Below, in pieces: positions 1 through 40,894 of a stretch of 40,894 nt of DNA. Both the position numbers and the translations under genes were made by a program. Position 1 is the stretch's first letter, and each line of letters opens with the position of its first letter. The stretch is from Anaerolineae bacterium (lineage in GTDB: Bacteria; Chloroflexota; Anaerolineae; CG2-30-64-16): positions 1 through 40,894 of the forward strand of contig JALOOB010000003.1 in NCBI GenBank assembly GCA_025454635.1, in the 5' to 3' direction. Under the pieces are notes generated by a model. The model saw nothing but the letters and a program-made list of their open reading frames with translations, made no database searches and was not told where the DNA came from.

Positions 1-531
1 GACTTCCTGCAGCTCCTGCTTGGCCTCTTCCGCGCCCGCCACATCGGCGAACGTCACGGTCGGCTTGTCGCCCGTGAACACCCGCGCCCGGCTCTTGCCG
101 AAGGACATGGCCTGGCTGTTCGACCCCTGCGCTTGGCGCAGGATCATCAGGAACAGGCCGCCGATCAGGATGAGCGGAAGCACGGTGCCGAGGATAGTCA
201 GCCAGCCCGACATATCACTCGGCGGCGCCACCTTCAACTCGACCACGGTCAACTGCTCCGGCGTCACCCCCAGGCGCGCCAGCGAAGTCGTGAGGTTGAC
301 GCCCTCTTCCTTCTGCGAAACGAAAACCGTCTTGTCTTTGAGTTGGACAGTCAACTGGTCGCCCGCAACCACAATCCGGTTGACCTGCCCATCACTGATC
401 AGGCCCGCGACTTCGGTCAGGCTCCGATCCTCCGGCCGGTCCGCCGACTGGGAGGCGCTATAGAAAAGGACGGCCACGGCGACAACGATGAGGATGTACA
501 CCAGGCCGTTTTTACGCCAGTTTGCATTCAC
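1..531 (-). CDS. ftsH: ATP-dependent zinc metalloprotease FtsH, N-terminal part (runs off the window)
   Basis: FtsH is a membrane-anchored AAA protease that degrades damaged or regulatory proteins. Only the first 177 codons are present. I see an N-terminal membrane helix at about residues 9-25, a short extracytoplasmic domain, a second helix at about 113-134, and then the typical entry into the AAA module (VTFADVAGAEEAKQEL). The Walker A motif and HExxH site lie outside the window. The start is GTG at 531-529, with a GGAGG ribosome site about 9 bases upstream; there is no closer ATG. It is transcribed divergently from the metal operon. The identity is clear from the VTFADVAG segment; the exact start is less certain. 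Confidence 0.9.
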   Translation of the reverse strand, partial: MNANWRKNGLVYILIVVAVAVLFYSASQSADRPEDRSLTEVAGLISDGQVNRIVVAGDQLTVQLKDKTVFVSQKEEGVNLTTSLARLGVTPEQLTVVELKVAPPSDMSGWLTILGTVLPLILIGGLFLMILRQAQGSNSQAMSFGKSRARVFTGDKPTVTFADVAGAEEAKQELQEV

Positions 532-612
532 AATGGGAATCCTCCATAGGGGCAGCGGGCCGGAACTGAATAGCGCCGTACGTCGGGAGCGCTGCCCGAA
601 ACCTCACTTGAC

Positions 613-621
613 ATTATACCA
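613..621 (-). promoter_or_regulatory. Extended -10 promoter for ftsH
   Basis: On the minus strand this reads TGGTATAAT, a perfect -10 hexamer with the upstream TG of an extended -10 promoter. No good -35 hexamer is seen 16-18 bases upstream, as often holds for extended -10 promoters. It lies about 80 bases before the ftsH start. Confidence 0.55.
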
Positions 622-678
622 GACTCGTCTCATTGACGCTAGGCGTCTTGCTTACAGTGCCGACGCGTACGGAATAAT

Positions 679-730
679 GTAGGAGCGCCTACTGATAATT
701 ATTAGGCTCTCCTAAATAATTGATTTAGGA
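679..730. promoter_or_regulatory. Probable DtxR/MntR-family operator array
   Basis: Three TAGG-type half sites recur at about 23-base spacing just before the DtxR-family gene. TAGGAGCGCCTA at 680-691 is an imperfect dyad, TTAGGCTCTCCTAA at 702-715 is a perfect 5-4-5 dyad, and TTTAGGA lies at 724-730. TTAGG/CCTAA half sites are known for IdeR/DtxR family repressors. Autoregulation of the metal operon is therefore likely. Confidence 0.55.
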
Positions 731-738
731 TGAGCATT

Positions 739-1422
739 ATGGCGAATAAGACCATCGAAGACTATCTAAAAGCGATTTATCAGGTGGACGTCGATCAGGA
801 CGGCGCGGGCACGACCGAGCTCGCCGAACGGCTCGGCATTGCGCCTGCGTCTGTAACGGGCATGCTGAAGAAGCTGGCCGCGCAGGATCTGGTGACCTAC
901 ACGCGTTACCAGGGAGTCGGGTTGACCAACGCGGGCCGCGCCATCGCCCTCGACGTGCTGCGACGCCACCGTCTGGCCGAGCGCTACCTCGCGGACGTAC
1001 TCGGTCTGCCGTGGGATCGCGTCCACGACGAGGCCGAAGAATGGGAGCACGTCCTCTCGGATGACGTCGCGGCGCGGATGGACGCAGCGCTCGGCTGGCC
1101 GTCGACCGACCCGCACGGCGAGCCCATTCCCAGCGCGCGCGGCGACGTGCCCCCGCTTGCGGACACCCCGCTCGCCCGGCTGCGCCCGCGGCACACCGCG
1201 CGGGTGGCGCGCGTCAGCAGCGAGGATGCCGAATTCCTACGCTACCTTGGCAGCATGGGCATTTATCCCCACGTCGCGCTGACGGTCCTCACAATCGCGC
1301 CATTCGGCGGTCCGCTGACCATCGAGGTCTCTGGGCAGTGCCATGCCATCGGGCAGGGCGTGGCCGAACGGATCTTCGTAGTCGACATTTCGCCGCTTCC
1401 GGCAGCGGAGGAACCCGCATGA
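739..1422 (+). CDS. DtxR/MntR-family metal-dependent transcriptional regulator
   Basis: A cytoplasmic repressor of metal uptake that binds DNA when loaded with Mn or Fe. The N-terminal winged helix spans about residues 5-60 (IEDYLKAIYQ, then ELAERLGIAPASVTGMLKKL). The metal-binding and dimerisation domain follows, with RRHRLAERYL, HDEAEEWEH and DPHGEPIP, which are typical family segments. The C-terminal ~75 residues look like the SH3/FeoA-like domain of the longer family members. I prefer ATG 739 because AGGA lies 8 bases upstream; ATG 730 in the same frame is the alternative and would add three residues. Its stop overlaps the next gene start by 4 bases, so it heads the metal-uptake operon. 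Whether it senses Mn or Fe cannot be decided from sequence alone. Confidence 0.9.
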   Translation: MANKTIEDYLKAIYQVDVDQDGAGTTELAERLGIAPASVTGMLKKLAAQDLVTYTRYQGVGLTNAGRAIALDVLRRHRLAERYLADVLGLPWDRVHDEAEEWEHVLSDDVAARMDAALGWPSTDPHGEPIPSARGDVPPLADTPLARLRPRHTARVARVSSEDAEFLRYLGSMGIYPHVALTVLTIAPFGGPLTIEVSGQCHAIGQGVAERIFVVDISPLPAAEEPA

Positions 1423-2387
1423 AACGGAGCAATCGCCTCCCACTCTTGTTGCTGGTGGCGCTGGCATTGCTTGTCGCCGGCTGCGCGGCGCCCGCCGCGG
1501 CGTTGCCCGACGATCTCGCAGCCCGGCCAATTCGCGTGGTGACGACGGTCGGCATGGTGAGCGACGTCGTTCGCAATGTGGGCGGCGACCGCGTCGAAGT
1601 CCGCGCCCTCATGGGTCCGGGCATCGACCCGCACCAGTATAAGGCCAGCGAAGGCGATGTGCTCCGACTCGGCACCGCGGACATCGTCTTTTACAGCGGG
1701 CTCCACCTCGAGGCGAAAGTCGGCGAAGTGCTCGAGCGGATGGGCGACCGGATCAGGACGAAGGCCGTCACCGACGACATCGACCGCGCGTCGCTGCTCA
1801 AGCCGGCAGAATTCGAGGGTCAGTACGACCCGCACGTCTGGTTCGACGTTTCGCTCTGGGCGCAAACCGTCGACACCGTGCGCGACGCTTTAATCGAGCT
1901 TGACCCCCCGAGCGCGGACTACTACCGCGCCAACGCAGAGCGCTACCGCTCTGAACTGGAAGACCTGCACGAGTACGTCCGGCAGCAGGCGGCGCGCATC
2001 CCCGAGGATCAGCGCGTGCTCGTCACCGCGCACGATGCCTTCAACTACTTTGGCCGGGCCTACGGGTTCGAGGTGCGCGGCCTCCAGGGCATCAGCACTG
2101 CGGCCGAAGCCGGCACGTCCGACGTGCGCCAGCTTGCCGACTTCCTCGCGCAGCGCCAGATACGCGCGGTTTTTATCGAGTCATCCGTGCCCGTCCGCAA
2201 CGTTGAGGCCGTGCAGGCTGCGGTGCGCTCGCGCGGATGGGACATCGCCATCGGCGGCGAGCTATTCTCGGATGCGATGGGCAGCGAAGGCACGCCCGAA
2301 GGGACTTATATGGGCATGGTGCGCCACAACATCGACACGATTGTGAACGCATTGCTGGGCGAACAAGCGAACGTGGGTGAAGAATGA
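1419..2387 (+). CDS. TroA/MntA-type metal-binding lipoprotein of an ABC transporter
   Basis: Surface lipoprotein that captures Mn, Zn or Fe for the ABC importer encoded next to it. It has an N-terminal signal with lipobox LVAGC (Cys21). The cluster A-I ligand positions are all visible: His in DPHQYK, His in DPHVWFDV, Glu in GISTAAEAG and Asp in GELFSDAMG, followed by the family ending [14 protein letters not shown]. There is no His-rich loop of the kind seen in ZnuA, so Mn (or Fe) is more likely than Zn, in line with a DtxR-family regulator. The length of 322 residues is normal. The start ATG overlaps the regulator stop (ATGA) and has GGAGGA about 7 bases upstream. An upstream in-frame extension to 1338 lies inside the regulator gene and is not used. 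Confidence 0.92.
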
Positions 2388-3193
2388 ACGACAACAAACT
2401 GGCGATTGAAGCGACTGACTTAACGGTCGCTTATCAGGAGAAACCCGTCCTGTGGGACGTCGACCTCGAGGCCCCGGAGGGGGTGCTGATGGCCGTCGTC
2501 GGCCCGAACGGCGCGGGAAAGTCCACCTTGATGAAGACCATCCTCGGTCTGGTCCCCGCCGCCGCGGGACAGGTGCGCGTGTACGGGAAGCCCTACGAGC
2601 AGCAGCGCCATCTCGTCGGCTACGTGCCGCAGCGCGGCAGCGTGGACTGGGACTTCCCCACCGACGCGCTTGACGTGGTCACCATGGGCCTCTACCGTCG
2701 GCTCGGTTGGATGCGCCGGCCGGGCAAGGCGGAACGCGCCGCCGCGCTGGACGCGCTCGACCAGGTCGGCATGGCCGACTTCGCCGACCGGCAAATCAGC
2801 CAGCTTTCCGGTGGCCAGCAGCAGCGCGTTTTCCTGGCCCGCGCCCTCGTGCAGGATGCGCGTATTTACCTGATGGACGAGCCTTTCGCCGGCGTGGATG
2901 CCACGACCGAGCGCGCCATCATTGGTCTCCTCCGCGAGCTGCGCCGCCAGGGCAAAACGGTGCTCGTCGTCCACCACGACCTGCAAACCGTTCCCGAGTA
3001 CTTCGATTGGGTCACGTTGCTCAACGTGCGCCGCATCGCCAGCGGCCCCGTCGCTGAGGCGTTCACCGAGGACAACCTGCGCCGCGCCTATGGCGGCCGG
3101 ATCGCGTTTCTCAGAGAAAACGGGCAGCCGCCTGGCGCAGCCGACCACGAACCGCAGCTCGAGTTGTCGAGTGCCGGCGCGCTCAATCAATGA
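2384..3193 (+). CDS. Metal ABC transporter ATP-binding protein (MntB/TroB type)
   Basis: Cytoplasmic ATPase that powers the metal importer. Walker A is GPNGAGKST at residues 40-48, the signature LSGGQ at 141-145, Walker B IYLMDEP at 161-167, and the switch His lies in VVHHD. The segment [21 protein letters not shown] is characteristic of the Mn/Zn/Fe subfamily. The length of 269 residues is slightly above average because of a short tail after the ATPase fold. The start overlaps the lipoprotein stop by 4 bases, so translation is probably coupled. A 57-base gap with a small 7-bp hairpin (3207-3224) separates it from the first permease. Confidence 0.93.
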
Positions 3194-3250
3194 GTTCGAT
3201 CATACGCGACCGTATTCACGGTCGGCTGCGCTGCGCCTGGAGCGAATCTG

Positions 3251-4369
3251 ATGGATGTTGTATCGATATTCCGTGACCTCTTCACCGACTATACCCTGCG
3301 CACCGTCGCGTTAGGTTCGGCCCTGCTCGGTCTGGTCAGCGGCGCGTTAGGCGTCTTTGCCGTCCTCCGCCGCCAGAGCTTGCTCGGCGACGCGATCTCG
3401 CATGCGGCCCTACCCGGCGTGGCGCTCGCCTTTCTGCTGACGGGCAGCAAGCAGCCGCTCGTGCTTGCGCTGGGCGCGATTGTGGCAGGTTGGCTCGCGA
3501 CGGTGCTCGTCCTCCAGGTCACAGGCAACACCCGCATCAAGCCCGACGCCGCGCTGGGCATTGTTCTCGCCGTCTTTTTCGGCTTTGGCCTGCTGCTGCT
3601 CACCTTCATCCAACGCCTCCCCGATGCAGCCAAGGCCGGCCTCGACAAGTTCCTCTTCGGTCAGGCCGCCACCCTGCTCGGCCGCGACCTGGTCACCATG
3701 GCCGCGCTAGGCGGTTTCGCGCTCGCCCTGGTCCTGCTCTTCTGGAAAGAGTTTAAGCTGCTCACCTTCGATCCCGACTTCGGCGCCAGCCTGGGCTACC
3801 CCACGCGCTGGCTCGAAATCCTGCTCATCACGCTCATGGTCATCGCCATCGTCGTCGGCATCCAGACGGTCGGCGTCGTGCTGATGAGCGCGATGCTCGT
3901 GGCGCCTGCGGCCGCCGCCCGCCAGTGGACCGAGAAGCTCAACGTGATGGTGTTGCTCGCCGGTCTGTTCGGCGCAAGCGTCGGGCTTGCCGGCGCGCTG
4001 GTCAGCAGCATCGTGCCGCGCTTGCCCACCGGCCCCACCGTCGTTGTCTTCATGAGCGTAGTCGTGCTCTTCTCGCTGCTCTTTGCCCCGCGCCGCGGCC
4101 TGCTCGCTCGCGCTCGGCAGCGCCGCCGGCAGAAGTGGCAGTTCGCGCAGGAGGCGCTCGCCGTCCACCTGCTCCAGCATGAAGGCCAGCCGAACGAAGC
4201 GGTCGAGTCCGACGTGTCGCACGCGGGCCGCCATATGCAGTGGACCGCGGCCTTCGCCTCCGGCGTCGTCTCCCGCGCGGAGGACAACGACCTGCTCTCG
4301 CGCCGGCACGACCAGTTGGCGTTGACCGACAAGGGCCGCGCTCTCGCCCGCGAAGCGATGGAAAGGTGA
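3251..4369 (+). CDS. Metal ABC transporter permease with C-terminal winged-helix-like tail (first copy)
   Basis: Membrane subunit of the Mn/Zn/Fe importer (ABC-3 family). It has about eight or nine membrane helices in residues 15-280, including the family signatures FAVLRRQSLLGDAISHAALPG and VGIQTVGVVLMSAMLVAPAAAARQ. The membrane part ends at LLFAPRRG. It is followed by about 90 hydrophilic residues that end in LLSRRHDQLALTDKGRALAREAMER, a pattern like the wing of DtxR/MarR winged-helix domains. Such a tail is not part of the transport fold. GGAG lies 8 bases before ATG 3251. The neighbour downstream is a paralogue with the same tail, so the channel is probably a heterodimer. Confidence 0.9.
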   Translation: MDVVSIFRDLFTDYTLRTVALGSALLGLVSGALGVFAVLRRQSLLGDAISHAALPGVALAFLLTGSKQPLVLALGAIVAGWLATVLVLQVTGNTRIKPDAALGIVLAVFFGFGLLLLTFIQRLPDAAKAGLDKFLFGQAATLLGRDLVTMAALGGFALALVLLFWKEFKLLTFDPDFGASLGYPTRWLEILLITLMVIAIVVGIQTVGVVLMSAMLVAPAAAARQWTEKLNVMVLLAGLFGASVGLAGALVSSIVPRLPTGPTVVVFMSVVVLFSLLFAPRRGLLARARQRRRQKWQFAQEALAVHLLQHEGQPNEAVESDVSHAGRHMQWTAAFASGVVSRAEDNDLLSRRHDQLALTDKGRALAREAMER

Positions 4370-4370
4370 C

Positions 4371-4456
4371 GAACCACAAAGGATCAAAGAAGCGAAGTTG
4401 CGCTAAGGTGTCTCAGAACCTTCGTGTAACTTTGGTTCTTCGGTTCTTCGTGGTTA
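4371..4456. repeat. Intergenic hairpin repeat, TTCGTGGTT family
   Basis: The 102-base gap between the two permease genes is filled by an imperfect inverted repeat. It starts GAACCACAAAG and ends TTCTTCGTGGTT. Related ends occur at 20569-20650 and 39090-39159. It separates two genes of one operon and may modulate readthrough. Confidence 0.6.
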
Positions 4457-4471
4457 GGTGAGGTTCTTATT

Positions 4472-5581
4472 ATGTTGCAAGCTCAAATTGAGATTATCCT
4501 GATTGCTTCGGTCGTCGCGGCAAGCTGCGCTCTTGTGGGCAGCTTCCTCGTGCTGCGGCGCATGGCGCTGCTCTCCGACGCCATCAGCCACGCCATTCTC
4601 TTCGGCATCGTGCTCATGTTCTTCGTCGTGGAGAGCACCACGTCGCCGCTGCTCGTGATCGCCGCCACGCTCACCGGCGTGCTGACCGTGCTCCTCGTCG
4701 AGGCGCTGACCCGGACGCAGCTTGTCAAGGAGGATGCCGCCATCGGCCTCGTCTTCCCCTTGCTCTTCTCGCTTGGCGTCATCCTCATTACGCGCTACGC
4801 GGCGAACGTCCATCTCGACGTCGACGCCGTCCTGCTCGGCGAGATCGCGTTCGCTCCGTTCAGCCGGTTCGTCGTCTTCGGCCTGGACCTTGGCCCCCAG
4901 GCCCTCTGGCTCGCGCTCGGCGTCGGCGCGCTGAACCTCATCTTTATCCTGCTGTTCTGGAAGGAGCTAAAGCTCGCCACGTTCGATGCGGGCCTCGCCG
5001 CCGCGCTCGGCTTCTCGCCCGCGCTGATCCACTACGCGCTGATGACGCTCGTCTCCGTGACTGCGGTCAGTTCATTCGAGGCCGCGGGCACCGTGCTTGT
5101 GGTTGCGCTGATGATCGCGCCCCCCGCCGCCGCCTACCTCCTGACCGACCGCCTGCCGGTCATGCTTGGCCTCTCCGTCGGCATCGGCGTTCTGTCGGCC
5201 GTCACGGGCTTCGCCCTGGCGCGCGTCCTCGACGCCTCCATCGCCGGCAGCATGGCGACCATGACCGGCGTGGCATTTCTGCTCGCGCTGCTCTTCGCGC
5301 CGCAGCGCGGTCTCGTCCGCAAGTGGACGCGCGGCCGCTCACAGCGGCGCCAGTTCGCCGGCGAAATGCTCCTCGTCCACCTCTCGCAGCACGAGGCCGA
5401 TCCCGCGCTCGCAGCCGAGGCCACGATCGAGCACATGGCGCGGCATATGCGCTGGCCCGAAGGTTTCGGGCAAGACGTGGTGAAACACCTCGCGCGCGAA
5501 GGTTTCGTGTCTCGCGTCAATGGCTCCCTCGCTTTGACCCCCCTCGGCCGCGAGGTCGCGCAGAGCGTCATGCTGCGTTAG
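4472..5581 (+). CDS. Metal ABC transporter permease with C-terminal winged-helix-like tail (second copy)
   Basis: Second membrane subunit of the importer, ABC-3 family, 369 residues. The family signatures are SFLVLRRMALLSDAISHAIL near the N-terminus and the AGTVLVVALMIAPPAAAYLL helix. About eight membrane helices end near LLFAPQRG (residue ~280). The last ~85 residues resemble a winged helix: a helical segment with HMARHMRWPEGFG, then VVKHLAREGFVSR, then NGSLALTPLGREVA. The pattern L..G.V-G-L.LT..G..A is typical of winged-helix regulators. The start ATG has GTGAGG about 8 bases upstream. It is the last gene of the metal operon. Confidence 0.9.
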   Translation: MLQAQIEIILIASVVAASCALVGSFLVLRRMALLSDAISHAILFGIVLMFFVVESTTSPLLVIAATLTGVLTVLLVEALTRTQLVKEDAAIGLVFPLLFSLGVILITRYAANVHLDVDAVLLGEIAFAPFSRFVVFGLDLGPQALWLALGVGALNLIFILLFWKELKLATFDAGLAAALGFSPALIHYALMTLVSVTAVSSFEAAGTVLVVALMIAPPAAAYLLTDRLPVMLGLSVGIGVLSAVTGFALARVLDASIAGSMATMTGVAFLLALLFAPQRGLVRKWTRGRSQRRQFAGEMLLVHLSQHEADPALAAEATIEHMARHMRWPEGFGQDVVKHLAREGFVSRVNGSLALTPLGREVAQSVMLR

Positions 5582-5598
5582 CGGAGGCGGGAGCATTC

Positions 5599-5674
5599 GC
5601 CACAGAGGTCGCAGAGCGCGCAGAGACTCAGAGCAACTCGCCCGTCTCTCTGTGCCCTCTGCGACCTCTGTGGC
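5599..5674. repeat. Intergenic palindromic repeat, CCACAGAGGTC family
   Basis: A near-perfect long hairpin. GCCACAGAGGTCGCAGAG on the left is matched by CTCTGCGACCTCTGTGGC on the right. Relatives are at 7743-7784 and 19908-19982. It follows the end of the metal operon and could act as a transcription end. Confidence 0.7.
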
Positions 5675-5736
5675 TGAACGTCGGCGCTAACTCGTCTCGT
5701 CCGCGAATTCAGAAGCGCCTGTATGACGAAAGTCAT

Positions 5737-5765
5737 TTGACACGCCCCCCTCCCTGTGCTACTCT
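5737..5765 (+). promoter_or_regulatory. Sigma-70-type promoter for the cobalamin operon
   Basis: TTGACA at 5737-5742, a 17-base spacer, and TACTCT at 5760-5765. The -35 is perfect and the -10 is weak. The predicted transcription start near 5772 is just before the riboswitch aptamer, which supports it. Confidence 0.5.
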
Positions 5766-5785
5766 AACCTTGTCATAATTGAATA

Positions 5786-5912
5786 GATTCGGTGGAGATC
5801 AGGGGAAAGTCCGGTGACCGGCGCATTGCGCCGCAGGCCGGCGCTGTCCCGCAACTGTAGGCTCGGAACTACGGTTCCAGAGCGAGCCAGAAAACCCTCC
5901 TTCGCCGGGTTC
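5786..5912 (+). ncRNA. Cobalamin riboswitch aptamer
   Basis: The core shows the B12-box-like sequence GCTGTCCCGCAACTGTAGGC at 5843-5862, preceded by GGGGAAAGTCCGGTGACCGG and followed by GAGCCAGAAAACCC. These match the conserved order of the cobalamin riboswitch (GGGAA, GGTG, GCTG-CCCGCAACTGT, GCCAGA-ACC). Boundaries are approximate. A strong intrinsic terminator lies 92 bases downstream, so the likely mechanism is B12-induced termination ahead of the uptake genes. Confidence 0.88.
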
Positions 5913-6003
5913 TCAACGACCTTCGAGGTAAAGGGAGTGTGAACCGCGTCTCTGCCGGCAGGGCCTTTTCACTGGTCGTCATCCTGGCAGATCACGCGCC
6001 GCT

Positions 6004-6036
6004 CCCCTTGCCACAGCCGGCAAGGGGTTTTTGTTT
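6004..6036 (+). terminator. Intrinsic terminator forming the riboswitch expression platform
   Basis: A perfect 9-bp stem, CCCCTTGCC (6004-6012) and GGCAAGGGG (6019-6027), with a 6-base loop, followed by TTTTTGTTTT. It lies between the aptamer and the first gene. It also argues that translation starts at 6080 and not at the upstream GTG at 5939. Confidence 0.85.
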
Positions 6037-6079
6037 TCCAGCCCCTGCGCGCTGTAACCCTATTATCGGGGACACACCG

Positions 6080-7099
6080 ATGCCCAATACGCGCAGATTC
6101 ACAGTCGCACTCCTGGTCGCCCTTTTGTTGACGGCGATAGCTTTGTCGCCGGCTGCTGCGGCCGATCCGGTCCAGACCGCGGTGCAGAAGGCCGTCCAGT
6201 GGCTCCATACCCAGCAGCTTAACGATGGCGGCTTTGGCAGCCCCGGCAGCGCCAAGTCGAACGCGGCGGTCACGTCCGACGTCGTCTACGCCCTCGCCCT
6301 CGCCGGCGAAAACGTCGACGGGCCCGAGTGGTCGAAGGGCGGCGTCAGCGCCCTGGATGCGCTCGCGAACCTGACCCCCGGCTATGCCGGCGCCGACGCA
6401 GGGCAGGCCGGCAAGATCGCGCGCGCAGTCGCGGCCGCCGGCGCCGATCCCCGCTCCTTCGGCGGCATGGACGTCCTGGCCGTCATTGAGGGGGCGTACG
6501 ATCCGGCAACGGGCAAGTATCACCCCAACTTCCTGTTCCGCCACGCGCTGGCGATGGAAGGCTTACGTGTTTCGGGTGAGCCCGTTCCCGCGCAGGCATA
6601 CGCGGCGCTGTCCGCAGGCCAACTCGCCGGCGGTGGCTGGGCATGGGTGTTCCCGAGCCCGAACACAACGCCCGTGGCGGACGCAGACACCACCGGCCGC
6701 GCCTTGCAAACGCTGGCCGCAGCTTCGCAGGGGGCGTGCAACACCGACTTCATCGCCGGTGCGGCCTATCTCGCCCGGACCCAGCGCGAAGATGCTGCGT
6801 GGGCCGACCTGCCGACGAAGAGTGTCAGCAACTCGAATTCGACCGCGCTGGCCGTTGGCGGGCTGCGCGCCATCGGCCGCAATCCCGAAACAGCGCCTTT
6901 CGTGAAGGGCGGGCGCACCGCCCTCCAGGCGCTCCTCTCCTTCCAGGAGCCAGGCGGCGCCTTCGTCTACATAGCGGAACCCGGCAAGGAGGAGTTGCGC
7001 ATCACCGCCACCAGTGATGCGCTCCTGGGTCTACTCCAGCCGTTGGGAACTGCCGGCCCGTGTCCGGCCACGTATCTGCCGCTGCTCCTTGCGCGCTAA
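6080..7099 (+). CDS. Secreted prenyltransferase/squalene-oxidase-repeat (alpha/alpha barrel) protein, intrinsic-factor alpha-domain-like
   Basis: 339 residues with a clear signal peptide (hydrophobic stretch LLVALLLTAIALSPAAAA), so it acts outside the membrane. The mature part has repeats of the alpha/alpha-toroid fold: AVQWLHTQQLNDGGFG, then DADTTGRALQTLAAA, then AYLARTQ, then SNSNSTALAVGGLRAIG, then ALLSFQEPGGAF, then TATSDALLGLL. This is the fold of terpene cyclases and prenyltransferases, and also of the alpha domain of intrinsic factor and transcobalamin. No DxDD or other cyclase acid motif was seen. Position directly behind a cobalamin riboswitch and before DUF4430 and ECF genes suggests it binds cobalamin or a relative. 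The binding role is an inference. Start ATG 6080 is chosen because the frame upstream overlaps the riboswitch terminator. Confidence 0.82.
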   Translation: MPNTRRFTVALLVALLLTAIALSPAAAADPVQTAVQKAVQWLHTQQLNDGGFGSPGSAKSNAAVTSDVVYALALAGENVDGPEWSKGGVSALDALANLTPGYAGADAGQAGKIARAVAAAGADPRSFGGMDVLAVIEGAYDPATGKYHPNFLFRHALAMEGLRVSGEPVPAQAYAALSAGQLAGGGWAWVFPSPNTTPVADADTTGRALQTLAAASQGACNTDFIAGAAYLARTQREDAAWADLPTKSVSNSNSTALAVGGLRAIGRNPETAPFVKGGRTALQALLSFQEPGGAFVYIAEPGKEELRITATSDALLGLLQPLGTAGPCPATYLPLLLAR

Positions 7100-7119
7100 T
7101 TCTTTAGGAGGAACCAACC

Positions 7120-7698
7120 ATGTCTCGTCGCTCTCTTATCGTCCTTCTTGCTGTCGCTGCGCTGCTCGCGCTCACCGCGACCGCCGCGTTCGCCCAAACC
7201 GGCGGAACCAAGCAGGTCGGCCTTGTCGTCACTTTCCCGGACGGCAAGACCCACACAGAGGTCGTGACCGTCCCCGCGGCCGCCACCGCCATCGACGCGC
7301 TTCGCGCCGCCAAGCTTACGGTGGTCACAAATGAAGGCTCGTTTGGGACCTCGCTCTGCAAGGTCAACGAGACCGGCTGCCCCGCGGACGACTGCTTCTG
7401 CGACCCGGCGAAGTTCTGGGCCTACTATCACCTGACCGGCAGCGCCTGGACCAGCGCGGCCGAAGGCGTCGGCGCATTCGTGCCCGCGAACGGGGCTGTC
7501 GAGGGCTTTGCCTGGAGCGGCTTCGACGACACCTTCAACCCGACGGTCCAGCCGCCCGTGTACACCTTCGAGCAACTGGTCTCGATGCAGAACCCGCCCG
7601 TGCCGATTCCCGAGCCCGCGACCCTGCTGCTGCTCGGCGGCGGCGTCGCTGCCCTCGCCGGTTGGGCGCGTCGCAAGCGCGGTCAGAAAGCGGCATAA
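7120..7698 (+). CDS. Secreted DUF4430-like protein with PEP-CTERM-like anchor
   Basis: 192 residues with a signal peptide (LIVLLAVAALLALTATAAFA). The mature domain resembles DUF4430, the family related to the beta domain of intrinsic factor/transcobalamin: VVTFPDGKTHTEVVTV, then AIDALRAAKL, then FWAYYHLTGSAW and a final GAVEGFAW. It carries the Cys-rich motif GCPADDCFC, which is repeated in the next gene. The C-terminus reads IPEPATLLLLGGGVAAL, a helix, then ARRKR, which is the layout of a PEP-CTERM sorting signal. AGGAGG lies 7 bases before ATG. With the preceding barrel protein it could form a two-part cobalamin binder. The DUF4430 assignment is by eye from sequence pattern and context. Confidence 0.8.
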   Translation: MSRRSLIVLLAVAALLALTATAAFAQTGGTKQVGLVVTFPDGKTHTEVVTVPAAATAIDALRAAKLTVVTNEGSFGTSLCKVNETGCPADDCFCDPAKFWAYYHLTGSAWTSAAEGVGAFVPANGAVEGFAWSGFDDTFNPTVQPPVYTFEQLVSMQNPPVPIPEPATLLLLGGGVAALAGWARRKRGQKAA

Positions 7699-7742
7699 AA
7701 GCCGCATAGCCGTTTGCCCGTCGCGCGTTGAATGCGAATTTG

Positions 7743-7784
7743 CGACAGAGGTCTCTCTGAGTTCTCGGAGACCTCTGTGGCAAG
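7743..7784. repeat. Palindromic repeat, CCACAGAGGTC family, next to a start codon
   Basis: Perfect 11-bp arms ACAGAGGTCTC (7745-7755) and GAGACCTCTGT (7768-7778), ending TGTGGCAAGCA, as in the copy at 19908-19982. It lies in the 88-base gap between the two DUF4430-like genes and ends 2 bases before the ATG at 7787, so it may affect translation of that gene. Confidence 0.65.
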
Positions 7785-7786
7785 CA

Positions 7787-9370
7787 ATGATCCTGGAAAC
7801 GCAACGCATGTTTTGTAAACCGGTCGTCCGCCGCTTCCTGATTCTCGCAGCGCTCTGCACCCTGGCGCTGCTCCTTGCCGCGCAACCCGCTCGCGCCGAG
7901 ACCGTGCCGCCTGGCGCCAACTCCCCTTCCGTCGTCATGGGGGCTTTCAAGCAGGGACAGGTAGCCACCGGGACAAACCGCGCGGCGCTCGTCGTCCGCT
8001 ACCGCGACGGCGGTGTGCAAACCCGCTGCGTCTCGTTCGAGGAAGATGAGATCGGCGGCGACGAGTTGCTCAACCTCACCGACCTCGCGCCCGTCTTCGG
8101 TTTCAACCTCGAGCTGTGCAGCATCAACGGCCAGGGCTGCCCGTCGGACGATTGCTTCTGCGAGTGCCCGTCCTTCCCCAACTGCGAGTACTGGGCCTAT
8201 TATCACCTTAAGAATGGTGCGTGGGAGTACTCCGAAGTGGGAGCAAGCGGCTACGGCGTCAAGAACGGCGACGTCGAGGGCTGGTCGTGGGGGCCGGGCG
8301 ACTTCACGCAGGGCACGCAGCCGCCCCTGATGACCTTCGACGAAATCTGCAATCCGCAGACCCAGGCCACCGCAACGCCCACTGCGACCGCAACACAGCA
8401 GTCCGGCGCTGCGCAAATCGCATTCTTCACCGCCCAGCCGGCCAGCGTGCAGCCACCTGCGTGCGCAACCTTGTCCTGGCAGACGACTAACGCGGCCACC
8501 GTGCTGCTCGACGGCGCACCCGTCGCCGCGCAGGGAACTCAGACCGTCTGTCCGACGAACACCCAGACCTATGCCCTCATCGCCGCCAGCGCCACCGGCC
8601 AGCAGGTGACGGGGCAGGTCACCGTGCAGGTGACGCCCGCAGCGGGTGGCTCGGGTCAAGGGACCCCGACCCCGACCGCCACATTCGCGGCTTCGGCCAC
8701 ACCGGCCTGGTCGCCTACCGCCGTGAACGTCATGCGCGCCGGAACGCCGACGCCCGCCTATATCACCCCATTCCCGCAGCCCATCGTCACCCGGCCCCCC
8801 GGCGCCATTCCGCAGCCGGGCCAGGTCATCGGCGGGCCTTCGCCCGACCCGAATTTCTCGCCGCTCGCGCCCGGCCAACTCGTTGGCGGCGTGCCGCTGG
8901 CGCCGACCGCCGAGGCCGCCGCGATCGGGCAACTCCCGCAGGCGCCGCAAGGTCCCGCGCCCACCGCCACCCGCTTTGTCTTTGCGCGTCCGCCCACCGA
9001 GACCCCGCGCCCGCGGCGCATCCTCGGCGCAGACGGCCGGCCCACCCCCACGCCGATCCTCGTCGCGCGCGCGGGCGGGGCATCCGGTTCGGACAGTTCC
9101 GCCGCGGAGACGGGCGGCCGCGCGCCCGGCGCAACCGGCGGCGGCAGCGCGCTGATCGCTAATGGCGCTTCCAGCGCCACTCGGGCATTCAGCCCGGACC
9201 TGCTACCGCAATATGCCGGATACCTGGCGACCTTGACCCTCCTGCTCGCCGTGGGTTGGCTCGTCCACCGCCGCCGCGCCGCGCAGCCGTCGACCGTTGC
9301 GCAGCCCGCGCGTGACGTCGAGCGCGGCAGCGACCGCTTTGCAAGCAGGGACGAACGGACGCCGCAGTAG
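7787..9370 (+). CDS. Large surface DUF4430-like protein with Ig-like domain, Thr/Pro linker and membrane anchor
   Basis: 527 residues. A signal peptide (FLILAALCTLALLLAAQPARA) is followed by a DUF4430-like domain at about residues 50-185. That domain holds CSINGQGCPSDDCFCECPS, EYWAYYHLKNGAWEY and NGDVEGWSWG, clearly paralogous to the preceding gene. A short Thr-rich linker leads to an Ig-like domain at about 205-285 (two Cys), then about 190 residues rich in Thr, Pro and Ala. One membrane helix near the C-terminus (YLATLTLLLAVGWLVHRRR) would anchor it. The start ATG 7787 lacks a good ribosome site; ATG 7808 is an alternative. The role is probably substrate capture on the cell surface for the ECF importer. 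Confidence 0.8.
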   Translation: MILETQRMFCKPVVRRFLILAALCTLALLLAAQPARAETVPPGANSPSVVMGAFKQGQVATGTNRAALVVRYRDGGVQTRCVSFEEDEIGGDELLNLTDLAPVFGFNLELCSINGQGCPSDDCFCECPSFPNCEYWAYYHLKNGAWEYSEVGASGYGVKNGDVEGWSWGPGDFTQGTQPPLMTFDEICNPQTQATATPTATATQQSGAAQIAFFTAQPASVQPPACATLSWQTTNAATVLLDGAPVAAQGTQTVCPTNTQTYALIAASATGQQVTGQVTVQVTPAAGGSGQGTPTPTATFAASATPAWSPTAVNVMRAGTPTPAYITPFPQPIVTRPPGAIPQPGQVIGGPSPDPNFSPLAPGQLVGGVPLAPTAEAAAIGQLPQAPQGPAPTATRFVFARPPTETPRPRRILGADGRPTPTPILVARAGGASGSDSSAAETGGRAPGATGGGSALIANGASSATRAFSPDLLPQYAGYLATLTLLLAVGWLVHRRRAAQPSTVAQPARDVERGSDRFASRDERTPQ

Positions 9371-9371
9371 C

Positions 9372-10448
9372 GTGACAAACGAGGACACCTTCCATCCTCT
9401 GGCCTGGACGGCCTGGCTGGCCGCGGCTGCGCTGCCGGCCCTTTCGACGCGCAATCCGCTCTACCTCAGCCTCGTCCTGATCGCAGTCCGCATCACTTAC
9501 ACCGCGCTGGGCCGCCGTAACCCGACCGCCCGCAGTTGGAGCGCGTTCGTGCGCCTCGGCGCGCTGATGTGGCTGCTCAGCATCCCCTTCGTCGTGCTCA
9601 TGTCGCACGGCGGCTCCATCGTCCTGTTCCGCCTGCCCCGTTCCTGGCCCATCATCGGCGGCCCCGTCACTTTGGAGGCGCTCCTGTACAGCTTCACCGG
9701 CGGCCTCGCGGTCATCGGCCTGCTGCTGATCTTCGCCACCTTCAACATCGCCGTCGACCAGGGTCGCCTGCTCCGCATGACGCCCGGCTTCCTCTACCAG
9801 GCGGGCGTCGTCACCGGCATCGCGGTTGCGTTCGTGCCGCAGATGGTCGCCACCTGGCAGTCGATCCGTGAGGCGCAGCAGGTGCGCGGGCACAAGGTGC
9901 GCGGCATCCGCGACCTGCTCCCCTTGCTTCTGCCGCTCCTCGTCACCGGCCTGGAGCGCGCCATGAACCTCGCGGAGTCGATGGAAGCGCGCGGTTTCGG
10001 TGGGCAAATCCTCGTCGCCACGCCACGCCAGCGCCTCGCCCACCAACTCGCGCTGCTCGGCGGGCTCGCGCTTGTCGGCCTCGGCCTCGCCGTCAACGGC
10101 TTCTGGCCCGACCTGCGCCTGATCGGCTCGCTGCAGCTTGCCGGCGGCATCCTGCTGATGCTGTGGAGCTTCTGGGACGTGGGCCGCCGCTCCCGGCGCA
10201 CGCGCTATCACCGGTGGCCGTGGAACCGCATTGACCGCCTCGTTGCCGCGATCGGCATCTTCGGCGCGGTCGCGTGGCTGGCGATCATGTTCGCCCGTCC
10301 TGAGTGGCTCCACTACTACCCGTACCCGCCCTACTCGCCCTGGCCGTCCTTCAACATCGTCGTGGGCCTCGTGCTGCTGCTGCTCGCCGCGCCGGGCTTG
10401 TTGATGCGGCCTCTCGAAACGGAAAGCGATCCCGCGGTAGCCGTATGA
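9372..10448 (+). CDS. ecfT: ECF transporter transmembrane component EcfT
   Basis: Membrane coupling subunit of an energy-coupling-factor vitamin importer, 358 residues. It has about six to eight hydrophobic helices. The EcfT coupling-helix motif with Ala-Arg-Gly is visible in GLERAMNLAESMEARGFGG (about residues 194-212), preceded by a first such helix around SIREAQQVRGHKVRG. The start is GTG 9372, one base after the stop of the DUF4430-like gene; the frame is open further upstream but that part overlaps the previous gene. Its stop overlaps the ATPase start (ATGA). The C-terminal helices beyond the core EcfT fold make it longer than the usual ~265 residues. Confidence 0.85.
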   Translation: MTNEDTFHPLAWTAWLAAAALPALSTRNPLYLSLVLIAVRITYTALGRRNPTARSWSAFVRLGALMWLLSIPFVVLMSHGGSIVLFRLPRSWPIIGGPVTLEALLYSFTGGLAVIGLLLIFATFNIAVDQGRLLRMTPGFLYQAGVVTGIAVAFVPQMVATWQSIREAQQVRGHKVRGIRDLLPLLLPLLVTGLERAMNLAESMEARGFGGQILVATPRQRLAHQLALLGGLALVGLGLAVNGFWPDLRLIGSLQLAGGILLMLWSFWDVGRRSRRTRYHRWPWNRIDRLVAAIGIFGAVAWLAIMFARPEWLHYYPYPPYSPWPSFNIVVGLVLLLLAAPGLLMRPLETESDPAVAV

Positions 10449-12166
10449 TCGACCTTCGCCACGTCACCTACACCTACCCGGACCAGGCGCAGCCTGCCCT
10501 GGCCGACTTCAGCGTCTCCCTCGCGCAGGGCGAATTCGTCCTCGTCGTGGGACCATCCGGCTCGGGCAAGTCCACCTTCCTCCGCAGCCTCAACGGCCTC
10601 GCGCCCCATTTCTACGGTGGCAAGTGGTCGGGCCACATCGACGTCGGCGGCCGCAACCCGGTTGAGCGCGCGCCGCGCGGCATGGCCGACCTCGTCGGCT
10701 TCGTCTTCCAGGACCCCGAGGCGCAGTTCGTGGTCGACACGGTGGAGGACGAGCTTGCCTTTGCGATGGAGAACTTCGCGGTCCCGCCGGCCACCATGCG
10801 CAAGCGCATCGAAGAAGCGCTCGACCAGATGGGCATCGCCCATCTTCGCCAGCGTCGCATCGGCGCCCTCTCCGGCGGCGAGAAGCAGCGCGTCGCGGTC
10901 GCGGCTGTGCTCGCGCTCCAGCCGCAGATCCTCGTCCTCGACGAGCCCACCTCGCAGCTCGACCCCCAGGCCGCGGAGGAAGTGCTCGTCGCGCTCCGCC
11001 AGCTTAACGAGGACCAGGGCCTAACGGTGATTATCAGCGAACACCGGCTCGAACGCGTCGCGCAGTACGTCGACCGCGTTCTCTACTTGCCAGCGCTCGG
11101 CGCCGCGCCCATCCTCGACGACCCTCGCGCGGTCATGGGCCAATTGCCCCTCGTCCCGCCGCTTGTCGAGCTTGGCCGCGCGCTCGGCTGGCAGCCCCTC
11201 CCGCTCACCATCAAGGAAGGCCGCCCCTTTGCTCGCCGCATCAGCGGCCAACTCGCCGCAGCAGTCGCCGGCGGTCAGTCTCGTCCTGAGCGGAGCGAAT
11301 TGCCGCAATCCGCTGCGGAGGGGCATCCTGAGCGGATGGGCGACCCACAGGGTCGCACGCAGTCGAAGGACGCCAAGCTGATCCCGCAGGGATCAGCCAT
11401 TTCCGTCCGCGACGCGCACTTCGCCTACCACGGCCACCGCGCGCTGCGTGGCGTTACGTTCGACGCGCGGCCCGGCGAGTTCGTCGCGCTCATGGGACGC
11501 AACGGCTCGGGCAAGAGCACCCTGCTCAAATGCATCGTCGGCTTGCTCAAACAGGACGAAGGGCGGATCACCGTGGGCGGGCTGGATGTCCGCACCGCAC
11601 CCTCCGACGACGTCATCCGGCTCGTCGGCTACGTCCCGCAGCATCCCGGCTCGCTCCTCTTCCGCGACTCGCTCCTCGCCGAGCTGGCCTTCACGCGCAA
11701 GGGCCACGGCATGCCGCAGGACGAACCGGCCGACCTCGCCCTGCTCGAACGGCTGGGCCTCGCTTCCGTCGCCCGTCGCGACCCGCGCGACCTCTCCGGC
11801 GGCGAGCAGCAGCGCGCCGCGCTCGCAGCCATCCTCGTCGCGCAGCCGCAGATCATCCTGCTCGACGAGCCGACCCGCGGCCTCGACTACGTCCAGAAGC
11901 GCAACCTGGCCGCGCTTTTGTTGAGCTTCAAGGCGGAGGGCCGCACGGTCGTCATGGCAACCCACGACGTCGAGCTCGCCGCCGCCTGCGCGGATCGCGT
12001 CGTCCTCATGGGCGAGGGTCAGATCGTCGTCGACGGCCCGGCGCGCGACGTTATGTCCGACTCGCAGGTCTTCGCGTCGCAGATCAACAAGCTCTTCCGC
12101 GACCCGAACTATCTCGTCGTCGATGATGTGCTCCGCGCGCTTGGGCGAGAGCCCGCCGCGCCGTAG
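10445..12166 (+). CDS. Fused energy-coupling-factor ATPase (two EcfA domains in one chain)
   Basis: 573 residues with two complete ABC ATPase domains. Domain 1 has Walker A GPSGSGKST (36-44), LSGGEKQR, and Walker B ILVLDEPTSQLDP. Domain 2 has Walker A GRNGSGKST (about 351-359), LSGGEQQR, and IILLDEPTRGLDY. The two domains correspond to EcfA and EcfA' that power ECF importers. The linker (about residues 277-312) is low in hydrophobics and is encoded by a copy of the dispersed CCTGAGCGGA/AGTCGAAGGA repeat, so a repeat became in-frame protein. The ATG at 10445 overlaps the EcfT stop. The gene lies downstream of the cobalamin riboswitch and is followed by the S component. Confidence 0.92.
   Translation: MIDLRHVTYTYPDQAQPALADFSVSLAQGEFVLVVGPSGSGKSTFLRSLNGLAPHFYGGKWSGHIDVGGRNPVERAPRGMADLVGFVFQDPEAQFVVDTVEDELAFAMENFAVPPATMRKRIEEALDQMGIAHLRQRRIGALSGGEKQRVAVAAVLALQPQILVLDEPTSQLDPQAAEEVLVALRQLNEDQGLTVIISEHRLERVAQYVDRVLYLPALGAAPILDDPRAVMGQLPLVPPLVELGRALGWQPLPLTIKEGRPFARRISGQLAAAVAGGQSRPERSELPQSAAEGHPERMGDPQGRTQSKDAKLIPQGSAISVRDAHFAYHGHRALRGVTFDARPGEFVALMGRNGSGKSTLLKCIVGLLKQDEGRITVGGLDVRTAPSDDVIRLVGYVPQHPGSLLFRDSLLAELAFTRKGHGMPQDEPADLALLERLGLASVARRDPRDLSGGEQQRAALAAILVAQPQIILLDEPTRGLDYVQKRNLAALLLSFKAEGRTVVMATHDVELAAACADRVVLMGEGQIVVDGPARDVMSDSQVFASQINKLFRDPNYLVVDDVLRALGREPAAP
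11273..11375 (+). repeat. Dispersed CCTGAGCGGAGCG...AGTCGAAGGACG repeat inside the EcfA gene
   Basis: The sequence TCCTGAGCGGAGCGAATTG, then GCATCCTGAGCGGATGG, then GCAGTCGAAGGACGCC matches elements at 22690-22740 and 34440-34530. It is read through in frame and encodes the linker between the two ATPase domains. Confidence 0.65.
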
Positions 12167-12169
12167 CAT

Positions 12170-12285
12170 CGCCCGGCCATGAATGGGCCGGGCTACACCG
12201 CGGCGCCCCATAATTGGGGCTGACCGCGTTCGCAAGCCCGGTTCACCGGGCGCAGCCTGGTAGCTCGGCCATTCATGGCCGGGCG
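12170..12285. repeat. Short element with 17-bp perfect terminal inverted repeats
   Basis: CGCCCGGCCATGAATGG at 12170-12186 is the exact reverse complement of CCATTCATGGCCGGGCG at 12269-12285. The unit of 116 bases fills almost the whole gap between the ECF ATPase and S-component genes and carries no reading frame. It looks like a non-autonomous mobile or REP-like element. Confidence 0.65.
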
Positions 12286-12305
12286 GCATCGAACGGTACA
12301 CACCT

Positions 12306-13121
12306 ATGCGTTCCCAAACACTCATCTCCGCCGCCATCATGACCGTCGCCAGCCTCATCGGCCTCGGCGCGTTCCTCTACCCGTTTTTCCTCCCATCCCT
12401 CGCGGCCGAGGGCATGGCCGCGCACTCGAACGACGCGCCACTGCTCACCGTCGTGCTGCTCGCGCTCTGCATGACCGCCGTGCTCTCCAACCTCGCCGCG
12501 CGGCAGATGACCAGCAAGCTGGTCGCCGTGCTCGGCATCCTCGTCGCCATTAGCGCCGTGCTGCGCGCCATTCCCGGCCCCGCGGGCTTCAACGCCATCT
12601 TCTTCCTCCCCATCCTCGCCGGCTACGCGTACGGCCCCACCTTCGGCTTCCTGCTCGGCGCGCTCTCCCTGCTCGTCTCCGCGTTCATCGGCGGCGGCGT
12701 CGGCCCCTGGCTCCCGTACCAGATGTTCGCCACCGGCTGGATGGGCCTGCTCTCCGGCTTCCTGCCCAAGTTCCCGCTACACCCGCGCTGGGAGGCGATC
12801 CTGCTCGCCGCCTGGGGCGGGATCATGGGCCTCATCTTCGGCGCGATCATGAATATCTGGTTTTGGCCGTTCATGCAAGGGGGGGCCGGGGTCACGGCGG
12901 AAGGCGGGACATACGAGGCGGGCATGAGCGCGTGGCAGGCGCTCCGCAACTACGCCGTCTTCTACGTCGTCACATCGCTCTGGTGGGATGCCGCGCGCGC
13001 CGCGGGGAATGCTTTACTGATTCTGCTGTTTGGAAGCGCGGTGCTGCGCGTGTTGAGAAGGTTCAAAAAGCGGTTCGGGTTTGAGCTCGCGCCGGTGGTG
13101 ACGCGCTTAACCGTCCGCTGA
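12306..13121 (+). CDS. ECF transporter substrate-binding (S) component, probably cobalamin-specific
   Basis: 271 residues, a multi-helix membrane protein. The helices start with SAAIMTVASLIGLGAFLYPFF. The segment FFLPILAGYAYGPTFGFLLGALSLLVSAFIGGGVGPWLPYQMFATGWMGLLSG matches the pattern of CbrT-like and related S components. S components bind the vitamin and dock on EcfT. The last ~35 residues are charged and cytoplasmic. Specificity for cobalamin is inferred from the riboswitch that starts the gene cluster; no binding residues were assigned. No clear ribosome site precedes ATG 12306, and the short inverted-repeat element lies just upstream. Confidence 0.82.
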   Translation: MRSQTLISAAIMTVASLIGLGAFLYPFFLPSLAAEGMAAHSNDAPLLTVVLLALCMTAVLSNLAARQMTSKLVAVLGILVAISAVLRAIPGPAGFNAIFFLPILAGYAYGPTFGFLLGALSLLVSAFIGGGVGPWLPYQMFATGWMGLLSGFLPKFPLHPRWEAILLAAWGGIMGLIFGAIMNIWFWPFMQGGAGVTAEGGTYEAGMSAWQALRNYAVFYVVTSLWWDAARAAGNALLILLFGSAVLRVLRRFKKRFGFELAPVVTRLTVR

Positions 13122-13359
13122 TTGATGGATTGGCTGGTTGACGAGCGTTCGGGCCGAGGGCGCCGGGTGTCTGGCCTTAGAAGTCAGCATTGCCCGCGGC
13201 GGACGGAGGCGCATAGGACCTCTCGATGTGCTGCAGTTCCATCCGGTCGAGGTCAGCGGGAGCATCGCGTCGTGGATCGAGCGGCAGTTCCGCGGCCCGG
13301 GCCGAGGATGAGGGTGCCTTTGAGGCGCTTGCCCCCCTGCCTCAGCCCGGGCAGCCGAC

Positions 13360-16300
13360 CTACCAGCCGTCGGTGACGGCGCAGCGGAAGCCGAAGCTGA
13401 AGTCGCCGTTCGCCGGATAGTCGCCGCCGCTGCGGCTGTACACGGTGTGCGCCCCCGTGAGGCTGTAGGGCGACTCCCAACTGCCGCCCCGGATCACCCT
13501 GAACTGTCCCCACGATGGCCCCTGTGGGTTATCGCGCGGGCTCTCCACGTAGTACCAGTCGGCGTACCAGTCGTTCACCCACTCGCCCACGTTCCCCACC
13601 ATGTTTAACGCGCCGTAGAGACTGGCGCCAAGAGGATACCAGGTCGCCGGCACTGTATCGCCCACGCACGGGCCCCGGTCCACGTCCCAGTAGTTTGCCA
13701 GGTCGCATGTGATCTCCTGGTCGCCCCACGGATACGCGCGGGTGTCGGATGCGCCGCGTGCCGCCTTCTCCCACTCCGCCTCCGTAGGTAACCGGAGGCC
13801 CGCCCACTCGCAGTACCGCCTCGCCCGCTCCCAGTCAACCCAGACCACCGGGAAGTCTGCGTACGCGGGGTTGTCGTAGTAACTCGTCCGGGTGTACGAG
13901 TCCAGTCGTTTCGGCGGTTCGCAGTAGTTGGCCGCAACGCAGCGAGCATACTGCGCGTTCGTCACCTCCACCCGGTCGATGTTGTAGTCGTAGAGTTGCG
14001 CCGTGTGCAGCGGCAGCTCGTCAGACCTGGTGCAGCGCGCGCTCGGGTTGGTCTGGTCGCAGCCCATCTGGAACGGGCCGCCCGCAACGAAGACCATATC
14101 TCGGGTTGTAAACGACCATACAGGCCCCAGCCGGACCGCATCGTGCTCGTCACGAGCCTGCGCCTGCCAGTAGTAGGTCGCATTGCCGTCCACCCGCCCC
14201 GGATAACACCTCTCGTATGGGCCGGAGCAAACCACCAGGTCGGGCGTAGGATCGTCCTTCTCCATGTACACGTCGTAGGTCACCACATCATCGTCGACGT
14301 CGCCGCCCGTCCAGGAGAGCCAGAAGTGCGAGAGGAGGCCAGTCGCGCCGTCAGCCGGCCCGTCTTCCCCACCCAGTGAGGGTATGTTCGGCGCATGGTT
14401 GCTATTTGAGCCGAATGCCAGGGTCCAAGGCGGACCTGATATCTCAGCGCCATGCGCGTCGCGCGCCGTCACCATCCAGGTCATTTCAGGTCGCGTTCCA
14501 GCCCAGTATTGGAACCGGCACACCGGTTCGCTAATGTCAACGCAGAGGTGGGCCAATTGCGAGGGTCCAAGTTGGGGGCCAGGGCTGATGTCCGAGTACA
14601 CATTATAGACCACCGCGTCGCCATCTGGGTCGCCGCCCGTCCAGCGGAGTTCCACGTCCCAGGGCTGGTTGCCCGATCCGTGGGCTGGCGTTGGGGACGA
14701 TGGCTCGAAGGGGGCCGAGTTAAAGGATGTCCCGGTGCGGAAGCTCCAAATTGGCCCAGCCGTCGTCTCGTCGCTGCCGTCCCTGGCGACCAGCCGCCAG
14801 TAATAGTACGTGTTCGGCTCCAGCAATCCCTCCGGGGCGAATGTCGTGCCGGCGAAGTCGCTGGCGACCTTCACGCTCGGATACGGCACATCCGCTTCCA
14901 GATATACGTCGTAGGTTAGCGTGTCGCCGTCGTCTGGGTCGCTGCCGGTCCAGGAAAGGAACGTGTCCCTTGGCCTGTCCACCGCGTCATCGAGCGGCCG
15001 CGGTCCGGATGCCTTGTCGGGTGGATGGTTGCCCAGCAGCCGCCACTCCGCTAGCGGCCACTCCACCTTGAACTCGATCGCTTCCCAGTCGGCGATATCC
15101 TTCCCCAGCGCTTCGAACTTGGCGCCCACCCCCACTTTCAGCCCGCCGTACAGCCCCACGTCCAGACCCTCGATCGCGAGCGTCGCCTGCGCCCGGCCGT
15201 AGGCCTTCGGCTTCACGTACGGCCCAACCAGACCGTAGAGCTTGAAGGAGATGTCTGGCCCAATAGAAAGTTCGACCCATGCGGAGAACTCGGGCTTGGG
15301 GGGCGTAAACTCGAACGAGGTGTTGTACTCATAGATAGGAGACCACCCCCCGTTTTCATAGATGCAGCCGACGCGCAAGTGCGCCTTCTGGCTTAGCCCG
15401 GCCGAGATGGAAACGCCCACCTCGCCCTCGAGGCTCAGGTTCACCTCCATCTCGGGCGTAAACACCACGGGCACGGGTCCCACCCACAGCGTGACCGGGC
15501 TGAACGTGTATTTGGCGATTGGGACGTCGCAATCCTCGCAAAACTCCTTGCTGACACCCCACTTGACCCCCAGGCTCGCCTCTTCGTCGGCGGTCACGGC
15601 GAACAGGATCTTCTGCACTGTGAACAATCGCATATCGAGACCGAAGTCTGCGGAGAGGTCGAGCGCAAGCGAGCCGTCGGCCGAGATCTGGTCGTTCTTG
15701 GTGTCTCTGTCGAGGTCCTTGTCATAGAGCACCACATCTTTTACGCTGAACTGGAACTTCAGGCCGTCGGGAGAAGTGACGGGGCTGACTCCGCGCGCAT
15801 AGGTCGCACTTCGCACTCCGGACGGCGTGAGGGGCATGCTCAGGTGGGCCGAGCCGGACTCAATAGCGTCTTCGAGCGTGGCCGGTTCGGTCTGGACGAC
15901 GATCTCGCCACCGACGTTCGTGACGGAGGTGACTTTACGCAGCAGGCCTTCGGGCGCCGCATCAGAGGGGGCGGCCACGACGACGTCACCGACGTCGACC
16001 CGGGTGAGCTCGGGCGTGGACTGGCTAAAGGTCAACGCGCCCGTGTCGGAAACCGACTCGAGGTGCTCGGTGGTGGCGCCGGTGAGCGGCTCCGTCGTGT
16101 CAGGAATGACCGGCGGAGTTGGAGGGAGGGGTTCCCTGACCAGGGGCAGGAACACGGTGTTCTTGCCCGCAGAGGCCAGGATCGAGGCGACGTTGGAAAT
16201 GGGGGAAGCATTGCCCGCCTCATCAAAAGTCTTAATCGCAAAGTAACAGATCTCGCCGCCGTTCAAGTCGTCGACCGTCATGCTTTGGACGCTGTAGGGT

Positions 16301-16617
16301 TCAGAGGGTGACGGCTCGCCGGTGACTTGGCTCGCGCTGCTCCAACTTTCCTCATCGATCGGCGAGGCAGCGTAGCGGACGTCATAGCCAGTAGCCTGTC
16401 CGGCGTTGCCATCGTCGCCTGGCGCGATCCAGTACAGTATGACCGTGCCGTAGGGGCCGGTAGCTACAGTGTCGAGGTTGATAATCGGGCTGGGTGGAAC
16501 CACATCCAAAACCTCTGGCGCGACGCGCTGGCCGAAGGCGGGCGCGGTGGGTAACATCAGCAGGGCGACCAAGGTCAGGAGGGACAGGAGCGAGCGAGAA
16601 GCAAAGTGCCGGGACAT
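13360..16617 (-). CDS. Large secreted protein with Fn3-like repeats and a C-terminal FGE-sulfatase-fold domain
   Basis: 1085 residues. A signal peptide (LLSLLTLVALLMLPTAPAFG) leads into a fibronectin type III domain (residues ~38-130). A beta-rich region of about 370 residues without recognised relatives follows. Then come three Fn3-like repeats (about 530-850), each with a pattern like WTGGDPDGDAVVYNVY and a closing tWSF. The last ~240 residues have the formylglycine-generating-enzyme fold: FVAGGPFQMGC, VEVTNAQYARCV, LRLPTEAEWEKAARG, NMVGNVGEWVNDW, VIRGGSW and FGFRCA. The catalytic CxxxxC pair of true FGE is absent (YSRSGGD in its place), so enzyme activity is unlikely. GAGGAGGT lies 5 bases before ATG. 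It is transcribed alone and converges on the ECF cluster. Confidence 0.85.
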   Translation of the reverse strand: MSRHFASRSLLSLLTLVALLMLPTAPAFGQRVAPEVLDVVPPSPIINLDTVATGPYGTVILYWIAPGDDGNAGQATGYDVRYAASPIDEESWSSASQVTGEPSPSEPYSVQSMTVDDLNGGEICYFAIKTFDEAGNASPISNVASILASAGKNTVFLPLVREPLPPTPPVIPDTTEPLTGATTEHLESVSDTGALTFSQSTPELTRVDVGDVVVAAPSDAAPEGLLRKVTSVTNVGGEIVVQTEPATLEDAIESGSAHLSMPLTPSGVRSATYARGVSPVTSPDGLKFQFSVKDVVLYDKDLDRDTKNDQISADGSLALDLSADFGLDMRLFTVQKILFAVTADEEASLGVKWGVSKEFCEDCDVPIAKYTFSPVTLWVGPVPVVFTPEMEVNLSLEGEVGVSISAGLSQKAHLRVGCIYENGGWSPIYEYNTSFEFTPPKPEFSAWVELSIGPDISFKLYGLVGPYVKPKAYGRAQATLAIEGLDVGLYGGLKVGVGAKFEALGKDIADWEAIEFKVEWPLAEWRLLGNHPPDKASGPRPLDDAVDRPRDTFLSWTGSDPDDGDTLTYDVYLEADVPYPSVKVASDFAGTTFAPEGLLEPNTYYYWRLVARDGSDETTAGPIWSFRTGTSFNSAPFEPSSPTPAHGSGNQPWDVELRWTGGDPDGDAVVYNVYSDISPGPQLGPSQLAHLCVDISEPVCRFQYWAGTRPEMTWMVTARDAHGAEISGPPWTLAFGSNSNHAPNIPSLGGEDGPADGATGLLSHFWLSWTGGDVDDDVVTYDVYMEKDDPTPDLVVCSGPYERCYPGRVDGNATYYWQAQARDEHDAVRLGPVWSFTTRDMVFVAGGPFQMGCDQTNPSARCTRSDELPLHTAQLYDYNIDRVEVTNAQYARCVAANYCEPPKRLDSYTRTSYYDNPAYADFPVVWVDWERARRYCEWAGLRLPTEAEWEKAARGASDTRAYPWGDQEITCDLANYWDVDRGPCVGDTVPATWYPLGASLYGALNMVGNVGEWVNDWYADWYYVESPRDNPQGPSWGQFRVIRGGSWESPYSLTGAHTVYSRSGGDYPANGDFSFGFRCAVTDGW

Positions 16618-17054
16618 AATGACCTCCTCTCGTGCGGTGCGCCCGGCGATGGCTGCGCAGTCGCAGCCTGGCTTCGAGATGAGGCTGTGGGAGGTTATGA
16701 AGGTCGAGGGCTTCTTGGTTTCTACAAGGCGATGCGCCCCATTCGATCAGCCTGTGTGTATTGTATCACGATGCGCAGAGCGGCGCAATGGATTATCAGG
16801 GGAATTTGCGGAGATATCGTTGCGACGTACGGATTGCAGCCGACCGTCTCACTGTAGAGCTACCTGCCTGCGAGCGCCAGTTGCTGAGTGCAATCAAATA
16901 GAAACTGCCGGGTGTGAAGGCATTTCCGCAGACGCATCCTAAACGGACCGAGCGCCAACTGTGTTGGCCGAGAGCAGTCGAAGGAGCGCCTCCATCCGAT
17001 AATTACATTGTGGTTGCGCTTGGCCCTGCAACAGGTCATATCTGGCATGTAAGC
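16618..17054. other. Intergenic region, 437 bases, no gene found
   Basis: This region lies upstream of the large FGE-fold gene and downstream of the htrA-like gene (both leftward). It is less GC-rich than its surroundings. It holds a candidate promoter for the FGE-fold gene and a fragment GAGAGCAGTCGAAGGAGCGCC (16972-16991) related to the dispersed AGTCGAAGGA repeats. No coding frame looked credible on either strand. Confidence 0.6.
16760..16788 (-). promoter_or_regulatory. Candidate promoter for the FGE-fold protein gene
   Basis: On the minus strand: TTGCGC, a 17-base spacer ending in TGA, then TACAAT (16765-16760), so an extended -10 (TGATACAAT) with a weak -35. It lies about 140 bases before the ATG. 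Confidence 0.4.
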
Positions 17055-17984
17055 TTAATAATTGTCCTCGTCAGTCAGCCACTCCTCCGCGTACGCCCGC
17101 GCATCCGCGGCCGGGATCGCAAACCCGATCCCCTGCGCCAGCGGATCCCCCTCGATTGTCGTCTCGCGGATAATCAGCGTCACGATCCCGACCAGCCGCC
17201 CGCGCTCGTCCACCAGTGCGCCCCCTGAGTTGCCCCGGTTGATCGCCGCATCCGTCTGAATTAGCCCGCTCACCGTCGCGTCCTCGTCCACATACACCCG
17301 CCGGTCCAGCCCGCTCACGATCCCCGTCGTCACGCTGTTGCGCAGGTTGCCCAGCGGGCTCCCGATCACCGCCACCTCGTCCCCCACCCGCAGCTTCGTC
17401 GAGTCGCCCCACGGCAGCTTTTCGAACCGCCAGTCCCACTCGATCTTGATCAGCGCCAGGTCGACGATCCCGTCCCCTGCGATGTAGCGCGCCGGCGCAT
17501 TCCGGCCGTTCGCCATCGTCACGATCAGGTCCTGCGCCGCGCCCGCCACGTGCTCGTTCGTCAGCACGTACCCGCGTGAGTCGATAATCACGCCCGACCC
17601 CCACACCAACTCCTCCGAAGTCGTGTTGTTGATGCCGGGGATCGACCGCGCGTTGATGACGGTCACGATGGAGGGATTGGCCCGCTCCACGATCTCCGCA
17701 AGGGACGGCAAGGGGGTCGCGGTCGGTTCAAGTGTCGGGCTGGGTTCGGGTGTCGCGGTGGGCGGCGCAGGGGTAGCGGTCGGGGGTGGCAGCGTCGGGA
17801 TCACCAGCGCGACGGTTGCGGTGGGCGGCGGCGCGGTGAAGGTGGCGGTGGGCAGGACCGTATCAGCCCGCGCCACAGTTGCCGGCGCAGGTCGCTCCGT
17901 CAGGACCCACATCATGCCGGCCCCGACCGCGCCGCCGATCAGCGCCACGAGAAACACCTCGAACCACCGCCCGACTCTGTTCAC
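17055..17984 (-). CDS. HtrA/DegP-like membrane-anchored trypsin-type serine protease, no PDZ domain
   Basis: 309 residues. An N-terminal membrane helix (FEVFLVALIGGAVGAGMMWV) anchors it, followed by about 60 residues rich in Pro and Thr as a spacer across the cell wall, then a trypsin-like domain from about residue 95. The catalytic triad is His145 (LTNEHVAG), Asp175 (GIVDLALIKI) and Ser253 (INRGNSGGAL). The protein ends soon after the protease fold, without the PDZ domain usual in HtrA. The start is GTG 17984, which overlaps the selD stop by 4 bases (GTGA). The frame is open far upstream, but that part is an antisense-free shadow of selD and is rejected. Co-translation with selD is likely; a functional link is not evident. 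Confidence 0.88.
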   Translation of the reverse strand: MNRVGRWFEVFLVALIGGAVGAGMMWVLTERPAPATVARADTVLPTATFTAPPPTATVALVIPTLPPPTATPAPPTATPEPSPTLEPTATPLPSLAEIVERANPSIVTVINARSIPGINNTTSEELVWGSGVIIDSRGYVLTNEHVAGAAQDLIVTMANGRNAPARYIAGDGIVDLALIKIEWDWRFEKLPWGDSTKLRVGDEVAVIGSPLGNLRNSVTTGIVSGLDRRVYVDEDATVSGLIQTDAAINRGNSGGALVDERGRLVGIVTLIIRETTIEGDPLAQGIGFAIPAADARAYAEEWLTDEDNY

Positions 17985-19042
17985 ACGATCTCCACGCCGA
18001 CCTCGGCGCCTTCCCCGGCCGTCACTTCGCCGATCACCCACACTTCCTGCCCCGCGGGCGAGCACGCGTCGATGAAAGTCGGCAGCGCATCGCGCGGCGC
18101 CGCGGCCAGCAACCCCCCTGACGTCTGAGGGTCGTGCAGCAGGATCTCCTGCCACTCCTCCAGCGGCCGCGTCAGCGTGACTGCCGGGCCGTAAAAACTC
18201 TTGTTGTTGAACGCCCCGCCCGCGAACGCCCACTTCTCCGCATGGCGCAGCGCGCCGGGCAGCCACGGCAGCCGGTCGAACTCGATGCGCAGCCGCGCGC
18301 CTGACGCCTCCGCCATTTCCAGCGCGTGCCCCAGCAGCCCGAACCCGGTAATGTCCGTCGCCGCCTTCACCCCGGCGGCGAGACATGCCTCCGAAGCCGC
18401 CTTGTTCAGCCACGTCATGCTGCGGATCGCTGCGCTCACCTCCGCCTCGTCCGCCAGCTCCCGCTTGATCGCGGTCGTAATGACCCCCGTGCCGAGCGGC
18501 TTGGTCAGAACGAGCAGGTCGCCCTCGCGCGCGCCGCCCTTCGTCATGATCTTGTCAGGGTGCGCCATGCCGGTCACGACCAGTCCGTACTTCGGCTCTT
18601 TGTCCTGGATCGTGTGCCCGCCTGCGATGGCCGCCCCCACCGAACGCACCACGTCCGCGCCGCCGCGCAGCACGTCCGCGAGCATCCACGGGGGCAGTTG
18701 CGGCGGGAACGCCGCAATGTTCAAGGCAAAGAGCACGCGTCCGCCCATCGCGTACACGTCGCTCAACGCGTTCGCCGCGGCGATCGCGCCGTACTCGTAG
18801 GGCGTGTCGACGATCGGCGTGAAAAAGTCGACCGTCTGGATCAACGCGTGTTCGTCGTCCAGCCGGTACACCGCGGCGTCGTCGGGCGCGCCGAGGCCGA
18901 CGAGCAATTCAGGATGCTCGTCGGCGGGGAACAGGTTTCCCAGCGAGCGCAGGACCTGCGCGAGCTGCTCAGGCGGCAGCTTCGACGCTCACCCCGCGCA
19001 TGCGCTGAGGCTCGTCAGCTTAACAATCTCTTCTTTGGTCAT
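17981..19042 (-). CDS. selD: Selenide, water dikinase (selenophosphate synthase) with in-frame UGA selenocysteine
   Basis: SelD makes selenophosphate from selenide and ATP, the selenium donor for selenocysteine and selenouridine. Translated from ATG 19042, the protein reads MTKEEIVKLTSLSACAG, a UGA at 18991-18989 (codon 18), then ASKLPPEQL and the typical LVGLGAPDDAAVYRL. The UGA sits at the position of the active-site Cys17 of E. coli SelD, with the conserved Lys three residues later (Lys21). Reading it as selenocysteine gives a 353-residue protein of normal length. A hairpin of the bacterial SECIS type starts 11 bases into the window counted from the UGA. An ATG-only reading from 18907 would lack the active site and is rejected. 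A GGGAG ribosome site lies 12 bases upstream inside a hairpin. Confidence 0.9.
18963..18981 (-). promoter_or_regulatory. Putative bacterial SECIS hairpin in selD
   Basis: On the minus strand, AGCTGC (bases 11-16 counted from the U of UGA), a 7-base loop CGCCTGA, and GCAGCT (24-29) form a perfect 6-bp stem. One bulged A can extend it by two outer pairs. Position and size fit the SelB-binding hairpins that follow Sec UGA codons in bacteria. Confidence 0.7.
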
Positions 19043-19054
19043 CGGATGAAAAAT

Positions 19055-19090
19055 CTCCCGCCCGAACAGCATGGATTGCTCGGACGGGAG
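19055..19090 (-). terminator. Strong hairpin plus T run just before selD (terminator or attenuator)
   Basis: On the minus strand CTCCCGTCCGA (19090-19080) pairs with TCGGGCGGGAG (19065-19055) over 11 bp with one G-U pair. An inner AGCA/TGCT extends it. It is followed by ATTTTTC and then, 6 bases on, by the selD ATG. The right arm carries the only ribosome-site-like sequence (GGGAG), so the hairpin may control translation as well as ending the upstream operon. Confidence 0.65.
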
Positions 19091-19122
19091 GATTATAGGG
19101 CCGCGCACGGCAGCCGGTCAAG

Positions 19123-19168
19123 GCGCCTGTCGGCCCGGCGCCATGTAGCGCAAGTTGCCGACAGGCGC
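19123..19168 (-). terminator. 12-bp perfect hairpin after the small membrane-protein gene
   Basis: GCGCCTGTCGGC (19123-19134) and GCCGACAGGCGC (19157-19168) are exact reverse complements with a 22-base loop. There is no T run on the leftward strand. It lies 13 bases after the stop of the 19181-19558 gene and may protect or end the transcript. Confidence 0.45.
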
Positions 19169-19180
19169 GCGCTTATCTGC

Positions 19181-19558
19181 CTACTCGAAATACGTCCCCG
19201 CCGCTTCCTGGAACAGCACCCACAGCGAGTAACCGCCGAGCAGCGTGCCAAGCGGGAAGTTCAGCAGGTTGAGAAAGCTCACCACGATCGCCAGCACCCG
19301 GCCCCAGTTCTTCCGCTTCAGCAAACCGATCCCCGCCAGCAGCCCCGGCAGCGCCAGCACGGCCATAAAGATCCCCACGCTGAAGCCGACGACCGCCAGG
19401 ATGCCCATCGCCTGCCGGTCGCCCGACATGGCGCCGATCCCGGGCAGCAGCACGAGCAGAAACAGCGCGATGCCCAGGAGCACGATGCTCCCGACTATGT
19501 TCAGCCACGCTACGATGGGCACGTGCGTGCGCATTTGCTCATGAGTCAGCGAGTTCAT
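19181..19558 (-). CDS. Small membrane protein of unknown function
   Basis: 125 residues with three or four membrane helices: about 15-42 (VAWLNIVGSIVLLGIALFLLVLL), 50-80 and 87-112. Short charged loops such as LLKRKNWGR separate the last two. No enzyme motif is visible. The start ATG follows directly after the stop of the DUF4342-like gene (no bases between), and the purine-rich end of that gene (GAGGAAGAAG) can act as its ribosome site. The two therefore form one transcription and translation unit. I do not recognise the family with certainty. Confidence 0.75.
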   Translation of the reverse strand: MNSLTHEQMRTHVPIVAWLNIVGSIVLLGIALFLLVLLPGIGAMSGDRQAMGILAVVGFSVGIFMAVLALPGLLAGIGLLKRKNWGRVLAIVVSFLNLLNFPLGTLLGGYSLWVLFQEAAGTYFE

Positions 19559-19819
19559 CTAGAGTTCCTCTTCTTCCTTCTCGATGGTGATCGTGCAGCG
19601 GGCGACCAGCGCCGCAATCGCCCCCAGCGCGGCAAACTGCGGCAGCAGCAGCGCGCCAACCACGCCCAGCGTCAGCGGAATGTCGACGATCGGCTTACCC
19701 TCGTCGCTCGTGATCGAGATGCGCCGGATGTTCCCCTGCCGGACCAGTTCTTTCACCTTCGCGATGATCTCTTCGCCCTGCACCTGGAATTCCTCGGTGC
19801 GCGTCTTCTGCTCAGACAT
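19559..19819 (-). CDS. DUF4342-like small protein
   Basis: 86 residues. The N-terminal half is a charged amphipathic region (EEFQVQGEEIIAKVKELVRQGNIRRISI) followed by GKPIVDIPLTLGVVGALLLPQFAALGAIAALVARCTITIEKE. The order of a helix, an RRI-x-I strand, the DIPLT motif and one hydrophobic segment fits DUF4342 proteins, whose function is unknown. The single hydrophobic segment suggests membrane association. GGAGG lies 8 bases before ATG. It is the first gene of a two-gene unit with the following membrane protein. Confidence 0.8.
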   Translation of the reverse strand: MSEQKTRTEEFQVQGEEIIAKVKELVRQGNIRRISITSDEGKPIVDIPLTLGVVGALLLPQFAALGAIAALVARCTITIEKEEEEL

Positions 19820-19907
19820 CTGTTTCCTCCACGGGGGGAGATGTTCTCATCTCCTGTATCCTATACGGGGAAATCGCAAGGGGGTTTCGCGGGGTGAACA
19901 GGGCCTT

Positions 19908-19982
19908 TTGCCAAAGAGGACACAGACATCACAGAGGGCTATGAGAACCGTCTCTCTGTGTTCTCTGTGACCTCTGTGGCAA
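19908..19982. repeat. Intergenic palindromic repeat, CCACAGAGGTC family
   Basis: Imperfect hairpin starting TTGCCAAAGAGGACACAGA and ending TCTGTGACCTCTGTGGCAA. It ends 8 bases before the stop end of the chelatase gene and so may end its transcription. It is related to the copies at 5599-5674 and 7743-7784. Confidence 0.65.
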
Positions 19983-19990
19983 GCATAGGT

Positions 19991-20509
19991 CTATCCGATA
20001 GCCGCGCGTATCCGCTCGGTCAGGAACGCGGCCACGTCCGCCATCTGGTACGGCCACGCGTAGACGAACTCCACGCCGGGGTGTCGCCCCCGCGCCTCAT
20101 CCACCTGTTCCGGGATTTCCCTCTCCGCGTGCTCGCCGCCGGGCGTCAGCATCGGTGTAATCACCACGACGCGCTCCGCGTCCTCAGCCGCCTGATCCAG
20201 CGCGGCCGGGACTGTCGGCGCGCAGAACTCGTTGAACCCCAGCACCACCGCGCAGCCCGTCGCCTTCGCCAACTCCTCCGCCAGGTCGTGCGACGCCACG
20301 AAAAACGTGTCGTTCTCCGCATTGCGCGGCCAGTTCCGGATGCGCGCGTCCATCTCCGCAAAGCGCGCCTCCGCAGCCGCGCGCTCGTGCGGCGGAAATC
20401 CCCCGTGCTCCAAACGGCTGTGCAGTGCCATGAACTCCGCGATCTCCCGTCGCGGATAGTCGCTCGGCGGCACCCCGTGCATCACCAGGACAATGCTCGT
20501 GTTCTTCAT
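19991..20509 (-). CDS. cbiX: CbiX/SirB-like sirohydrochlorin (cobalto)chelatase family protein
   Basis: 172 residues. Family members insert Co or Fe into sirohydrochlorin in cobalamin or siroheme synthesis. The N-terminal strand ends in VLVMHG, with His11 at the position of one metal-binding His. The second is in MLTPGGEHAEREIP, which matches the family pattern (G-G-x-H-x-x-x-D/E-I-P). The region VVLGFNEFCAPTVPAALDQA is the expected linker helix. It is a little longer than short archaeal CbiX (about 120-130) and represents a single chelatase domain. No other cobalamin-synthesis gene lies nearby, so the metal and pathway are not certain. GGAGA lies about 6 bases before ATG. Confidence 0.78.
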   Translation of the reverse strand: MKNTSIVLVMHGVPPSDYPRREIAEFMALHSRLEHGGFPPHERAAAEARFAEMDARIRNWPRNAENDTFFVASHDLAEELAKATGCAVVLGFNEFCAPTVPAALDQAAEDAERVVVITPMLTPGGEHAEREIPEQVDEARGRHPGVEFVYAWPYQMADVAAFLTERIRAAIG

Positions 20510-20568
20510 CGTGTCTCCGTCTCTTCGTTGTAGGCTGTGCGTTCATTATAACAGCCGGGCGCATTCGC

Positions 20569-20650
20569 TTACCACAAGGCCGTCAGGCTCGCGAAGCCGC
20601 TCGCAATCTTTGAGCAGCTTCGTGTCTTCGATTCTTCGTGGTGAGCGTCT
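20569..20650. repeat. Intergenic repeat, TTCGTGGT family
   Basis: Starts ACCACAAGG and ends CGATTCTTCGTGGTGAGCGTCT. The last 22 bases match 39138-39159 (CGATCCTTCGTGGTGAACGTCT) with two differences. It lies between divergent genes, before the promoter at 20666. Confidence 0.6.
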
Positions 20651-20665
20651 CGTTCCCGCGCCTAC

Positions 20666-20694
20666 TTGACAATCCATCCATCCGCGGGTAAAAG
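20666..20694 (+). promoter_or_regulatory. Promoter of the tandem darA-like gene
   Basis: TTGACA at 20666-20671, a 17-base spacer, TAAAAG at 20689-20694. The predicted start near 20701 leaves a leader of about 28 bases before ATG 20729. Confidence 0.6.
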
Positions 20695-20728
20695 TCTATG
20701 GTATCCGCCGCGCCCCCGGGAGACCGCC

Positions 20729-21424
20729 ATGTATTTGATGTTCCTCATCGTGCAGAGCGAGGACGCAGACGTCTTGACCCGACGTCTGAACAATGCGGGC
20801 GTGCGCGTAACCCGTCTGAACACGATTGGCGGCTTCCTCTCCCGTGGCAACGTGACCTGCCTGGTCGGCGCGCAGGACGACGAGGTCGAGCGCGTGATGG
20901 AAATCGTGCGCAAGACCTGCCACACTCGCAAGCGTTACATCAACCCGCTGCCGTCAGGCGCAGAGCCGGCTCACCTCGCGATGGCAGCCCCGGCCTACCC
21001 GCTTGAAGTGATAATCGGCGGCGCAACCATCTTTATTATCCCGGTCCTGCAATTCGAGCGCCTCGGCAGCGGTATCCCTCGGACCGATCATGGCGCCGCA
21101 GTCGCCCGGTCCGGTTTCAGCACAGGAGGAAACACCATGCGCATGGTCGTCAGCATCGTTTCGGCCGACGATGCCGAGCCGGTCACCCGCGCGCTGATCG
21201 CCGCAGGCTACCGCGTCACGCGCATGAACACGGCCGGCGGGTTCTTCCGCCGCGGCAATGTGACCCTGCTCGTGGGCGTCGAGGAGCCGCAGGTGGACGA
21301 CGTGCTGCGCGTCATTGAAGCGAATGTCCGCCAGCGCGCCCAGGCAAACCCGGTCGAATCCGGGATGCCGATGTTTGGCGCCACCGTCTTCGTGCTCGAA
21401 GCCGCGCGTTTCGAGCGCATCTAG
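20729..21424 (+). CDS. Tandem fusion of two cyclic-di-AMP receptor (DarA/PstA-like) domains
   Basis: 231 residues. DarA/PstA are PII-like trimers that bind the second messenger c-di-AMP. Domain 1 (1-112) reads MYLMFLIVQSEDADVLTRRL, then TRLNTIGGFLSRGNVTCLVG and PLEVIIGGATIFIIPVLQFERL. Domain 2 (137-231) reads MRMVVSIVSADDAEPVTRAL, then TRMNTAGGFFRRGNVTLLVG and GATVFVLEAARFERI. Both keep the GGFL/F-x-R-GN loop and the GGAT/GAT-VFV ending of the family. A 24-residue linker joins them. Inside this linker, in frame, a perfect AGGAGG (21124-21129) lies 7 bases before ATG 21137, so domain 2 may also be made alone. GGGAG precedes ATG 20729. Usual family members have one domain of ~109 residues. Confidence 0.88.
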   Translation: MYLMFLIVQSEDADVLTRRLNNAGVRVTRLNTIGGFLSRGNVTCLVGAQDDEVERVMEIVRKTCHTRKRYINPLPSGAEPAHLAMAAPAYPLEVIIGGATIFIIPVLQFERLGSGIPRTDHGAAVARSGFSTGGNTMRMVVSIVSADDAEPVTRALIAAGYRVTRMNTAGGFFRRGNVTLLVGVEEPQVDDVLRVIEANVRQRAQANPVESGMPMFGATVFVLEAARFERI

Positions 21425-21525
21425 CTAGTCCCCCCCCATTACCCCGCATCCTACTCGCCCCGGGAACGCTGCTTCTCGAGGGTTGCATATTGTATTGCAT
21501 TGTATGTCGCAAAGGAGAATTAAGC

Positions 21526-22635
21526 GTGGACCAGCAGACGCGCTATACCGTTATCGGCGCAGGACATGGCGGCAAGTCCATGGCCGCGCACCTGGCGATC
21601 ATGGGTTTTCCCACTACGCTCTTCAACCGCACGCCCGAGCGCGTCGCGCCCATTATCAAGCGCGGCGGGCTCGACCTCGAATGCAACGACGGCGGACCGT
21701 GCGGCTTCGGCCATCTTTCCGGTGTCACTTCCAGCTACGGCGAGGCGCTCGCGGGGGCTGATATCGTGATGGTCGTCACGCCTTCGTCCGCGCACCGCGA
21801 AGTGGCGGCCGCGTGCGCGCCCCACCTGCGCGACGGCCAGGTCATCATCCTCAACCCCGGCCGCACATGCGGCGCGATCGAGTTCGCCAAGGTCATCGCG
21901 GATCATGGCTGCCGGGCCGACGTGACTGTGGCCGAGGCAGGCACGTTCATCTACGCGGCCCGCTCCGACGGCCCCGCGCAGGCGCGCATCTTTCGCATCA
22001 AGGAAGCCGTGCCCCTCGCCGCTTTGCCCGCCACGCGCACCGAACGCGTGCTCGAAATGCTCTGCCCCGCTTACCCGCAGTTCATCGACGGCGGCAACGT
22101 GCTCAAGACCAGCCTCGACAACATGGGCGCGATCTTCCACCCCGCCCTGACCCTGCTCAACGCCGGCTGGATCGAGGCCACCCACGGCAATTTCCAGTTC
22201 TATATCGAAGGCGTTACGCCCTCCGTTTCGCACGTCCTCGCCGCGCTCGACCGCGAGCGCGTCACCGTGGCGGCCGCGCTCGGCATCCGCGCGCAGACCG
22301 CGCTCGAATGGCTGCGTATGGCCTACGACGCAACAGGCGAAAACCTCAACGAGGCGATCCACAACCAGCCCGGCTACTACGGCATCCAGGCGCCGCCCAC
22401 CCTGAACCACCGCTACATCTTCGAGGATGTGCCAATGAGCCTCGTGCCCCTCGCCGCGCTCGGCCAGCGCTACGGCGTTGCGGTGCAGGGCATGGACTCT
22501 ATCATTCGCCTTGCGTGCGTCATCCACCGCACCGATTACTGGCGCCGCGGCCGCACGCTCGACAAGCTTGGCATCACCGACCTGAGCGTGAGCGAGCTCG
22601 TGCGCTACGTGGAAGAAGGGGTGCGCGAGGACTGA
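21526..22635 (+). CDS. NAD/NADP octopine/nopaline dehydrogenase family protein
   Basis: 369 residues. An N-terminal Rossmann fold begins with YTVIGAGHGGKSMAAHL (G-x-G-x-x-G) and is followed by GFPTTLFNRTPERV, which is typical of this oxidoreductase group. The C-terminal helical domain includes the segment FHPALTLLNAGWIEATHGNFQFYIEG, which matches the octopine-dehydrogenase domain. Its substrate cannot be read from sequence. The start is GTG 21526 with AAGGAG 8 bases upstream. ATG 21490 in the same frame has no ribosome site and gives an unlikely N-terminus. It follows the darA fusion gene on the same strand by about 100 bases. Confidence 0.82.
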   Translation: MDQQTRYTVIGAGHGGKSMAAHLAIMGFPTTLFNRTPERVAPIIKRGGLDLECNDGGPCGFGHLSGVTSSYGEALAGADIVMVVTPSSAHREVAAACAPHLRDGQVIILNPGRTCGAIEFAKVIADHGCRADVTVAEAGTFIYAARSDGPAQARIFRIKEAVPLAALPATRTERVLEMLCPAYPQFIDGGNVLKTSLDNMGAIFHPALTLLNAGWIEATHGNFQFYIEGVTPSVSHVLAALDRERVTVAAALGIRAQTALEWLRMAYDATGENLNEAIHNQPGYYGIQAPPTLNHRYIFEDVPMSLVPLAALGQRYGVAVQGMDSIIRLACVIHRTDYWRRGRTLDKLGITDLSVSELVRYVEEGVRED

Positions 22636-22669
22636 TCTTCTATCCGCAAAACCCATCCGGGGCGCCAGA

Positions 22670-22770
22670 GGTCGGATCGGAAGCATCCTGCGCGGAGCAG
22701 CCGCGGCAGGCGGGTGCGTAGTCGAAGGATGCGCTGCGTCCCATGCTTAAGGACGAGCGCTCCGCGCCCT
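22670..22770. repeat. Dispersed CATCCTG...AGTCGAAGGATG repeat
   Basis: Reads GCATCCTGCGCGGAGC, a spacer, then GCGTAGTCGAAGGATGC. The ends GCATCCT and AGGATGC are reverse complements. Same family as 11273-11375 and 34440-34530. It lies between convergent genes. Confidence 0.6.
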
Positions 22771-22794
22771 CGGTGGCCCCTGTGGCAAAAGGGG

Positions 22795-24156
22795 CTACCC
22801 AATCAGAAGCGTTTCCTCGGGATACACGACGGCCTGCGGCGGCGCGGTCTGCGCAAGCGCGACCACGATGGTCAGCGCGCCGAGCCGCCCCCAGAACATG
22901 ACGGTCATAATCACCAGCAGGCCAAACGGATTGAGCTGCGACGTGAACGCCAGTGACAGCCCGCACGTCGCAAACGCAGAGATTACCTCGAACAACGCCT
23001 GGTCAAGCCCTACCGGGTGCGTCATCAGGATCAGCCACGTTGCGACGGCCACGACCAGCAGCGAGATGGTCAGGATGGCCGCGGCCCGCCGCACCGCCTC
23101 CCACCCGATGGTCCTTCCCCCAACGACCGCCGCGGGATACCCCTTCACATAGGCCCAAAACGAAAGGGCCAGCACGGCGAGTGTCCCCGTCGTAATCCCC
23201 CCACCCATCGACGCCGGCGCGCACCCCACGAGCATGAGCGCCATCATCACCCATTGGCTCGCCGGCGTCAGATTCTCAAACGATGGCAGCGCGGCAATCC
23301 CCGCGGTGCGCGCCGAGATGGACTGGAACACGGTTAGCTCCACGCTCCGGCCAAACGGCGTCGTCGTCAGCGTGCCGCCGGCACGCGTCTCCGCCAGCAG
23401 GAAGCCCAGCGCGCCCAGCAGGATCAGCGCCGCATACACGACCAGCGTGACGCGCGTGTGCAGCATCAGCCGCCGCCGTCGCCGCGGCCACGTGAGCAGG
23501 TCCGCCAGCACCGGGATGCCCAGCCCACCGAGGATGATCAGCGTCCCGGCCGCGGCCAGGGATGTGGTATCGGTCGGAAACGCGCCCCCGAAATACGGCG
23601 ATCCGCTGAACAGGTCGAAGCCCGCGTTGCAAAATGCCGACGCCGCGTGAAAGAATGCGTAGAAGACCGCCCGCGCCGCCCCTAATTCGCTCCGCCAGTC
23701 AAACCAGAAGAAGACGGCCGCAACCGCCTGGATGACGAGCGTTGTCAGGAGGACCTGCCACATGATGCGCAGGATGGCGCGCGGCTCGACCAGTCCAAAC
23801 GAGTCCCGCAGCGCCAGCCGGTCCGCAAGATACACCTTGCGCCCCAGTAGCCGCAGAACCACAACCGCGCCTGTCATGAATCCCACGCCGCCGATCTCAA
23901 TCATGAGCAACAGGGCGATCTGCCCCGCAAGGGTGAGGTCCTGATAAGGGGTAATCACGGAGAGCCCGGTCACCGCCAGCGCAGAGGTCGCCGTGAACGC
24001 CGCGTCAGCCAACGAGAGCGGTTCGGTCGCCATGCCGGGGGTCAGCAGCGCCGCCGTGCCAAACACGACCAGGATCGCCAGCCCCAGAACGAGGCGGATG
24101 CCGGTGCGCAAGGCGCGCCGGCGAGTGGGCGGGGTGCGGGTGACGCTGGCGCCCAT
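22795..24156 (-). CDS. ktrB: Potassium uptake channel subunit, KtrB/TrkH family
   Basis: 453 residues, an integral membrane protein built of four M1-P-M2 units. The selectivity filter segments are visible: TSALAVTGLSVITP, ASAFCNAGFDLFSG, ARTAGIAALP and FATCGLSLAF, each with its glycine. The length and the absence of two extra N-terminal helices favour KtrB over TrkH. The start ATG overlaps the stop of the RCK-domain gene by one base (TGATG), so the channel and its cytoplasmic gate are co-translated. The third filter has GIA where GFN is common, a mild deviation. It lies at the end of a leftward ion-transport operon. Confidence 0.92.
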   Translation of the reverse strand: MGASVTRTPPTRRRALRTGIRLVLGLAILVVFGTAALLTPGMATEPLSLADAAFTATSALAVTGLSVITPYQDLTLAGQIALLLMIEIGGVGFMTGAVVVLRLLGRKVYLADRLALRDSFGLVEPRAILRIMWQVLLTTLVIQAVAAVFFWFDWRSELGAARAVFYAFFHAASAFCNAGFDLFSGSPYFGGAFPTDTTSLAAAGTLIILGGLGIPVLADLLTWPRRRRRLMLHTRVTLVVYAALILLGALGFLLAETRAGGTLTTTPFGRSVELTVFQSISARTAGIAALPSFENLTPASQWVMMALMLVGCAPASMGGGITTGTLAVLALSFWAYVKGYPAAVVGGRTIGWEAVRRAAAILTISLLVVAVATWLILMTHPVGLDQALFEVISAFATCGLSLAFTSQLNPFGLLVIMTVMFWGRLGALTIVVALAQTAPPQAVVYPEETLLIG

Positions 24157-24824
24157 CAGCCGAGGTCGGCGAAGCGCGCGATCTGGTCGGACGGTCCGAT
24201 TACGACGAGCACGTCGTCCTGCGCGAGCACGGTGTCCATCGGAGGCGCAATGGTGACCCGCTCCCCGCGTTTGTGGGCCACGATCGCAACCCGCAGTTCG
24301 TCGCGCTCTTCCAGCGCGCGCAGCGGCTTGCCGATAAAGCTCGGCGGTGGCCGCATCTCCATAATGCTGTGCTCCGCCCCGAGTGGCAGTTGATCGAGCA
24401 TGAGCGGCGTCGTGAGCATATACGCCAGCCGCTGTCCCGCCTCGTGTTCGGGCAAGATCACCTGGTCTGCGCCCACCTTGAGCAGGATCGTTTTCTGCCG
24501 CTCACCCAGCGCCTTGCAGATCACCCGCCGCACGCCCACGCTCTTGAGCGCGACCGTCGTCATCAGCGCGCTCTCGAACTCGGTGCCGATTGCCACGATG
24601 ACCGTGTCAAACGATGTGATATCGACCGCGCGCAGCGCATCCTCATCCGTCGAGTCCAGCGCCACCGTCTGCGTCAGCTCATCCGCCAACTGTTGCGCCG
24701 CCTCCCGGTCCCTGTCGATGCCGAGCACCGTGTATCCCCGGCTTACCAGCGTCTGCGCAACCCCCCGGCCAAACCGGCCGAGGCCGATCACCGCGAATTC
24801 AGGTCGCGGAGCGCGTCGGGCCAT
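24156..24824 (-). CDS. ktrA: Potassium channel regulatory subunit, KtrA/TrkA family
   Basis: 222 residues, a cytoplasmic ring-forming RCK protein that gates KtrB. The N-terminal RCK_N Rossmann domain starts with FAVIGLGRFGRGVAQTL (G-x-G-x-x-G), then VLGIDRDREAAQQL. The RCK_C domain covers about residues 140-222 (MRPPPSFIGKPLRALEERDELRVAIVAHKRGE, then VLAQDDVLVVIGPSDQI). RCK_C domains of KtrA proteins are known c-di-AMP targets, which connects it to the c-di-AMP receptor genes in this window. The next gene upstream ends 4 bases before its start. Confidence 0.93.
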   Translation of the reverse strand: MARRAPRPEFAVIGLGRFGRGVAQTLVSRGYTVLGIDRDREAAQQLADELTQTVALDSTDEDALRAVDITSFDTVIVAIGTEFESALMTTVALKSVGVRRVICKALGERQKTILLKVGADQVILPEHEAGQRLAYMLTTPLMLDQLPLGAEHSIMEMRPPPSFIGKPLRALEERDELRVAIVAHKRGERVTIAPPMDTVLAQDDVLVVIGPSDQIARFADLG

Positions 24825-24828
24825 CGCC

Positions 24829-25335
24829 TCACTCCTTCTCGCCGAACCAGCTAAAGGCGATCAGCATCGCCGATACGACCGCAATGGCGATCCCGAACAT
24901 CAGCGTCCCCTGCGGGTCTTGCCAGGGAATCAGCCGCTCCAGGAAGACAATCGCCATGAGCAGGATAATAATGCTGCTCAAACGGCTCTTGACAGTATGC
25001 AGGCCGTGGACGGCCAGCCAGGCGGGCAGTTCCAGGTCGTCGATAAAAAGTTCGTAGATGCCGACCGCGAAGATATAGAGGCCGGCCGCAATGAGGAACT
25101 TGTCCATCAACTCGAGGAACGAAACCGCAGTGAGGGGATCATCCCCTTGCGTGCGGATCAACGCGATGATCGTCTCGACGGTCTTGTAACCGCCCCAGAT
25201 AAATGCGGCGGCCGAGGCGACGAGGCTCGAAACGACGCCAAAGATCGCGAGATAGCGGCTGCTTTCCAGCACCCGTTTCAAGGGGGGCCTCCTCCGTGAG
25301 GTAGCCGGCGGCAGGGTGGGGGTTGCCGCCGGCAT
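24829..25335 (-). CDS. UPF0114 (YqhA-like) membrane protein
   Basis: 168 residues with about four membrane helices: AIFGVVSSLVASAAAFIWGGY, FLIAAGLYIFAVGIYELFI, LSSIIILLMAIVFLERLI and MFGIAIAVVSAMLIAF. The segment GIYELFIDDLELPAWLAV followed by LHTVKSRL is the family hallmark. Function is unknown. It lies between the P-type ATPase and the RCK subunit, 9 and 4 bases from them, so it belongs to the ion-transport operon and may serve the same process. No clear ribosome site precedes ATG 25335. Confidence 0.85.
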   Translation of the reverse strand: MPAATPTLPPATSRRRPPLKRVLESSRYLAIFGVVSSLVASAAAFIWGGYKTVETIIALIRTQGDDPLTAVSFLELMDKFLIAAGLYIFAVGIYELFIDDLELPAWLAVHGLHTVKSRLSSIIILLMAIVFLERLIPWQDPQGTLMFGIAIAVVSAMLIAFSWFGEKE

Positions 25336-25344
25336 CGGTTCGCG

Positions 25345-28140
25345 TTAACGCCGGTTGCGCCGAATCGCCTTCTCGATCTCCCCTGCGATCAGCACGACGA
25401 GGGGCACAATCAGGGTAATCGCCATCTCCTGCGCGCTCAGCGCCACGGTCTCGAAAATGCCGTGCATCGCCGGCGCGTACACGACGACCAGTTGCAGCGC
25501 TACGATCACCAGGCTGGCGATCAGCAGCGGCTTGTTCGAGAAGGGGTTCATGCGGAACACGGAGTCCCGGCTCGATCGCCACACGTGCGCCTGCATCACC
25601 TGCCCGAAGATCACCGCAGTCAGGATCATCGTCTGCCACGCGGCCACGCCCGCTTGCCACGCCAGGAACCCGATCGCCAGCGTCACGATGCCGATCAGAA
25701 GGCCCAGCCACGTGATCTGGACGCCCAGCCCGCGGGCGAAAACGCCCTCGGACGGCGAATGCGGCGGTCGCTTCATCGCGCCGCTCTCCGCCGGCTCCAC
25801 GCTCATCCCCAACCCGAGCACGCCGTCCGTGACGAGATTCATCCAGAGGATCTGGAACGGCGCGAACGGCAGCGGCATGCCGAGCAGCGGCCCGGCCAAC
25901 ACGACCAGCACCTTGCCGAGGTTGCCGGCCAGCGAGAAACGGATGAACTTGCGGATGTTGTCGTAGATCGCGCGGCCCTCTTCGACCGCGGCCACGATCG
26001 TCGTGAAGTTGTCGTTCAGCAACACCATCTCGGATGCTTCCTTGGAAACGTCCGTCCCGGTGATGCCCATCGCCACGCCAATGTCCGCGCGCTTGAGCGC
26101 GGGCGCATCGTTTACGCCGTCGCCCGTCATCGCCACCACATGCCCGCGCTTCTGGAGCGCCTCGACGATGTTCAGCTTGTGCTCGGGCGAGACGCGCGCG
26201 TAGACTGACACATCCTCGACCACCGCTTCAAGGTCCTCAACGCTCATGCGCGCCAGGTCCGCGCCCGTCAGGATCTTGCCGTTCGAGCTGATGCCCAGCT
26301 CGTGCGCGATCTGCCGCGCGGTGAGCGGATGGTCCCCCGTAATCATCACCGCGCGGATGCCCGCCGCCTTGCACGTCACGACCGCCTGCTGAACTTCCGG
26401 CCGCGGCGGGTCGATCATGCCGGTGAGGCCGATCAGAACCAGGTCGCGCTCCAGGTCCGGCGAGGCGTTCGCCCCGCGCAGGTCCTCCGGGCGGCCGGGC
26501 CGGAACGCCACGCCGAGCACGCGCATCCCCTTGCCCGCGAGTTCCTCGTTCGCTGCGGCGATGCGCCGGCGCCACTCGTCGTCCAACGGGCGAACCTGCC
26601 CCCGCTCCCACACGCCCGTCGCCACTTCGAGCAGCCCGTCCACCGCGCCCTTGGTGAAGACCAGATGCTCCGCGTCCCCGAGGTCCGCGCAGTCGCTCAC
26701 CCACGCGTCGCAATCGACAATCCTGTGCAGCGTCGACATCCGCTTGCGTTCGGAGTCAAACGGCACTTCCCCGACGCGCGGATACATGGATTCCAGCCGG
26801 TCCTTCCACAGCCCGAAGCGCGCGGCCGCCACCACGAGCGCGCCTTCCGTCGGATCGCCCACCGCCCGAAACTGGCCCTGGTGCGCGGCGTCCGGCTGGA
26901 GCGTGGCGTCGTTGGCCAGCGTTCCGGCCATCAACAGCAATGCGAGCGCCGGCTCCTTGCGCGTGATATCCGCGCTCGGGTCTGCCGTCACCACGATTGG
27001 CTCGCGGTGCCGGATCTCCTCGGTCAGGTCCAGCCGGTGGCCCGCAAGGTCAAGGATCGTCACCGTCATGCGGTTCTCGGTCAGCGTGCCCGTCTTGTCC
27101 GAGCAAATAACCGTCACCGAGCCGAGCGTCTCGACCGCAGGCAGCTTGCGGATGAGCGCCTGCCGCTTAAGCATGCGCTGCGCGCCAAGCGCAAGCGCGA
27201 TCGTGACCACCGCGGGCAACCCCTCCGGCACCACTGCGACGGCCATGCTGATCGCGGTCATAAACATCAGCCGCCAGTCTTCCCCGATCACCACGCCGAG
27301 GCCGAACACGATCACGACCATCGCCAGCGCGGCAATTGCCAGCGCGCGGCCGAGTTGATCCAGCCGGCGCTGCAGCGGCGTCTGCCCCCCGCCAACCTCC
27401 TGCAGCATGTCGGCAACCTTGCCAAGTTCCGTGCTCATGCCGCTCGCAGTCACCGCCAGCGCGCCCCGGCCGTAAGTCACCGTCGTCCCCATAAACGCCA
27501 TGTTGCGCCGGTCGCCCAGCGCCGCCGCCGCCGCGCCCGCCGCCAGCGCCGCCGTCTGCTTCTCGACCGGCTCCGACTCGCCCGTGAGGATCGCTTCCTG
27601 GATGCGCAGGTTCGCCGCTTCGAGCAGTCGTCCGTCCGCCGGGACGAGGTTGCCTGCTTCCAGCAGCACGATGTCGCCCGGCACCAGTTCGCGCGCGGAA
27701 ATGTCGCTAATCTGCCCGTCGCGCCGCACCCGCACGCTCGGCGTCGCGAGCTTCTTGAGCGCGGCCATCGCCTGCTCCGCGCGGTACTCCTGCGCAAAGC
27801 CGAGCACCGCGTTCAGGATCACGATGGCGAGGATGGCGATGGCGTCCTTGAAGTCGCCGACAACCGCGGAAATGACCGCCGCGACGATGAGGATGAGGAC
27901 GAGCTTGCTGGTGAACTGCGCAAGCAGGATTTGCCAGGGCTTCTTTCCCCCGCGCTCGACAAGTTCATTCGGTCCGTACCGGGCGAGGCGCGACTGCGCC
28001 TCCGCGCTGGTCAGCCCTTCGGTCGCCTTGACCTCCAGTTCGGCCGTCACTTTATTAGAGTCGGCGAAGTGCCACTCTAATGCCCCAGCGTCCGGGGCTG
28101 GCGCGGATTGGGTTGGGGTGCTTATCACAGGAGCGTCCAT
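25345..28140 (-). CDS. P-type cation-transporting ATPase, type IIA (calcium-pump-like)
   Basis: 931 residues, with ten predicted membrane helices. Motifs: TGES at 186-189 (A domain), PEGLP at 305-309 in helix 4, and the phosphorylation site DKTGT with Asp348. The hinge sequence TGDGVNDAPALKRADIGVAMG and the helix 6 motif NLVTDG are also present. These fit type IIA Ca2+ pumps (SERCA/PMR1/LMCA1). In helix 5 the SERCA site-I Glu771 position is Lys (in AGNLGKVLV), as LMCA1 has Arg there; this suggests one Ca2+ per cycle with proton counter-transport. ATG 28140 is preferred; a TTG at 28161 would add seven residues. Na+ or other cations cannot be excluded. Confidence 0.9.
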   Translation of the reverse strand: MDAPVISTPTQSAPAPDAGALEWHFADSNKVTAELEVKATEGLTSAEAQSRLARYGPNELVERGGKKPWQILLAQFTSKLVLILIVAAVISAVVGDFKDAIAILAIVILNAVLGFAQEYRAEQAMAALKKLATPSVRVRRDGQISDISARELVPGDIVLLEAGNLVPADGRLLEAANLRIQEAILTGESEPVEKQTAALAAGAAAAALGDRRNMAFMGTTVTYGRGALAVTASGMSTELGKVADMLQEVGGGQTPLQRRLDQLGRALAIAALAMVVIVFGLGVVIGEDWRLMFMTAISMAVAVVPEGLPAVVTIALALGAQRMLKRQALIRKLPAVETLGSVTVICSDKTGTLTENRMTVTILDLAGHRLDLTEEIRHREPIVVTADPSADITRKEPALALLLMAGTLANDATLQPDAAHQGQFRAVGDPTEGALVVAAARFGLWKDRLESMYPRVGEVPFDSERKRMSTLHRIVDCDAWVSDCADLGDAEHLVFTKGAVDGLLEVATGVWERGQVRPLDDEWRRRIAAANEELAGKGMRVLGVAFRPGRPEDLRGANASPDLERDLVLIGLTGMIDPPRPEVQQAVVTCKAAGIRAVMITGDHPLTARQIAHELGISSNGKILTGADLARMSVEDLEAVVEDVSVYARVSPEHKLNIVEALQKRGHVVAMTGDGVNDAPALKRADIGVAMGITGTDVSKEASEMVLLNDNFTTIVAAVEEGRAIYDNIRKFIRFSLAGNLGKVLVVLAGPLLGMPLPFAPFQILWMNLVTDGVLGLGMSVEPAESGAMKRPPHSPSEGVFARGLGVQITWLGLLIGIVTLAIGFLAWQAGVAAWQTMILTAVIFGQVMQAHVWRSSRDSVFRMNPFSNKPLLIASLVIVALQLVVVYAPAMHGIFETVALSAQEMAITLIVPLVVLIAGEIEKAIRRNRR

Positions 28141-28240
28141 TTCTCCGCATTGGCGGAACAAAGAAAGGACCGGCAGGTTAGCGCGCCGATCCCTTCAAAA
28201 CATCTTCCGATGGGGTCAGGCCATGTCTGCCTGCTCAATT

Positions 28241-28939
28241 TTACTCTTCGCTGCGCCCCATTAGCAAGAAGACGTAATAGAGCAAGGTCGAAATGGCCTG
28301 CACCGCGGCGGCCACATACGTCATCGCCGCCGCATCCAGCACAGCATTGACGCCGCGCATCTCGTTGCCGACGATGATGCTGCTGCTGACAAGCTGTTGC
28401 TTCGCGCGTCGTGTTGCGTCGAACTCCACCGGCAGCGTCACGAGCGCAAAGATCGCCACCGCCGCGAAGAGCGCCACGCCCAACCACGCCAGCGTTGTGC
28501 CGAACGTCCCCGCCATGAATAGCCCCACCATGAAGATGACCGGGCCGATCCAACTGCCGATTTGCACCGTCGGAACCATCGCGCTGCGCAGCGCCAGGAA
28601 CCCGTAACCCTGCGCATGTTGGAGCGCGTGGCCGGCCTCGTGCGCCGCGACGCCCGCCGCCGACAGCGACTGTCCATCATATACATCCGGGCTCAGCCGG
28701 AGCACGCGCCCGCGCGGGTCATAGTGATCGCTGAGGAAACCGTCAACCCGCTCGACGCGGACTTCCGTCAACCCGTTCCCATCAAGCACCGAACGCGCCA
28801 CTTGCGCGCCCGTCAAACCCCGTGCCGTTCTGATTTCCGCGTTCTGCCTGAACGCCCGTTGCGTCTTCCACTGGGCCCACAGCCCGAGAATCAACGCCGG
28901 CAGGGCAAACACCAGGTACAAACCAAGTCCACCAAACAC
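28241..28939 (-). CDS. YugP-type membrane zinc metallopeptidase (Zn_peptidase_2)
   Basis: 232 residues. An N-terminal membrane helix is followed by a metallopeptidase domain with HEAGHALQH (His-Glu-x-x-His) at about residue 99, and then two long hydrophobic segments. The third ligand candidate is Glu in LPVEFDATRRAKQQL, the family pattern EFDAS. The signature DHYDPRGRVLRLSPDVY is also typical. The start is GTG 28939 with GGAGG 5 bases upstream. Its substrate is unknown. It lies 100 bases upstream of the calcium pump on the same strand and may be transcribed with it. Confidence 0.9.
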   Translation of the reverse strand: MFGGLGLYLVFALPALILGLWAQWKTQRAFRQNAEIRTARGLTGAQVARSVLDGNGLTEVRVERVDGFLSDHYDPRGRVLRLSPDVYDGQSLSAAGVAAHEAGHALQHAQGYGFLALRSAMVPTVQIGSWIGPVIFMVGLFMAGTFGTTLAWLGVALFAAVAIFALVTLPVEFDATRRAKQQLVSSSIIVGNEMRGVNAVLDAAAMTYVAAAVQAISTLLYYVFLLMGRSEE

Positions 28940-29269
28940 CTTAACCTCCGCCTTTTCCTTCTATGACAATCGTCTTACCCGTCGGCTAATTGCATTAACG
29001 AATGTCTGGCCTTTGCCTTCAGTAGCACTATGTACAATGTTTGTTTGGATTGCGTTAACGCGCCAAAAACACGTCCCGCTCGTCGCTTTTCTCCACCCAT
29101 TGCGCGAATGTATGTTTGCTGCCTGTGCCCGCAGCCCTCCGTGTGCTATCTTTGTTCATCCGAGTGTCCCGTTCGGGCCACTCTTGGCTTGGTAACGTTC
29201 GACGTGTATTGTACAATATGCCGGTTTTCTTTTGGACGGCAGCTATTTCAAAGAGTCAAGGAAGAATCA
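28940..29269. other. Divergent intergenic region, 330 bases, between yugP-like gene and cooC
   Basis: The region is richer in A+T than its neighbours. It holds a promoter for cooC, two TGTACAAT elements (29031-29038 and 29210-29217) and a perfect 10-bp palindrome GCGTTAACGC (29052-29061). The long in-frame extension upstream of cooC, rich in Cys, has no start with a ribosome site and differs in base composition, so I do not count it as coding. Confidence 0.5.
29189..29217 (+). promoter_or_regulatory. Candidate promoter of the cooC-carH unit, overlapped by a palindrome
   Basis: TTGGTA at 29189-29194, a 17-base spacer, TACAAT at 29212-29217. The -10 is part of the 10-bp palindrome ATTGTACAAT (29208-29217). 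A second TGTACAAT copy lies at 29031-29038. A regulator binding this palindrome would block the promoter. Confidence 0.5.
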
Positions 29270-30052
29270 ATGCCGAAGATCGCGGTCACTGGTAAGGGAG
29301 GGGTCGGAAAGACGACGCTCACTGCCTTGCTGTCGCATGTGTACAAAGAACGCGGACACGACGTCATCGCTATCGACGCGGACCCGGCCGGCAACCTCGG
29401 GCTCGCGTTTGGACTGTCTGCCCAGATGGACGCGGCGCTCAAGCCGATCGCCGACATGGAAGATTTGATCTACGAGCGGACCGGCGCCCAAAAGGGCACG
29501 GTCGGCGGTTGGTTCAAATTGAATCCCAAAGTCGACGACATACCGGAGAACCTCAGCTTTACGCATCGCGGCGTGCGGCTGCTGCGTCTCGGCACCGTCC
29601 GCACCGGCGGCGCAGGCTGCCTCTGCCCCGAAAACGCGCTGCTGAAAGCGCTCGTCACCCATCTCCTGCTCCGCAAGGATCAAACCTTGATCCTCGACAT
29701 GGAAGCAGGCATCGAGCACCTCGGCCGCGGAACTGCGGGCGCGGTCGATGCGTTCATCATCGTTGTCGAACCCGGCCTGCGTAGCCTGGGCACCGCGGAG
29801 CAAATCCGCTATCTGGCGTCCGAGATCGGTGTGTCCCGCATCTTCCTCGTCGCCAACAAGGTGCGCGGCCCGCAGGACGAGGAGTTCATCCGCTCTCATG
29901 CCGGCGGATTGCCGGTGCTCGGCGCGTTGCCGTTCTCGGCAGACGCGGTCGCGGCCGATCAGGGCGGCATCGCCGTGTTCGACCAGGCGCCCGCTCTGGT
30001 CGCGGCCGCCGAGAAGATCGTCGCCGGGTTGGAGGAAGCCGCGCTCGCCTAG
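29270..30052 (+). CDS. cooC: CooC-like ATPase (carbon monoxide dehydrogenase nickel-insertion accessory protein family)
   Basis: 260 residues, MinD/ParA-type deviant P-loop ATPase. The P-loop is GKGGVGKT at 8-15. DADPAGNLG follows at about 37-44. The CooC-specific metal site is the Cys-x-Cys pair Cys117 and Cys119 in GGAGCLCPENALLKAL, which sits at the dimer interface in the known family. LILDMEAGIEHLGRGT is also a strong CooC signature. In known systems CooC matures Ni-CODH, but no CODH gene is in this window. The start ATG 29270 has AAGGAAGA about 5 bases upstream. The next gene, a CarH-like regulator, begins 25 bases after its stop, so they form one unit. Confidence 0.88.
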   Translation: MPKIAVTGKGGVGKTTLTALLSHVYKERGHDVIAIDADPAGNLGLAFGLSAQMDAALKPIADMEDLIYERTGAQKGTVGGWFKLNPKVDDIPENLSFTHRGVRLLRLGTVRTGGAGCLCPENALLKALVTHLLLRKDQTLILDMEAGIEHLGRGTAGAVDAFIIVVEPGLRSLGTAEQIRYLASEIGVSRIFLVANKVRGPQDEEFIRSHAGGLPVLGALPFSADAVAADQGGIAVFDQAPALVAAAEKIVAGLEEAALA

Positions 30053-30077
30053 AGCGCATCGATCGGAATAACCCACC

Positions 30078-31025
30078 ATGGCTGAGGAACCGCGTTTCAA
30101 CGGCTTGGACGATACACCCGTCTACACGATCAAAACGGTCGTGCAGGAAACGGGTATCGCGCCTGCCACATTGCGCGCCTGGGAACGCCGCTACGGCGTC
30201 CTGTCTCCGGGGCGGAGCGACGGCGGCTATCGCCTTTACTCCGAGCGCGACATCTCCACGCTGCGCTGGCTGAAAAACCAGGTTGATGCCGGAGTCTCGA
30301 TCAGCCGGGCCGTCGCGCTCCTCGAAATCCGCCACCAGGCCGGCGAGGAGCCCGAGCTCGAGCTGGATCGATCGCGCAGTTACCCTGCGTCCGAAAATGC
30401 TCGTGGCGCGGAAACCATCGTCGAGGAGTTGGTCGAGACGCTCCTCGCTTTTCAGGAGCCGCAGGCCGAAAACATCCTGGGTGAAGCCTTCGCGCTCTAT
30501 CCCGTCGACGTGGTGGCGGAGGAGATCGTCGCGCCGACCCTCGTCGAAATCGGCGAGCGGTGGCATCGCGGCGAGGCAACCGTTGTGCAGGAGCACTTTG
30601 CCACAGCCTTCCTGCGCCGTCGCCTGACCGCGCTCTTCCACGCCTACCCGCAGCCTCTCGTCGGTCCGCTCGCCATCACCGGTTCCGCGCCGGCCGAATG
30701 GCACGACGTGGGCATCCTTCTCGTGTCGATGGCGCTTCGCCGGCATGGCTGGCGCGTCATCTATCTGGGCCAGAACGTGCCGGGCGATCACCTTCTGCGC
30801 GAGGTCCGCAAGCTCAAGCCGGACATGGTCTGCCTATCGGCCTCCACCCGCGACAGCGCCGGCGAGTTGGTCGAGGTGCACCGCGCCCTTCGCGACCTCG
30901 GCGACGGTCGCCCCCGCCTCATCCTCGGCGGTCGCGTGTTCGGCGCGCACCCCGAATTTCGCGAGCATTTCGCCGGCGCAGAAGTGGTAGCCTCGGCGCG
31001 CGAGCTCGTCTCCGCGCTCGCCTGA
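30078..31025 (+). CDS. carH: CarH/LitR-like MerR-family B12-binding (light-sensing) transcriptional regulator, copy 1
   Basis: 315 residues. An N-terminal MerR winged helix (about 15-85: IKTVVQETGIAPATLRAWERRYG, GYRLYSERDI) is followed by a helical cobalamin-cap domain and a C-terminal B12-binding Rossmann domain. The cap has the CarH-type motif W-x9-EH (Trp162, Glu172, His173). The lower axial ligand is expected at His209 in AEWHDVG. Further fold signs are YLGQNVP and LGGRVFG. In CarH, adenosylcobalamin holds a dark tetramer on DNA and light releases it. Conservation of both motifs suggests a real photosensor. It is co-transcribed with cooC. A stem-loop terminator follows. Confidence 0.88.
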   Translation: MAEEPRFNGLDDTPVYTIKTVVQETGIAPATLRAWERRYGVLSPGRSDGGYRLYSERDISTLRWLKNQVDAGVSISRAVALLEIRHQAGEEPELELDRSRSYPASENARGAETIVEELVETLLAFQEPQAENILGEAFALYPVDVVAEEIVAPTLVEIGERWHRGEATVVQEHFATAFLRRRLTALFHAYPQPLVGPLAITGSAPAEWHDVGILLVSMALRRHGWRVIYLGQNVPGDHLLREVRKLKPDMVCLSASTRDSAGELVEVHRALRDLGDGRPRLILGGRVFGAHPEFREHFAGAEVVASARELVSALA

Positions 31026-31048
31026 CCCTTTTCTAGCCCGTCCCTCTT

Positions 31049-31086
31049 GCCTGCGCGCCCCCCAGACGCCGCAGGCTTCTTTTTCC
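31049..31086 (+). terminator. Intrinsic terminator after carH copy 1
   Basis: GCCTGCG (31049-31055) pairs with CGCAGGC (31070-31076), followed by TTCTTTTTCC. It separates the cooC-carH1 unit from carH2. Confidence 0.7.
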
Positions 31087-31114
31087 TCTCGACATTGCTG
31101 CGAACTTTAAACAA

Positions 31115-31147
31115 ACTCTTGACAAAGAGTGAGGAGTGTGTTATAGT
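31115..31147 (+). promoter_or_regulatory. Strong promoter of carH copy 2 with an operator-like dyad over the -35
   Basis: TTGACA at 31119-31124, a 17-base spacer, TATAGT at 31142-31147. The -35 lies in the dyad ACTCTT-GACA-AAGAGT (31115-31130), a perfect 6-4-6 inverted repeat. A bound repressor would block polymerase. The same -35 and -10 hexamers at the same spacing occur before the Crp-family gene. Confidence 0.75.
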
Positions 31148-31205
31148 CATTCATGAAGATAAAACTAATTGAACGACGGCGCGAAGTAAGTGCGGGGTAA
31201 ATGAA

Positions 31206-32219
31206 ATGAGTCAAGCAGTGGCACTAGAGTTTTATCAGGATTTGGACGGCCAGCCGATCTACAACATCAAGGCCGTGGTCGAGGCGACGGGCCTCCCGGC
31301 CGCCACGCTTCGCGCCTGGGAGCGACGTTACGGCGCGCTCTCCCCTGGCCGGACCGAAAGCGGTTACCGCCTGTATTCGGCGCGTGACATTGCGGTGTTG
31401 CGCTGGCTGAAGGCGCGGGTGGATGAAGGCATGAACATCAGCCAGGCCATCCAGCTGCTTTCCCAGGCGCGGCCCGGCGAGCGCAGCCCGCAAAGCGACC
31501 CGCGTCGCGTCGAGGTCGGCAACGGCCCCCGCGCAACCCGCGACGCGCTTCTCAACGCATTGTTGCGTTATGACGAATCGACGGCCGACCAGATGCTCGA
31601 GGAGGCTTTCGCCATCTACGGTCTCGAGAGCGTCACCGAATCCGTCCTTGCGCCCGCCATGGCGCAGATCGGCGACATGTGGCACGAAGGCCGCACCACG
31701 ACGGCCACTGAGCACTTTGCCAGCAACTACCTGCGGCGCAAGATCGACTCCATCATCAACGCCGCGCCTCAGTCCACTGCCGGCCCGCTCGTGATCCTGG
31801 GGTGCGCTCCCGGCGATTGGCACGAATTGGGCCTCCTGATGATCTATTTGATGCTGCGGCGGCGTAGTATTAACACGATCTACCTGGGGCAGAACGTGCC
31901 CGTGGAGCAGTTCGTCGAAGAAATGGAGCGCTTGAAGCCTGCCATGGTCATCATGTCCGCCGCAACCGCCGAAACGGTCGCCGGCCTGATCGCTATTGGG
32001 AGCGCAGTCCAGGCCATGCCCGCGCCCCGCCCGCTGTTTGCGTTCGGCGGTCGCATCTTCAACGCTCAACCGGAGCTCAAAACGCGGGTGCCAGGCGTCT
32101 TCCTCGGTGAAAGCGCGCGCTCGGCCGTCAGCCATATCACCAACCTGATATCTGAATGGCCTTCCCAGCACAGCGGCTCCATCCTGCGCATGAAGCGCTC
32201 GCTAACTGATAACCCTTAA
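31206..32219 (+). CDS. carH: CarH/LitR-like MerR-family B12-binding (light-sensing) transcriptional regulator, copy 2
   Basis: 337 residues, a paralogue of the preceding regulator with the same architecture. The MerR winged helix covers about 18-85 (NIKAVVEATGLPAATLRAWERRYGALSPGR). The cap motif W-x9-EH is Trp159, Glu169, His170, and the axial-ligand His is His206 in GDWHELG. YLGQNVP and FGGRIFN mark the B12 Rossmann fold. It has an extra ~20-residue tail rich in Ser, Arg and Lys. It is transcribed from its own strong promoter. Two adjacent copies may form mixed oligomers or act at different operators. No carotenoid or photolyase target gene is in this window. Confidence 0.9.
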   Translation: MSQAVALEFYQDLDGQPIYNIKAVVEATGLPAATLRAWERRYGALSPGRTESGYRLYSARDIAVLRWLKARVDEGMNISQAIQLLSQARPGERSPQSDPRRVEVGNGPRATRDALLNALLRYDESTADQMLEEAFAIYGLESVTESVLAPAMAQIGDMWHEGRTTTATEHFASNYLRRKIDSIINAAPQSTAGPLVILGCAPGDWHELGLLMIYLMLRRRSINTIYLGQNVPVEQFVEEMERLKPAMVIMSAATAETVAGLIAIGSAVQAMPAPRPLFAFGGRIFNAQPELKTRVPGVFLGESARSAVSHITNLISEWPSQHSGSILRMKRSLTDNP

Positions 32220-32246
32220 GGTTACATTAAGAGCTTCTACAAAGCG

Positions 32247-32275
32247 TTGACACCTGCGGGCGGCTGTAGTATAGT
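32247..32275 (+). promoter_or_regulatory. Strong promoter of the Crp-family gene
   Basis: TTGACA at 32247-32252, a 17-base spacer, TATAGT at 32270-32275. Hexamers and spacing are identical to the carH copy 2 promoter. The leader is about 60 bases. Confidence 0.7.
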
Positions 32276-32341
32276 TCCTTACACTTGTATAGGTGGACGT
32301 ATCGAATATAGGCTTAGGCAGAGGAAAGGGAGGAAGACAAA

Positions 32342-33007
32342 ATGGTGCATCGGGGGAAGCAGAGGTCGCTGCCGGAGATATTGATCGAACTTCGGGAGGA
32401 TGATCCGGAATTCAAACAGGCGATTTCGGCGCAGTCGTTTCGAGCGGGACAGATTGTTGCGGACCCAGAGCAGCTGGGCTTTAACCTTTACACCTTGATG
32501 AAGGGTCGCGTGCAGTTGATCCGGGAAGGGCCAAACGGTCGCAGGCTGGCGATCGCGACGCTCGGGCCCGGCTCCATGTTCGGTGAAGGCGCGCTCCTTG
32601 GCGCGGTCGATCCTTGCGTGAAGGCAGTCGCGCTCACCGACTGCATCCTTTGGGCTGTGCCCCAGCCCCAGGCGCAAAGCCTGGCGCTGCGGTATCCCGT
32701 CCTGAGTTGGGGGCTGCTGCAAACGGTTGGGCTGCGACTCGCTCAGGTCGAGAATCGCATGGAAGAAGTGGCCTACAAGCGGCTGCCGGAGCGACTGGCC
32801 GGCCTCCTGCTCGAACTGGCCAACGGCGGACGAGCCATCCGCGGCACAAGCCATCAAGCGCTTGCCGATATGCTCGGCACCTATCGCGAAACAATCAGCG
32901 CGATTCTCCGCAGCTTCAAGGACGAGGGCCTCGTGGAACTCGGCTACCGTAAGATCGAGCTGCGCGACGTGCAGGGTCTGCGTTTGGCCGCAGGTGTCCT
33001 GTACTAA
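32342..33007 (+). CDS. Crp/Fnr-family transcriptional regulator (LdrP-like by context)
   Basis: 221 residues. An N-terminal cyclic-nucleotide-binding-like beta roll (about 25-125: YTLMKGRVQLIREGPNGRRLAIATLGPGSMFGEGALLG) is followed by a dimer helix and a C-terminal winged helix (SHQALADMLGTYRETISAILRSFKDEGLV). There are no clustered N-terminal cysteines, so it is not an oxygen-sensing Fnr. The Arg needed for cAMP in the RxS/T motif is not evident, so it may act without ligand, as LdrP of Thermus does. In Thermus, LitR (CarH) represses ldrP in the dark. The same promoter hexamers here and before carH2 support a similar circuit. AAGGGAGG lies before ATG. A strong terminator follows. Confidence 0.88.
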   Translation: MVHRGKQRSLPEILIELREDDPEFKQAISAQSFRAGQIVADPEQLGFNLYTLMKGRVQLIREGPNGRRLAIATLGPGSMFGEGALLGAVDPCVKAVALTDCILWAVPQPQAQSLALRYPVLSWGLLQTVGLRLAQVENRMEEVAYKRLPERLAGLLLELANGGRAIRGTSHQALADMLGTYRETISAILRSFKDEGLVELGYRKIELRDVQGLRLAAGVLY

Positions 33008-33031
33008 CGGAACTGCGACACAACGGACCAT

Positions 33032-33070
33032 ACGGGGGAGCAGTCGCTGTTACTGCTCCCCCGTTTTCTT
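33032..33070 (+). terminator. Intrinsic terminator after the Crp-family gene
   Basis: A perfect 13-bp stem ACGGGGGAGCAGT (33032-33044) and ACTGCTCCCCCGT (33052-33064) with a 7-base loop, followed by TTTCTT. Confidence 0.9.
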
Positions 33071-33134
33071 AGGATAGAATAGCCAAGGAACAAACGGAGA
33101 TGCGCCTCCGTTTGGAGGGCATAGAGGTAATCCG

Positions 33135-33836
33135 ATGGACGAGATGATCGATGCAATTGAGCTCCCGCTCTTTCCGCTGAACACCGTGCTGTTCCCCGGA
33201 CAGGTGCTGCCGTTGCATATATTCGAGGAACGCTACCGCCTCATGGTCCGCCGCTGCCTGGCGGAGGACGTGCCGTTCGGGGTCGTGCTGATCAAGCGCG
33301 GGCAGGAGGTCGCCACCTTCGACGGTGACGATGCGGAGCCTTACAGCGTCGGCACCGTTGCGCGCATCATTGAGAGCACGCATCTGACAAACGGATCGAT
33401 GAACATTGTCACCGTCGGCGTCGAGCGGTTCCGCATTCGCAAACTGCTCCACGATCAGCCCTACCTGCGCGGGGAAGTGATATCGCTGCCGATGGCCGAT
33501 CCCGAAGACGACGCGGCCGTCCAGGCCGCCGGCGTCCGCGTGCGGGAACAGGTCGACCGCTACATCGAACTCATCTCCGACGCGGCCGGCCTCCAGATTC
33601 AGATCGACGAGACCCCGACGGCCGCGCAGCAGATCGGCTATCTCGCGGCCATCACCATGCAGATCGACAATCGCGAAAAGCAGGAGTTGCTCGGCTCCCA
33701 ATCGGTCAGCCAGATGCTCCGCCGCGAACTCGCGCTCCTGAGCCGCGAGAACGCCCTGCTCTCCTGGATGTCCGGCAGCAAGGAATGGCCCGAGTCCGCG
33801 CAGTTCGGTTTCAGCGGAACTTTGTTGCCCAACTAG
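33135..33836 (+). CDS. LON peptidase substrate-binding domain protein
   Basis: 233 residues, resembling the N-terminal domain of Lon without the ATPase and protease parts. The family opening is IELPLFPLNTVLFPGQVLPLHIFEERYR (about 8-35), followed by PFGVVLIKRGQEV, GTVARIIE, VGVERFRI and a helical C-terminal part. Such stand-alone proteins are widespread; their function is not firmly known. A role in substrate binding for proteolysis is often suggested. AGAGGT lies 7 bases before ATG 33135; ATG 33144 is less likely. It follows a terminator and precedes a promoter, so it seems to be transcribed alone. Confidence 0.88.
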   Translation: MDEMIDAIELPLFPLNTVLFPGQVLPLHIFEERYRLMVRRCLAEDVPFGVVLIKRGQEVATFDGDDAEPYSVGTVARIIESTHLTNGSMNIVTVGVERFRIRKLLHDQPYLRGEVISLPMADPEDDAAVQAAGVRVREQVDRYIELISDAAGLQIQIDETPTAAQQIGYLAAITMQIDNREKQELLGSQSVSQMLRRELALLSRENALLSWMSGSKEWPESAQFGFSGTLLPN

Positions 33837-33887
33837 CTCGCAAAATCATTTTCCCTGCGTGTAGTCAGATAAGCCACGCATTCTGAT

Positions 33888-33916
33888 TTGACACCGCATC
33901 CTGAAACGTGTACAAT
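33888..33916 (+). promoter_or_regulatory. Strong promoter of the cold-shock gene
   Basis: TTGACA at 33888-33893, a 17-base spacer, TACAAT at 33911-33916. Transcription from near 33923 would give a leader of about 150 bases before ATG 34077. Confidence 0.75.
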
Positions 33917-33922
33917 GAGGCC

Positions 33923-34076
33923 GCCGTGAGGGGTTATTCGGCAGCCTGTCAGGGAGCGGTAAGGACACCAGTCACCGGTGCGCACCATCGCCCGGTGATT
34001 GTTTTCTTAACGGCCCGTCTAGTCGCTGCTGATGGCCCGGCTAGTTTTTCCTAAGACTCCAAGGAGGCACTTTCTA
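33923..34076 (+). promoter_or_regulatory. Long structured 5' leader of the cold-shock gene
   Basis: The leader contains a terminator-like hairpin: TCACCGG (33972-33978), CCGGTGA (33992-33998), then TTGTTTTCTT. It then has two GC-rich GGCCCG segments (34011-34018 and 34033-34040) and ends with AAGGAGG 9 bases before ATG. Long leaders that refold with temperature control cold-shock mRNAs in other bacteria. Here the T-rich hairpin could be an attenuator. The structure was drawn by eye. Confidence 0.45.
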
Positions 34077-34283
34077 ATGGAGAGCACGGGCATCGTCAAG
34101 TGGTTCAGCCGGAGCAAGGGCTATGGCTTCATTTCGCCCGATGGTGGAGATAAGGACGTCTTTGTTCACTACTCCAACATCCTTGGCGAAGGCTTCCGGA
34201 ACCTCGATGCAGGCGAACGGGTTCGGTTTATCGTCGAAGATACGCCGAAGGGACCCCAGGCAGTATCGGTCATGCCGGCCTAA
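34077..34283 (+). CDS. Cold-shock domain protein (CspA family)
   Basis: 68 residues, one OB-fold that binds single-stranded RNA and DNA and melts RNA structure. RNP1 is KGYGFI and RNP2 is VFVHYS, in the usual order: [30 protein letters not shown], then [19 protein letters not shown]. The length is typical. The start ATG 34077 has a perfect AAGGAGG upstream; the open frame upstream of it is leader. It is a monocistronic gene with a strong promoter and a terminator on each side. Confidence 0.96.
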
Positions 34284-34307
34284 CGGTCGTGTAAGCCAGC
34301 AGGTCTT

Positions 34308-34333
34308 GGCGCCTGCGAGAGCGAGCAGGCGCC
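34308..34333 (+). terminator. GC-rich hairpin after the cold-shock gene
   Basis: GGCGCCTGC (34308-34316) and GCAGGCGCC (34325-34333) form a perfect 9-bp stem with an 8-base loop, 25 bases after the stop codon. No T run follows it; the intrinsic terminator comes next. Confidence 0.45.
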
Positions 34334-34363
34334 GCGTCAGCGGAGCCTCTCGACAGACCTCTT

Positions 34364-34393
34364 GACCCCCGGCCGCGGCCGGGGGTCTTCTTT
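34364..34393 (+). terminator. Intrinsic terminator of the cold-shock gene
   Basis: GACCCCCGGCC (34364-34374) and GGCCGGGGGTC (34377-34387) form a very stable stem with a tight loop, followed by TTCTTTG. Confidence 0.8.
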
Positions 34394-34429
34394 GTCCGGC
34401 GCCGTCGCCCCGTGCCCAGGCACCCGGAC

Positions 34430-34540
34430 CGCAGCGACCGAAGGAGAGCGCAGACATCCTGACCGCAGCGCCCGCATGCAGAGCCCAGGCATCCTGAGCG
34501 GAGCGACCAAAGGGAGCGCAGTCGAAGGACGCCCCCAACC
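34430..34540. repeat. Dispersed CATCCTGAGCGGAGCG...AGTCGAAGGACG repeat cluster
   Basis: Contains GACCGCAGCGACCGAAGGAG, then CATCCTGACCGCAGCG, then CATCCTGAGCGGAGCGACC and GCAGTCGAAGGACGCC. These are tandem or nested copies of the family seen at 11273-11375 and 22670-22770. No coding frame is present. It fills most of the 376-base gap between the cold-shock and the next gene. Confidence 0.65.
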
Positions 34541-34568
34541 TGAACCGCACCCATGTAGCGACAATCAC

Positions 34569-34596
34569 TTGTCTTCCGACCTCCCTGTGGTAGAAT
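34569..34596 (+). promoter_or_regulatory. Promoter of the GNAT-like gene
   Basis: TTGTCT at 34569-34574, a 16-base spacer, TAGAAT at 34591-34596. It lies about 60 bases before the start codon and after the repeat cluster. Confidence 0.5.
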
Positions 34597-34659
34597 GCCG
34601 TCAAGTATTGGCGAAGCGGCTGCGCCTTGAACGGGTGTTTTAGCCGGGGCGCAGGAAAG

Positions 34660-35703
34660 ATGAACCAGGTGATTCGACCGTTCGGTCTGCAGGATATCTG
34701 GCTGGTGCGGCGCTTGCAGCATACGGGCATGACACTGGCCGTCGAGCACATGTTGACCCATCCGCACGAGCCGCTTTGGACCGCGCTCACCGCGCCGTGG
34801 CCGTGGGCCGGCGTCGGGGTCGCAACCTTCGTTCTCGACGAGAAGTGGCAGGGGCAACCACTGCAGGGCTTTGCGCAACTGATGAAGCGCGCAAGCCGGC
34901 CCGAAGCCGACTTATTTCATATCGCTCCTGCCCTGTTGGCCGCGACTCCCGGCGGTCCGGCCGAAACGGTCTGGAGCCGTTTGCTATCCCATTGTTCCCT
35001 GGCTGCCGCAACACATGGCCTGCAGCGCATTTACGCGAGCGCACCCGAAGGTTGTTTCGAGCAAACCAGCCTGCGACAGGCTGGTTTCTGTCTATATGCC
35101 CGTGAGACATTGTACCGGCTGGCCGAAACCCCTTCCACCGCCGAGACGCTGATCGGACTTCGCCCGCAGCACCCGCGCGACAGCTGGTCGCTCCAGCGAT
35201 TATACGCTCGCGGCGCCCCGCGGCTCGTCCAGCAGGCTGAAGGCGCGCTCGATGGCGAAGTCGGCACTCCGATCCTCTCCTGGTGGGAGCCGCACGAGTG
35301 GGAGGGCTTCGTCTGGGAGCCGGCCGGCGAAGTGCGCGGCGCCGTGCAGACGCATCGCGGCCGCGCCGGACACTGGCTGCGCGTGCTCGGCGCGGGTGAA
35401 CTTTCTGCCCGCGAGGTGCGTTTGCTTATTGCGCAGGGATTGCGGCGCCTCGAGACCGGTCGTTCCGTAACCGACCGCCGCCGGCTGCCGGTGTACGTCA
35501 CGGTCCGGGAATATGACATGAATCTCAGCGCGTCGCTGATTGGGTTTGGATTTGCGCCGTTTGCGGAGCGCGCCCGGTTTGTCAAGCACACCGCCGCGGT
35601 CGTGCGGGCGGCCGAGCCGCTCCCCGCGCTCGCGCGGCAGGCCGCCGTGGCGCACCAGGGCGCGCCCGAAATGGCCCGCCACAAAACAGTCGGAATTGAT
35701 TGA
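34660..35703 (+). CDS. Uncharacterised protein, GNAT-like
   Basis: 347 residues, no signal peptide or membrane helix. I do not recognise a named family. The layout suggests one or two acetyltransferase-like (GNAT) folds: the N-terminal part has [16 protein letters not shown], the usual opening strand and helix of GNAT proteins, and a later segment [29 protein letters not shown] fits the end of such a fold. A second possible copy begins at [16 protein letters not shown] and ends near [26 protein letters not shown]. The acetyl-CoA loop R/Q-x-x-G-x-G/A is not clear, so activity is uncertain. CAGGAAAG precedes ATG 34660. It runs into the ATPase gene with a 17-base gap. Confidence 0.7.
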
Positions 35704-35720
35704 AGGATTTTGAGAGAAGT

Positions 35721-37291
35721 ATGGAACAACGAAAGATAACCGACGATCTCGATGCTCTGCTGCAAGTGCTGCCGCCGCAGGTCGAAAGGGCCCTGCGCGC
35801 CGCAAACCAGGGCGACAACCTGCTCGAAATCGTTATGGATCTGGGTCGCGTGCCTGAAGCCCGGTTTGTCGATCACGAACTAACGCTGAGCGAGCGCGAA
35901 GTCACCCAGGAGGATCTCGATTACGTTATCTCGCGCATCAGCGAGTTCACGGGCGACAACCGCGCAGGCATCGAGCGCACGCTCCACCGCATCTCTGCTA
36001 TCCGCAACCGCCAGGGCAAGGTGATTGGCCTTACGTGTCGCGTCGGTCGCGCCGTGTACGGCGTCATCGATATCGTCGAGGACATCATCAAGTCCGGCCA
36101 GAGCATCCTTCTGCTCGGCCGGCCCGGCGTCGGCAAGACGACCCTCCTCCGCGAGGCCGCGCGCATCCTGAGCGAGAAGCGCCGCGTCGTCGTGGTCGAC
36201 ACCTCCAACGAAATCGGCGGCGACGGCGACATCCCGCACCCGGCCATCGGCCGCGCGCGGCGTATGCAGGTCGCTGATCCGGCGCTCCAGCACGAAGTCA
36301 TGATCGAGGCCGTCGAAAACCACATGCCGCAGACCATCGTCATCGACGAGATCGGCCGCGAGCAGGAAGCCGCCGCCGCGCGCACCATCGCCCGCCGCCG
36401 CGCGCACCATCGCGGAGCGCGGCGTGCAGCTCGTGGGCACCGCGCACGGCAACAGTCTTGAGAACCTGCTGATCAATCCGACCCTGTCCGATCTCGTCGG
36501 GGGCATCGAAAGCGTCACGCTGAGCGACGAAGAGGCCCGGCGTCGCGGCACGCAGAAGGCCGTGCTCGAACGTCGCGCGCCGCCCACTTTCGACGTGCTC
36601 ATCGAGCTCCAGGACCGCCAGCGCATGGCCGTCCACCACAGCGTCGCCGCCGCGGTCGACGCGCTCCTGCGCGGCCGCACGCCTCAGCCCGAGATCCGCT
36701 ACGTCGACGACGGCGGGCAGTTGCGCATCGAGAAGGCGCCCGCGCCGGCGCCTGAGCCGCGCTCGGCCGGCAACGGCGGCGGCATGGGCCGCCTCCCCTT
36801 CGAGAAGCACGCCGAGTCGCTCTCCTTCGAAGATCGCCCGCGCCGCGGCGGCTTCCGGGAGCGGCCGCGGCCGTCTCATCCAGGCGTCGCAGAACCTCGG
36901 CGTCCCTGTCAGCGTGGTCGACGACCTCGAACACGCCAACGCGGTCGTCACGTTGAAGAACTACTACCGCAAGCATCCGCAGCCGATCACGGAGGCCGAG
37001 CGTCGTCGCATCCCCGTGTACGTGCTGCGTTCAAATACGATCAACCAGATGGAGGCCATCCTCGGGGACATCTTCAACGTGCCCGTCATTTACGAGGACC
37101 CGATGGAGAAGGCGGTGCAGGAGACGCAGGAAGCCATCCGGCGCGTGTTGAGCGGGTCCAGTTCGGAGGAACTCCCGCCCGCCGGCCCCGACGTTCGTCG
37201 CATGCAGCACGAGATGGCGCGCTCTGCCAATCTCGTCTCGCACAGCTACGGCTCTGAGCCGCGGCGCCGGGTGCGCATCTTCCAGGGTTGA
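35721..37291 (+). pseudogene. SpoIIIAA/Ycf45-like AAA ATPase gene, broken by two frameshifts
   Basis: The whole family member can be read if two frame changes are repaired. Frame 1 (35721 to about 36391) has the N-terminal domain and the ATPase core with Walker [14 protein letters not shown] and Walker [21 protein letters not shown]. Frame 2 (from about 36414) continues [29 protein letters not shown]. Frame 3 (from about 36875) gives GRLIQASQNLGVPVSVVDDLEHANAVVTLKN and the C-terminus. The first break is an exact tandem duplication of 22 bases (36370-36391 and 36392-36413); removing one copy restores the frame. The second needs the loss of one base near the GC-rich run at 36861-36873. It may be a real pseudogene or hold assembly errors. 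Function of the intact family: a nucleic-acid-associated ATPase. Confidence 0.8.
36370..36413 (+). repeat. Perfect 22-bp tandem duplication inside the ATPase gene
   Basis: The 22-base unit that starts CCGCCGCCGCGCG and ends CACCATCGC occurs twice in direct contact. Its length is not a multiple of three and it shifts the reading frame right after Walker B. Confidence 0.92.
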
Positions 37292-37307
37292 AGATTAAGG
37301 ATTGAGA

Positions 37308-37360
37308 ATTGAAGATTGAAGATACCCAATCGCAGATGCCAGGTATGTCCAATCTTCAAT
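37308..37360. repeat. Inverted repeat of the TTCAATCTTCAAT family
   Basis: ATTGAAGATTG (37308-37318) and CAATCTTCAAT (37350-37360) are perfect arms in the gap before tmk. The same motif recurs around 38521-38606. The right arm ends 5 bases before the tmk ribosome site. Confidence 0.65.
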
Positions 37361-37376
37361 CGTCCAGGAGCTTCCT

Positions 37377-38003
37377 TTGTTCGTTACCTTTGAGGGTCCC
37401 GAAGGCGGGGGTAAGTCGACGCAGATTCGACTGCTGGCCGGCTGGTTGCGCGAGCAAGGTTGCGCCGTGCTGACCACCCGCGAGCCCGGCGGCACGCGCA
37501 TCGGCGATGCCGTGCGCGCGCTCGTGCTCAACCCGGAACACGTCGAAATGCAGCCGGAGGCCGAGATTTTGCTCTACTCGGCCGCGCGGGCGCAGCATGT
37601 CGGTGAGGTCATCCGCCCGCACCTGGCGCGCGGCGGCGTCGTCCTCTCCGATCGCTACGCCGATTCCACCCTCGCCTACCAGGGCTATGGCCGGCGTTTG
37701 GACCTGGATGCGCTGCGTATGATTACCGCCTTCGCGACCGGCAACCTCAAGCCGGACCTCACCATATGCCTGGACTTGCCGGTGCTCGACGGGTTGCAGC
37801 GCAAACGCGCGACCGCGAGCGAAGGGTCGGACGATTGGAACCGGATCGAGCGGGAGGAATTGGAGTTTCACGAGCGGGTGCGCGCAGGCTATCTGGAGCT
37901 GGCGCGCGTTGAGAGCGAGCGGTGGTGGGTGGTGGATGCGAGGCAGTCGGTGGAGCAGGCGCAGGCCGCGATCAGGGCGCGGGTCCAACAGCTTCTTCCT
38001 TAG
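37377..38003 (+). CDS. tmk: Thymidylate kinase
   Basis: 208 residues, phosphorylates dTMP to dTDP for DNA synthesis. The P-loop is GPEGGGKST (7-15), and the DR motif with the substrate segment is SDRYADSTLAYQGYGR. TREPGGTRIGDAVR is the dTMP-binding segment, and the lid region contains RKRATASEGSDDWNRIE. The start is TTG 37377 with a perfect AGGAG 6 bases upstream; no ATG fits the conserved N-terminus. The stop codon TAG (38001-38003) lies in a 17-base direct repeat that returns after the small inverted-repeat element downstream, so the gene end was touched by that insertion or duplication. Confidence 0.95.
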   Translation: MFVTFEGPEGGGKSTQIRLLAGWLREQGCAVLTTREPGGTRIGDAVRALVLNPEHVEMQPEAEILLYSAARAQHVGEVIRPHLARGGVVLSDRYADSTLAYQGYGRRLDLDALRMITAFATGNLKPDLTICLDLPVLDGLQRKRATASEGSDDWNRIEREELEFHERVRAGYLELARVESERWWVVDARQSVEQAQAAIRARVQQLLP

Positions 38004-38132
38004 AGACTGTTTGAAAAGGGCGTCTGTCTTGCGCCAACCGCACCGGGGATGAATCGAGCGCCATGCGTGGCGCGGGGTACTGCTCCGGGCGGCGCATCGG
38101 GCGAACGTGTTTTCAAACAGCTTCTTCCTTAG
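37987..38132. mobile_element. Candidate MITE-like element flanked by 17-bp direct repeats
   Basis: The 17-base sequence AACAGCTTCTTCCTTAG occurs at 37987-38003 and 38116-38132. Between and overlapping lies a unit whose ends are inverted repeats, CTGTTTGAAAA (38007-38017) and TTTTCAAACAG (38110-38120). No coding frame is present. Ends of this kind (CTGTTTGAAAA) look like those of some IS-derived miniature elements. The left repeat includes the tmk stop codon. Confidence 0.6.
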
Positions 38133-38195
38133 CGTTCCGGCGACAGGGGCAGCAGATACCTCCGTCGCCACGTCACCCCACGGAGGCGCCAACCA

Positions 38196-38522
38196 ATGAA
38201 GCTAATCATGGCAATCGTCAGCAGCGACGACTCACGCGACGTTCTCGACCGTCTAACGAAGGCCGGCTTTCGCGCCACGGTCATCAGCACCACGGGTGGC
38301 TTCCTGCGCGAGGGCAACACCACCATGTTCCTCGGCACAGACGAACAGAGGCTAAGTCAGGCGGTGGAGATCCTGAAGCAGGTGTGCCGCCGCCGCACCC
38401 AGTGGGTGTCGCCGCTCCCCACCCTCGAAGGCCCCGGCCTGGAAATGGCCGAGCCCATCGAGGTCAGCGTCGGCGGCGCGGTCGTCTTCGTGCTCAACGT
38501 CGAGCAGTTTATCCAGTTGTAG
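38196..38522 (+). CDS. darA: Cyclic-di-AMP receptor, single-domain DarA/PstA type
   Basis: 108 residues, the usual length. It reads MKLIMAIVSSDDSRDVLDRL, then TVISTTGGFLREGNTTMFLG, then a variable loop and IEVSVGGAVVFVLNVEQFIQL. The TTGGFLR-x-GNTT motif is the c-di-AMP binding loop of DarA. It follows tmk, as darA (yaaQ) does in Bacillus subtilis, so the order is ancestral. GGAGG lies about 10 bases before ATG. Its targets are unknown in most bacteria. A hairpin repeat follows that could end transcription. Confidence 0.94.
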   Translation: MKLIMAIVSSDDSRDVLDRLTKAGFRATVISTTGGFLREGNTTMFLGTDEQRLSQAVEILKQVCRRRTQWVSPLPTLEGPGLEMAEPIEVSVGGAVVFVLNVEQFIQL

Positions 38523-38606
38523 ATCGCAGATTGAAGATTGCAGATTGCAGACTCGAGATTGATTGAAAATTAAAGAATCTGCCATTTTCAATTTTCAATC
38601 TTCAAT
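38521..38606. repeat. TTCAATCTTCAAT-family repeat with a terminator-like hairpin between convergent genes
   Basis: Several copies of GATTGAAGATTG/GCAGATTG are followed by GATTGAAAATT (38561-38571) and AATTTTCAATC (38590-38600), perfect 11-bp arms. It lies between darA and the leftward zinc-ribbon gene and may end both transcripts. Confidence 0.6.
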
Positions 38607-38611
38607 CCGTC

Positions 38612-39016
38612 TCACATCACGCCGAAATCGTCGCTCGAGGGAGAAGAACCAAATTCGGGCATCGACTGTTCGATGCTCTCCGGGTCTTCCCCGGCTTCCA
38701 ACCGGCCGACCACTTCCTCGAAGTCGTCGCCGAGATCTTCGCCCGTCTCGTCGGCCATCTTGCGCATGAATCGCGCAAGCGCCTTCGGGTCATTCTCGTC
38801 GATGTCGGGCATCCCGTCGGGCGAGAAGTCGTCCGACGCAGAGTCGAGCCGGCTCGATTCGGAGCGCACCACCGCGACGCGTGACATCAGCCGCGTCAGG
38901 TTCGTTCCGCCGCAGCGCGGGCAGACCGCTTCGCGCTCCTGCGCATCTGCGAAGGAGCGCCACAGCAGGCTGACCCGTCGCTTGCAATCATGACACGCGT
39001 ATTCGTAGATAGGCAT
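38612..39016 (-). CDS. FmdB-family zinc-ribbon protein
   Basis: 134 residues. The N-terminal zinc ribbon is MPIYEYACHDCKRRVSLLW, then about 14 residues, then CPRCGGTNLTRLMS, so two CxxC pairs (CHDC and CPRC) bind zinc. The rest is acidic and low in hydrophobics (DIDENDPKALARFMRKMADETGEDLGDDFEEVVGRLEAGED), as in many Chloroflexota members. The family is regulatory, but its role is not defined. The start ATG 39016 fits the conserved MPIYEY; the longer open frame upstream is not coding. It is divergent from gmk. Confidence 0.92.
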   Translation of the reverse strand: MPIYEYACHDCKRRVSLLWRSFADAQEREAVCPRCGGTNLTRLMSRVAVVRSESSRLDSASDDFSPDGMPDIDENDPKALARFMRKMADETGEDLGDDFEEVVGRLEAGEDPESIEQSMPEFGSSPSSDDFGVM

Positions 39017-39089
39017 GGCAAAATTATAGCGCATATCTACAGTCGGCACATAACCACCCGCCAACTCGGATGGCGTGGGACTCGAAGAC

Positions 39090-39159
39090 GCAAGGGTTCG
39101 TGAAGTGCTTTTGGCCCTTAATGTAACTTGGCTTTTTCGATCCTTCGTGGTGAACGTCT
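39090..39159. repeat. TTCGTGGT-family repeat upstream of gmk
   Basis: Starts CAAGGGTTCGTGAAGTGC and ends CGATCCTTCGTGGTGAACGTCT (39138-39159), which matches 20629-20650 with two differences. It ends 28 bases before the gmk start. Confidence 0.55.
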
Positions 39160-39187
39160 GATCTCTCAACAGTGGGCGGTGCTTTGC

Positions 39188-39847
39188 ATGAGTCATGAAC
39201 ATCACGACGCCGGCCTCGAACAGCTTTCGCGGGACTGGTACGCCTCGCTCCACCAGCCGCGACCGCTGTTGGTCGTGCTGTCCGGGCCGTCTGGCGTCGG
39301 CAAAGACGCCACCATTCAGCGCATGAAGGAGCGCGGCTATTCATGCTTCTTCGTGGTGACTGCCACCACCCGGCCCCGGCGCCCCGGCGAGATCGACGGT
39401 GTCGACTACCACTTCGTCTCGCCGGCCACCTTCACCGACCTGATCGAACGCGGCGAACTGCTTGAGCACGCGCTCGTGTACGGCCAGTACAAAGGCATCC
39501 CCAAGGCCGGCGTGCGCGCGGCCCTCGCCAGCGGACAGGACGTCATGCTCCGGATCGACGTGCAGGGTGCCGCGACCATTCGAAATCTCGTGCCCGACGC
39601 AGTGACCATCTTCCTGACCGCGGAATCCGAGGACGCTCTGATCGAGCGGTTGCGGCGGCGTAGAACCGAGGACCCCGCGCAGTTGGAGAAACGCATCGAA
39701 ACCGCCCGCGGCGAGTTGCGCCGCGCGTCTGAATTCAAATACCGCATCATCAACCGCGAGTGCGCGCTGGACGAAACCGTCGACCGCGTGATCGCCATCG
39801 TCCAGGCAGAGAGAAGCCGTATAGATTGGCGGCCGGTGCAGCTATGA
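39188..39847 (+). CDS. gmk: Guanylate kinase
   Basis: 219 residues, phosphorylates GMP to GDP. The P-loop is GPSGVGKDAT at 33-42, followed by the GMP-binding TATTRPRRPGEIDGVDYHFVS and ELLEHALVYGQYKGIP. The lid and C-terminal helices contain DVQGAATIRNLVPDAVTIFL and RRRRTEDPAQLEKRI. There is an unusual N-terminal extension of about 25 residues (SHEHHDAGLEQLSRDWYASL) before the fold. ATG 39188 is the first ATG; no strong ribosome site precedes it. The stop overlaps the rhomboid start (ATGA). Confidence 0.93.
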   Translation: MSHEHHDAGLEQLSRDWYASLHQPRPLLVVLSGPSGVGKDATIQRMKERGYSCFFVVTATTRPRRPGEIDGVDYHFVSPATFTDLIERGELLEHALVYGQYKGIPKAGVRAALASGQDVMLRIDVQGAATIRNLVPDAVTIFLTAESEDALIERLRRRRTEDPAQLEKRIETARGELRRASEFKYRIINRECALDETVDRVIAIVQAERSRIDWRPVQL

Positions 39848-40659
39848 CACTTCGCGAACCAGACACCAACTACTCCGAACCCGGTCCCGCGCCCGCGCAG
39901 CAGTCGATCGGCCTGCGCATCCCGCGCGCCCGGCCCATCGTCACCTACATCCTGCTCGGCGTCATCGTCGTCATCTTCGCCGTCGACTTTCTGCTCGCGC
40001 AGACCTCCGGCCGGCGCAGCCTGTTCGAGTTCGGCGCCCAGTCGAACCCCTACGTCGCCGTCGGTGAGTACTGGCGGTTGTTAACCTCTGTGTTCCTGCA
40101 CGCGGGCCTGACGCACCTCCTGTTCAACGCCTACGCGCTCTTCGTCCTCGGCCGCGACGTCGAAGCCTTCTACGGCCACTGGTGGTTTCTCGTCATCTAT
40201 CTCGTCGCCGGCCTCGGCGGCAGCGTCGCCTGGTACGTCCTGGGCGACCCGGTCCCATCGGTCGGCGCATCCGGCGCCATCTTCGGCCTGATCGGCGCCG
40301 AAGCGGCCTTCTACGTGCGCAATCGCCGCCTCTTCGGCCAGTTCGGCCGCCAGCGCCTGGGCAACCTCGCCGTCCTGCTCGCCATCAACCTCGTCTTCGG
40401 CTTCACCATCCCCAACATCAACAACATCGCGCACCTTGGCGGGTTAGTCGCCGGCTTCGCCCTGGGTTACTTTCTCGCGCCCAGCCTCCGCGTCGGCTAC
40501 GCCGAAGGCGAGCTCGGCGCAGTTCGCCAGTTGATCGACCAGCGCTCGACCGGGATGCGCATCCTGGTGATCTGGGCCGCGATCATCCTCCTTGGCGCGC
40601 TGGTGGTGCTCGGCAATCAGCGCTGGGATTGGGTGACGCCCGACATGCTCGGCTTCTAG
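39844..40659 (+). CDS. Rhomboid-family intramembrane serine protease
   Basis: 271 residues with about seven membrane helices. The catalytic Ser is Ser143 in GASGAIFG and the His is His197 in NINNIAHLGGLVAGF, the two-residue active site of rhomboids. EYWRLLTSVFLHAGLTHLLFNAYAL is the conserved loop 1-helix 2 region. An N-terminal cytoplasmic stretch of about 28 residues precedes the first helix, and one helix lies after the catalytic core. It cleaves membrane proteins within the bilayer; its substrate is unknown. Its start overlaps the gmk stop, so the two genes are co-translated. Confidence 0.94.
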   Translation: MTLREPDTNYSEPGPAPAQQSIGLRIPRARPIVTYILLGVIVVIFAVDFLLAQTSGRRSLFEFGAQSNPYVAVGEYWRLLTSVFLHAGLTHLLFNAYALFVLGRDVEAFYGHWWFLVIYLVAGLGGSVAWYVLGDPVPSVGASGAIFGLIGAEAAFYVRNRRLFGQFGRQRLGNLAVLLAINLVFGFTIPNINNIAHLGGLVAGFALGYFLAPSLRVGYAEGELGAVRQLIDQRSTGMRILVIWAAIILLGALVVLGNQRWDWVTPDMLGF

Positions 40660-40682
40660 GGGAGGGCAGGAGGAGCGCGAAG

Positions 40683-40894
40683 ATGCCGGAACACACTGAC
40701 CGCGTCCGCCCGTCTGCCATTGCCGGCCATTGGTATCCCGGCAACTCGGCCGCGCTCCGCCGCGACATCGAACGCTATCTCGACGCCGCTCCCCCGCGCC
40801 GGTCAGCCGGTCGCATCTTCGGCCTCGTCGCGCCCCACGCCGGCTACACCTACTCCGGCCCCACTGCGGGCCGCGCGTTCGCGCAGGCACGCGG
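40683..40894 (+). CDS. MEMO1/AmmeMemoRadiSam system protein B family, N-terminal part (runs off the window)
   Basis: The first 70 codons are present. They read MPEHTDRVRPSAIAGHWYPGNSAALRRDIERYLD, then GLVAPHAGYTYSGPTAGRAFAQ. The motifs AGxWYPG and APHAGYxYSG are the hallmark of this family; the His in PHAGY is a metal-ligand candidate. Bacterial members often accompany AmmeMemoRadiSam genes, but the neighbour is not visible here. GGAGGAGCG lies about 6 bases before ATG. It follows the rhomboid gene after 23 bases, in the same direction. Confidence 0.9.
   Translation, partial: MPEHTDRVRPSAIAGHWYPGNSAALRRDIERYLDAAPPRRSAGRIFGLVAPHAGYTYSGPTAGRAFAQAR

Follow-up and report, generated by a model that had tools for sequence, protein, structure and literature searches.

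A riboswitch-led Chloroflexota operon with the predicted parts of a two-chain vitamin B12 carrier and an ECF importer

Analysis of a 40,894-nucleotide stretch from an Anaerolineae bacterium (contig JALOOB010000003.1, hereafter the window) confirmed that positions 5737-13121 carry a real one-strand array, in which a cobalamin riboswitch leads genes for an alpha/alpha barrel, two beta-grasp proteins and an ECF transporter. We consider it probable, at roughly 0.8, that this array is a riboswitch-controlled operon for scavenging cobalamin (B12/corrinoid), in which a two-part surface clamp would bind the ligand, assemble and hand it over for ECF import. The initial annotation had interpreted the locus as a bacterial equivalent of the animal B12 carriers, an interpretation supported by the riboswitch, the folds, natural fusions and gene neighborhoods, although the idea itself had already been predicted in 2007 (PMC1796856).

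The sole Rfam match within the window is the cobalamin riboswitch aptamer RF00174 at 5779-5917 (+ strand), which spans the full length of the covariance model. The model accepts it at 32.3 bits, only 0.8 bit above the gathering score of 31.5 bits, and owing to this marginal score support was sought from relatives. A scan of the 4.55 Mb genome bin gave no second cobalamin riboswitch. The terminator that had been noted after the riboswitch is present at 6004-6037 (+ strand), where a 9-bp stem (6004-6027) is followed by the T run TTTTTGTTTT; its fold has an energy of -18.8 kcal/mol (z -2.4), and it would be switched by the ligand.

Relatives were chosen by the beta-grasp domain alone, independently of any riboswitch. 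The SCO2322 family matched 36 of the 301 Chloroflexota genomes searched, and a search of a named genome collection with the beta-grasp alignment A5 gave 67 loci, nearly all from Chloroflexota, with one from Acidimicrobiales and three from Actinomycetota. From these, 43 distinct neighborhoods were scanned with Rfam (20 + 24 sources, minus L051, the window genome's own orphan locus). A same-strand cobalamin riboswitch above the gathering score precedes the first barrel or beta-grasp domain in 39 of the 43, at a distance of 139-511 nt (median 244), and the first domain that follows is a barrel in 35 cases and a beta-grasp-barrel fusion in 4. No such riboswitch was found at the remaining four neighborhoods (L040, L042, L080 and L131), the last of which is cut just upstream. 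Whole genomes carry 0-4 cobalamin riboswitches (17 genomes checked), which by our own arithmetic gives a chance expectation of about 0.01 for 44 one-kilobase stretches, so the association of riboswitch and operon exceeds chance. In five further genomes (G144, G200, G168, G017 and G146), as in the window genome, the single riboswitch found lies at this operon. A DNA alignment, from which row L111 was left out, revealed a conserved core common to the window riboswitch and those of the relatives, which confirm the assignment. The survey of other genomes also found the arrangement of barrel, beta-grasp and ECF genes to be conserved, with 45 of the 67 beta-grasp loci having a barrel and ECF genes in the same orientation and most of the remaining loci running off their contigs.

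The first gene behind the riboswitch (6080-7099, + strand) encodes a secreted alpha/alpha barrel, or toroid, with a signal peptide and matches to PF13243 (2e-8) and the SCO2321 family (1.7e-24), and it would form the alpha half of the clamp. A PF13243 or squalene-cyclase-type toroid match was obtained for 24 of 24 aligned barrels, and the barrel profile A1, compared with PDB sequences, retrieved squalene-hopene cyclase toroids at 3.7e-40. With cyclases as its best Pfam and PDB sequence matches, the barrel could be read as a secreted terpene-cyclase-like enzyme, the beta-grasp proteins as unrelated adhesins and the riboswitch as serving the ECF genes only; we regard this as very improbable, since the barrel family has D-x-[DN]-T in place of the cyclases' catalytic DXDD (alignment A1), signal peptides are present, the riboswitch directly precedes the barrel and beta-grasp genes, and many genomes have barrel and beta-grasp domains fused, in either order. 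Matches to the animal Cobalamin_bind family PF01122 argue in the same direction: its cut-off is exceeded by the barrels of L052 (28.3 bits) and L041 (25.9 bits), and in L052 it outscores the cyclase models. The window's own barrel has no PF01122 match over the cut-off, and the PF01122 search of the 301 genomes gave a single match, in G192. As part of a B12 carrier, the window barrel, which has no C-terminal anchor, would be soluble unless held by a partner, unlike the barrels of many relatives, which carry an LPxTG-like or membrane tail.

The two secreted proteins that follow, SLBB-1 (7120-7698, + strand) and SLBB-2 (7787-9370, + strand), are 35% identical to each other and match the SCO2322 family at 4.6e-7 and 3.3e-8, respectively. 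SLBB-1 consists of a beta-grasp domain (7207-7590) and a PEP-CTERM sorting tail at about 7603-7680 (PF07589, 2.8e-6), and SLBB-2 of a beta-grasp domain (7976-8359), a long Pro/Thr-rich stalk and a C-terminal membrane helix. Both had been labeled DUF4430-like. By sequence the label did not hold: an HMM search with PF14478 (DUF4430) gave no match in either protein, in the other window proteins or in the whole genome bin, and among 24 relatives only one matched, at E 0.21; a PDB sequence search with the beta-grasp profile likewise gave no meaningful match. A mixed alignment of fusions and single beta-grasp chains (A3) proved misaligned and was dropped. By fold the label stood. The SLBB-2 domain was modeled with AlphaFold2 together with 23 relatives (pLDDT 95.8), and a Foldseek search against 350,542 PDB chains returned as its 13 best matches two chains of the bacterial protein 3u7z and eleven transcobalamin/haptocorrin chains, including 5np4, a B12-containing structure of the human transcobalamin beta domain alone. 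These 13 have probabilities of 0.98-1.00, and from rank 14 onward the matches are unrelated (0.57 or lower). Although the E-values of the isolated domain are modest (0.02-0.13, none below 0.001), the selectivity of the matches is plain, and on the strength of the model we assign the SLBB-2 domain to the transcobalamin/haptocorrin beta-domain fold.

Comparison of 113 related domains found eight cysteines that are, with few exceptions, kept or lost pairwise (18/125, 48/60, 55/62 and 64/70), a pattern that points to four putative disulfides; the fusions L044 and L049 lack six of the eight. A metal cluster at these positions was considered and set aside because the cysteines are lost in pairs. Three of the pairs lie between the helix and the central strand, in the region matching the beta-domain hairpin with which transcobalamin contacts the lower base of B12, as described in an earlier analysis (PMC1796856).

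Barrel and beta-grasp domains are separate genes in the window and occur as single chains in relatives. In L058, L059 and L060, one barrel is followed by one beta-grasp domain, which is the architecture of intrinsic factor, while L044 and L049 combine two barrels with a beta-grasp domain, and L042 and others place the beta-grasp domain ahead of the barrel. For a model of the L058 fusion (pLDDT 88.5), the 14 best PDB matches are all transcobalamin, haptocorrin or intrinsic factor (E 1.9e-10 to 1.2e-7), with 439-469 aligned columns covering both domains, and the first cyclase appears at rank 15. The overall rmsd to the animal carriers is about 23 A, as the relative placing of the domains is not reproduced, which may be expected of a model made without ligand. 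Thus, the proposed resemblance to the two halves of intrinsic factor and transcobalamin is borne out by the SLBB-2 fold, by the L058 matches over both domains and by PF01122 in sister barrels; in the window the halves are encoded as separate secreted chains beside an ECF importer.

The importer is complete by its parts. EcfT, a CbiQ-like transmembrane coupling protein (9372-10448, + strand; PF02361, 8.4e-8), is followed by the EcfA-EcfA' double ATPase (10445-12166, + strand), with two ABC_tran domains and a match to TIGR04520 (ECF_ATPase) at 9e-112, and by the substrate-binding S component (12306-13121, + strand; PF12822, ECF_trnsprt, 4.9e-14), which also has a weak match to the solved membrane protein 5d0y (E 0.005). 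Pfam and NCBIfam matches therefore reproduce the gene order originally claimed, from the barrel and two secreted proteins to EcfT, double EcfA and S component. Just upstream of the array lies a ZnuABC/DtxR-type metal uptake operon, with ZnuA and DtxR-type genes at 730-5581. This neighbor, the CbiQ-like EcfT with its Pfam name 'Cobalt transport protein' (a name common to EcfT proteins generally), the occurrence of cobalt transporters under cobalamin riboswitches and the conserved cysteines, which could suggest a metal site, would all suit an operon that imports cobalt or another metal instead of B12. We nevertheless hold metal import to be unlikely, since the S component belongs to PF12822 and not to the cobalt-type CbiM, the transcobalamin-type fold is not known to take part in cobalt import, and the pairwise loss of cysteines, six of which are missing in L044 and L049, is a disulfide signature.

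For B12 import, the type of riboswitch suggests that when B12 is scarce the terminator would remain unformed and the operon would be made. The soluble barrel and two surface-held beta-grasp proteins would then be exported; we propose that SLBB-1 is held at the surface by its PEP-CTERM tail and SLBB-2 by its stalk and membrane helix. An anchored beta-grasp chain would catch B12 first, the barrel would then clamp the ligand, as in animal carriers, and release to the S component would allow import by EcfT-EcfAA'. We infer the binding of cobalamin, the ligand-driven assembly of two chains and the order of hand-over from such parallels. In animal carriers B12 is bound first by the beta domain, with the alpha domain closing after in a B12-dependent association (PMC11107200). 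Cleavage of intrinsic factor into the fragments IF30 and IF20 abolishes neither tight B12 binding nor recognition by the receptor (PMC6257451), which provides a precedent for working separate halves. A more specific version, which we put forward tentatively and would rate at slightly under even odds, is a two-chain, ligand-assembled B12 receptor of Chloroflexota, in which the soluble barrel would be held only via B12 clamped onto the anchored beta-grasp chains, the exosortase-type and membrane-type chains would relay B12 from the surface to the S component, and sister lineages would have these components fused into the intrinsic-factor architecture. The PEP-CTERM-type beta-grasp protein recurs in over a dozen relatives, and an exosortase is present in 8 of 8 genomes with an SLBB-1-type protein. 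None was found in the window's genome bin (549 contigs, 77% complete), possibly owing to its incompleteness.

The same bin contains 17 B12-binding domains over cut-off, while CbiC and the MetH activation domain were not found in it. The 17 domains and the missing CbiC suit a B12 importer, the absence of B12 synthesis genes being a weak argument at this completeness. So many corrinoid-protein domains would also suit a salvage route for precursors, in which the true ligand is another corrinoid, such as cobinamide or a cobamide whose lower base differs. Cobalamin riboswitches are reported to respond to many corrinoids (PMC9600662), and Burroughs et al. leave 'B12 or its precursors' open. The one point that speaks against such a ligand is their description of the transcobalamin hairpin as touching the lower base, which would favor complete forms (PMC1796856); we judge such a ligand to be a minority possibility, though a more serious one than metal import.

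Among known systems, transcobalamin, haptocorrin and intrinsic factor (PF01122 barrel plus beta domain) share the make-up of alpha/alpha barrel and beta-grasp and provide the closest PDB folds to both halves. The window differs in its separate chains, its second beta-grasp chain, its surface anchors, the cysteine pairs of the hairpin region and the ECF transporter, whereas the animal carriers depend on receptor-mediated uptake. Closest in kind are the bacterial systems described by Burroughs et al. in 2007, in which transcobalamin-like SLBB domains are fused to toroids and accompanied by a second SLBB paralogue and CbiO/CbiQ genes, and for which B12 scavenging and transfer to animals were proposed; according to the sections on which we draw, they share with the window secreted SLBB and toroid parts, the second paralogue and an ECF-type ATPase with T subunit (PMC1796856). 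Those sections cover mainly low-GC Gram-positives, planctomycetes and archaea, without Chloroflexota or riboswitches, and unlike the domains treated there the window beta-grasp domains fall outside PF14478 by sequence (PMC1796856). The NCBIfam families SCO2321 and SCO2322 match the window barrel (1.7e-24) and beta-grasp domain (3e-8) at 86 versus 300 bits and 34 versus 85 bits, well below their cut-offs, which makes the window proteins distant relatives; our literature search on SCO2321-2324 and DUF4430 found no functional study. For the B12 importer ECF-CbrT, we know of no secreted binding protein. ECF-type B12 import, as by ECF-CbrT (PMC5997447), is likewise proposed for the window, whose S component has no PDB sequence match to it. 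Surface capture of B12 before transport is also shared with BtuG, BtuH and DUF4465 of Bacteroides, but these are other proteins and belong to BtuB outer-membrane transport.

The kind of system is thus not categorically new, having been predicted for other bacteria (PMC1796856). As far as the literature searched extends, the split-chain Chloroflexota form, the nearly universal riboswitch, the paired-cysteine beta-grasp subfamily outside PF14478, the exosortase-type and membrane anchors, and the support from structures and natural fusions are new. The operon offers a testable bacterial counterpart of human B12 carriers, bears on the origin of animal intrinsic factor and transcobalamin, lets the SCO2321 and SCO2322 families be named by function and suggests a way to equip an ECF importer with an extracellular catching device. 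The phylum has culturable members, among them Herpetosiphon aurantiacus DSM 785, which carries locus L104. A 2013 regulon study reported a riboswitch-regulated B12 transporter in H. aurantiacus (PMC3766115), and L104 suggests that this transporter is the operon described here.

Two tandem MerR regulators on the plus strand of the window (30078-31025 and 31206-32219), with domain matches to B12-binding_2 and B12-binding, are CarH-like. The presence of a W-x9-EH motif in the first and of a D-x-H-x2-G motif in the second suggests that the regulators may act as adenosylcobalamin light sensors.

A SelD-like gene with AIRS domains is located on the minus strand (17984-19024), and its start was set too late by ORF callers. 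The N-terminus spans an in-frame TGA within the motif VKLTSLSACAG-U-ASKL, at the position of the catalytic Cys/Sec, and the gene probably encodes a selenocysteine-containing SelD.

The same genome also encodes an orphan third beta-grasp protein with a PEP-CTERM tail (locus L051, 8685-9386, on contig G000:C247), the beta-grasp domain of which is 61% identical to that of SLBB-2 from the operon; no barrel, ECF genes or riboswitch was found close to this gene. Among relatives, genome G128 carries the operon (loci L042 and L110) with no detectable cobalamin riboswitch anywhere in the genome, and an RNase P RNA gene adjoins the Actinomycetota versions in both contigs (L131 and L132).

The minus strand of the window also encodes a large secreted protein (13360-16617) that combines fibronectin-type stretches with a formylglycine-generating-enzyme-like domain at its C-terminus. 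A plus-strand gene set (730-5581) encodes a DtxR-type regulator, a ZnuA-like binding protein, an ATPase and two permeases. Unusually, a winged-helix-like extension seems to be present at the C-terminus of both permeases.
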